From contig NC_019866.2 in assembly GCF_002234675.1 (NCBI RefSeq), positions 20,674,802 to 20,738,801 of the forward strand: a DNA stretch of 64,000 nucleotides, read 5' to 3'. This DNA comes from Oryzias latipes (lineage: Eukaryota; Chordata; Actinopteri; Beloniformes; Adrianichthyidae). The notes below the pieces were generated by a model. That model was given only the letters and a program-made list of their open reading frames with translations. It did not search any database and was not told the DNA's origin. A program made the position numbers and the translations under genes. This document shows, piece after piece, positions 1 to 64,000 of this stretch (position 1 is the stretch's first letter; each line of letters opens with the position of its first letter).

Positions 1-3000
1 TGTTGTGTGTAGACGAGAGGATTCCGACCTGCAATGAACGCAATATTCTTTTTTAAGCCCTCGTAGTCCTTGTCTGTGAGGGGCGATAAAACTGTCATGG
101 CGTCTTCTGTGGACTGACACTGTGGACAGACGTACAGGTCGATGTGATTGGCTTCGCTCTGCAGGATGCCCACACAGCGCCCGTTGGTACCAGTTCTGGC
201 AGCGGTCCACAGCCGATGTAAAACCTGCAGGAGAGCCATTGCTGTGCATCAGTACCGGCTTTGGAACAAGACGGCGAATTTTCAGTGGATCCCTTCGAGC
301 CTTACTGGATTCATCGTACGGCGTCCGGCAGATGCAGTACAGCTCCTCGCTGCAGCCTCCTTCCTGGCTGCGCTTGCAGTCGCTGCACACAAAGTCCTCC
401 AACTTCTTGGCTTCTTTCTCCGTGATGCCGACACATGCGCCATGGAACCAGTTGGAGCACAGGTCGCAACCGATGTAAAACCTGGGAGAAAAAGGCAACT
501 TTTACGACAACAACCGGCATCAGTGATGTCTGATGTGCAGGAGATGGTTGGTGCCGAGCGTACTTGGACTCGTCGTAGGGCGTTTTGCAGATACAGTACA
601 GTTTGGTGTCCTTCTTGTGATCTTTTGAGGTAGAAGACAGTTTCTTCTTCTTCTTTTTGTGTTTGGAGTCTCGGTCCTTGTCCTTGTCCCTGTCCTCGTC
701 TTTGTCTCTCTCCCGGTGTCTGTCGCGCTCCTGATCACGCTCCTTTTCTTGATCCCGGTCCCGTTCTCTGTCTTTGTCCCGTTTCTTGGTCTTCTCGTGG
801 TGTCTGTCTCGATCTCTGGCTTTTTTCTCTGTCTCTCTCGTCGTCTCTCTTGCGCTTGTGGGTGGAGGACGGAGGCGCCGTGGCGTGGGGGAGCTGTGGC
901 GGCTGAACGAGGTGGGAGGACTGGGCGGCGGCAGCCGCCTTCACCGTTGCTGCGGCGGCCTGGGTAATGGCAGCCCGGGCCTTCTCCTTTTCTCGCTGTA
1001 GCCTCGCCAAGTCCCTCCTCAGCTCCTCCTGACAGGAAAAGCATTCATGAATAATCTGTTTTGCTCATGTACTGCAGAAACTTTGCATCCCGTCTCACAG
1101 AGTTTACATCTCTGTGGTGGAATTTCTAAAGACCTGCACTTGAAGCTGCAGCTCCTTGTCCAGCAGCGCCCTCTTCTTCAGGATTTTCAGCCTTCAGCTG
1201 CTCTTTGTGTTTGTACAGCAGCGCGGTCAGCTTGGTGGCGTTCTGCTTGGAGCGTTTCTGCTCCACCACCTCTTCTTTTTTCCTTTTCTTAGCGGCCTGC
1301 TTCTCATCCTTTTCTATCTTGTCGAGGATGAACTTCATTACCTGGTTGCACACGATCATTCTGAGGGCAGAAAATTCTATGTGAGGCGAGGCGTTGTCTG
1401 GTTTAGAGAAAAGGAGTCTTCCAGAAAATGTAACATTCAGAAATGAAGTGAGATCAAACTCAGATTGGGTAAATGTGACATTAGGAGACCCAAACCTCTG
1501 GTTCTCCTCTCGTTCTGCAGCAGCCTGGGGTCTTCCTTTGCTTCAGCTGTTCTACTGCAGAATTTTGCTTCACTAACACCTAATATTCATTAGAAAAATG
1601 CAGTTAATAAGAATACAAATCACCTGCAAAGGAATCTTGTTTTCCTCAGGGCCTACCTGCTTCTGCGAGCCGTCTTTAGGACTTAACACCTGCGTGTTCT
1701 GCTCCTGTTCCCTTTTAGCCTCGTTGTGTTTCTTCTTCTTTGGCACATGCTGGACTTGCTGCTGTGGCTGAATCCTTGGAAGCTGCTCCTGAACTCCTGC
1801 TGACGCCTGAATGGTCACCATGTTCTGGAGTTGGTGGGCCTGAATTGGGCCGGTTTTCTGCTGGATCTGGATGGGGAGCTGCAGCTTGATTTGCTGGGGA
1901 ACAGCGCCTCCCTGCTGCTGGGCCTGCGCCTGGATCTGGGCCTGGATCTGAGCTGCAACATGCGGCGGTAGAGGCGGACAGCAGCTGGACTGGCTGTTGG
2001 AGACCTGGAACAGTGATGAGTTGATGCCTGATGGGGGACTGGACCTGGATCTGAGGCTGTGTTTGGACTTGAGACTGACTTTGAGGTTGGAACTGGACTT
2101 GGAGTTTCGCCTGGACTTGGGTTGGGGCTTGGACCTGAAGCTGTTGCGTGACCCGGCCGGTTGTGGGGCCTGCACTGTAAACTGGGGCTGCGTCTGGACG
2201 TGTGACTGAATGTGGAGCTGGGGCTGCAGGGACGAGTGAGTTTGAACTTGGTTTTGCTGCTGAAGCTGGACCTGGACCTGGGGAAGGAGGTGGGATTGGA
2301 TCTGGGGTTGAGGTTGAAGCTGAATTTGGGTCTGTGGCTGGGATAGAAGCTGCGGTTCAGTCTGTGGTTTAGTTTGAAATGATGCTTGTACCTGGTGGAA
2401 CTGGACCTGGGTCGGGGACTGCAGCTGGGCCTGGAATTGTGCTTGGGTTTGAGTCTGCAGCGGGGCCCACACTTTTTGTTGGGGACTGCAGCTGGATTTG
2501 GGTTTGCGGCTGAAGTTGTGCTCTGGGCTGGAACTGAACCTGGATCTGGGGGTGAATCTGAGCAGGAGTCTGGATGTGTGGCATCTGCTGAACCTGTGCG
2601 CACATTTGGGTCTGGAGCTGAAGAGGAGTATGGGCTTGGGGCTGTGGGGGTCTTGTGGGGGACACCACAGAGGAAACGGGTATCCCCTTCACATGAACCT
2701 GCACTGCTGAGATGGTCTGCGGCAGTTGCTGTGTGGATATCAAAGCAGTGGGCTGGACTTGTGCTCGAGTGGGCGGAGTCAGGGGTGGCTGAGGCGAAGG
2801 AGTAATGGGGGAGGCTGTGGGGACTGATACAGAGCCAGGTACAGACACCAGGGCAGGTGGTGTGACTGGAGCTGCAGCCTGCTGAGCCGTCTGAACTGCA
2901 GTCTGAGGTTCTGAGAAAGCTGGAGGCCACCTTGGGGCTGAGCTGCCCTCTGCTCTATCCGAGCTACAACAGGAAAGAAGTGAAGCTTTAAAGTTTGACC

Positions 3001-6000
3001 AGCTTAAAGAAACATCCTCAAAGGAAACACTCAGGGTGTGGAAATCGTCCTTACCTGGCACTGAAGGTGTGGTGGAGGTGGCTGTGACTGGTGTCACAAC
3101 AGCATTTGCTACAGCTGTAAGTGGAGGAACAGAAACTGCAGAGAGGATCTGGGTTGCTGGCTTGGCTGGTGATGGGACGGGACTTTGAGCAGACAGAGCA
3201 GTCATGACTGGGGCAGAAATAGGTGTAAGGGCAGACATTGGAGCCTGGACAGGGCAAGGTAGTGAGGGAGAAACTGGGATTTGGCTCAAGTTGGATGGAG
3301 CTGCTGCAGAAGCAACTTGTATTAGAGACCTGACGGTAACTGCAGATGAAGCAGCTGCAGGAGCAGACATCTGCACTGGAACAGATGTTGGAATTAAGCT
3401 TTGGGCAGGACTGAGGGGCTGTGGGTGGATTTGAGATCTCTGGACTGAAAGCAAACATGTACTCTTAACAGGGGTGGTGTTGGGCGTCAGGGTGGCGTTG
3501 GGTGTAAAAGTGGTGCTGGCCATCTGTGTGGAGTTAGGTATAAGGGCGGTGTTGGTGGTCAGAGTTGTGTTTGGTGTAAAGGTGGTGGTAGATGTCAGGG
3601 AAGCGTTGGGCATTAGGGTAGTGTTTGATGTAAAGATGGTGTTGTTGGGTGTCAGAGCGGTGTTAAGTGTAGAGGTGGTGCTGGGCATCAAGGTGGAGTT
3701 GGGAGTAAAGGTGGCAGTGGATGTCAAGGTGGTGTTAAGTGTAGAGGTGGTGTTGGGCGCCAGGGCGGTGTTTGATGTGAAGGTGGTGTTGGGCACCAGG
3801 GCGGTGTTGGGAACTAGAGTGGTGTTTGGCGTAGAGGTGGTGCTAGGTGTCAGGGCAAAGCTGGGAGTCAAGGTGGTGTTGGATATTGGGGTGGTATTAG
3901 GTGTTAGGGCGGTGTTGGGTATTAGGGCGGTGTTGTGTGCCAGAGAGGTGTTGGGTATCAGGGTGGTGTTGTGTGTTAGGGCGGTGTTGGGTATCAGGGT
4001 GGTGTTGTGTGTCAGGGCGGTGCTGGGTATCAGGGTGGTGTTGTGTGTCAGGGCGGTGCTGGGTATTAGGGTGGTGTTGTGTGTCAGGGGGGTGCTGGGT
4101 ATCAGGGTGGTGTTGTGTGTCAGGGCGGTGCTGGGTATCAGGGTGGTGTTGTGTGTCAGGGCGGTGCTGGGTATTAGGGTGGTGTTGTGTGTCAGGGCGG
4201 TGCTGGGTATTAGGGTGGTGTTGTGTGTCAGGGCGGTGCTGGGTATTAGGGTGGTGTTGTGTGTCAGGGCGGTGTTGGGTATTAGGGTGGTGTTGTGTGT
4301 CAGAGCAGGGATGTGGGTACTGGTTTGGTTCTGTGGGGCTGTGAGACCACGACTTGTCTAGGAGTCACACTCAGGCTTGAGGGAGGCTGGATTGAAACCG
4401 ATGGAGAGGGGGAGGTTAAATACTGCGCTCCAACCAAACCCAGTGACGGGTAGGGACAGGTGATGGTGCAGTGGCAGGGATCTGTGTTTGTAGGGCAGTT
4501 TGAGCCACAGCCTGGGGCAGAGCAGGTGAAGTAGCAACCACTGGGGTTTGAACAGAGGCAGAAACTGGGCTGTGGGCGGAGCTTAAAATTTGTGATGGGC
4601 TTGACATGTGTGTAGGAGCGGCAGTGGTGCCGTCATTTGTGTTTGGGCCATGGAGGATGGAGTTGTGTGGACCTGTGCTTGGACTTGGGTGGGTATCTGG
4701 GTCTGGGCGGGGACAGGTTTTGCAGGAGCAGCAGTTGGGGAAGGGGCAGCAGAGGAGGACGGGGGCATAGGCGTGAAGAGGAAGCGCTGCACCTGACCAT
4801 TGGGCATGGCGGCCTGCATTAACTGCTGACCAGGACCGGGGATGACAGTAACGCCCTGTGGGATGATTTGAAGCTGCCCCTGGGTTTGACCTTGACCTTG
4901 GATCACCACCGTTAGTCCTGGGTTTCCTCCCTGCATAGTTTTAGACAAAACCCATCTTCAGCCTCATAAACGACAACATTCAAGGTTAAATGAAAAAGGG
5001 GTTGTCCTTTACCTGTGCCCCCTGTGTCAGCTGCATAAGCTGAGCCATCGTCAGCTTGACTTGACCCTGCTGGGGTTTTTGGGCCGGAGCAGCAAAGTTC
5101 TGTCCTGCAGGGGCAGGAGATGCTGCTGCAGAACCTGTGACGGCTGGTTGATGATTACGTTTCATCTGGGTCAAAGCCTGCTGAGGTGAAGCTGCACCAA
5201 GAGTTTACATTTGATTAGTTCTTTTTTTTAACATACAACACAAACAACATTAGTTTGCAGAAGTTGAAACCTTGTTGAGCTGCAGCTGAATTTCTCATGG
5301 TGGAGGTAGATGGAGAAACGGGCGCCGCTGTGCTTGTGGTCGTCAGGCCTCCCGTGGTGACGGTCTAAAAACAAAAGTTCAAACATTAGTGAGCGTCCTT
5401 TGGAGCTGCGTTTCATTAAAAGCAAAGCTGGTGGGGTGAGCGTCACTGCACCTGCTGCTGAGCGTTTGAGGACGGGGGCGCAGATCTGAGGTTGATGTTG
5501 CCCGTTGTAGGGTGTAGTGCGCTGTAGGTCCTAAGGTTTGCTGGAGGCCCAGATGGGAAAATACTGACAACTTTCTGCTGACCTGCACCTGTTGATGAGA
5601 GGAGAAAGATGGATGATGAGGACAGAGCAGCACCCTTTTGAAGTAAATGCCCTCAAAAAACAGCAGTTTTATTTTAGACCAGAAGTAATTCAATGAAACG
5701 TGTATGTTTGATTTTCGACAAGAATTCAAAGAAATATGGCTTTTTACTGAAAAACAAAAAGAGAGAAAAATGGTGAGAAATCCTGAGGTATTTATTGAGC
5801 GGCGGGCGCAGTACGATTCTCTAGAGGCAGCGTGTTTTCTGCAACTTTTTTTTCCTGCTTGCCCTGTCCAGCAGCAAACAGATGAGAGCTGCAGGCCTCT
5901 GTTACAATAGTGGGTTCAATAGCGGGTTATGAATCTTCTGACAAACGAGGTGTATATTTGTATAAACCCCTTTTGGATTTAAGACTAAACTTAGTAATGA

Positions 6001-6367
6001 GTAATTTGCACTGATTTCTTGTTAACTGGACGGGAAGGCAAAGAGAAAGACAGTGGGATGTTAGAGATAGAGGATAAAGGAAGTAGAGGATGAAAAGAGG
6101 CAACAAGTAGCTGGAGGTTTCTCATAATTACGATCAAATGTAGATGACAGTCAAAAGTAGGGGTCGACCAATTACCAGTACTGATTTATTTGTTTTTTTA
6201 CTGACTTATTTATTTTTAAATGAACAAAGTTATTTGCTGGTGTTTGTTTTATTCTAAATTTTGATGCCAATATCAAAATTTGCACTTTCACTGCAAATGA
6301 ATATCAGCACCAAATATTGGTTACTGATAATAATAATTAACGACCCTGACATTTTTTTAAAAACAAC

Positions 6368-6619
6368 ACCTCGATCAATCTCCAGGGGAGCCAGTTTAGC
6401 TCGTGCTGGTTTGCGGCGCCTTCCGTCCGTGAAACCCGGGTTCGACTCCGGGCTGCTCCCTGTTCCCTTCTCTACCTCTGCCGGTTCCAAGCCCGGTTTG
6501 AGAAGGTTGTGTCAGGAAGGGCATCGGCGTAAAACATTGCCAAATTTACCATGCGACTCATTCGCTGTGGCGACCCCTGATGGGAGAAGCCGAAAGTGGA
6601 AGACCTCGATCAATCTCCA
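6368..6619 (+). mobile_element. tRNA-derived SINE with target-site duplication (duplicate block copy)
   Basis: Same element as at 31890-32108. The 17-base target-site duplications are at 6368-6384 and 6603-6619. A tRNA-like head with a B-box (GGTTCGACTCC) is followed by a body ending in GCGACCCCTGATGGGA and AAGCCGAAAG. One C is missing in the body relative to the other copy (GGCATCGGCG against GGCATCCGGCG). Confidence 0.8.
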
Positions 6620-7683
6620 CAGACACACTCAAATATTACAAACATACCTGTTGGCTCTAAAAAACCATCACACACATACATCAACATGTACACAATACAA
6701 ATACAGCTTTCAAGCTCATGCTTGTGCAAACAAACACACACAGGTCAAGCATGTTTCATTCATGCTCGCATAATATTTGCGAAAAGTGAGCGGGCAAAGA
6801 GGCGAAAAGTTCAAATATTGGAACTTGCATCCTGTCAACCAATCAGGGACTCAGCTTTGGTCCATGACACGTTGATGATCAGCAGCTAAAGTCCAAAACA
6901 ACATGGAGACTTGGAAGCTGATTGTTGCTTTTTGTTCCCCTCCTAAACTTTATGATATTTTCTTATTTGGATCGAGACAATAACAAAAAAAGGTCCTCTG
7001 AATTTATGTTAATTTTTTCTCCTTCCTGTGACAGAAAGTCATCAACCTGGGTCACAGAGACATGGAAGCACCACTGAAAGCGCCGTCATTCAGACGCAGC
7101 TGCTGCAGTAGATGGTGAAGCTCGCCGTACCGCGAGAGTCTCTGAATGATCTCATGAACCCAGACGTGAAGACGTGGTGACCGATGCTTTTGTAGAGCTC
7201 TTCTAAATAAATAATCCTGGTCTCTCAATGTCATCCGCGTCTTTCACGTGCCAGCAAAACTATTGATAGTAGCTCCTCCCACACGCGGCAGGACACACTT
7301 TTGGAGGAGCAGGGAATCTGACGTGCGTCAACAGCTGTGGCGGATGCAGATTTGCTGCGTGAACCGCGCTCGGTGTGAAAGCAGCATCAAAACATCTTCA
7401 TATCAGCAACATTTGGAAGGCATGAGCTCCAAGCACAACCGTTTCCTGCTCTCTGGAGTAGGAAACGGTCTTCCCAGCAGAGGGCAGCAGGAATGCCGGT
7501 CCGGAGCCGCTGCCAGCCGAAAGGAGCTGTGCCACGTACCATGAGGTCTGTGGTGTCCAATCCCAGGAGCTGGGATTTGGAAAATCTGATGGTTCACTGG
7601 AGTTCAGATGATTCCTCTCAGAGTGTTATTCAAAGAGGCTGTAAGCCCATTTGACCAACATTCTAATGTTAAAAAATGAAATG

Positions 7684-7910
7684 TAGTTTCCCTTTCGGCT
7701 TTTCCCATCAGGGGTCGCCACAGCGAACGAGTCGCATGGTAAACTTGGCAACGTTTTACGCCGGACGCCCTTCCTGACGCAACCTTCTCAAAGCAACTGG
7801 GCTTGGGACCGGCACAGAAGTAGAGAAGGGAACAGGGAGCAGCCCGGAGTCGAACCCTGGTTTCACGGACGGAAGGCGCCGCAAACCAGCACGAGCTAAA
7901 CCGGCTCCCT
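7684..7910 (-). mobile_element. tRNA-derived SINE, inverted (duplicate block copy)
   Basis: Same family as the element at 6385 but in the opposite orientation. It corresponds to 33190-33415 in the second copy and is flanked by the same 20-base direct repeat beginning CTAATGTTAAAAAATG. Confidence 0.8.
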
Positions 7911-8546
7911 AATGTTAAAAAATGAAATACTGGGGAAAAACTGAAAACTAAAATAAAACCGAGAAAGTAGTCAAAATAGACTTTAACTCCTGATAACCTC
8001 CTCCACCTCCTCCTCCTCCTCCTCCTTCTGCTGCTGCTGCTCACCAGAGCTGTTGGTGGTTTGACCCTGTTTAACCCAGGAAGCAAAGGACTGGTGGAAG
8101 TTCTTGTCCTGCTGGAAGGGAACTGTGGAGCCGAGCTTGGAGGCCAGCACCATTTTAGCTCCGGTGGGCGCCTGTCCTGCCCTCAGGGTCGTGGGGGTGC
8201 TGGCTGCAGTGGTGGTGATGGTGGTCGTGGTGGAAGTGGCAGCAGTCGTATTTAGTCTCTGCTGCTCGAGGCGTTTCTACAAACAGAAGACGTTGGTGCT
8301 GGTGGTCAGACGGGTGCGGATGTGGAAGCAGAGAAGGCAGGAGCCGCTCTGGCCGAACTCACCTGCTGAGCTGCCAGTCTGGCCTGCTTCAGCTGATGCT
8401 CCAAATGGGCCTTCACTTCATCTGCTGTCTTTAGAGTGCTGCTGCTTTTGGAGGAGTCTATTCCTTGGGACTTTTCCCTTTCCAGTCTGCAACAACAAAA
8501 AAAGGTGAAGGCTAGAAGGAGAAGGGAATTCCTGATAAAAAGGCAC

Positions 8547-9546
8547 NNNNNNNNNNNNNNNNNNNNNNNNNNNNNNNNNNNNNNNNNNNNNNNNNNNNNN
8601 NNNNNNNNNNNNNNNNNNNNNNNNNNNNNNNNNNNNNNNNNNNNNNNNNNNNNNNNNNNNNNNNNNNNNNNNNNNNNNNNNNNNNNNNNNNNNNNNNNNN
8701 NNNNNNNNNNNNNNNNNNNNNNNNNNNNNNNNNNNNNNNNNNNNNNNNNNNNNNNNNNNNNNNNNNNNNNNNNNNNNNNNNNNNNNNNNNNNNNNNNNNN
8801 NNNNNNNNNNNNNNNNNNNNNNNNNNNNNNNNNNNNNNNNNNNNNNNNNNNNNNNNNNNNNNNNNNNNNNNNNNNNNNNNNNNNNNNNNNNNNNNNNNNN
8901 NNNNNNNNNNNNNNNNNNNNNNNNNNNNNNNNNNNNNNNNNNNNNNNNNNNNNNNNNNNNNNNNNNNNNNNNNNNNNNNNNNNNNNNNNNNNNNNNNNNN
9001 NNNNNNNNNNNNNNNNNNNNNNNNNNNNNNNNNNNNNNNNNNNNNNNNNNNNNNNNNNNNNNNNNNNNNNNNNNNNNNNNNNNNNNNNNNNNNNNNNNNN
9101 NNNNNNNNNNNNNNNNNNNNNNNNNNNNNNNNNNNNNNNNNNNNNNNNNNNNNNNNNNNNNNNNNNNNNNNNNNNNNNNNNNNNNNNNNNNNNNNNNNNN
9201 NNNNNNNNNNNNNNNNNNNNNNNNNNNNNNNNNNNNNNNNNNNNNNNNNNNNNNNNNNNNNNNNNNNNNNNNNNNNNNNNNNNNNNNNNNNNNNNNNNNN
9301 NNNNNNNNNNNNNNNNNNNNNNNNNNNNNNNNNNNNNNNNNNNNNNNNNNNNNNNNNNNNNNNNNNNNNNNNNNNNNNNNNNNNNNNNNNNNNNNNNNNN
9401 NNNNNNNNNNNNNNNNNNNNNNNNNNNNNNNNNNNNNNNNNNNNNNNNNNNNNNNNNNNNNNNNNNNNNNNNNNNNNNNNNNNNNNNNNNNNNNNNNNNN
9501 NNNNNNNNNNNNNNNNNNNNNNNNNNNNNNNNNNNNNNNNNNNNNN
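8547..9546. other. Assembly gap of exactly 1000 N
   Basis: Unbroken run of N from 8547 to 9546. The round length indicates a scaffolding gap of arbitrary size. It separates the duplicated BPTF fragment on the left from the contig carrying SMURF2 exon 1, KPNA2 and BPTF on the right. Confidence 0.99.
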
Positions 9547-9944
9547 CAGTTTACTAGACAACAGCAATTCAATGCAGCTAAAAAAGAATTGCAGTACGTT
9601 CCCTTTATAGAGCACATTATAGGTCCTCAGACACTTGGTCTCTTCTTTCTTTCCATTGATCTAAAGAAAAACGTTTAGCAGATGCACATGCATTTTCCCT
9701 CATAAAATCTTCATTTTAAGTGCAACTTAAGATTTGAAAACCAATGAAAAGTACAGGTCAAACCTGGCTTTATGCATTTTACTTTTATTCATCATATGCT
9801 TTATTGAACAGAGATCTTGATAAAAATATGAAGCTACCTAACATTAAGATACATTTATTTTGTAATCCAAATATTCTACCCAACATGCCTGAACGGACTC
9901 CTAATTTAATGTGATTTCTTAGTAAAATCTCCAAATTGCAGTTA

Positions 9945-10175
9945 TAGTCTTTGAGATCTGACTAAACCGTCCTTGTGGTAAAGTGTCCGCCCTGAAAGTG
10001 GAAGGTCGTGAGTTCAAATCCCAGACAAGCCATACCTAAAGGCTCAAAGTGGGACCCAGTGCCTCCCTGCTTGAAAAATCAATAAAGGGGGATTAAACCA
10101 CCAAATAGTTCCCAAGCACAGCGGTGTCTGCACCTCAACACTGCCCCAGGGGATGGGTCAAATGTGGACTTTTAA
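9945..10175 (+). mobile_element. tRNA-derived SINE, second family
   Basis: The head has an A-box-like stretch (TGGTAAAGTGTCCGCC) and a B-box-like stretch (GAGTTCAAATCCC) spaced as in a tRNA promoter. The tail is the common fish motif GGGGATGGGTCAAATG. No intact tRNA fold is expected. A reverse-strand tail of the same type occurs at about 42560-42615. Confidence 0.7.
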
Positions 10176-11544
10176 CTTTTTGATGTTTCCTGTACCTTCT
10201 TCATCTTGCTGTCATCTTTGTTTTCTGACAAAAACACATCTAGTATGGACTAACCTGCTAAGTGGTTCCAACGCTCCATGTCTGATGTCATCACAAAAAT
10301 TTTAACAGCATTTTTTTGGAATTACATTTGACTGGACAACTTCTCAGAGCAGCACACGCCCTTCTACAGACTCCAGATGTGCAAATTGAAGTGACAGACA
10401 GATGAGCTGCTCACAATGTTTTTAAGTAAAAATGAGTGGACTTAATTATATTCGTGGCAATTTACAACTTAATAACCATCATCATTTAACTATGGCTTCA
10501 TGTGCAGACAGCTATATGGACTTGTGAGATGTTTGAATTCTGTTGTGGTTTCAATAACTCCACATGCAATGGGCAGAGGTTGTTGGGCTGGGTATAGAAT
10601 GAGGTATTTAAAAAAAAATAAAAAAATCAAATTGCCTCAAACTATTGAATATCTAAAAAATAATTATCATTCCAGATCAATTTTTGATGCTCAAGATGAA
10701 TTATTTTATAAAAGGCATCATGCTTGTTGATTCGGTTAATGCTCAGTAACAACAAGGAATTTGGTACTGCTTAAACTTTCTTAAAAATTATGTTGCGTAG
10801 AGAACTTTGTTTTTTTTTTTCTTGTTTGTTTCTTTGTCAGTTCGTTTGATTACGAAAAAAATGGACACATAAAAATGTTTTTGAGATGTATGAGAAAAAG
10901 CAAAAAACAAAACAAAAAAAAGGACAAAAGCGGTCAACACAAAATACGGCCCACAAACATGTGACCCACCAGGTGATTACTTACTCAATGACCGCCAATA
11001 ACACTATAATCAAAAACACACAAAAAAAACAATATTCAGTCCCCCTAATAAAAACCACAGTTAATTCATTCATTCACCTACACTTGTATCAAATTTGGGG
11101 CATTGGTATCAAAAAGTTTGGAATAGTACCCATCCTTAAAAATCACCTTTCAGTTTATATTTGGGTTGATTTAAATTGTCTGTCATTACATTATAATTAC
11201 AGCAGAATTGGAGAAATTTGAATAGTTTTTTAATAGTCCAATTTTGAACCTTGCTCAGTTTAAATGTTGAGTTATATGAAATCTTATTCATAAGAAAAGC
11301 TAGTTTCAGAACAGAAAAATTCAATCAAATCAGACTGAATTTGTAAATTAGAATCTTTTGAATTCTAAATCATACGGATTGTAGAATTTAACAGCGCCGT
11401 AAAAATTCAATTGAATTTAAAGTTTTAAATACAAATATATTTATTATATCTACAGAGGTAAAACAGTTTTTCAGACTGAACTGTAAGTGGTTTGGTTGAT
11501 GTTGTAAAGTTAGATCATAGGAGTTGACTGGTTTACATACCAAG

Positions 11545-12235
11545 CTACTAGAGCTGTGAAGGTGTGGGATTTCTGATTAACGCTGTGACGAACCAGCAGG
11601 GGGCGCGGTATCGCGGTTAACCGAAGCCACCCTCCCTGGCTTCACCTGTGCTCTCTGGCACAGACATCTTCTCAGAATATTATATATTGCCCAGTAATAA
11701 ACGACACTGCAGACACTTTGTCACGTTGCGCTGCCTAAAATAGTTCCCATACAAAACATGTAGTGATATTCATCGAAATCTAACAGTGAAGGAGAACAGT
11801 AATAAACTCCATGTCGCGCACTCAAGAACGCACGCAGCTTGTAATGGTAATGAATACAATGGAAATTAATAATTAGAACGCAGTAAATTTGTCGTATTTC
11901 CTCGCGAGACAGAAATTGATAGAATAGATTTTGTAGAATAAGAATGTGTATGTGCTTCTGAAACCACGTGCGTGCGTGCGTGTGTAAGTAGAGGGAGGGC
12001 ATGCAACGTAGAGGGAGTGAGAGGCACGGCGCAGGGAGTGAAGGAGAACAGTAATAAAAGGTTTCCCCCAGAAACCCTTGAAGTCTGAACACAGGACTAG
12101 CAGAAAAAGTAAATTATCAGCAATGATAAATGTGTTTAATGTGTTTATTATAGTTCCAATCACACACCATATGCAGAACTTTCAAAACAAACAAAAAAAA
12201 AAGTGCGGTGATGCGGTTATCGTCACACCCCTTGC
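11545..12235. mobile_element. hAT-like non-autonomous element with embedded repeats
   Basis: The left end reads GCTGTGAAGGTGTGGGATTT and the right end GATGCGGTTATCGTCACACC, resembling fish hAT MITE termini. The internal phrase AGTGAAGGAGAACAGTAATAAA occurs twice, at about 11787 and 12035. No transposase ORF is present. The assignment rests on the ends and is tentative. Confidence 0.45.
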
Positions 12236-12998
12236 TGGTTACCCAGTGAACTGACCCGGTCTCCTTTCCATTTGTTCTCAAGCTGGCTTTGAACAGAAAC
12301 CGTTGCCTCTTAGATATTCCTAGAACACTATTTAACTAATGTGCTCTATGGCAGGCTAGTGTACAATTCACAATAGCCTTTACTTGAGTCTCTTCTGACA
12401 GATTTTATGCTGCATTCCCGCCGGATGGGATTTGTGCATCAAATTCTCGTGTGCTGCCTCTCTTTGTTTGCACATCAAATTTACTGCTTGACGCCCCAGC
12501 TGCGGAGCTACCGCCAATGTTTTGACGGACTTCATTTGTTGCCACGTCATGGAAAAAATGGATAATGTTGAGCAAATTTTGGAGAGCTCCACAAAAGTGC
12601 CGGCAAGCCCGTCGTCGAGTCTGGGTTCACCAGATCCTTCAGAGTCTCTCCCGGTGCACTTCACTCCTGCTGAGAGAGCTGGGCCATGGGTACGGACGTT
12701 TTAAACGTTACTTCCATTTGACTGTGGCCCAGTTTGAGCAATAACCCACTGGGGGGAAAATTAAAAATAAAATTGGGGGGGGTCTTTTTATTATTGTCTT
12801 GATGAAAATAAAATAATCATAAGCGCACGGAGCTGAAGCGATCATCATGACGGCTCCCGCTCTCCATCTGCTAGCAGCCAACCGCCCGCGGGCTAGTATC
12901 GCGAGCGCCGCTGCCCAGTGTCACATTGCTGGACCCTAAGCGGTGGTGCTCACTCACTCAATCCTCCTTCTTTGCTCGCTATGCTGAATTGCCGGAGA

Positions 12999-13132
12999 CT
13001 GTCCTGGTCACAGTTGGGCGAAGGCAGGCGACGCCCTGGACAGGTCAGACCATGGATGTCGTCGTAGCGGGCTTCATGGATGGCGACCTGTCCAGGGTGT
13101 ATCCCGCCTTCGCCCAACAGTAACCGGGACAG
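12999..13132. repeat. Imperfect inverted repeat from a dispersed fish repeat
   Basis: Arms at about 12999-13046 and 13085-13132 carry the sentence GGGCGAAGGC..CCCTGGACAGGT in opposite orientations, so the stretch can fold into a hairpin. Related single copies lie at 48280-48370 and 57480-57590. Confidence 0.6.
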
Positions 13133-14231
13133 CCTCCAGCAACACCACGGCCCCATTGAAACTCGACGCCCCCCTGACGAACACATCACATCCGGTGTGA
13201 ATGCAGTATTACAGCCGTGACAGAATTGGTCTTCTAGCTGTTAGTTTGTGATGACAACCTGCCATCAATCTTCATGCAATGCCTATGAAAAATGCATAGG
13301 ACAAACTGAGTCAATAACAAATCCTAACAGGAATTACACCAAACTACAAAAGTAGCTCACAAATTATGGAAAACTTCTTCCAACCTTTTCTTTGATTGGC
13401 CTTTTCCAAAGATCCCTGTGTTGCTCCAAGCCTCTCTTCAAACTAAACTTTAACACATTATCTAAAAGCTGAACTAAAACAGCTCTGTTATTTTCCAACA
13501 AGCAAAGAATGAAGTTAGGAGCTAAATTCCTCATGCCTGCATATGTCCATTTTACCCCAACCTGACCCAGATGCCCTGTGCATGCCTCACAGTTCCAGCA
13601 CAGGACTCTGACCTGAATATACAAAGAAAAAAAATCATAAACAACAGACGACAACCTCAATTGTTGCTGGTTTGTCTGTGTGTGTGTGTCAACCACTTCC
13701 ATATGTGAAATACTAGGTCAGGCGGAAAAGGCTCAGCACTGACAGCCATGAAGTTTGTAGATTGGAACCTGCTGAAGTGGAGTCGGACGTACTTGAGTCA
13801 ATAACTTTATGCCCTGCTGTTGCTGTAAAAAAATGTAAATTAGGAGTTACAATCCAAGCCCAGAAATATGCTGTTTGAAACCAACAAACAGGAAAAGTTG
13901 ATCGGCTACTAAAAAAGAACTGAATACAAGATCAGAAAATGGACAAACCACTGTTGTGTAGGACAAAAAAACAAAATGAGGTTTGATTGGGAGTGCGGCG
14001 CCACTCAGTATCAAGAGGAGAGGTGGTCTGTGAGGTCTGCTCACGCCGTTTTTTCACAGCAGACACACATTCTTTACATTCCACTTAAAAACGACTGCGG
14101 TTCATCTCAAGTTGTAGTGACCAGTTCACAGCCACACTGCTTTCTGTAGAAAAGACAGAAAGTTCAGGCGATTTAATATGTCCTCTTGACTTGCATAAGG
14201 CTGTTCATTAAAAAACTCTTTTTAAAAAGGC

Positions 14232-14822
14232 TCTAAGCCCCACTCCAATCAGCTTTTGATCCATTTTCAAAGTGTTCCCATTGGTCTTCTAAATCTGATC
14301 GTGACATTTTTAAGCAAACTTTTAAAAAACAAAAACAAAAAAAAAACACTGTCTCATTTTATAGGACATAGCTTTTGCAGACCAGCAGGAGTTTATCAGA
14401 AATTTGCCTCTGAATTGTAGATGCGACTGTTGACACTGAGTATTTCCCATCATCGATTTGTTTCCACGCTCTCCTGCTAGCTTACAGCCTCACAACCCCA
14501 ACCTAACATTACAGGTGCAAACACCAATGGCGAGCAATATCCGAGCTATCCAGCCGTACAGCGTCGAGCCAGATTCCAGCTCAGACACGGAGAACAAAGA
14601 TGTGCATGTATCCATTCATCTGTAAGTGGATGCATCAGAATGGAGCAGAGCAGGAAGCCTGTTGTACCTACATCACAGCTACAAGCTTTTTCAAATGGCT
14701 TTTATTTAATACACTCCTGATTTACAACAATGTGAATAAAGAAATAGTCAAAAATGCAATTAAAAGCTTCATTTTCTTAAAATATGTTAAAAACACTATT
14801 TTCATCGGAGTGGGGCTTTTAA
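14232..14822 (+). mobile_element. Six-copy MITE-like family, copy a (best preserved)
   Basis: The ends are TAAGCCCCACTCCAATCA and TCATCGGAGTGGGGCTTTTA, an inverted pair around a body of about 590 bases. A small ORF begins at 14527 (MASNIRAIQPYS...) and stops after 32 codons. Related copies are at about 23180, 35130 (reverse), 38275, 45210 and 47398. The size and terminal repeats suggest a non-autonomous DNA transposon. Confidence 0.6.
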
Positions 14823-15944
14823 GTGAAGTGAAAGACTGCAGAGAGTCCAAAAACCCATCTTTGTTGAGTAATGAACTCTAATCTACCATGAATGTGGAAA
14901 AGCTTGCTGTCCTTGGCCAAACCTGCAACCTGTACATCAATACTCTATATCCCAAAATTCTGCTTGTTGACTGATCCTCTCGTTCCTTTCAGAAACAGCC
15001 CCAGCTTCAATATTTAACTGGATGCTTCCTCCTGGAACAAGTCAGACCTTGAACCAAATTCAGGTCAGGCTTTGGCCATACATCAACAAAAAGGCAGCTG
15101 TCTGACCCCTGCCTGTCTCAGTCAAAACAGCGCTGCCCTCACGTAAACCTGTTGAAAACAAGCCACCTAAACAGCTCCATAATGACCCACCTCCTCCGTA
15201 TATGACCTGCATTTTTAGGGGTTTTGGGGGGGGAAAACGTGGTTCCGTCTGCAGAAACTCAACACTGACCCGCTTTAGCAACAACAAAGGCGGCAGCTGT
15301 CTGCCAGTAAATATTATGGCACACTGCTCAATGGCAGTTGTAGACGCTGGTGACCTGTGGGGCTGCCTGTCAACTTTAGCCGGGGCTGGAGCGGTCAGCG
15401 GGCATAAAGGCTCGATTATTGTGGCCAACTGGCGGGGTGACTGGCTGGCTAAGCTAACGTCAGCTACTACAACCGTGAACCCGTCCGTCTGCCGGCGGAA
15501 CAGACTCCCAGGCGACTCTCGTTTCCTCTGAGCAATTTATGTTTATTTTAAATGCAAGAAAAACCACCTTTAATTTCTGTATCCTACAGAAATAAAACTA
15601 AACGAACACAGACAGACCTACGCTCTTTCTGTGTGGGATCCGTGTTATTTATGGTCATTTCAATCCCAAGGCTGAGACTATTTCCAAGAACAATATAATA
15701 CAATTTAGGGGTACATTTCGCGTCCACGAGAATATTTATTCATTTTGTGGAAACAGCATAGGAAAATATACACATTTTAAATAACATTTGGGCTACTGAA
15801 ATGAAATACGTAAATGACAGGAGGAAAAGGGTAGGCAGCGAGCCAACTCCGCGACCCATGGGAACGGTTCATCCAGCAAATACACCCAACCTTCCAAGCT
15901 AGTGTGTGGGAATAGAGTTGGAGATTTAAAGCGTCGCTCGGTAC

Positions 15945-15996
15945 CTGTTAGTCGCAGCTTCACGGGGCCATTCCGCCGAACTCCTTGGTTAGACAT
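15945..15996 (-). CDS. SMURF2: SMURF2 first coding exon (partial gene)
   Basis: The ATG at 15996 opens 17 codons, MSNQGVRRNGPVKLRLT, followed by a phase-1 donor (ACAG|GTACCG) at 15944. SMURF family proteins start MSNPG.RRNG.. and reach LRLTV at the start of the C2 domain. The VKLRLT form fits SMURF2 better than SMURF1, which has an extra SI residue pair. The split G begins the expected valine codon. SMURF2 is a HECT E3 ubiquitin ligase (C2, WW and HECT domains) that acts on SMAD and TGF-beta pathway proteins at membranes and in the nucleus. The remaining exons are not in the window; they should lie to the left, beyond the gap and the duplicated block. A short divergent 5' UTR precedes the ATG. 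Confidence 0.8.
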
Positions 15997-16079
15997 TTCC
16001 TCTTGGTTCCAACCTCTACTGCTGAAAATATATATTAAAGTAAAATATAAATAATATATATATTAAAAAAAAGGTCGCT

Positions 16080-16440
16080 GAACCTCTCCGCTAGTTTTAG
16101 ACTATAATAATGGAGCACTGTGGCCCGGATGTGGACCGAACTGCCATAGCGAAGCTAGTAAACGTGGAAAAATGGTCTTTTCACAACATGAAGAAAAAAT
16201 CGCGGCGCAGATGGCATTTCTACAAAGTGACGGTTCTTTCTCCTGTCAGGCCGCGTGGACGTGCTGGCGCCGTTGGGCTTCACATCTTCAGAGGGAGCCG
16301 CCGAGTCCTCCTCTCTGCTTGTCGAGAGTTGAACTGCTGAGCCTCTGGGGGTAGATCCCGCTTCAGGAGGCTGCGGCGGCGTGCGGGGAGCAGACGGATG
16401 ACGTCAGCACGCTCCGGGGGGTGGGGGCGAGGGGGACCCG
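16080..16440 (-). promoter_or_regulatory. SMURF2: CpG-rich region at the SMURF2 5' end
   Basis: GC and CpG content rise sharply here (for example GCGGCGGCGTGCGGGGAGCAG near 16370) against the AT-rich flanks, as at vertebrate CpG-island promoters. It sits just upstream of the SMURF2 start codon. No transcription start can be fixed from the sequence. An acceptor-like TATATATTTTCAG at about 16021-16035 allows an untranslated exon in this region. Confidence 0.5.
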
Positions 16441-18019
16441 CAGAGACGCTTGTGTCATGTGGTACAAAAGTCAGGGTTACACTCGGGGTTTGAATTTTAC
16501 AGGAGCAGGGAACATAAGCATAATTTTTACGATTTTTACAGGGGTGTTGCTGAATTTATTAAGGCCTAAGGGATCCTTTAACTTAAGCAATAAAATTATG
16601 AAAGCGAATAAACAATAACACAGATAAATATTGTTTAAATTGACATTTTGTGAAGTATATTAAATACTTCCTTTTTATCCTTGAAAAGGGTGATCATTAT
16701 TTAGTACTGGTTACTTTCACATTAAAACAGTCCTGTGGATTCAGTTAAAATGGGGAAAATGCTTAAAAAAGATCAAATATTGCTTTCACACATGCATTCT
16801 TTGTAGTGAAGTGGACTTTACCATCTGAATAAAATCTACAGTGAGACCTGTTTTCCTTGCTACTTATGGAGCACAGTCCCAAAGCCATTTGGTTCAACCC
16901 ATTCTTCGGTTTACAAGTGAACTGAGAATTCAGAAGCGGATCAGGGCACTTTTGTGTCAAACACACCAGAGTTCAGATAAACATTCACATCTAAAGGAAA
17001 TTAGACTGAGCATTCAAAGAAACACATTATGGCCAGTGTGTACGTGCTGGAAGGAATCTGCAGCATGCAAACGTCAGCCACAGCCAGCTGGTTTCATGAA
17101 ACACTAACAGTTGAAAAATTTGTCTGGCTGCAGTGTCTGATATTCCTCTCTAGTGACACCTAGTGGCCATCTGTAATAATCACCTGTAAATTTAGCATAT
17201 GCATTTTTCCAATTGATCAGATAGATGCCACTTTTTTCACTGCAAATGCATTTTAATTTGTGGCTTTTTAGTATGACAACTATATAATTATTGAACTTTC
17301 AAAAGAAGTTTAGAAAAGTGTAATCAATACAAATAAACAAAATCCCCTGTTACTGGAATACATGTCAAATGAATAAAACAATTTGGGTGAAATACCTTTC
17401 CTGAGAAGTATACACGTCTTTGTAAACCACTTTTTTTTAGAAAATAACTTAGCTTATTAGAATATTATTGTATTAGATTATGAAAATCCCCCTTTACAAA
17501 GCATGGTCTGATTTAGTTTGAGATTATTTATAAGATGGGGATTATGAAACCGGTATTAAAACTTTTTACCTAGGTCACTCAGGGAGCACAGAGCGTCAAC
17601 ACCCGCCTTTAGGGAACCACTCTGATGGCGACTTTAACATGTTTTGGTGGCATTTTTCTCACGTCAATCAGGAGCAGACAAAAGAACTGCCATTTGAAGA
17701 AACTTTCAGTGAAGGAAATACTACAGTTTTGCTATATGGTTCCATTCTGATGCATCCACTTAGTCAGATCCACATACCTTTGTTTTACTCATCTGGATAA
17801 GAACTCATTCACTGAGGAGCACAGTACAGCAACACAATCCTTTAAATAGGTAGAACTTACAAATCCAGATGGTCAAAAACTGACCCAAAAACTCATTTTT
17901 GGACCAACTCTTAGCCCTTTGAATTGTTGGATTAAAATTCTAACCGTCGCTTCGTAGATATGATCCACCAATGCACAAATCTGAATTTAAATATGAAAAA
18001 ATGCATTTTATGACAAACA
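16441..18019. other. Spacer between KPNA2 3' end and SMURF2 promoter
   Basis: AT-rich DNA without a recognisable exon, RNA gene or clear mobile element on either strand. Only short low-complexity tracts are visible. Confidence 0.6.
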
Positions 18020-18036
18020 TGGCAAGATTCAATAAC

Positions 18037-18042
18037 TTTATT
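18037..18042 (-). terminator. KPNA2: Candidate KPNA2 polyadenylation signal
   Basis: AATAAA on the minus strand about 95 bases after the stop codon. It implies a short 3' UTR ending near 18020. There is no transcript evidence. Confidence 0.5.
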
Positions 18043-18133
18043 TACAAACTTGTGTTAAAAGTTTTTGTACAAAACATAGAAAACCGACAAACAGTAGCAT
18101 AGAGGCGGCAGTGCAGACATCAGCAGAAGCCAT

Positions 18134-20541
18134 TTAGAAATTGAAAGTGCTCTGGTCATCGCTGATCTGGAAAGTGTACGAGTGATCCGTTGCTTGTGGA
18201 ACCACACACTGCACCACCTCCTCCTGTTGAAATGAGGACAAAACCCAGTCAGAGAGCTTCAGAGGGAGGACAGTCTCCGCGCTCCACAACACCACCAACC
18301 TCTTCAGAGAAGTACTTCTCAATCAGATTGAGAGCAGCTTTGTAGACCATCTCGTTCTCATGAGCCTGCAGCGCCTCGATCTTGTCCAGGCCGCCAAATT
18401 CTTCAATCATTAGGCTGAGTTTGTCGGACTCCCCGATCTTATCTCCAGCCTTTCAAAACAAAACGTTTGGGCGTAAAAATGACGCAAAGTCATAAACGTA
18501 ATCGACAAAAACGTCTACTCACCAAAAAGATGTTGGTTATTGCATCCAGGATGACGAGGACGGTTTTGCAGTCTTTGGAGGAGAGCAGATTCAGCAGGGG
18601 TTCCAGAACGTTTGCTTGGACCAAGTACACCACCTGCTGAACAGTGCCCCCGCTGGTGAAGTTTGTAACTGCCCACACAGCCTCCTTCTGGGTTTTGTAG
18701 TCAGCCTGCAGGGACAGAGGGTTTTGCAGGAATGTGACAAGGAGCTCTGACTGTTATGGATCGGACCGAACGCTCCTTCGTGACTTACCCGCACCAGCAG
18801 GTCCACCAGGTACGGCACCAGGCCGGCATCGATGACCTCCTGGATCTGAGAGTCCTTCCCGGCTGTGATGTTGGACAGAGTCCAGGCGGCTTCCTTCTGA
18901 ATGTTGGGCTTCTTGTGCCGCAGCAGTTTAGGGAACATGAACAAGGCCCCGGCATCCAGAACGGCCTGAGTCTGCTCGTCTGTACCCGTCACTATGTTGC
19001 CAATGGCACGCAGAGCTGGAGTCTGGAGGAAAGGTCAAAGGTGACTTTCGCAATCCTGCGAAACCTCACTAGAAGCAGAAGGAAGCGGATACCTACAATT
19101 ACGGGCAGCTCTTCAAAGCCGAGCAGCTTCACCAGGCGGGGAATCAAACCCGTCCCGGCCACGATCTCTATGCGGTCGTTTGAACCATCTGTCAGGTAGG
19201 AAACGGCCCAACAGGCGTCAGCCAGCACCTCCCGGTCATCATGGTGGAGAAGCCGGATGAGGGCGGGCATGACTTGCTGGACGGCGCTTATGGGTGGGGA
19301 TGGGTTCTTGTTGCGGCAAAGATTCGACAACGTCCACGTCACGTTTCTCAAAAAGCCAGGCTGTAAAGAATCCAGACAAAGAAAATGAACATATGTCTGT
19401 GAAACTGGAACGTCTCAACGTGCCGGGACGCCACCAGAGGTTAAAGAAACGAAACTTACAGTAAACACATTCAGGTCAGGGACGGCCAGCAGGCTCAGCA
19501 GAGGGGCCACAGCTCCATGCTTGATCACTCTGTCTCGGAGAGCTGATCCGTCACCTGAAGGAGGAAGAGACTTGTAGCCAAGAAAACATTTTCATGACAA
19601 TTTTCCCCAACAGTCGTTCCTTTACCAGCAATATTTCCAAGAGCCCAGACCGCCTGCTCGCTGATGTGCAGGTGGGGGGACGTGACCAAGTTTATGAAGG
19701 CGGGGATGGCCCCGCCCTCAACCACAGCGGCCGTCTGATCGGACGTTCCGGAGGCGATGTTTGTCAAAGCCCAGGAGGCCTCAAACTGGATGGGAGGAAA
19801 ATCCATCAATCCCAGGAAGGCCACAAACTTGGGGATGAGGCCGGCGCTGATCATCTGGTCAATGGGAGGATGTTTTTCGCGTGACAAAAGTTTCCTGGAT
19901 TAAAAAATAGAAAAGTTGGAGCTTATAACTTGGCTGTGGATCAGAACACTTAAATTTTTTTGGGTGGGGGCAGGTGTTACCGTGCGGCCTGGGTCGCCTG
20001 CAGCTGGGACTCACGGCTGCCACTGTTCAGCCCAGAGACGATCTCTTCAATCGTCCACTGCCTGGAGTTCTGCATGAAATCACATGTGGAGCAATTAGTG
20101 ACTATGAAGAAATCTAAGAAAATTAAACGAGACAATGTTTCACTACAGAGAAGAACTAGTTTTTTTGGTCAGTTGATAGTCACAACTGGCGCTTTTTAAC
20201 ATTTGCTTGCTCCTTGTTATTACTTAAAAGAATTGGAACAGAGCTTACTTGGCAGTTTTGAGTCCTTTCCTGAAGAGGAGAAGTGGCCTCCTCCGGAGCC
20301 GCCGCCACATTCCTCCTCTTGAACATCTGATCATCCTTCTTCGCCTTCCGGAGCTCGACGTTCACCTCCACCCTCCTGCGTCGCAGCTCCTGCAACAATC
20401 ACGTGAAAACGTCACACACCTGCACGGCTGCACTCAGCGACGACATGCCGTACTTTGAGATCATGAGGCCGGCCTGGGTCAACTCACGTTGGCATCCTTG
20501 CCTTTGTTCTTAAACTGAGTCAAGCGTGGAGTTTCAGACAT
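18134..20541 (-). CDS. KPNA2: Importin subunit alpha-1 (karyopherin alpha 2), 10 coding exons
   Basis: Importin-alpha is the adaptor that binds classical nuclear localisation signals and, through its N-terminal IBB domain, importin-beta. Coding exons: 20541-20488, 20389-20249, 20069-19981, 19894-19626, 19554-19460, 19360-19097, 19022-18789, 18705-18523, 18450-18300 and 18223-18134. Together they give 522 residues after allowing for one extra base (human 529). The IBB spans about residues 10-60, with the basic run [20 protein letters not shown]. Armadillo repeats follow, with the NLS-binding [29 protein letters not shown] and [10 protein letters not shown] turns. The C-terminus ends SDDQSTFNF. 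Exon 9 contains AAAA at 18421-18424 where AAA is needed, so the deposited frame breaks between GESDK and LSLMIEE. I take this as a sequencing error. The donor of exon 6 must be ATT|GTAGGT to keep ELPVI-TPALRA in frame. Confidence 0.95.
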
Positions 20542-20810
20542 TTTTGATTGGAAAAAAACGAGCCGAAAACGGCAAAGTTAAGTCCTGATCAAATGTAAAA
20601 CCTGCAAAACACAAGATTAACATATTAAGTACAAACTGTCCTAAAATAGATGTAAGCACGCATGCTGAGCTCATTATTCGACTTCCAAAAGTGACATGTG
20701 TTTGGGTGAAGCGACGTTTATCAAAGTAAAAGTTTGAAAGACATAACATTTGGGAGCAATTACATGAAATTCTTCGTAGGTTTGAGAAAGACAGCTTAAA
20801 ATTAACTCAC

Positions 20811-20875
20811 CTCTCCTCTGAAGAAAAGGAAATGTTCAGAAAATGCTGCGCTGACCTTTAAATTGTCGGTACAAT
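20811..20875 (-). other. KPNA2: KPNA2 untranslated first exon (approximate 5' end)
   Basis: A clear donor (GAGGAGAG|GTGAGT) ends at 20811, and the coding exon has an acceptor (TTTTGCAG|GTTTTAC) at 20601, so the 5' UTR is split by an intron of about 210 bases. The 5' boundary is a guess from the start of GC-richer sequence. Confidence 0.55.
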
Positions 20876-20883
20876 GGTTTCTG

Positions 20884-20938
20884 ATTGGGTTGTTCGAGCG
20901 AAAGCATCTGACCGCGGGCGCTGATTGGCTTCTTTGAA
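20884..20938 (-). promoter_or_regulatory. KPNA2: KPNA2 promoter: two CCAAT boxes and a CHR-like site
   Basis: ATTGG (CCAAT on the gene strand) occurs at 20884-20888 and 20924-20928, 40 bases apart. TTTGAA lies at 20933-20938 just beyond. Paired NF-Y sites with a TTTGAA (CHR) motif are typical of promoters active in G2/M, and KPNA2 is known as a proliferation-linked gene. The motifs are seen; their function is inferred. Confidence 0.45.
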
Positions 20939-20959
20939 AAAAAATCAAGGCTCTGACGG

Positions 20960-21599
20960 GAAGTGACGTCACGTTAGAAGTATCGCGATACTTGACTTTG
21001 TGACGATGTCTAAAGCGTCTGTCATCTTTTTAATCAAAAGATTTCAAATTAAAAGTTATTTCTGATACGTTTATTACTTGATGTGGCTAAATAAGTTCGG
21101 AATGATGGCAATGATTGTTGCTGATGATGATCGATGTGATTCCTTGATGTTGTGTTTTGTACTCTGTTATGTTCAATATAGCTGGAAAAAATAAACGTTA
21201 TTTTGGATTATTTGAAATTATGTGTTTAAACAACAGGTTTTGTTTTTAAAGCAAAAAAATGTTTTCTTTTGCTTATAATTTTATTTTTAATGCATTTTGG
21301 TAAAAAAAATTAATTCTGCGTGAAACTACTGTGGATATTAATATCTAAAATACACACATTTTACACAAAACAGGTAAAACAAAGATATTTAAAAGTATGT
21401 GTATTTTTTTAACAAACACCAACATTCACATTCATCTTAAAAAAATATTCTTTTTGATTTTCATGTTTTGTCCTTAATAGTTTTGCAATATACATAAGCA
21501 ACAAGGTACACTGATATTTATATTTAAATTCATTTTAAAAACTTGTTGCAATTTAAAGTTGATCATGACTGCTTTACATTACTAAAGATACACAAAGAC
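20960..21599. other. Intergenic AT-rich DNA between KPNA2 and BPTF
   Basis: About 640 bases of A/T-rich sequence with poly-A and poly-T tracts. I see no exon or recognisable repeat. Confidence 0.55.
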
Positions 21600-21615
21600 A
21601 AAATCAGTCTTCAGT

Positions 21616-21621
21616 TTTATT
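21616..21621 (-). terminator. BPTF: Candidate BPTF polyadenylation signal
   Basis: AATAAA on the minus strand (AACTTAATAAAACTGAAG). If used, the BPTF 3' UTR is about 3.1 kb. Several other AATAAA matches lie between here and 24680, so the choice is uncertain. Confidence 0.3.
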
Positions 21622-24600
21622 AAGTTCCATATACATCAATATGTGTTCAGCTGCAATACAAAAAAAAGAAATCAAGTTCAAATCTGATGACTTTTACAAA
21701 GGGGGCAGGAACCTTCAACTATTTCACCCTCGTCAGACGGCCACAATTGCAAAGCAACTCCTCAGCTTCTTACTGCACTTTCAGTAGGTTTTACAGTTTA
21801 TTAGCAACGTCCCAAAAACAGTCTTTTATGCCACTGAAGGATGAGTGGAAATGGATGCAAAACGTTGTTCCACTTTGAACTCTGAACATTTGGACATGAT
21901 GCTCAGTAGAACTCAGCCACTGAGCGGTTAAGCAGACATGATGACCACAAAAATGGTCGAAAGAAATCTTTCCACAAAGTGTAAAAAAAAAAAAAAAGGT
22001 AAAAAATAAAGATACATGGAAATACGAGAGCTCCTTAAGAGTTTTCTCCGAGGTAAACTTTCTCCTGAAATGCCTCAGGTGTTTCTGCTCCTCGGTTCAG
22101 GCCCGCAGATGGAGACAGGTCCAGAGAGGTCCCCGTACAGCTTTAAACGGGAAGGGGGGCGGCCCCGCCTGACTGGTCCTGTGAAAGCAGCACTGCTGGT
22201 TGCACGCCGGAGCATCACAGAGTTCAGTTCAGAAAAGCCTTTTTTTTTAGGCAAGTGCATTTAGTTTGCTCAATGTGCAACGCTTTCTAAGAGGCTGAAG
22301 AAGACTGAAGCTTGTTGTTATGAGACCTACAGGATGTGGAGAGAGAGCAGCTGTTGAGAGCTCTTCACATTACACATCTGTACAGCTTAAAGGCAGACAG
22401 AGAAGCTGCAAGAGTCGGGATCATGCAGCCATGTTGGCGTGATGACACTGGAATGCATTTATTGGTGCTTTTTTTTTCTTTTTCCACAGCTACAAAATCA
22501 GGGGCAGTGGGAACAAATCCCTCCTTCTTGTAGTACATTTTAGAATGTAAAAAACAAAATCTAAAATGTTTGGTTTTCATCATTATTTAAAACGTACATA
22601 GTCACTTTAGTATGCAGACGGGTCAAACTGAGGGTGAAGGAACATAGAAAAGTTGCATAAATATATCTCTCTCATAATAAAATGTGCAGCTTTATACATT
22701 GTAGACAACATATTTAACATATCTAATCCAAAACTGAGATGTTTTTAGCAAATAAATACAGGTTAGAAACCCAAATGTATTTAAAATCCCACTGAATCCT
22801 TCCTACTGGGTGTCGATCAGAAAACAGGGAAATGAAAATGTCGACATGGCTGCTTTTTCATTATCAGTAGTTGGGATCTTTTTTTTTTCTGTTTTGAATA
22901 CAAAAAAAAAAGAAGATTTAAAGATCACTAGAGACCCCGGCATCCAGTCCAGACTCCAGCTAGACTGGCCCACTTAAGAATCTGACAATCTGTAAGAAAG
23001 AACACATGGGATGGCTTCAAACAAAAGCATGCACCAAAGGTGAACAGACACTAATGCAAGACGATGCAAATGATCCTGATGTGACCGATGCTGGACAGAA
23101 AACTTCAACTCTATTATGGCTGCTTTGTGAAAAGGAGAAAACTCTAAAGAGCTAATAAAAACAATCCAAAAGATGTCTAATGTCCTACTCTGATTATCTT
23201 TTGATCTATTTTAATTATCATTATGCTGTTTTTAGCTAAAATCCTTTTGGATGGTGTTGTTTTTTAGGACAGAGTTTCTGCAGAGCAGCAGCAGTTCGTT
23301 AGTAATTTTTTTCTCTAAATTGTGGGCAGGACCTTCCACTTCCTATTGCTGAAAGCTCTCTGTTTACACTCTCTCCTGCTAGCCCATCACACCCTAAACC
23401 TAACATTAGCAGTACAACAAAAATGGCGAGCAATATTGGAGCTATCCGGGCGTGCGGTCTGGAGCCAGATGTCATCTCAGAGGAGGAAAACAAAGACGTT
23501 CATGGGTCTATTTGTGCACAAATGAATGCATCAGAATGGAGTGGAGCAGGAAGCTTGAGGCCCACCCGGTGTATTTTCTAAGTAACAAATAATTGTTACT
23601 GATTCACAACAATTTGAGTAAAGAAATTCTCAAAAATGTCATTTGAAGCTTACTTTTCTGCTTTTAGGCAAGAAACATTTGAAAACATTTTGTCGGACTA
23701 AATACGTTTATACGATGTAAAATATAAAACAATTGTTCTTTTATTTAGAAAATAAAAGGTTATATTTAATTAATGCATGTTTACCCCTTCATGGTGACTT
23801 GTTTCAAATATGAGCGTATTCTGGCTAAGCTAAGAGGAAGTGTTTAAATGATAATGCAAACAAAAAGTTGACATTGTGTTTCTTTCCAAAGTAAACCTGT
23901 AAAAATGGATTTTTGTTAATGTTGCTTCAAACATTTTTCAGAATAAGATTTACTTGAAATTGAAGGCTTATCTTCATTCTACCTAACAGTCCTGACAATG
24001 AAAACCATCTTAGATCAGTGCCTGACAGCTGGAAGTCTTTAACCTTTAAAGAAGTTGTGTTTTTGGTGTTTTTAACACGTTCTTGTGGCATTTTTCTGAG
24101 CTGAAGAGTCCCTGTAAAAACATGAATGGTATTAAGGTTGAATCTGAATACTACCCCTACCCCTCCAACTGTAGGGGCATTTGGAGCTGTAATGGTGCCA
24201 GAACTTGAGTTTCTGAGACACTATGTTTCCATAACTCTCTGCTTGGAAGGATAAATGTAGGAGTGTGGGAATAATTCGGTTTTAGCCTTAATCTCTTGCA
24301 TTTAAGGAGTTAATCTGGACTATTGGCATTTATTTCTGTTCTTAAATTCAATTAATGACATTTTTCTTGGTTTACTGCTTTAGTTGTGATTCTTATGCCC
24401 TTAAGCTTTTTCTGTAAATGACTGCATATGAATTCCATGAGCACATTAAAAAGAAACTGCTATCCGAGTGTGTAGAATTGGTTCCAGCTTTCACTGAGTT
24501 AGTGTTGTAAGTTTAAGACACACATGCAGATGGTGGAGGAAAAAAAACAAAGTGTCATGGAAGGAGAAGGAAAAGCGACAGGACTGATCCAGCGAAGCCG

Positions 24601-24683
24601 GTCAGAGCTCGCAGTGAGCCGAGAAGCGGAGGGCAGAGGAAAAAAGCCGAGCTTGAACCTTCCGTCAGAGCCGCTGCCTCGTC
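21622..24683 (-). other. BPTF: Probable BPTF 3' UTR
   Basis: No coding exon is visible on either strand from the BPTF stop to the candidate polyadenylation signal. A member of the six-copy repeat family lies inside at about 23180-23690. A short extra terminal exon, as in human BPTF (which ends SHNNKLQSTAS), was looked for here and not found. Confidence 0.4.
23180..23690 (+). mobile_element. Six-copy MITE-like family, copy b
   Basis: It starts near TCCTACTCTGATTATCTTTTG and carries the phrase CTCTCTCCTGCTAGC. The small ORF from 23423 (MASNIGAIRACG...) runs to GSLRPTRCIF and a stop. The right terminal repeat is degraded. Confidence 0.55.
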
Positions 24684-24874
24684 TTACCTGCTCGCCTTGA
24701 ACCCTTTCAGCTTCTGCACAAAGAAGGCCTCCAGCACCTCCGCACACTGAAAGAAGGGGGTGTCGTTGGGATTGTAGTAGCGACAGTTGTCAAAGATTTT
24801 GGTCACGTCTGCCACGAACTCCGTGAGCTTCTGGTAATGTCGCTTTTGCAGATGGGTTTCCATCGTGGAGAAAT
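24684..24874 (-). CDS. BPTF: BPTF exon 28: bromodomain, second half, and probable C-terminus
   Basis: It encodes [20 protein letters not shown] and [10 protein letters not shown], with the acetyl-lysine-binding Asn in YYN, then the final helix through [10 protein letters not shown]. Reading on gives AGG TAA. The same bases form a good donor (AG|GTAAGA), as in human where SHNNKLQSTAS follows. Either ending is possible; I found no downstream exon with that sequence. Confidence 0.85.
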
Positions 24875-27800
24875 CTGAAAGTCAGGAATGGCGTCAGTGA
24901 GCCGTGCTTCACTTCCTTCTGCGGTTTGTTTTTCATCGTTCGCTCCTACCCATTGGTTCCTTGATGACCCGATAATAATCTGGGGCGTCGTGGGGATCCA
25001 CCGGTTCTAGGAAAGGCCACGCCATTTTGTGTGACTGCAAAAACAAAAGCAAAATAACAATAAAGACAAAAAAGGGATGAAAACCACATTTAAAATTATA
25101 ACAGTAATTAAAGAGATCCCTCGCTATACTGCGGTTCACCTTTAGCAGTTTTTTTTCTAGGCAAACTTGCATGTTTTACTAATTAATGGATAACAGCAAA
25201 CTGTAATGAGTGTTGTGCTTGGCTGTATTCTACTGTCAATCAATCTCCGTGCCGTCTCTCCTGTCGAGAAAGCGTTCCATTTTCCAGAGCTGCATAATTC
25301 TTTGATGCGATCAAATCTTTGTTTTCATTCTATAAAACTAGAACTTTGACAGTTTAAACAAGAGAGAAAAGGGAAAATGTTGTTTAAGAAAAGAGTAGAA
25401 AGCGTGCAGTGAGGAGTTTTACAGCCTCAAAACATCTATACTCCTACTGTCTGGTGTTGGTGTTATTAGAAAATAACTCCTGAGAAAACCGAGGGACCAC
25501 AGTAAGGTGTTGTGTGTAGACGAGAGGATTCCGACCTGCAATGAACGCAATATTCTTTTTAAGCCCTCGTAGTCCTTGTCTGTGAGGGGCGATAAAACTG
25601 TCATGGCGTCTTCTGTGGACTGACACTGTGGACAGACGTACAGGTCGATGTGATTGGCTTCGCTCTGCAGGATGCCCACACAGCGCCCGTGGTACCAGTT
25701 CTGGCAGCGGTCACAGCCGATGTAAAACCTGCAGGAGAGCCATTGCTGTGCATCAGTACCGGCTTTGGAACAAGACGGCGAATTTTCAGTGGATCCCTTC
25801 GAGCCTTACTGGGATTCATCGTACGGCGTCCGGCAGATGCAGTACAGCTCCTCGCTGCAGCCTCCTTCCTGGCTGCGCTTGCAGTCGCTGCACACAAAGT
25901 CCTCCAACTTCTTGGCTTCTTTCTCCGTGATGCCGACACATGCGCCATGGAACCAGTTGGAGCACAGGTCGCAACCGATGTAAAACCTGGGAGAAAAAGG
26001 CAACTTTTACGACAACAACCGGCATCAGTGATGTCTGATGTGCAGGAGATGGTTGGTGCCGAGCGTACTTGGACTCGTCGTAGGGCGTTTTGCAGATACA
26101 GTACAGTTTGGTGTCCTTCTTGTGATCTTTTGAGGTAGAAGACAGTTTCTTCTTCTTCTTTTTGTGTTTGGAGTCTCGGTCCTTGTCCTTGTCCCTGTCC
26201 TCGTCTTTGTCTCTCTCCCGGTGTCTGTCGCGCTCCTGATCACGCTCCTTTTCTTGATCCCGGTCCCGTTCTCTGTCTTTGTCCCGTTTCTTGGTCTTCT
26301 CGTGGTGTCTGTCTCGATCTCTGCTTTTTTCTCTGTCTCTCTCGTCGTCTCTCTTGCGCTTGTGGGTGGAGGACGGAGGCGCCGTGGCGTGGGGGAGCTG
26401 TGGCGGCTGAACGAGGTGGGAGGACTGGGCGGCGGCAGCCGCCTTCACCGTTGCTGCGGCGGCCTGGGTAATGGCAGCCCGGGCCTTCTCCTTTTCTCGC
26501 TGTAGCCTCGCCAAGTCCCTCCTCAGCTCCTCCTGACAGGAAAAGCATTCATGAATAATCTGTTTTGCTCATGTACTGCAGAAACTTTGCATCCCGTCTC
26601 ACAGAGTTTACATCTCTGTGGTGGAATTTCTAAAGACCTGCACTTGAAGCTGCAGCTCCTTGTCCAGCAGCGCCCTCTTCTTCAGGATTTCAGCCTTCAG
26701 CTGCTCTTTGTGTTTGTACAGCAGCGCGGTCAGCTTGGTGGCGTTCTGCTTGGAGCGTTTCTGCTCCACCACCTCTTCTTTTTTCCTTTTCTTAGCGGCC
26801 TGCTTCTCATCCTTTTCTATCTTGTCGAGGATGAACTTCATTACCTGGTTGCACACGATCATTCTGAGGGCAGAAAATTCTATGTGAGGCGAGGCGTTGT
26901 CTGGTTTAGAGAAAAGGAGTCTTCCAGAAAATGTAACATTCAGAAATGAAGTGAGATCAAACTCAGATTGGGTAAATGTGACATTAGGAGACCCAAACCT
27001 CTGGTTCTCCTCTCGTTCTGCAGCAGCCTGGGTCTTCCTTTGCTTCAGCTGTTCTACTGCAGAATTTTGCTTCACTAACACCTAATATTCATTAGAAAAA
27101 TGCAGTTAATAAGAATACAAATCACCTGCAAAGGAATCTTGTTTTCCTCAGGGCCTACCTGCTTCTGCGAGCCGTCTTTAGGACTTAACACCTGCGTGTT
27201 CTGCTCCTGTTCCCTTTTAGCCTCGTTGTGTTTCTTCTTCTTTGGCACATGCTGGACTTGCTGCTGTGGCTGAATCCTTGGAAGCTGCTCCTGAACTCCT
27301 GCTGACGCCTGAATGGTCACCATGTTCTGGAGTTGGTGGGCCTGAATTGGGCCGGTTTTCTGCTGGATCTGGATGGGGAGCTGCAGCTTGATTTGCTGGG
27401 GAACAGCGCCTCCCTGCTGCTGGGCCTGCGCCTGGATCTGGGCCTGGATCTGAGCTGCAACATGCGGCGGTAGAGCGGACAGCAGCTGGACTGGCTGTTG
27501 GAGACCTGGAACAGTGATGAGTTGATGCCTGATGGGGGACTGGACCTGGATCTGAGGCTGTGTTTGGACTTGAGACTGACTTTGAGGTTGGAACTGGACT
27601 TGGAGTTTCGCCTGGACTTGGGTTGGGGCTTGGACCTGAAGCTGTTGCGTGACCCGGGCCGGTTGTGGGGCCTGCACTGTAAACTGGGGCTGCGTCTGGA
27701 CGTGTGACTGAATGTGGAGCTGGGGCTGCAGGGACGAGTGAGTTTGAACTTGGTTTTGCTGCTGAAGCTGGACCTGGACCTGGGGAAGGAGGTGGGATTG

Positions 27801-30800
27801 GATCTGGGGTTGAGGTTGAAGCTGAATTTGGGTCTGTGGCTGGGATAGAAGCTGCGGTTCAGTCTGTGGTTTAGTTTGAAATGATGCTTGTACCTGGTGG
27901 AACTGGACCTGGGTCGGGGACTGCAGCTGGGCCTGGAATTGTGCTTGGGTTTGAGTCTGCAGCGGGGCCACACTTTTTGTTGGGGACTGCAGCTGGATTT
28001 GGGTTTGCGGCTGAAGTTGTGCTCTGGGCTGGAACTGAACCTGGATCTGGGGGTGAATCTGAGCAGGAGTCTGGATGTGTGGCATCTGCTGAACCTGTGC
28101 GCACATTTGGGTCTGGAGCTGAAGAGGAGTATGGGCTTGGGGCTGTGGGGGTCTTGTGGGGGACACCACAGAGGAAACGGGTATCCCCTTCACATGAACC
28201 TGCACTGCTGAGATGGTCTGCGGCAGTTGCTGTGTGGATATCAAAGCAGTGGGCTGGACTTGTGCTCGAGTGGGCGGAGTCAGGGGTGGCTGAGGCGAAG
28301 GAGTAATGGGGGAGGCTGTGGGGACTGATACAGAGCCAGGTACAGACACCAGGGCAGGTGGTGTGACTGGAGCTGCAGCCTGCTGAGCCGTCTGAACTGC
28401 AGTCTGAGGTTCTGAGAAAGCTGGAGGCCAACCTTGGGGCTGAGCTGCCCTCTGCTCTATCCGAGCTACAACAGGAAAGAAGTGAAGCTTTAAAGTTTGA
28501 CCAGCTTAAAGAAACATCCTCAAAGGAAACACTCAGGGTGTGGAAATCGTCCTTACCTGGCACTGAAGGTGTGGTGGAGGTGGCTGTGACTGGTGTCACA
28601 ACAGCATTTGCTACAGCTGTAAGTGGAGGAACAGAAACTGCAGAGAGGATCTGGGTTGCTGGCTTGGCTGGTGATGGGACGGGACTTTGAGCAGACAGAG
28701 CAGTCATGACTGGGGCAGAAATAGGTGTAAGGGCAGACATTGGAGCCTGGACAGGGCAAGGTAGTGAGGGAGAAACTGGGATTTGGCTCAAGTTGGATGG
28801 AGCTGCTGCAGAAGCAACTTGTATTAGAGACCTGACGGTAACTGCAGATGAAGCAGCTGCAGGAGCAGACATCTGCACTGGAACAGATGTTGGAATTAAG
28901 CTTTGGGCAGGACTGAGGGGCTGTGGGTGGATTTGAGATCTCTGGACTGAAAGCAAACATGTACTCTTAACAGGGGTGGTGTTGGGCGTCAGGGTGGCGT
29001 TGGGTGTAAAAGTGGTGCTGGCCATCTGTGTGGAGTTAGGTATAAGGGCGGTGTTGGTGGTCAGAGTTGTGTTTGGTGTAAAGGTGGTGGTAGATGTCAG
29101 GGAAGCGTTGGGCATTAGGGTAGTGTTTGATGTAAAGATGGTGTTGTTGGGTGTCAGAGCGGTGTTAAGTGTAGAGGTGGTGCTGGGCATCAAGGTGGAG
29201 TTGGGAGTAAAGGTGGCAGTGGATGTCAAGGTGGTGTTAAGTGTAGAGGTGGTGTTGGGCGCCAGGGCGGTGTTTGATGTGAAGGTGGTGTTGGGCACCA
29301 GGGCGGTGTTGGGAACTAGAGTGGTGTTTGGCGTAGAGGTGGTGCTAGGTGTCAGGGCAAAGCTGGGAGTCAAGGTGGTGTTGGATATTGGGGTGGTATT
29401 AGGTGTTAGGGCGGTGTTGGGTATTAGGGCGGTGTTGTGTGCCAGAGAGGTGTTGGGTATCAGGGTGGTGTTGTGTGTTAGGGCGGTGTTGGGTATCAGG
29501 GTGGTGTTGTGTGTCAGGGCGGTGCTGGGTATCAGGGTGGTGTTGTGTGTCAGGGCGGTGCTGGGTATTAGGGTGGTGTTGTGTGTCAGGGGGGTGCTGG
29601 GTATCAGGGTGGTGTTGTGTGTCAGGGCGGTGCTGGGTATCAGGGTGGTGTTGTGTGTCAGGGCGGTGCTGGGTATTAGGGTGGTGTTGTGTGTCAGGGC
29701 GGTGCTGGGTATTAGGGTGGTGTTGTGTGTCAGGGCGGTGCTGGGTATTAGGGTGGTGTTGTGTGTCAGGGCGGTGTTGGGTATTAGGGTGGTGTTGTGT
29801 GTCAGAGCAGGGATGTGGGTACTGGTTTGGTTCTGTGGGGGCTGTGAGACCACGACTTGTCTAGGAGTCACACTCAGGCTTGAGGGAGGCTGGATTGAAA
29901 CCGATGGAGAGGGGGAGGTTAAATACTGCGCTCCAACCAAACCCAGTGACTGGGTAGGGACAGGTGATGGTGCAGTGGCAGGGATCTGTGTTTGTAGGGC
30001 AGTTTGAGCCACAGCCTGGGGCAGAGCAGGTGAAGTAGCAACCACTGGGGTTTGAACAGAGGCAGAAACTGGGCTGTGGGCGGAGCTTAAAATTTGTGAT
30101 GGGCTTGACATGTGTGTAGGAGCGGGCAGTGGTGCCGTCATTTGTGTTTGGGCCATGGAGGATGGAGTTGTGTGGACCTGTGCTTGGACTTGGGTGGGTA
30201 TCTGGGTCTGGGCGGGGACAGGTTTTGCAGGAGCAGCAGTTGGGGAAGGGGCAGCAGAGGAGGACGGGGGCATAGGCGTGAAGAGGAAGCGCTGCACCTG
30301 ACCATTGGGCATGGCGGCCTGCATTAACTGCTGACCAGGACCGGGGATGACAGTAACGCCCTGTGGGATGATTTGAAGCTGCCCCTGGGTTTGACCTTGA
30401 CCTTGGATCACCACCGTTAGTCCTGGGTTTCCTCCCTGCATAGTTTTAGACAAAACCCATCTTCAGCCTCATAAACGACAACATTCAAGGTTAAATGAAA
30501 AAGGGGTTGTCCTTTACCTGTGCCCCCTGTGTCAGCTGCATAAGCTGAGCCATCGTCAGCTTGACTTGACCCTGCTGGGGTTTTTGGGCCGGAGCAGCAA
30601 AGTTCTGTCCTGCAGGGGCAGGAGATGCTGCTGCAGAACCTGTGACGGCTGGTTGATGATTACGTTTCATCTGGGTCAAAGCCTGCTGAGGTGAAGCTGC
30701 ACCAAGAGTTTACATTTGATTAGTTCTTTTTTTTAACATACAACACAAACAACATTAGTTTGCAGAAGTTGAAACCTTGTTGAGCTGCAGCTGAATTTCT

Positions 30801-33800
30801 CATGGTGGAGGTAGATGGAGAAACGGGCGCCGCTGTGCTTGTGGTCGTCAGGCCTCCCGTGGTGACGGTCTAAAAACAAAAGTTCAAACATTAGTGAGCG
30901 TCCTTTGGAGCTGCGTTTCATTAAAAGCAAAGCTGGTGGGGTGAGCGTCACTGCACCTGCTGCTGAGCGTTTGAGGACGGGGGCGCAGATCTGAGGTTGA
31001 TGTTGCCCGTTGTAGGGTGTAGTGCGCTGTAGGTCCTAAGGTTTGCTGGAGGCCCAGATGGGAAAATACTGACAACTTTCTGCTGACCTGCACCTGTTGA
31101 TGAGAGGAGAAAGATGGATGATGAGGACAGAGCAGCACCCTTTTGAAGTAAATGCCCTCAAAAAACAGCAGTTTTATTTTAGACCAGAAGTAATTCAATG
31201 AAACGTGTATGTTTGATTTTCGACAAGAATTCAAAGAAATATGGCTTTTTACTGAAAAACAAAAAGAGAGAAAAATGGTGAGAAATCCTGAGGTATTTAT
31301 TGAGCGGCGGGCGCAGTACGATTCTCTAGAGGCAGCGTGTTTTCTGCAACTTTTTTTTCCTGCTTGCCCTGTCCAGCAGCAAACAGATGAGAGCTGCAGG
31401 CCTCTGTTACAATAGTGGGTTCAATAGCGGGTTATGAATCTTCTGACAAACGAGGTGTATATTTGTATAAACCCCTTTTGGATTTAAGACTAAACTTAGT
31501 AATGAGTAATTTGCACTGATTTCTTGTTAACTGGACGGGAAGGCAAAGAGAAAGACAGTGGGATGTTAGAGATAGAGGATAAAGGAAGTAGAGGATGAAA
31601 AGAGGCAACAAGTAGCTGGAGGTTTCTCATAATTACGATCAAATGTAGATGACAGTCAAAAGTAGGGGTCGACCAATTACCAGTACTGATTTATTTGTTT
31701 TTTTACTGACTTATTTATTTTTAAATGAACAAAGTTATTTGCTGGTGTTTGTTTTATTCTAAATTTTGATGCCAATATCAAAATTTGCACTTTCACTGCA
31801 AATGAATATCAGCACCAAATATTGGTTACTGATAATAATAATTAACGACCCTGACATTTTTTTAAAAACAACACCTCGATCAATCTCCAGGGGAGCCAGT
31901 TTAGCTCGTGCTGGTTTGCGGCGCCTTCCGTCCGTGAAACCCGGGTTCGACTCCGGGCTGCTCCCTGTTCCCTTCTCTACCTCTGCCGGTTCCAAGCCCG
32001 GTTTGAGAAGGTTGTGTCAGGAAGGGCATCCGGCGTAAAACATTGCCAAATTTACCATGCGACTCATTCGCTGTGGCGACCCCTGATGGGAGAAGCCGAA
32101 AGTGGAAGACCTCGATCAATCTCCACAGACACACTCAAATATTACAAACATACCTGTTGGCTCTAAAAAACCATCACACACATACATCAACATGTACACA
32201 ATACAAATACAGCTTTCAAGCTCATGCTTGTGCAAACAAACACACACAGGTCAAGCATGTTTCATTCATGCTCGCATAATATTTGCGAAAAGTGAGCGGG
32301 CAAAGAGGCGAAAAGTTCAAATATTGGAACTTGCATCCTGTCAACCAATCAGGGACTCAGCTTTGGTCCATGACACGTTGATGATCAGCAGCTAAAGTCC
32401 AAAACCAACATGGAGACTTGGAAGCTGATTGTTGCTTTTTGTTCCCCTCCTAAACTTTATGATATTTTCTTATTTGGATCGAGACAATAACAAAAAAAGG
32501 TCCTCTGAATTTATGTTAATTTTTTCTCCTTCCTGTGACAGAAAGTCATCAACCTGGGTCACAGAGACATGGAAGCACCACTGAAAGCGCCGTCATTCAG
32601 ACGCAGCTGCTGCAGTAGATGGTGAAGCTCGCCGTACCGCGAGAGTCTCTGAATGATCTCATGAACCCAGACGTGAAGACGTGGTGACCGATGCTTTTGT
32701 AGAGCTCTTCTAAATAAATAATCCTGGTCTCTCAATGTCATCCGCGTCTTTCACGTGCCAGCAAAACTATTGATAGTAGCTCCTCCCACACGCGGCAGGA
32801 CACACTTTTGGAGGAGCAGGGAATCTGACGTGCGTCAACAGCTGTGGCGGATGCAGATTTGCTGCGTGAACCGCGCTCGGTGTGAAAGCAGCATCAAAAC
32901 ATCTTCATATCAGCAACATTTGGAAGGCATGAGCTCCAAGCACAACCGTTTCCTGCTCTCTGGAGTAGGAAACGGTCTTCCCAGCAGAGGGCAGCAGGAA
33001 TGCCGGTCCGGAGCCGCTGCCAGCCGAAAGGAGCTGTGCCACGTACCATGAGGTCTGTGGTGTCCAATCCCAGGAGCTGGGATTTGGAAAATCTGATGGT
33101 TCACTGGAGTTCAGATGATTCCTCTCAGAGTGTTATTCAAAGAGGCTGTAAGCCCATTTGACCAACATTCTAATGTTAAAAAATGAAATGTAGTTTCCCT
33201 TTCGGCTTTTCCCATCAGGGGTCGCCACAGCGAACGAGTCGCATGGTAAACTTGGCAACGTTTTACGCCGGACGCCCTTCCTGACGCAACCTTCTCAAAG
33301 CAACTGGGCTTGGGACCGGCACAGAAGTAGAGAAGGGAACAGGGAGCAGCCCGGAGTCGAACCCTGGTTTCACGGACGGAAGGCGCCGCAAACCAGCACG
33401 AGCTAAACCGGCTCCCTAATGTTAAAAAATGAAATACTGGGGAAAAACTGAAAACTAAAATAAAACCGAGAAAGTAGTCAAAATAGACTTTAACTCCTGA
33501 TAACCTCCTCCACCTCCTCCTCCTCCTCCTCCTTCTGCTGCTGCTGCTCACCAGAGCTGTTGGTGGTTTGACCCTGTTTAACCCAGGAAGCAAAGGACTG
33601 GTGGAAGTTCTTGTCCTGCTGGAAGGGAACTGTGGAGCCGAGCTTGGAGGCCAGCACCATTTTAGCTCCGGTGGGCGCCTGTCCTGCCCTCAGGGTCGTG
33701 GGGGTGCTGGCTGCAGTGGTGGTGATGGTGGTCGTGGTGGAAGTGGCAGCAGTCGTATTTAGTCTCTGCTGCTCGAGGCGTTTCTACAAACAGAAGACGT

Positions 33801-36800
33801 TGGTGCTGGTGGTCAGACGGGTGCGGATGTGGAAGCAGAGAAGGCAGGAGCCGCTCTGGCCGAACTCACCTGCTGAGCTGCCAGTCTGGCCTGCTTCAGC
33901 TGATGCTCCAAATGGGCCTTCACTTCATCTGCTGTCTTTAGAGTGCTGCTGCTTTTGGAGGAGTCTATTCCTTGGGACTTTTCCCTTTCCAGTCTGCAAC
34001 AACAAAAAAAGGTGAAGGCTAGAAGGAGAAGGGAATTCCTGATAAAAAGGCACGGAGGACCGCTTGCTTCCCACCTCTCTGCAAAAGCTCTGATCTCCCA
34101 TAACTCCAGTTCCTCTTCAGGCACCCACGTCTCCACGGCGACAGGTCCAGACAGTTTGGCTGGCTCTTGCTTTTTGGGCCTCAAGGCACTTGAACGAAGA
34201 CCTTTCCTCTGGGGAGTCGGAGTTTCTGCTAATAAAAACCCCCCAAAAAACAAACAAACGTTCTGAAAATGTTCAACAGCGTGTTGATATTTCAACATAA
34301 GATTTTTCTTCTTCTTACCTTTGGGGGTGTCTCTATTCCCCAGGGGGCAGATGATCTTCCTGATGCAGTATTCTGAGCGGATGCCATAAGGCCCCACGTC
34401 TCTTCGTTTAATGATCTCAGTTGTGATTATGTCTGTGTCCGTGGTTTCTATAGAAAAAATCAAAGGCGTCAGGTAAACAAAATAGACACAAAAGCAGCTT
34501 CAGCTTTCAGGAAATGCAAACTGAGGGCAAAGTTTCCCCCTTGAGGTTACTCCTTTACCACCAGAGCCTTGTGGTTTCACTTTAAAGTGGTGAAGAGTTT
34601 ACAAAATCAACGTTAACCCGCTGGTTCTGTTGCAGCGAAAAGCAGCTTTGCCCCTTTCAGATGGTATCGGTGCAAAGCCGAAAAGTCACAGTAGGTCAAA
34701 GAACGTCTGTTATTTAGCGACATCTCTGGTGTTAAAGGGTTAAAAGCAGACGTTTCTGACCTTTGCGGGTGGTTCCTACAGCAGAAGACGGCTTCACGCC
34801 CATGTCATCCCACCTCAGGCAGGCCCACAGCAGTCGCAGCATCAAACTGACTCCTGCCAGAGATCTCACAGTCTGCAGGCGGTACCTGAACCCACAGAAG
34901 AGATCTCCTTTCAGGATTACATCCACCCTCAATCAAACAGTCAAACTCTACTCATAAAATATGGTTTCAATCACTGTTAGCGGATTTAAAAATATACAAA
35001 TAATCTAAGTTACAGGTAACAGCCGGAGGATTTCTTGCTTGTTTTAGGGTTTACAAGAAACAAATCATAAATGTACAGAAGCAAATGAGCAGGATGAGGT
35101 TTATAATCAACAGCAATGGCGTTTATTTAAAGGTCCACTCTGAAGAACATTGTATTATGGTATTTTGAACATGTTGTTGTGTCTTTTTTCTGTTAATGGA
35201 GGACTTTTATGAAAGAAATTACCGTAAGCTCAAATTAGCATGTATGAGTTTTAATTTTTTCATATTGTTGTGAATTAGGAGTAAAAAGTCCGTTGAATAC
35301 AAGCTTATATGTGTCGTTGAAAATATGCTGGGTGGGCCACAAGCTCCCCGTTTCACGCTCTCAGCCACAGGGAGGGGAGGGGGGGGGGGGTTCCTCCGTG
35401 TCAACGGTCCCGCCCACAACTCAGAGGTGAATTTCTAATGAGCGATTGCCACTCTGCAGAAACTATGTCCTAGAAAACGACTTTTTTTTTTACATAAATT
35501 TGGGTAAAAATGGCATAATTATTCATAAAACCACAGTAGATTGGAAAAGATGATCCGAGTGGAAATCTAATTGGAAAATAGTAAAGAAATCATAGCATAA
35601 CGACACAATTATCAAATTTTAGTCGAAACTGTTGAAGTATAGATAATAAAGACATGTCTAACATTAATAACAATTGGTTTAGCAGTTACTGCGACATCCG
35701 GTCAGTATGTTTGGGAGTAATGTATAGGTTTGCTGGGGTTCAGGTATTTTCTGTGTGTAGAATATGCTGAAACGCCTAGACTGAAAGGAGGCGTTGGATT
35801 AGTGTTAGCAAATGGCTTCACTCCTCTCATTTCTTTCATTTTAACTGTATTATCTCATTTCTAGGCATTTCTTAGAAACCGTGCAGACGTTTGGAACTTC
35901 TGAAGCATCATATGGTGTAAAAGCGCCTTGAATGTGCGACAGACCTCCAGCTGATCCCAAAGGTGGGTCTTGGTGACGGGTACGGCCAGATGTCTGTGGC
36001 CGGCTTGGCGTTGTAGTTGAAGATGGGAACTTCTCTGAAGCCGGCCTTCCTGGCCAGCCTTTTCAAGTCATCATTCGGGAGGACAAAGATGCTCTTCTTG
36101 CTGCTCTTGGTCACAAACTTGCGATAGGACGGCAGGGCGGTTCCAGAGCGGGCTTTTTTGGTTTTGGAAAACTTGAGCAGGGTGACGCGGTCTCTGGTGG
36201 AGTACTCCTTGCTTATGGTCATGGAAGCAGCTGGTGCGGCGGCAGAAGTGCTGACTTTGGCGTCGCCAAATCTTTTCTTGAGGGAAGAGGCGACTCCCGA
36301 ACTGTGCTGGTTGTTGGGGGGAAGTGACCTGCTGGACGTCACGTCAGGCGTGTCATGAAGGGGCGGGTTTTTGGGTTCCTGTGGAGCTGCGTTAGGAATG
36401 GGAGTCTTTAAAGTTTCACTGTTGGTGCAGTTTTCTGGATTTTTACTCCCCAGAGAAGCTGGCGCTTCAAGCCTCGCAGGTATGGGCCCATCCCTGTTTG
36501 GGGGCCCCTCCTCATCTCCAACGTGGTTTTCTACCTTTGGGACTTTAAGAGGGGGTGGATGAGCCATGTTGGAGAGGTTCCCATTCATCAGAGACTTTAA
36601 ATGCTCTCTCGGAGGCTCTTTCACGCCCTCCTGGACTTGACTGGCAGAGTCGGAGCTCCTGTTTGGATCTTCTTGTGGAGTTTCTCCGTTGACCTGTGAT
36701 GTACTGCTCTTGCTTTGGGTCACCTCTGAACTCTCATTTTCAGAGTTTCTGCTGCTCTGCTTCATTTCCTCGAAGCTTCGTTTCTTAGAAATCTCCTCCA

Positions 36801-39800
36801 TCGGAGTGTCTTCAGAGTTCTTGTGGCGGTTTGGTTCGGGTTTTCCGTTCAGTTCTTTGTGGATACTGGTGTCCTCGCCGTTTCCGTGGACTGCTTGTGT
36901 TCTGGCGTCTGTGCTGCTGGTCATGTTGGCGTGTTCCTGATCAAACTCCAGTTTTTTCACCACGTGGTCTTTCACCTGCAGACTCTCCTCCTCCGCTCGG
37001 ACCCCTGGGGTCACTGCAGGCTCTTGTTTCTTGAAACTTTCAGTTTTAACTGCAGCTGTAGGCTTTGCAGCCGCTGCTGCTTTGTTCTGGAGGGCCGCCA
37101 GTCTCAACCGTTCCAGTCTCTGCTTCTCCTCCAGCGTGAACTGTTTGACCCGCCGCTCCAAGAGTCCATCCAGTTTGGACGGCTTCACCTTTTTCTTATA
37201 AGCTGTCCGCAGCTGGAAGCCCTCGCTGACGTTCACAACGTCGTAGAAAAGTTTGGACTCTGTGTTCTCCTTCTTGGGCGGTTCACATTTCTGGTTTTCC
37301 TCCTCTTCAGCAGGCGGGGATGCAGCACATTTGAGTTGATCTTTTTCTGCATCAGAGAACCAAAGACATCAGCACATTAAAAAAACACAAACATATGCTA
37401 GCCTGATAGCATTGTTTCGTTTTACCTTTAATCTCCGTAGAAGCAGAAGTTGGTGGCTCAATTTCCATTTTTTCCTCTTCTTTTATCTCTTCTGGTTTTT
37501 CCAGCTTCTCCTCTTTGATGGTTTGAGGTTTGCTGTCATCTTCTAAAGAACTGCAGTCGGGTTTGGCAATTGTGGACGGATGTTCCTGAAATCTGGCCTG
37601 GCCGTTACCTTCCAGGTCTTTGCGGTAGTTCACATTGGTGTTTCCTGGAAGCCTTGGGACAAACCGCGGCACGCGTGTCTTACTAACCCAACACCAGCCC
37701 CCATATCCGGTCACTCGGAATTCCTCGCCCTTCTGCTTCCAGACCTTTAGATACAGCGGGAAAAAAATTGGATGAACCAACATTTAGATGAAGCACCAAC
37801 ATGCAGACTTGATGGGCGGAGGGCCCTTTTACCTGGTGTTTGATGGGGAAGGTGTACTTCACCCATGTGGCTTGTTGCAGGATCTCTTCATCCTCAAGTT
37901 TTTTCTCTCGTTTCTTTACCTTCTCCTTCTCCTCCCGCTCCATGGCAGTCATGCGATGCAGCCTGAAGAAAAGAAACAGCAGAGAAGCTAAAAACAGGAA
38001 ACCTTTATTTTCATTTTAAAATTTTGAGAAATGATACATCATGATGTTTTTGTTTTTGTCTGGTCTTTGTTCTTTTTTGAAAGCTTTAGAGACTTTTTTT
38101 GACTAAATACATTTCCAGATCTTGTTGCTCTGCACACAGCACACCTTTACTTATTTCTAAAAAATCTGCAAAATCTCTCTGTACTCCTGGCACTTTATAT
38201 CTTGATCCACTCTTGGAGGATCTGCTTTTCTTTTTTAGGTGGAGCTCTCGTTCTCGATCTCGTTGGCACAAACCAAGCCCGCCCCGCCTTTTCCCATCCT
38301 GTTGCTGAAAGCTCTCTGTTACCAGGTTCTCCAGCTAGCTTACAGCCCCTCACACCTCCAACCTAACATTATGCAGCTGTACATCAGAGACGAGCTAAAT
38401 AATTGTCTCCAAGCAGATCCATCAGAATGGAGCGAAGCGGGGAGCTTGTGGGCTGCAAAGCGTATTTTCTTCATAACAAATAAGCTCTTCTTCACGCAAC
38501 ATTTTTTCTTCTCCTGATTCACGATTTAAATAAAGAACTACTCAGAAATGTAATTTTAAGCTAAATTTTCTTTATACATGTCCTCCATCATCGGAAAAAT
38601 GCGACAAAAACATGTTAAAAAGACCAAAAACAACATTTCCGTTGGTGTGGGTCTTTCAATATTTCCCTCACAGGGTAAATAGTAGAAGATGGATTCACAC
38701 AAGTTCTTGAAATCTGCTGGATTTTTATTGCAACTGAAGATCTTGTGTTTTGTTTTTTTAATGGCCTGCGAAAACCTTGGTTCAGTCTTTAGGAAAGTAA
38801 CCCAAGATGACAAAAATATGGCCGTTTCAGACCCACACCGTCTCATCCTCCCCCTACCTTGTATGTCCGAGTGAATCTTTCCAGATTGGCAGCGTGACCA
38901 CAGGCTTGATTGCACATTCCAGGATTGCCAAAGCCAAAGCGAATTCTCTGGCTTTGCTGCACATCTGTACCGCTTTGTTCCAATTATTTCTGTGGAAAAC
39001 AAAGACCAACCGTTTTAAAAATACATCAAAGTTAAATCCAAACACAAAAACTTTTGCTGTGAAGAGTTCCAGCCAAAGCCTTCATTCCTGTGTTTGTACC
39101 TGTGTGATGCCCAGTTGGGGTGCATGAAAGGAGACGGGACGCTCGTTTCCAGCTGGATGATGGTGAGACGCAGCGTGGAAACGGTGAGACTCCTCGAGCC
39201 GTAAATGGAGCCGTTCCACTTGAACTCGGACGCCGTGGTCAAACTGAACTTGTGGGAGAGGTGCCGCCTCTTGTCGTGGTCCTCCCGGTGCTGATGCTTG
39301 TTGAGTGCCAGCAGGTTGATGCTGTACTGGTTGCTGTAGACCCTGTACTTCCCTTCTTGACCCAGTTTGAACAAGGTGTTCAAACCTGACGCGAGTTCTC
39401 TTTTTAGGAGGCTGAGGCGCCAGCTGTCGCAGTCGAAGGGGACGGGGGACGACTGAAACAACAGGAAACATGATGGGTTTTTAGCTGCAGTTCCTGTGCA
39501 GCTCACTCAGAAACAGCTAATGGGTTCAGTCTTCCATCTGTGTTTTAGGCTGAAAGCATCCCTTCACCTCTTTGCTGCCTCTGGATGTCTGGGCCTTCAG
39601 CTCCGACCCTGCAGCTCTCTTGCTCTTCATCCTCTCGTTGTCGTCTGTCATTCAGGGAACAGATAACATTAGAACAACAACAACTAGGGCCCCCACACAC
39701 AAGAGCGGCTTTCTGTCAGCATTCCACAGGGATGCTTACCGGTCCTGTCCTGGCTGGTGAATGAGGACTGGGAGGACCTGTCAGCCAGGTCCGACAGTTC

Positions 39801-42800
39801 TGGTTCTGTGCTGCTCACACCTGCAGGATCTTGGTCACTAGGCTGATGTGGTGGATCTTGGGTTGGTGTGAGAGAGTCCGCTTTGAGCTCGTCTGAAGGA
39901 AAATAAATCTAATGAGAAACATGCTTTAAAGAGAATGAAAACTGTTTTTATTCTAATGCATAAGAAAAAGTCCTTTGCATGCAAAACTGAGCAATTGGAA
40001 TAAAAGATGTGTGACAAACATTTGCAGTGTGGAGAAAACATCAAACAGTGAAGACATTTTATATGAGCGACATCATGAAGTGAGATGGATTTTGGACACT
40101 CTCTTTTTGGGCGGCAGCGCCTCAGACGGTTAAGCAGGTAGGCCAATGGTCAAAGGATCCGAGGGTCGATCCCCGCTCCCCCCAGTCAACCGTCGTTGTG
40201 TCCTTGGGCAAGACACTTCCCCCTCCCCTGTCTCCAGGGCGCATGAATGCATATGATGGTCAGAGGGGCTGTAGGCGCCCCCCCCCCCTTTGTCAGTCTG
40301 CCTCCAGGGCAGCTGTGGCTCCATCAGCAGCCCTCCGTCATCAAGTATGAATGAGGAGTATTCGTGTTGAAGGGCTTTTTTTGTAGAAATTCTAAGAAGT
40401 GTTGACGTCTAACAAAATCCAGATGATTCCTTCAGACATGCCTGAAGTTTGAGGCTGAAAGCAAAATTCTTTGATGATACATAACTGAAGAAAACAAGCT
40501 CTTTCTGTGAGAGAAACAGGTGCACTGACAATACAAACTGAAACCTGCTATACCAGCTACATCCGTCACTTCCAAGTTCATTTAGGATCATTTATCCAGA
40601 TGTAGGAATTATGGGGTTCATTTTTTAAATAGGTTTCTGTGTAGGGCAATGAAAGATGACCTCTGTTTCCTTCAGAGGAGCTCCTCAAAGATCTCATGCC
40701 AAAAACAAACATGCAAACACAGGAAATGAAGAACTAGGCTTTTAGCGGCAGCCTGTGCTGGTATTTGACCTAAAGCCCTGCTAACAAACAGGTGCTTCTG
40801 CAGACGGAGAGCATGACATGGACCAGCATGCTGCAAACAACAAAGACAGCCAGACGAAGGCTCTGGGACGTGCAGTGGGGGTGGGGACGGCTCAGGGGCT
40901 GGCTCAGGAGTACCTGCTGCTTGTGCTTCATTATGTTTGGAATCAAATGATTCTGCTTTAGGTCCAGGGGGGTCCTGGTGAGCAGAGGCGGGGCAATCTC
41001 CTGCTGCAGGCTGAACAGAAGCGGCTGGGGAGCAGCAGAAAGGGCCAACAGTACCGGGAGAGTCAGGATGTCCGTTTGCAATGAAGAGAAGAACATCGAG
41101 CACAGACTGGCCTGACATTTCTGCAGCAAACTGAGGTCCACGCGTGTGCAGAAACACCAGTAGCTTTAGATGAGACACAGACAGGACAAACCCAGGATTA
41201 CCTTGTGAGCTCCCATCTTCCATCGACTCGGATCCCTCTGCCTTCTCAGGCTCCGATGAGGGTTCCACTCTCTCCTCTGCTGGATTTATGGAGGTGCTTT
41301 CGGCTTCCTGCTTCGCCTCCTCTGCTCGCCTCTTAGCTTCCTGCTTCGCCGCCCGCCGGATCTTCAAACGCTCCGTGACCACATCTACAAACAAACATCC
41401 TGTTTTCATCCAGGCAGCCAACCACAACACATCTGTGCGTGAGGGCAACATGAGACAAACGGAGGGAGGGCGCCGTTTCCAACAAGACCAGGGTTCAAGT
41501 ACATTCCCCGCGTGATTGAGAGAATGACATGCAGAATGGAGGAAAACATGTTTAGGGGCTTCTAGCTGCTTCTTGTTGTAGACAAAAAGAAAACTATAAA
41601 ACAGAGAAACAAGATTTGGCTTTAAAAACTCATCAGAAAAAATGTTGTATTTCAGGCTGATTTAGGTTATAAATGAAACTGATGCAACCGGGCTCGGAAG
41701 CAAGTCTATGTAAACACGCGGAACTATGTTTCAGGATTCCATGTTCACGTCCGTTTTCGGGTTGTACATACAAAGCATGTGACCATTGAACCTTAAACCA
41801 CCTGAACTCATCAAAACACAGAAGTGCCAACAGTTTTAAAATTGATCATGGAGGAGAAATGAAGGATTGGTGTTTGTGCCAAGTCTTTCATATTTTGGAA
41901 AGAAAAGCCAGGAGCGAGATTTGCCCCACTTCCACTCATACCGTTAGTGTCGGGTAGTGACAGTCCAGTGTGAACACCGTATGCTAAAGCACATGCAAGA
42001 ATGCTCGTTCAGCGCCTCGTTGAGCTCGCATCACATCCCTGGTGTGTAAGCAGCATCAGTGGTAACGATAGCAAAAACCTTTCCAAAAACACAGATGAGT
42101 CTAAATTCTTTAGGAAAAACTGCATGTCTGTGAGGTAAACACCAAAGTAAAAGTCCTGAAGCAGCTACAAACCAAAGAAAGATCAAGACCACCAGGCCAA
42201 TAAATCTTCTTTAGAAATATTAAGTTTCCAAAAATCAAATTTTCGTGTATTTTAGCAGACGGAGAACCTTATCGAGTCTCCTTTTTACCAGGATCCTAGT
42301 GCAAGATAAAGACCGGCACCTTGCTATCTGTCAGAGCGGGAATCAGGGTCACGTGGAGAAAGTTTGATACCAACACATCCAGATGTTGAAGTCTGTCCAG
42401 ACTTCAGCAGCAAACTCCTCAGTTTGACCACTGACTGAGAAGAGGGAAAATGAGGGGAAAACTGCTACTTGGGACTGACAGTGATAAAAAAACGCTTTAA
42501 GGTGCTTCCTGAACACAGCTCAGGCAGACAAATTAAATGAAATCCCTAAATCTGTCACACACCTAGGTGTGCGAGATCTGTTCTCCGCATTTGACCCATC
42601 CCCTGGGGGAGTGGTGAAAAATGTGCTTTTACCTTCTAAACTATAACAACAGGTCAGCTCTTTACCATTGACAACTGTGAGGTAGGCTTTATTGTTGCCC
42701 CGGGCTTTGTGAGTCAGCTCCTCGGTGATGTCCATGTGAGCTTGCACCTCCTCCATCAGCTCCTCCAGGGTGGCGTGCAGGTCAGTCTCCCAGTATTCCT

Positions 42801-45800
42801 TATCCAGCCGTTCCATGAGCTCCTCCAGCTGCACCTTGCTGCTGTAGTACCAGATCTTCTTCTTCTCGTGCTCCCCGTCTTCCTCACTGGGGAGAGGAGG
42901 AACAGCACGTTCAGAGGTGAGGAGGAGCTCTCTTCCATAACATGCTCGCTGTTCTGAAAGAGCTTCAAGTGGCGGCAATGTGCAAACTATTTCACTGATC
43001 AACGGAGAATGACTGCAGATGAGGATTGCGAGCCTGGACAACACGTCTCTACAAACTAAATAAATGACCAAATTCTTGGAGGATTGTTGCATTTTATACG
43101 CCAAGAAACTGTCCTAAGAATTTCCAGTTTTTCTTTCCAGCTGTTTCACATTTAGTCTGGGCAAAAGTAGACAGAGCAGGAACAAATGAGACAGCGTGAA
43201 ACCATAATTTGCAGAGTTTGTGTCACTTTGGTCTGATTTAGAGCCTCCGTCTTGTTGGTCAAAGTGATTTCATAACAAAACAAGATAAGGATCTATGTGG
43301 TTTATCTTTTGGGCGAGGCATCAGGGCTAAACCGCTCATCGTGAGCGCCATAAAGGCTGCAAAGACGTGCAGAAATATGGCACTTTTTCCGTTAGTGAAA
43401 ACTTGGCCTTTACTTGTAAATGTTTGCGGATTGATGCGACAATTTAAGCGTCCCAGGTAGACGTGAGATAAAATGTGTTTTTCTTTGTTTGACGTGAATT
43501 TTGCTGATGCAGGCTGGCCACATACAACCTTGTTTCTTAGAAAATATTTTTCTGGTTAAGCAGGACGACACTTCTGCAAGAGTATCAGAGCCACTATAAA
43601 GGAAAGCCACCAAATATGCACGACGTTAGAAAATGATGAGATAAAAAGTCATTAAATTAGGAGAAAAGTCTACATTGTATGATAATTACGTTGTACAGTT
43701 AAGAAAAAACGAGAAATAAAATCATAACTTTCTGATTAAAAAAAGCTATTTTACAAGGAAAAATCATTGAAAAAAATAAAATTGTAATTTCATGAGAATA
43801 AAGTTGTACATTTGATGAAATAAAGATTTGGCGAGATTCGCCCTTCCTATTTCACGCAAATAAACAGGCCTGTTTGATTAGCTTTGCTGAAAAATTTAAA
43901 AGGCTAATTTTAATATTTCATTTTTGAAAAAGCACGACTTTTTTCTTGTAAAAACAAAAACTTGGGATTTGTTTAATTTTTTTCATATTCATATAACTTT
44001 GGTCTCATAAAATTTTGACTTTTTTCCTTATAATTTTAAAACTGTTTTTTTTAGATTTATTCTTCTTCTTTTATGGTGGCCCTAAAACTCTGAAAACAAC
44101 AAATGAATGAAGTCACCCCTTCCTAGAACAGATCATTCATACAATTCCTCAGGTTGACTTTTTTTGGTTTAAATTTGACTCCATGTTGTCATCTGGTACA
44201 CAGGTCAGGTAAAGCTGTGGTTTAGGCCACATTCCTCGCTGATGGTGCAGAAAGTAAACATGGAGGACAGCGAGCTCCAAACTTACACAATAATCCTCCG
44301 AATGAGAAACCAATACTTCCTCTGGTGGCGGTCATATCCAATGGGCTCCTGGCGGATATACGGCCTGTTTTTTTGCGCCTCTGTCACACAGTCCGACACC
44401 CCGGACACCTTGTGCGCCACGCAGATCTCACACTGCCACTCATCCTCAGGAACTTCCTCCAGCGGCGGCTTCACACACTCGAGGTGGTAGACTGCTGAGC
44501 AGGTCTCACAACACAGCAGGTCGCCCAGCCGGTGACACACGCGGCAGTGGTCATCGTACTGCATCGTGCCGTCCGACATCAGCTCCTCGCGAGCGATGTT
44601 GGTGGTGAGGAACAGATCCACCAAGAACTGTAGCACCTTGATCTTACTTTCTAGAGGACCGCAGGGATAACCATCCATCTCCAAGTGTGGCAGAACATGG
44701 TGGTACTCCTTGTCGCTTTCGCAGTAAGACCGCAACACCTCAGGCCACGTCATCCCATCGATGAAATACAGAGTGGAGTTGACGCTGTCCTTAAGGTCCG
44801 CAGGGCCGAAGGTGGTGTTGGAAGAGTCCTCCTCTCGGAGGATGGCTTTCAACAGGGATGTGTGGGTCTCTGCAATGAGCGTGCACTGCTCCTGTCCGAC
44901 CAGCGCTGCACAGAAGTCCTCGAAGCGAAAGGGGGAAAGCCGTAGCACCGTGCTAAAATTCCGTAGGACCTCGTAGATGGAGGTGATGTTGAGCAGCTCC
45001 TCGTTCGGCACCAGGAGGTCCTCAGACGTTTCTGGAAGCTCAAGAGAAGGAATCTCTTTGTCCTCAAGAATGGGAGTACGAGGACGGGGAACCGGAAGTT
45101 TCTTCCTCCCTGAAGGGTAAAAAAAAAACAACAACACATTTTACCTCACCAGAAACTAATATTTAGAACTTGATAGACCACTGAAATTTCAAAAAAATTT
45201 CAGTGGTCTTTTAATAATGATTTTGCTGTTATTAGCCAAAATCATAATATCTTTGTTGTTTTATTGGACATAGTTTCTGCAGAGCTGCAGGAGTGCATTA
45301 GAAATTCACCTCTGATTTTTGGATGAGGAAAACGACAACGTACGTGGATCTATTTGTCTGCAAGTGGATGCATCCGAATGAAGCGGAGCAGAAGGCTTGT
45401 GGCTTGGCGTAGTAACTATTATGTCACACAAGAGTTCTTTCAACACCTTTTTTTTTCCGTCTGGTCCTAATTCGCAATGATTTGAATATAGAAAAACTCA
45501 GAAAATCAACTTTAACCTTAATTAAAAGTTATAATGCCACAATAAAATGTTGAAAACACAATTTTCATCAGTGGGTCTTTAAAGAATAGAATGGCTTCTA
45601 GGTGCCATGAATCTGCATTTCTATGAGTTCTTGCAGCTATATTTACTTATTAAAAAAAAGAGCGAGCCTAATGTGATGTGAAATCACACTGATGATCTTG
45701 TGATAAACCTTTGCTGCACATGGCTCCTCACTGTCATCATTAGCTTAATGAGTCTGCCTCCTCCTGCAGCACACAGGGAAACACGATCTGACGTGTTTGG

Positions 45801-46933
45801 ACTCACCAACGGTGACCGCATCACGAATATTTTATCCTGTGCAGTGGGGTAAATGCACTGTGAGTAAGTCCAAACCCAAACATTTAAGTCATTTACTGAC
45901 AAAGTAGTGAAAGCTGTGGGAAAAACGGCTAACATGCTAGGTTAGCTGGCTTCTTTATTGGTTGTTTAAATTGGTTTAAATGAACACATTTGTGTTTTTA
46001 TTTATATTTAATAGCCGTAAACTATTGGGTATCAAATTATATATAACATTAGGCTGAAAACACACTAAAAGAAGCAGGTAACACTACATCTGTGCTATTT
46101 GCTAGCATTAGCATGCTAACAGCTATGGTTTTGATAAGGATACAGCGGTGCGTTATGGGTAAAAAATAATATTTTAGCGATTGTAAAAACAATCTTTTAG
46201 TATTATTTGATTACATTAAGTTATGGCAACAAGCTGATCTGCGGCTGCATCCTCAGCTCACATGTAGCCGCTTCATTTAGCAGACTGAGGCCTGTTTTCA
46301 TCCAGAGTGCATTCTCCATTTTGGACGATAAGGTTATAGCTTCCTGCAACATTCAGAAAGGGGTTGTTGTTTCTTTTCTCCAAAATGCATGTCAGTGGGC
46401 TGCTCGAGCCGGTGAGTGTGCATTCATTTACCCGGAGTGCTGGCGTGTGTGCTCTGGCTCCGAAAGCTGCTCTCCGTGCAGTAGCTGGCAGCATCTTCCT
46501 CCTCGTCCAGCACATCATCTTCCAGGCAGTCGGAGTCCTCTTTGAGGGCCTCGTCCTCCTCAGACTGGGGTTCCTCCTCAACAAACTCGTCCTCCTCCGA
46601 CCTCAGGCTCACCGCGTCGTCGTCCTCGTCGCTCTCGTGGTCGTCGTACACCACTGTTTTGGGTGCCCCCGTCCGCCTTCCACCCCGTCCGCCCCTGCCT
46701 CCCCTGCCGCCGCCGCCTCTGCCTCGTCCCCTGCCCCGTGTTGACGCTCCAGATCCCCCTCTCCTCCTTCTAGTCGGCTTGGGGTTCTCCCTTATGGGGC
46801 TATCGCCGTCCTCATCCCCGCTGTCCCGAAACCGGGGTTTCAGGTTCCTCCTCGGTCGTAAGCCCCTGGTGGAAGCTGGGGACGGTTCCTCGGTTTGTAG
46901 CGGTTTGGCCTGCCTGCCCCTTTTCCCTCTCAT
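24684..46933 (-). CDS. BPTF: BPTF, bromodomain PHD finger transcription factor (NURF large subunit), 28 coding exons
   Basis: BPTF is the largest subunit of the NURF (ISWI) remodeller and reads H3K4me3 and acetylated histone tails in the nucleus. Exons: 46933-46432, 45109-44287, 42886-42666, 41384-41202, 39892-39740, 39644-39568, 39452-39100, 38989-38858, 37962-37833, 37744-37426, 37346-35945, 34885-34761, 34447-34319, 34225-34075, 33993-33870, 33783-33552, 31093-30957, 30869-30776, 30696-30518, 30435-28557, 28465-27126, 27081-26999, 26863-26638, 26532-26069, 25986-25810, 25728-25536, 25034-24950 and 24874-24684. All joins are GT-AG and in phase, giving about 3367 residues (human about 3046). 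Order: acidic Gly/Arg-rich N-terminus, DDT (about 201-263), PHD (about 354-401), conserved middle, Thr/Asn/Pro- and Gln-rich region, two PHD fingers, bromodomain. The stop (AGG TAA) overlaps a donor-like AG|GTAAGA, so a further exon is possible. Confidence 0.95.
24950..25034 (-). CDS. BPTF: BPTF exon 27: bromodomain, first half
   Basis: It encodes [20 protein letters not shown], then YRVIKEPM and a split glycine/aspartate codon. It matches the human ZA-loop WPF shelf and DAPDYY. A glycine in human (DYYGVIKEPM) is arginine here. Confidence 0.95.
25536..25728 (-). CDS. BPTF: BPTF exon 26: H3K4me3-reading PHD finger body
   Basis: It encodes [36 protein letters not shown] and the linker helix [19 protein letters not shown]. 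The aromatic-cage residues of the family (Tyr in YCIC, PYDE and FYIG, and Trp in NWYH) are all present across exons 25-26. Confidence 0.95.
25810..25986 (-). CDS. BPTF: BPTF exon 25: PHD2 body plus start of PHD3 (frame-neutral cassette)
   Basis: 177 bases with the same phase at both ends. It encodes [18 protein letters not shown] through CSDCKR and then [13 protein letters not shown]. Skipping it would join YDESK to [11 protein letters not shown] and leave one intact PHD finger. It is flanked by introns of 82 and 81 bases. Confidence 0.93.
26069..26532 (-). CDS. BPTF: BPTF exon 24: basic/acidic alternating region and start of second PHD finger
   Basis: It starts [18 protein letters not shown] (a predicted helix), passes an alanine-rich stretch, then a long alternating Arg/Asp/Glu/Lys tract (RDRD, RERD, KDKD). 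It ends [18 protein letters not shown], the first zinc-binding pair of PHD2. The donor AA|GTACGC splits the lysine codon. The charged tract is longer than in human BPTF as I remember it. Confidence 0.9.
26864..26998 (-). other. BPTF: Stop-free 135-nt BPTF intron 22
   Basis: Bounded by CAGAG|GTTTGG and CCCTCAG|AATGATC. Removing it restores [15 protein letters not shown] exactly as in human BPTF. The intron is 45 codons long with no in-frame stop, so retention would insert 45 residues without a frameshift. The same interval occurs in the duplicate block at 1361-1495. Confidence 0.85.
27126..28465 (-). CDS. BPTF: BPTF exon 21: Gln-rich region
   Basis: 1340 bases, a low-complexity exon dominated by Q, P, V and T in alternating patterns (QTQ, QVQ, QLQ). 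It ends with [29 protein letters not shown] and [15 protein letters not shown], which match the human Gln-rich segment. The donor is TTGCAG|GTGATT at 27125. The duplicate at 1624-2963 has several one-base indels in this exon. Confidence 0.92.
28557..30435 (-). CDS. BPTF: BPTF exon 20: Thr/Asn/Pro-rich exon with 36-bp coding minisatellite
   Basis: 1879 bases, beginning [15 protein letters not shown] and [18 protein letters not shown] as in human BPTF. The middle holds about eleven copies of a 12-residue unit ([12 protein letters not shown]), which decay into looser NTT/NTA repeats. The exon ends STTPSVP with donor CCAG|GTAAGG. I recall no such array in human BPTF. The conserved opening shows the exon is genuine. 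Confidence 0.9.
29398..29811 (-). repeat. BPTF: 36-bp minisatellite inside BPTF exon 20
   Basis: Tandem 36-base units (on the plus strand GTGTCAGGGCGGTGCTGGGT followed by ATCAGGGTGGTGTTGT) encode [12 protein letters not shown]. About eleven units are close copies, with degenerate units continuing to about 28972. The duplicate block carries the same array at 3893-4306. The period is a multiple of three, so unit gain or loss keeps the frame. Confidence 0.9.
31890..32108 (+). mobile_element. tRNA-derived SINE in BPTF intron 16
   Basis: Flanked by a perfect 17-base duplication (ACCTCGATCAATCTCCA) at 31873-31889 and 32109-32125. The head carries TTTAGCTCGTGCTGG (A-box position) and GGTTCGACTCC (B-box). 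The tail is GCGACCCCTGATGGGA then AAGCCGAAAG. Other family members are at 33190-33415 (reverse) and 51905-52125. Confidence 0.85.
32260..32905. mobile_element. Harbinger-like MITE, BPTF intron 16
   Basis: It contains CAACCAATCAGGGACTCAGC and ends near GCTCGGTGTGAAAGCAGCATC. Related ends are at about 42030-42060 (GTGTGTAAGCAGCATCAG) and 63300 (GATGCTACGTTCACACCG). There is no transposase ORF. Boundaries are approximate. Confidence 0.4.
33190..33415 (-). mobile_element. tRNA-derived SINE, inverted, in BPTF intron 16
   Basis: Same family as 31890-32108 on the opposite strand, about 1.08 kb away. Flanked by a perfect 20-base duplication at 33170-33189 and 33416-33435. Confidence 0.85.
33502..33549. 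repeat. Trinucleotide repeat beside BPTF exon 16 donor
   Basis: (CCT)n and (CTG)n runs on the plus strand begin directly after the donor of exon 16 (CTCTG|GTGAGC at 33551). Length change here could affect donor context. Confidence 0.7.
35130..35565 (-). mobile_element. Six-copy MITE-like family, copy c (reverse, diverged)
   Basis: On the minus strand it shows the family order: ACATAGTTTCTGCAGAG, CAACTCAGAGG..TTGTGGGCGGGACC-like text and the GGGAGCTTGTGGCCCACCC segment. The ends are eroded. A G-tract of about 13 interrupts it at about 35380. Confidence 0.5.
35945..37346 (-). CDS. BPTF: BPTF exon 11: long poorly conserved linker with conserved ends
   Basis: At 1402 bases this is the second-longest exon. 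The start carries [16 protein letters not shown] and [20 protein letters not shown], and the end [32 protein letters not shown] through [15 protein letters not shown]. Both ends match human BPTF closely. The middle is Ser/Glu/Asn-rich and divergent. Confidence 0.93.
38275..38658 (+). mobile_element. Six-copy MITE-like family, copy d
   Basis: It shares CTGTTGCTGAAAGCTCTCTG, CTAGCTTACAGCCCCTCAC, ATCAGAATGGAGCGAAGCGG and the tail TCCTCCATCATCGGAAAAATG. The left part and the small ORF start are missing. Confidence 0.55.
40100..40395 (+). mobile_element. V-SINE-like element in BPTF intron 4
   Basis: It contains the common fish core TTGTGTCCTTGGGCAAGACA, CAGGGCAGCTGTGGCT and TATGAATGAGGAGT. It lies in the intron between exons 4 and 5. 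The head GGGTCGATCCCCGC resembles a B-box. Confidence 0.65.
41640..42062. mobile_element. Harbinger-like MITE fragment, BPTF intron 3
   Basis: AATTGATCATGGAGGAGAAA and the surrounding text match the element at 63590 (AATTGATCGTGAAGGAAAG). The end GTGTGTAAGCAGCATCAG matches the one at about 32890. No coding capacity. Confidence 0.4.
42540..42620 (-). mobile_element. SINE tail fragment, reverse
   Basis: CATTTGACCCATCCCCTGG is the reverse complement of the tail GGGGATGGGTCAAATG seen in the SINE at 9945-10175. The fragment lies beside BPTF exon 3. Confidence 0.6.
42887..44286 (-). other. BPTF: BPTF intron 2
   Basis: 1400 bases, AT-rich, with long A/T tracts around 43680-44080. I see no exon, RNA gene or clear mobile element. 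Confidence 0.7.
44287..45109 (-). CDS. BPTF: BPTF exon 2: DDT domain and first PHD finger
   Basis: Residues about 168-441. The DDT domain reads [20 protein letters not shown], followed by [10 protein letters not shown]. The PHD finger has the C4HC3 ligands in [21 protein letters not shown] and WQCEIC. It then runs on through [14 protein letters not shown], the conserved segment after PHD1. The donor is GT|GTAAGT at 44286, splitting a valine codon. Confidence 0.95.
45110..46431 (-). other. BPTF: BPTF intron 1
   Basis: About 1.3 kb between exons 1 and 2. A polypyrimidine tract precedes the acceptor at 45110. It contains one copy of the six-member repeat family (45210-45583). No other feature is recognised. 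Confidence 0.7.
45210..45583 (+). mobile_element. Six-copy MITE-like family, copy e
   Basis: It shares GGACATAGTTTCTGCAGAG, AGGAAAACGACAACGTACGT, GCATCCGAATGAAGCGGAGC and the right end TTCATCAGTGGGTCTTTAAA. It is shorter than copy a. Confidence 0.55.
46432..46933 (-). CDS. BPTF: BPTF exon 1: start and acidic, Gly/Arg-rich N-terminus
   Basis: The start [11 protein letters not shown] resembles the human start MRGRRGRPPK. A run of [19 protein letters not shown], the conserved [12 protein letters not shown], a long acidic stretch and [20 protein letters not shown] follow. The exon ends in phase 1 at CCG G|GTAAATG. Only this ATG keeps the frame into exon 2 and matches the family start. Confidence 0.93.
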
Positions 46934-47093
46934 GATAATAGACGAGGTCTCTATTATTTTTGAAATCCCTCCGTGCGTCGGTTTGGCATACGCAAACGCC
47001 AGCGAAACCGCTACGGCCGCGAAGCTCAGCCGGCAAGGGACGCGACGGTGCGGAGACCCCGTGGAGCCCCCGGTGTTCTTCGGGCATAAAAAC

Positions 47094-47141
47094 TCAAAAC
47101 GTTAGCCCGGCGTCCCGTCCAGATCCGCTTTGAGCCGCCAT
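47094..47141 (-). promoter_or_regulatory. BPTF: YY1-type motif and uORF at the BPTF 5' end
   Basis: AAAAATGGCGGC on the gene strand (plus-strand GCCGCCAT at 47135-47142) matches the YY1 core found at many vertebrate transcription starts. Its ATG would open a 15-codon uORF (MAAQSGSGRDAGLTF) that stops at 47094. A second upstream ATG at 47087 is out of frame and runs past the main start to 46812. Use depends on the true transcription start, which I cannot see. Confidence 0.5.
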
Positions 47142-47397
47142 TTTTCTTCTCTGCCTCTGAGGCTGAACAAACAGCAGCAGGCCCTCGCTACGGTGTAGAG
47201 TCACGTGGTGTCTCTGCTGGCTGCCAGCGCTCAGGCAACAATGAGCAAAGTGACAACATAAACTACAACAAATAATCTCCAATTTAGCTTTAAATCACTA
47301 GTTTATTGAACAGTTTATTGCAGCATTTGTACTACACTTTATTCAGATAAAAATACAAACATTACAACATACTTATATATTACAAAAGCCTTTCAAA

Positions 47398-47750
47398 AAG
47401 TCCCACTCCGGTCATATTTGGATCAATTTTCAAATATTTCAGGTTGCGCAGTTTTGGGCCAAAATCCCAAAAACCTGTGCCTTTTTCTGGGACATAGTTT
47501 CTGCAGAGTCTTTAGAAATTCCCCTCTGAGTTGTGGGCGGGAGCCCACTGAGCGTATTTTCTACGTCACAAATAAGCCCTTTTTCCAACAGCATTTTTTA
47601 TTCTGCTCCTGATTCAATATGATTTGAATGAAGAAATACTCAGAAATGCAGTTTAAATCTTAATTTTCTTTCTATATGTCCTGCATCATGAGAAAAACGC
47701 CACAAGGACATGTTAAAAACAACACAATTTCCCTCAGTGTGAGTCTTTAA
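47398..47750 (+). mobile_element. Six-copy MITE-like family, copy f
   Basis: It begins AGTCCCACTCCGGTCATATT and contains GGGACATAGTTTCTGCAGAG and GAGTTGTGGGCGGGAGCCC. It ends near CCTCAGTGTGAGTCTTTAAA. An internal deletion removes the small ORF. It lies just upstream of the BPTF promoter. Confidence 0.6.
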
Positions 47751-48230
47751 AAATGACCGTTTCATATAAAAATTAATTTCTAATTATATAAAAAAACTTA
47801 AATGATAAAATAGTTTTTAGGTGGAACTTTTTATTGATGAAGAAAAATGCAAAAATCACAATGCTGAAAAAAACAAAGAACTATTGTGTTTAAAAAAACT
47901 TCCTTCCAGTTGATGAGTAAAAACAATGCAATCAATTCTAAATAGGGACTAAAGTATTTATGTCAAATAGACAATAAAATGTTTCTCTATTGCAGCTTCT
48001 AAGGTTTTTTGACAGAAGGCTGTGTATAATTTATCTTACTGAAACAAGAATTGTATTTTCTATTAAAATGGTGTATTATTCCTAATACAAATCTATGTTG
48101 TTTCCTCATAAAAAACACAGACTTTTGTTTTTTTACCAAACTTTTTTTCCTCATATAATGAGATTTTTGTGAAACAAATACCTATGCTCAAACTTAAAAC
48201 ATACAAATTACTCTTTCTTTTTTGTGTGAA
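47751..48230. other. Intergenic AT-rich DNA
   Basis: About 480 bases of A/T-rich sequence with poly-A and poly-T tracts. I see nothing coding or clearly repetitive beyond low complexity. Confidence 0.6.
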
Positions 48231-48231
48231 G

Positions 48232-48370
48232 GAATTCATTCATTCATTAATTCATTCATACATTCTTCTTCCGTTTTGTCCCTTTCGGAGTCACGGGGCT
48301 GCTGGAGCCTATCCCAGCCACTTGTGGGCGAAGGCAGGGGACATCCTGGACAGGTCGCTAGTCTGTAGCA
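48232..48370 (+). repeat. (CATT)n followed by dispersed fish repeat
   Basis: A CATT/ATTC microsatellite runs into CTGGAGCCTATCCCAGCC and GGGCGAAGGCAGG, a repeat seen again at 57463-57590 and, folded back, at 12999-13132. The microsatellite head is typical of the end of a retroposed element. Confidence 0.65.
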
Positions 48371-48813
48371 GGGTTGAAGGTAATACAATTAAAATCCAAA
48401 GGTGGGCGGAGTTTTGGAAGATTGTTCTCAAGTAAGACTAGCATTTCTTCAAAAAAATTTCAGATTGGAAATTTTCTCTTAGTGGGATCAACAAAAAGAT
48501 TTTGTAATTCTATTAAATTCCAATTACACCACGTTCCAAATTATTATGCAAATCATATTTTCAATTATTTTTCTACATACTAAATGTAAATGACAGTGAG
48601 CATAATTTTCAAGTCACTAACTATTAGAGTATATATGAAATATTATTGAACAAACCTAAGGATAACAGTATTTTTTTTTAGATAAAAACCCTCAAATTCT
48701 CTGTTCCTCATTTTTACGCAGAACAGAGTTCCACAACATTTTAATCATTCTAACAAACTGAAAATAGACATTTGTTAAATTTGCTGTTAGGTCATATTTA
48801 CTGAAATCAAAAG

Positions 48814-49206
48814 CTACTCTAATGAAAAACATCTTAATAGGTCAAGTTCTTGCATCCATTGAACTTGTGAGCTTCTGGAGTTTCTGCTTGAATTTCTTTG
48901 CAGGATGTCAGAATAGCCTCCAGGAGCTGCCGTTTGGATGTTGGATTGCTTGAAGATGCTCCAAAGGTTCTCAGTAGGGTTGAGTTCAGGGGAGGATGGG
49001 GGCCACACCATCAGTTTATCTCCTTTTATATCCATAGCAGCCAATGATGCAGAGGTATTCCTTGCAGCATGAGATGGTTCATTATTATGCATGAAGATGA
49101 TTTTGTTACAGTTCCTTTTGTACCACTGAAGAACACGGTCAGTCAGAAACTCCACATACTTTTCAGGGGTTATTTTTTCTCTCCCCATGGTTCCAGCCCA
49201 AAACAT
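48814..49206 (-). pseudogene. Tc1-like transposase C-terminal fragment
   Basis: Open for 130 codons. It contains YVEFLTDRVLQWYKRNC, FMHNNEPSHAARNTS and MVWPPSSPELNPTENLW. This is the DDE core of Tc1-family transposases with one acidic residue apparently replaced by Asn. It lacks the N-terminal DNA-binding half and a complete first catalytic block. No function is expected. Confidence 0.75.
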
Positions 49207-49398
49207 GACTCTGCCTTATACCTTTGCCGTCGACGTTGCAGCCATGTTGGGACATGGTGGCCATCCACCAACCACCCATTACTCCGTCCATCTGGACTGT
49301 CTACGGTTGTATTCATCAGTGAAGAAGACTGTTTGAAAATAAGTCTTCATGTATGTCTGGGTCAGCTGCAGCCCTTTCTGCGTGCGAGTGTTGTCTAG

Positions 49399-49604
49399 AC
49401 CTTGTGCTATCTTAGATGACACCACCCTTACAGTGACGTGTTCTCCCTACCATGACAAAGGTGGATAAAGGTGGAAAGATTTCATGTAATCCATGGACAC
49501 CAGTGAAGATCACAAATCATTGAAGAAAAAAGGTTCAGAGCACTGTCTAGTGGGTCTAGATGACCCAACTCCCAATGTTAAAGTGTCTAGGATAGCACAA
49601 GGGT
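49399..49604 (+). mobile_element. MITE with TTGTGCTATC ends, copy 1
   Basis: Terminal repeats are CCTTGTGCTATCTTAG and CTAGGATAGCACAAGGG. The interior matches the copy at 49824-50034 in reverse (CCATGGACACCAGTGAAGAT). The flanking TTAA is degraded here. Confidence 0.7.
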
Positions 49605-49823
49605 TACGGGGGCTTACGTATAATTGCAATCCTCTTGAGGATCCTACACCTCGATACTTGTGGAACTCCAGTGACACCAGCAGATTCAAGTTTGTGCTTG
49701 CTGCTTAGTAATGATATTTTAGCAGCTGCTCTCTTATTTTGGTGGATTTGTCAGGCAGAAACCTTCCTCTTTCTGCCTTCATCTGCATGAACCTGTGTCT
49801 GCTCTGAATCAGCAACAAATCTC

Positions 49824-50034
49824 TTAACCATTGTGCTATCCTAGGCACTTTAACATTGGGAGTTGGGTCATCTAGACCCACTAGACAGTGCTCTGAACCT
49901 TTTCTATTCAATGATTTGTGATCTTCACTGGTGTCCATGGATTACATGAAATCTTTCCACCTTTATCCACCTTTGTCATGGTAGGGAGAACGCGTCAATG
50001 TAAGGGTGAGGTGATAGGATAGCACAAGGGTTAA
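49824..50034 (-). mobile_element. MITE with TTAA flanks, copy 2 (inverted)
   Basis: TTAA lies at both ends (49824-49827 and 50031-50034). The ends read CCATTGTGCTATCCTAG and GGATAGCACAAGGG. TTAA target duplication suggests a piggyBac- or Kolobok-type mobiliser. It is in the opposite orientation to copy 1, about 220 bases away. Confidence 0.7.
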
Positions 50035-50380
50035 TAGTGCGATGATGACGCTTACGTTTTCGGGTAATATCCTAGGTTTTTATACTTTTTCCAAAGCAAT
50101 AGACGTTTTCACGGTTTTCCGCAGCAGAAATCCTTTTTCTTGCCCTTATTGCTTGAAAATGTTTGTCTGCTTAACATTGTGGAACGTTCTTTAGTCGTTT
50201 TTCCTTTAATTGAACCTGCTCTCCTTGCAAACGAATGATCAAAGGTGTCTGTCTGAGATTGATGTCAGTGATACAAAGTGCCCTAAGACACAATATCATC
50301 CACGAGTTTCATTGAAAAGCAAGGAATTTTATTCTTATGGCACTTAAATGCAATTTGCATAATAATTTGGAAGGCACTGT

Positions 50381-51904
50381 AAGTATTAAACTGTGGTCAT
50401 TCCAAATAATGACTCAAGTTTGAGTAAAATAGTTAAAAATGATATTAGTGCTGGTTTAAAAATGTCAGTTTTTTGGTCAAACAAAGATAGAATCAGAAAA
50501 ACAACAAAATTAATGCCCATTTTATTTTATTTATAGTTCTACAACATTAAACTGAACACTCTTAGACAAAGAGTTTAAGTCTTAATTCATTTTTAAGTTT
50601 TTCAATTTACATGGCGCCTTAAAATGACGCCAGACAAACAAGGTGCGGAACATTAAGACCTCAAAAAACAATAAAAACAACAGCTAAAAGGTTAAAACAA
50701 TTATAGATAAAAAAAGTATAAATAAGTGATGTACAAATGTAAAAGCATCAAATAAGAGCAAAGGAAAACAATAAAACAGGATAACACACGGGCAGAGCAG
50801 AGTGTCATGATGTGCCTGGCAATAAAAATGTGTTTTAAGACGTTTTTGAAAAACGGATAGCAAAAAACACATTTAAATTGTAGTAACTTATAGAGTGATT
50901 TTTGTACCACTATTCCACTGTTTTGAGCGTAAAACCTTGAAAATTTTGTGTGCTCAAAAATTTATTTTGCACAAATCAGAAAAGTGCAAATATGTGCAAA
51001 CAAAGCAATCGCATACAAACCCGATTATTAAGAGCAGATTGGAATCCTTTCTGAGCAATCAGCATCATCCTTCCTGTCCTTGCCTGTGATTGGCTGGCGT
51101 TTGTGGCGCATTTGTAAGGCGGTACAGAAGAGACTGAATTTCTCTGTAGTGAAAATCATTTTGATTGCACTTATTTTTAAGTTTCAAGAGTAAAACTGTT
51201 TTGTTTGCACAATACTGATCAGGCTTATGATGAATTTGTCGAAATAGGAAAACATGCATTTGATAAAAACTGTTTGCTAACATTTATTAGAGATTCCAGA
51301 TGAGCAGCTGTTCACAAAAAACAACAGTAAAAAAGGAATTAGACAGAAGTAAGATGAAGAATGAGTCTAAACATAAACACATATAGATGAATCAACTCAC
51401 ATGTTGAGGGAAGCTGAAAAATAATATCATTATCCAAAAATATCAATGAAACAGGTGAGATTGAAACAGATGTTCAAACATTTGGAACCGAGAGAACCAG
51501 AACTTCATATCAATACAAAATACTTTTAGGAAAATAAATTTATACAAGCAAGAGCACATGATAAATCTGTATCCATAAAAATGATGGTTCAGCAAAATAC
51601 TTTGACAGTAAATTGGCCACTGGGAATAAATTAGAAATGCTATATTTAGTTACTGGGAGGAGATCAAATACATTATTCTTTTATTTACTGCTTTTCAAAC
51701 TTATAGAGCTGGAATACACAGTAAATGCTTTATTTTCTTGCTATTATTTCTGAAAGGAGTGAAGTTATGTGTGTATTAGTGTATGTGACATTTGGCTAGC
51801 GTATACTGAGTGATGTTATAAACAAAACAAAAAAAAACCCCTCAGAAAAATCCGAGTTTGGAGCTGATATGAAGTCTGAAATGGTAATTAAAGTTAATTT
51901 CAGT
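50381..51904. other. Intergenic AT-rich DNA without recognised features
   Basis: About 1.5 kb rich in A/T tracts with no open frame of interest and no element I recognise on either strand. Confidence 0.6.
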
Positions 51905-52125
51905 AGGGAGCCGGTTTAGCTCGTGCTGGTTTGCGGCGCCTTCCGTCCGTGAAACCTGGGTTCAACTCCGGGCTGCTCCCTGTTCCCTTCTCTACTTCTG
52001 TGCCGGTCCCAAGCCCGGTTGCTTTGAGAAGGTTGCGTCAGGAAGGGCATCCAGCATAAATCATTGCCAAGTTTACCATGCGACTCGTTCGCTGTGGCGA
52101 CCCCTGATGGGAAAAGCCGAAAGAG
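51905..52125 (+). mobile_element. tRNA-derived SINE (same family as BPTF intron 16)
   Basis: GGAGCCGGTTTAGCTCGTGC, the B-box-like GGGTTCAACTCCGGG and the tail GCGACCCCTGATGGGAAAAG. No clear target-site duplication is left. Confidence 0.8.
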
Positions 52126-53014
52126 AAACAACATCAGTGATGTCTTTTTATTTCCTCTTTTTTTCCAATCTATTTTGGACGTTTGTCTCTTCACACAGTC
52201 CGATCTTCTCCTCCATCTCAGCTGTCATGTATGAGCTACAATAGTGTCCCGCGTTTGAGTTCCTGTCAAAGAAAACAGCTGATTCCACAGCATCTCCAGC
52301 ATCTGCAGACGGATTTATTTGTTCCAGCAGCTGCAGCCCAATCCTCTCATTCTCATTCTCTATTCTCCATTGAAGTGATTCAGTGGAAGCAATTCACTGC
52401 ACACCATGGAGTGTTTAACTATTGCTATTTGTGCCAGTTATCAGTGAGAATAAAATCACATCTCATCATGTTCAAACCTGCAGCAATCAGCCTGCTGAGT
52501 ATTGCCTAACCACAAGTAAATGGCTGTGTAATCTACGTGGGGTCTCTCTGCATAGTTTCATGACCTAAAAACAACATTTTACCTGCAAACGCTAATATTT
52601 TCTTTCCCTTTGACATATTGCAATAAATTCCTTTGTATCTGTAGGAACTGTCTAGGAACTGTCTGGAAAACCACAGAGCGGTTTAGCGGTATTTATTTGT
52701 GCATTCATGATTTTTTTTAACTGGTGTATGAATGGTAGTGTATGAATTTGAAAATCCAATTGATCTTAAACCATTTCAGAAATTTATTTTAGTATAAAAA
52801 TTGCCAAAACATTGCAACGGAAGCCAAAATTCAAAAAATAGAGGCAAAGTCCACTAGGGGGCAGTACTACACATGAAATAAGAAAGAGCGAACAGTGATT
52901 TCAGCATGTACAGTGGGACAAAACATATTTTCATTTAACATAGGAACACTTTAACTGGGAGAGAAAGAGTGTAAAAAAACATTTAACAGTAAAGATATAT
53001 GGTAAATGATGTAC
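52126..53014. other. Intergenic DNA, nothing recognised
   Basis: Mixed-composition sequence with no exon or clear repeat family that I can name. Confidence 0.55.
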
Positions 53015-53205
53015 ACTACCTTCCTACTCACCCATTTGCACACACACATTCACACACTGATGGAGGCAGAGCTGCCGAACACTGGCACCAACCTATAAAC
53101 ACCAGGAGCAATGTGGAGTTTACTGTCTTGGCCAAGGACACTCAGGTGGGAACTGAACCTGCGATCCGTGTATCAGAGGTCGACCGCTGTACCTCTGCAC
53201 CACAA
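53015..53205 (-). mobile_element. V-SINE-like element, reverse
   Basis: CCCATTTGCACACACACATTC, CTTGGCCAAGGACACTCAGG and GAGGTCGACCGCTGTACC are the reverse complement of a common fish SINE core and tRNA-like head. Confidence 0.6.
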
Positions 53206-53299
53206 TCAAAACAATCAAGAAAACAACATTGATCTTTACAGAATTTGTTCAGTTTGGTCAATAACAAAAGTTCACCTCAATGCTTTACTGTAACCTTAG

Positions 53300-54060
53300 T
53301 TTGGTCCATTCTTCCATGCAGATCTTCTCAAAAGCTGTGATGTTTTGAGGCTGTTGCTGTTAAACAGACTTTCAGTTTCCTCCACTGATTCTTCCCAGCT
53401 CCTTTGGGGGGGTGGGTCGTTCCCAGGCCAGCCAGGAGACCTAGTCTCTCTAGCGTGTCCTGGGTCTTCCCCGGGGCCTCCGCTCAGTTGGACGTACATG
53501 GAACAACTCCCAAGGGAGGCATCCAGGGAGCCTCTTAATGCCTGAGCCACCTCAACTGGCCCCTTTCGGTGTGGAGGAACAGCAGCTCTACTCCCAGCTC
53601 TCTCCAGGTGACAGAGCATCCCTAGGCGCAGCCTTCTTCTCCCTCTGAACACGGCGAGTGGCGTTTGTACCAAAGGTTTTGGTTTCATCTGACCTCATAA
53701 CATTTAACCAGTCCTCATCTGGAGCATCCAGATGGTCTCTGGAGACCTTTAGACGGGTCTAAAGCAGGAGGACCTTTGGAGATCTGCAGGATTTGAATCA
53801 ATGATGACAAAGTGTGTGACTATGGTAACCTCTGTTACTGTGGTCCAGCTCTCTTTCGGTCATATGTGTAGCTCTGGGGTGTTCCTCACCGTTTTTAAGA
53901 TCATTTGTTCAGGTGAGATCCAAAAGTGGATCTTTTCTCTCCAAGCTGGTTGTTTATTGTAGATTAGTTCATCCAAGTCTTGTTCAGATGACTCAGGTGT
54001 GTTCAGGTGTCCTTTGACAGCTCCATGGTCTCAGTCATGATGGAGAGGTTTAATGGTGTC
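53300..54060. repeat. Nested dispersed repeats (Tc1-like and LINE-like text)
   Basis: The outer text (GGTCCATTCTTCCATGCAGA, GGTTTCATCTGACCTCATAA) resembles a Tc1-type element. It is interrupted by GTGTCCTGGGTCTTCCCCGG and CCACCTCAACTGGCCCCTTT, a phrase common in fish retroelements. No intact ORF. The family assignment is tentative. Confidence 0.45.
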
Positions 54061-54518
54061 GACAGGTGTCTATTTGTACAGATAACCAGTTCAAACTGGT
54101 GACCTTGATACAGGAGGATAAAAGAGATACTCAAAGACGAAGTAATACATCTGTGCACTGCAAAAAATCAAATCTTATGAAAGTAAAAAGGCTCTTATTT
54201 CAAGAAAATGTTCTTCTGTTTTGCAAGAAAAATAATCTTATAATAGCAAAATAATTTTGGTTTAAGAAAGTCTGTCTTAGTGGCAAGATTTTTTCCCCCC
54301 GTCAAAAACAAGAGTCTTGGGTTGACCATTTTTCTTGCCCCATTGGTCAATTTTTTGTTTGTTTAAAGAAAATGTTCATATTTTAGGATTGTGAGGGCCG
54401 AATTCATATAAACAATATGATTTCCTGGATTCTATGTTATATTCTGTCCCCGTTGAAGTGTATTTATGATGAACATTTAAGACTAAACTCAACATTTTAG
54501 GTGGAACTTATTTGATAA

Positions 54519-55137
54519 ATACTGTATTTTCCGGACTAGAAGTCGCCCTTTTTTCATAGTTTGGCAAGGGGTGCGACTTATACTCCGCAGCCACTTATAT
54601 TAGAACTAAATTGAAAAAAATACATTGTTAACCCTCCTGTTATGTTTCTTTGTGAGGAACAGAGATGATGTTCTTGGGTCAATTTGATGTATGAGGTATG
54701 TTAAGTGTTAAGAGTATGTTAAGTGACTCAGAGAATCAGCAAACCTTTTTTTACAGTAAGATCTTGAAGGCTAAAAACATAATATTCTATTTTCCAATGA
54801 TTTCATAGATTCAGAAATGCAATAAAAATGACAACTGTTTCTACAAATACAGGATGAAAACAGAGTATTGGTTGGACAATGATGCTTCATGAAAGGAACA
54901 AATAAATAAGTTTGAGAAAGAATTACTGTGGAATTATGAGATAAACATTCTGCTATGATTGTGTCATTTGAGGTTGTGAAAGTTATTAGTTCTTGGTCTC
55001 AGATTTTGTCAAATAAATTTCCCGTCAAAATGCGACTTATAGTCCAGTGCGACTGTGTTTTTTTCTACTTTATAATGCATTTTTGGGCTGGTGCGACTTA
55101 TACTCCGGAGCGACTTATAGTCCGGAAAATACGGTAC
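54519..55137. mobile_element. Palindrome-ended MITE (CCGGACTA..TAGTCCGG)
   Basis: The ends TACTGTATTTTCCGGACTA and TAGTCCGGAAAATACGGTA are near-perfect inverted repeats. Subterminal GCGACTTATACTCCG motifs recur near both ends. A diverged relative seems to lie at about 61560-61800. No transposase is encoded. Confidence 0.7.
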
Positions 55138-55261
55138 TTATTTGGCCCCACTTCACATATGGATTTGAGGAAGATGCTTCCTTGGTTACTTTTTCATATT
55201 GATTGATTTAATGTCAACCCAAGCTTTTCTGTGGAGCAAATGTAATTGACAGTAAAATAGT

Positions 55262-55825
55262 CCTGCTGAAAGTCCCTCCAAGGCATCGTGAGGATCATCG
55301 GTGCCCCCCTCCCCTCCTTCCAGGACATCTACAGCACCCATCTCACCCGCAAAGCCCTTTGCATTGCAGATGACCTGACCCGACCCGACCCATCCCACAG
55401 ATTCTTCAGTCTGCTGCCATCCGGGAGGAGACTACGTAGTCTTCAGGCCAGGATCAGCAGACTCAGAGAAAGTTTTCTCCATCAGGCTGTCAGGAAGCTG
55501 ACCCCCCCTCCCCCCCCTCCCCTTGTTGCCCCCTTGTTGTCCCCGGGGTCTTGTGCACCAGTTGTTCTACCTCATCAGCACTGAACTGCACCTTCCACCA
55601 GTTCACCGGTGCTGTAAAAAATGAAGAACAATACTACAGTCACTTCATTTTTTCTTCTTTTTATAGTCACTATATTTTTTTCGTCTTATTTTATATTTAT
55701 ATTTTATTTTGTAATTTGAAGTTAGATTCCCTGTTTAGACTGGAGCTTGAGAGAAACGGAATTACAATTTCTATGTGTGTGAAAACATTATAGATGTTGA
55801 CAATAAAGTTGACTTTCACTAAATG
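55262..55825 (+). mobile_element. L2-like LINE 3' end (truncated)
   Basis: The plus strand encodes RIIGAPLPSFQDIYSTHLT, ALCIADDL, then LLPSGRRLRSLQARISRLRE, the C-terminal tail of reverse transcriptase ORFs in fish L2-type LINEs. A stop and an A/T-rich tail with AATAAAGTTGACTTTC follow. The 5' part is missing, as in ordinary 5'-truncated insertions. Confidence 0.75.
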
Positions 55826-57462
55826 GTCAAATCTCAGACTGTTGTGTTGTGAACCTTTGAGAATTTACCCCAAAAAACTCCTATTTGTTTGAGATAAAAG
55901 TAAAACAAATAAAGATTGATAATGTAAAAATATGCGATCGTGGTGTTCTGACACCATCTGACTGATGGCTGTGGGGGCTGGCGTGGGAGTTGGAAAGAGT
56001 CATCTTAATAGTTTTCTGACATGCAAAATGACCTTAAGCGACCATAAACGATGCCATGCAAGCCACTGGAGTTGTGTCACAGATCATTTAATCTGCCTGT
56101 GATGCCGGTGGGGAGTGGAGTGGAAAGACTCAACCTTTGCATGCCAGATAAATGGATCTGCTCATGCAGTTAAAACAAGGGATCTGATAACTTTATTGCA
56201 TGTCACGCAGACATCCCTGTTGTTTGCATGAGTTTAGGATTTACCTTCATCTCTGTGGAGCTCTCAGGTGTTAACATTTGAAGCTTGAACATTTTTCCTC
56301 CGTAAGATCAAAAGATTATCATCGTCAATACAGAAAAAAGATCTTTATCACACCTATGGGTGTAAAGATATTCCATCTTACCTTTGTACCTTTTCAGATT
56401 TCTGTCTTTAAGGTTTTCCAGTGGTCAGTTCAGGAAAAACCACAGCTGAGAAGCCCTCCTCTTTTTTCCAGATTTAAAAAACTAACCCCATTCTGACTTG
56501 GATTTTGGGGTCACAGTGGTCTGCCAGTTTCACCCCGGCTGTGATGCTGTGCCGCCACAACAGCCCCCCAGGCCCTGACCCTGGCAGAAAACGTCAGCCT
56601 TTGATGTGGGAGAGTGACTCAAAAAGGGCCGTTTAAACCAAAAAAGGCTCATCCAGTGATGTGATGAAAATAATACTAAAATAATGAGAGACTAGCATTG
56701 CTAGTTCTTACTAAAGCTATGACTTTTACTATCTGCGCCAGCACCATCTGGCGATCAGCATCTTCAGGCGTAAGGGGCAAACCCCCTACGGCAGCGGAGC
56801 TCCAAGGACAGCTTTTATGTTTGCTACACACTGAGTCTAATGCGGACAAACACACACACAAAAGAAGCTCCTTGTGGGTTTTGTCTGAGCTGCAGACACC
56901 GGGGTGCAAATGCTTGCGTGTTTTGCACCATGGGCCTGAGTGATGAACAGCTGCTCTGGAGTAGGAGGATCTTTTCAGGCTTCATCTCACTGGATGATTC
57001 CAGCTGAGAAGACTCAAAAGAGGACAGCGACTCTGATGCATCAGCAGCAGTTTAAGGCGGACTGCGACCGCCTTGGAGGCAGAGAGCAACCAGAGTGAAT
57101 GGAAGAGCTTCAGAATGAGGAGCAGACGCTGCATCAGAGCGTGGTTATGGTGTTAAACATCTCACACGGAGAGAAACCAGGAGCTGGTCTTCAAGAAATG
57201 AAAGTTTCTTTAGCTGCGGAACTGAACCAAACTGGAAACGGTTCTCCTGCGTCTGCAGAAGAGACTTGATAAATTTGACATTTTGTGATCTGAATAGTAT
57301 GTTTTAGGTAAACAGTGTAGTTCCTTTTGATATCTCAGCGTCTAATAAAGATAAAACCATCAACCATAAGCATGAGAGCTTGGTTAAAATGTTGGAATCT
57401 TGGTAAAATAAGACCAAAACATTTCTGTACACCAGCAGAACAACAATACTTAAGATTGAGAA
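55826..57462. other. Intergenic DNA, nothing recognised
   Basis: About 1.6 kb of mixed composition. Short open frames are present, but none looks like a known protein and there are no clear splice-bounded exons. Confidence 0.5.
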
Positions 57463-57620
57463 TTCATCCATCCATCCGAATCCCTTTCAGGGTCATGGGG
57501 TTGCTGGAGCCTATCCCAGCTAGAGTTGAGTGATGGTGGGATACACCCCGAACAGGTCGCCAGTCTGTTGCAGGGTCACACATTAAAACGCCAAAAGACA
57601 GCCCCCCCCCCCCCCCAAAT
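57463..57620 (+). repeat. Dispersed fish repeat and poly-C tract
   Basis: CATCCATCCAT followed by GGTTGCTGGAGCCTATCCCA and GGTCGCCAGTCTGTTGCAGG. This is the same family as 48280-48370. It ends in a run of about 18 C at 57602. Confidence 0.65.
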
Positions 57621-58109
57621 AAGTCAAAAATACTCAAAATAAAAGTTCTTTAAATGAAAAGAAACATTCTCCCAATGGGGCAGTGGTGGAGCTCCCAGAT
57701 TTTATTAAGCTATTTTAAAGTTAGCTTTATCATTGAATGTTCCTAAAATCTAAATTTCCTCTCGCCATAGCATGGAAACAGCATTTGAGGGCCTCAAGAT
57801 TTCGTCTAGAGCCCCATGGGCCCTGCCCTGCGACAGGCTGGCGACCTGTCCCAGGTGTTTCCCTCCTTCGCTCAACAGGAGCCGGGACGGTCTGAGGCAA
57901 CCCCGCGGGTTAAGAAAACCCATGCAAACTGGCTACCTGTGCAGAGGGAAATGTCATAGTGAAAGGAAACAGGTCTTTGCTCCTGGGGGGCAAGGCTTTT
58001 TGCTGGGAGGGCAGCTGGCCCCCCACCCCTTCGCCCTCACACATGCACACCTATTCAGTCATCAATGAACCTGTGAAGCCCGTTTTTGGACTGTGGGAGA
58101 AAAAAAATC

Positions 58110-59907
58110 AGGAGACCTCAGCACAAGTTTAATAATTGCTTTTAATTCATTGAAAAAAAAAAACAAGAATGCAAATAAAAAACAAAACATTATCATTAGA
58201 TAAGACAAGGCGAGTTCCATGTTGGTGAGACCTAAGGTGAAGCGGGTCCATGTAGGAGGAGTAAAACAGGGCAGGGGGGGCACCGAGGGGCGCTTTTCTC
58301 TATTTTATATTATTTACATCATTTCTGGCTGCAGGACTGGCAGGCCCCAAAAAGGGGCTTCAGGGGGCTGGGAGGGGGGGCTCAAAGTAGCAGGTCAGAG
58401 ACACTAAAACACCAGAGAGAAAGGCACTATCCAGAGAGAAAAAGAAACACAAACACAGTAAACAAACACACATTTGGACCAGAACAAAACTTAGGCTTGA
58501 CAAAAAAACAAAACAAAAAAATAAAATAAAAAGTGCTTGACCACACACCACGATGGAAAAAAAAAACAGAAAAAAAGACTAGGAACAAAAAAACATCTTT
58601 ACATCATCTCAGCTCGTCTTTCAAATGTTAGCAAAAAAAAATAGGAAAACAGACAATCTCACAGTTCTCCAAACTCTGAATCTGTGCCAGCTGCAGGTTT
58701 TCACTGGTGATTAGTCAGCGTGGTTAGCCGAACTCCACCCCTTTGCTTGGTGCGCGTACAAGGTGGAGAGCGTCTGCTGATGCATGCAAGTAATGAATGT
58801 GTTTGAAAAGGAGTCTACCTGTACAAGTCCTCTGTCAGCGCTCACTACAAATGACCACATTTCAGCATGACTTCAAATCCCTTGCGTGGTTGTGTGGTTC
58901 TGACTGCGTTTCCCTCATGTTCGTCTACAGATTCAGTCAGCTACATTCACGGCCCGAGTCGATCGGCTGCAATAAATAAATCGGCTTTCAAAACCTAAGC
59001 GGTCCTCAGAGGGTCCGTTTGATTCTGCAGCGGTCCTCTTGCTGGTCGACATTAGATTCTTGAAAGAACTGACTGTAGTTGCGTTACAGACCAGAGAAAC
59101 CTCGTCCGAATGGAACTTTTTGGCGCCTCGGATGTCGTGCGGTTTGATCTGGAAAAACCTCCGATAGATTCAGACAAAAAAAAAAAAAAGACAACTCATC
59201 ACATTCTAGAGCTACAAGGTCTTAACCCTGACTAACAGAAGATTGAACATAATTTACAAATGGAAAATAATTTGTGATGAGAGGTAAAACAAACAAACAT
59301 ACAAATATATAATATATTTTCTTAAAAAATGGATTCTCTCTATACTTGATTCATTTATGCAGCCAACGGCTGAAGTACAATGCTCACATACCAATGGTCT
59401 TTAACATGGAAACCTACTGTTTTGTTGACATCAGTTTTCTTTTTGTACATTTTTAAAACAATTTCTTTTTTTTCCGTTTTTTTCAATATTTTTCTCCTTT
59501 AAAACAAGAGAGGATTTATTGAAGGGAATTCATTAAAGTGATTAAAACATGCTGCAAAGGAAGAAGAAGGAGTGAAAGGCAGAATGTTAGGAGGCGGAGA
59601 CATGTTCCGTTCTCCTCGCTGCTTTAGGCTTCTCTGCGTTAAGACTGCCCTCAAACACAGCCCCCCCCAGGCGTTCCACGGGGGGCGGGGACATTCTCGG
59701 CACCAATGAGAGTCGACTTTGCTCAGCTGTCACCCGCAAAGTGACGCCTACTACAGCAGTGCTCGTGTTCTCTTTCAGTTGTTTGCTGTTTCTGTGGGGA
59801 CGGGGGGTGGGTGGTGGGTGGGGGCCGGACCGGGGCTGGAGGCGGGGGTGATGAGATCAAAAAACAATGATGACGGAAATGGTTGCGGCTGAACGCGGCT
59901 GGCTGCT
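58110..59907 (-). other. GRB2: Probable GRB2 3' UTR
   Basis: No exon is visible between the GRB2 stop and about 58110. ATTAAA occurs twice on the gene strand near the far end (58128-58133 and 58141-58146), followed by A-poor sequence, giving a 3' UTR of about 1.8 kb. The extent is inferred. Confidence 0.4.

Positions 59908-64000
<4,093 letters not shown>

Follow-up and report, generated by a model that had tools for sequence, protein, structure and literature searches.

The closest described systems are false duplications created by genome assembly. Those termed 'homotype', in the parts of a 2021 Nature article devoted to them (PMC8081667), lie near contig boundaries where two sequences dovetail, and after scaffolding they appear as tandem copies with a gap between them. 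In many cases the duplication is as long as a corrected read, and one example is attributed there to a bug in FALCON. Reduced read depth and an excess of k-mer copies in the assembly are further marks of this class. False gene gains resulting from duplication errors are treated in a second article (PMC9516828), the relevant sections of which give as the main source 'heterotype' duplication, that is, duplication of haplotypes.

The assembly considered here fits that of the inbred medaka strain Hd-rR (Ichikawa et al. 2017), with about 734 Mb and 24 chromosomes (PMC5705604). According to the portions of this article dealing with sequencing and assembly, reads came from a PacBio RS II instrument with a 20-kb insert library, subreads averaged 6,519 bp, and FALCON, Quiver and Pilon were used to process them. 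Contigs subsumed by longer ones were removed, gaps of 1 kb were put between neighbouring contigs, and 491 gaps are counted, whose true size was inferred from clone ends to be probably above 37.5 kb. In these same portions we found no mention of the merging of overlapping contig ends. As a separate observation on this assembly, a 21-base end of Tol2 has 14 exact matches in it, versus 15 full copies reported in the article (PMC5705604).

We analyzed a window of 64,000 nucleotides from Oryzias latipes (C8:20674802-20738801) that holds a 1,000-N gap and, on both sides of it, the same sequence. Comparison of the two sides leads us to conclude that this duplication is almost certainly an assembly artefact, namely an unmerged dovetail overlap of two neighbouring contigs, and not a second BPTF, KPNA2 or SMURF2. 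The artefact is an ordinary one, of a known kind that belongs to the published class of homotype false duplication at contig boundaries. Like the cases in the corresponding sections of PMC8081667, it consists of a dovetail of one locus, gapped tandem copies and unequal consensus quality in a long-read FALCON assembly. It differs from them in that its length of 24.5 kb exceeds the 6.5-kb mean subread of Hd-rR, although the lengths of corrected reads may differ from this mean. A limited literature search returned no published account of such a defect in medaka.

Results and Discussion

Two contig ends share 24.5 kb

The assembly that we searched comprises 734,051,031 bases in 25 contigs, presumably 24 chromosomes and the mitochondrion. 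For the comparison of the flanks, 50 kb on the left and 10 kb on the right were added to the window, 124 kb in total, and coordinates left of the window count a position 0. The 1,000-N gap at 8547-9546 is the sole run of N within these 124 kb. The features on which the argument rests are the following.

C8:20658860-20683347 (window -15941 to 8546): copy A entire, tail of the left contig, from contig comparison
1..8546, no strand: part of copy A inside the window, where the left contig ends; it carries BPTF 3' exons (minus-strand gene) with frameshifting one-base indels
8547..9546, no strand: placeholder gap of 1,000 N between two contigs whose sequences overlap
9547..34053, no strand: copy B, with which the right contig begins (24,507 bp); coding frames open in the exon intervals examined
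15946..15996, minus strand: SMURF2 exon 1, surplus second copy (MSNQGVRRNGPVKLRLT), by homology
18306..20526, minus strand: KPNA2 (importin alpha) coding exons, probe residues 13-497, in frame in copy B
24687..34053, minus strand: BPTF 3' exons (bromodomain, PHD fingers, Q-rich part) of copy B, with an intact frame in the intervals examined
34054..46696, minus strand: 5' part of BPTF with DDT domain, first PHD and N-terminal exon; present a single time in the window, on the right contig only

Direct alignment of window 1-8546 with 25508-34053, on the same strand, gave 8,554 columns with no substitution and 16 one-base indels. Each copy has eight extra bases relative to the other and both are thus 8,546 bp long. 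A preliminary description of this DNA had noted the same length and content for these two intervals, and among the details that it named these can be found again: indels at about 306/25811 and 1184/26687, three positions within the large BPTF exon, at about 4334, 4447 and 4619, where the left copy lacks one base, and a copy that ends exactly at the gap. Its extent for the repeat was too small, however. A further match, of 100% identity, to the 1,001 bases that follow the gap (9547-10547) is present outside the window, some 25.5 kb upstream, at C8:20658860-20659860. Since the repeat reaches window -15941 (C8:20658860) and its partner starts at 9547, the interval 9547-25507 is duplicated too. 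With the chromosome flank included, the final 24,488 bp of the left contig correspond to the initial 24,507 bp of the right contig.

A comparison of contig against contig found this dovetail flush with both edges of the gap (-15941 to 8546 versus 9547 to 34053), so that two copies of one locus are split by an assembly gap; the two limits of the match are set by the end of the left contig and by the start of the right one. Over 24.5 kb the identity is 99.5%, and a chance match is therefore not at issue.

The sole serious rival to an artefact is a real and very recent tandem duplication of 24.5 kb in the Hd-rR strain, carrying SMURF2 exon 1, KPNA2 and the 3' part of BPTF. The assembler would then have broken at the junction, and reads that could not be mapped would have left one or both copies unpolished. 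A duplication broken in this way would give an identical contig layout, with SMURF2 and BPTF each intact, so that layout fits both readings. We nevertheless judge it very improbable, for several reasons that are given here and below. A search of the 124 kb found no repeat common to the two edges of the block, the most that they share being a 9-base inverted match; this opposes recombination between repeats but not end joining. In the same 124 kb, neither edge has any further copy except its own duplicate.

Gene content of the shared sequence

SMURF2, KPNA2 and BPTF were located by homology, all on the minus strand, with human protein sequences as probes; among PDB chains, the PHD and armadillo pieces also match those named BPTF and importin alpha. 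The duplicated block contains SMURF2 exon 1, KPNA2 exons and the 3' part of BPTF, and not BPTF alone as the preliminary description had it. In copy A the counterpart of KPNA2 (about window -7182 to -4968) has frameshifts. On the right contig, BPTF runs from the N-terminal exon to the bromodomain, from 46696 down to 24687. The open frame at 35911-37368 was assigned to BPTF through homology to the human probe; a search of solved structures with this frame gave no match.

SMURF2 exon 1 on the left contig lies at window -9489 to -9545. The possibility, already raised in the preliminary description, that other SMURF2 exons lie left of position 1 proved correct: coding exons were found next at about -40523, -41267 and -48778, with no gap in the 50 kb left of the window. 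Farther left, on the same strand, a HECT domain at C8:20604759-20608065 is taken as that of SMURF2 by its position, with 17 kb in between. To judge from this order of exons, SMURF2 is not split and nothing was inserted into it, the spare exon 1 being the one right of the gap. The earlier claim that exon 1 is cut off from the remaining exons thus holds for the surplus exon at 15946-15996 but not for the exon at -9489 to -9545.

On this basis, one can also consider the version first proposed, in which a BPTF fragment had been misplaced inside the SMURF2 locus. Within the window alone, one does meet BPTF sequence ahead of a SMURF2 exon 1. Leftward, though, the duplicate continues with KPNA2 and SMURF2 exon 1 in unchanged order and reaches further SMURF2 exons, and the flanking chromosome sequence refutes a misplacement. 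Both copies are where they belong, on contigs that overlap by 24.5 kb. The warning that a partial BPTF would inflate the gene count was justified, and the count would be raised further by an extra KPNA2 and by the superfluous SMURF2 exon 1.

Nature of the differences between the copies

Over the whole overlap, our event caller counted 105 indel events (99 of one base, five of two bases and one of four bases) against a single substitution. Counted by BLAST alignment, the same overlap has 3 mismatches and 103 gap openings. Runs of at least two identical bases, as judged on the longer copy, hold 92 of the 105 indels. The differences are unevenly distributed: the initial 4,663 bp of the overlap have none, and they peak near 21.5-23.5 kb of copy B.

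As a control, the same event caller was applied to tandem paralogous segments of 13.9 kb on C9, both on one contig, and it counted 79 substitutions and 22 indels (Fisher p ~2e-35 versus the C8 overlap). One of these segments lies in the tail of a left contig and some of its 22 indels may be errors, so that the contrast is conservative. The control therefore indicates that the differences at C8 are unlike biological divergence, whether allelic or paralogous. True tandem paralogues such as these HECT genes (C9:18.10-18.19 Mb) are likewise adjacent, near-identical copies on one chromosome, but unlike the C8 copies they differ mainly by substitutions and stand within one contig.

These counts bear on each of the readings. 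The paralogue-like substitution divergence by which a true tandem segmental duplication would be recognized is absent from the overlap; a young duplication free of substitutions would escape this yardstick, even if a duplication of any age is expected to show substitutions like the paralogues of this genome. Ambiguous mapping of reads, on the other hand, would leave errors under either reading, tandem duplication or artefact. A heterotype false duplication, in which the two copies would be the two parental haplotypes, seems to us to have hardly any chance of being correct. A gap between adjacent copies is also typical of haplotype duplication, as the pertinent part of PMC9516828 indicates, and the C8 locus resembles the cases treated there in having such a gap and in the false gain of exons and whole genes. 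Yet 105 indels with a single substitution across 24.5 kb are unlike allelic divergence, the strain is reported to be inbred (PMC5705604), and we observed neither haplotype-specific variants nor any other sign of the haplotype divergence on which most cases of PMC9516828 depend. What the comparison of the copies did reveal are differences of the sequencing-error type, as in homotype duplications. The earlier opinion that this is a false duplication, with indels only and hence uncorrected read error, is thus supported by the flush dovetail, by the ratio of 105 indels to one substitution and by the C9 control.

Which copy carries the errors

Twenty exon intervals of copy B contain 16 indels between the copies. 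For 15 of them the frame is open in copy B and shifted in copy A, and the reverse was never observed. Recognizable homology is present on both sides in copy B for 12 of these 15 decidable indels, while the other three, in the large low-complexity BPTF exon, were judged by its 863-codon open frame alone. The indel at 18543, in a KPNA2 interval with two open frames (18520-18700), was judged by tblastn. The sixteenth indel (24687) falls on an interval edge and is uninformative. Eight of the 16 indels of window 1-8546 are within the 20 intervals and the rest were counted for neither copy; those left out, in copy B coordinates, are 25811 (exon end), 32030 and 32405, as well as 27030, 27475, 27656, 27968 and 28430, in or beside Q-rich BPTF sequence.

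So far as coding sequence can tell, and most of the indels are non-coding, the faulty copy is the tail of the left contig. That the frame-breaking errors are all on one copy in the 15 decidable cases speaks against a real tandem duplication. Altogether, the flush ends, differences that are nearly all indels and the broken frames of the left copy favour the artefact.

We propose the following course of events for an unmerged overlap. The left contig ends 24.5 kb within a sequence with which the right contig also begins. Scaffolding would have ordered the two contigs by markers or clone ends, set a gap of fixed length (1 kb) between them and left their common sequence untrimmed. The tail of the left contig could be a poorly polished tail of corrected reads, and the reads of the one locus may have been divided between its two copies. 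One could also suppose that reads anchored in the unique flanking DNA have polished one edge of the C8 overlap. At a second gap, on C9 (see below), the first kilobase of the overlap already holds 7 difference events, and for this reason edge polishing stays a suggestion for C8.

Other gaps of the assembly

A second dovetail was found at the 1,000-N gap C9:18131972-18132971. It pairs 29,377 bp with 29,380 bp, with one substitution and 64 indels, and is flush with both edges of the gap. It spans C9:18102595-18162351, inside a tandem array of HECT-domain genes, and was reached via near-identical neighbours among the HECT-domain matches listed genome-wide. The recurrence of a flush dovetail at a gap on another chromosome is a further argument against a real duplication at C8; so is the fit of the published class and of the assembler used with an artefact, as far as the sections on these points in the two descriptions go (PMC8081667, PMC5705604).

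Additional candidates were picked by eye among the HECT, kinase and ion-channel matches listed. Two pairs on C22 turned out to be ordinary paralogues and were rejected as dovetails: C22:24715879/24739482, with 22 substitutions and one gap opening, and C22:23718565/23734843, with 87 substitutions, one gap opening and no gap in the 20 kb examined. The former pair adjoins a third gap, C22:24734540-24735539, at which no dovetail was found within 22.5 kb on the left and 6.5 kb on the right. Dovetails are thus present at two of the three gaps examined (C8 and C9, but not C22), a proportion that is biased and gives no estimate of frequency, as the C8 gap was the given finding and the C9 gap was found through duplicated matches.

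The inference from clone ends that gaps probably exceed 37.5 kb, as worded in the gap section of PMC5705604, is contradicted by the C8 gap. We give about even chances to the hypothesis that unmerged dovetails are systematic in this assembly, and that a considerable fraction of its one-kilobase gaps, roughly 491 in all, are negative and stand for overlaps of 20-30 kb instead of absent sequence of more than 37.5 kb. If this were true, falsely doubled or frame-broken genes would recur beside gaps.

Consequences for use of the reference

The biological significance of the C8 duplication is ordinary. On the other hand, analyses of copy number, paralogues or synteny that rely on this reference could count KPNA2 twice and gain a broken partial BPTF together with a spare first exon of SMURF2. 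Uniquely mapping reads, whether for expression, methylation or variants, could be lost over up to 49 kb. The combination used here, a dovetail flush with a gap of fixed length and an excess of indels over substitutions, provides a test that needs no reads and could be applied at every gap of a long-read assembly.

Repeats and other elements in the window

A scan of the window against Rfam gave no match at gathering thresholds. At 9970-10170 lies a dispersed repeat that looks like a SINE and whose start, by eye, resembles a tRNA; with its two full-length matches excluded, it has about 75-82% identity to copies at no fewer than 39 further places in the genome. A fragment of a DDE_3 transposase domain is found at 48817-49215 on the minus strand, and in a fish genome it is probably Tc1/mariner-like. 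Finally, the large BPTF exon holds, in its 863-codon open frame on the minus strand, a minisatellite of 36 bp with 15.5 copies (window 29248-29805, duplicate at 3746-4303). It encodes a 12-residue repeat in frame and has the same length in copy A and copy B.
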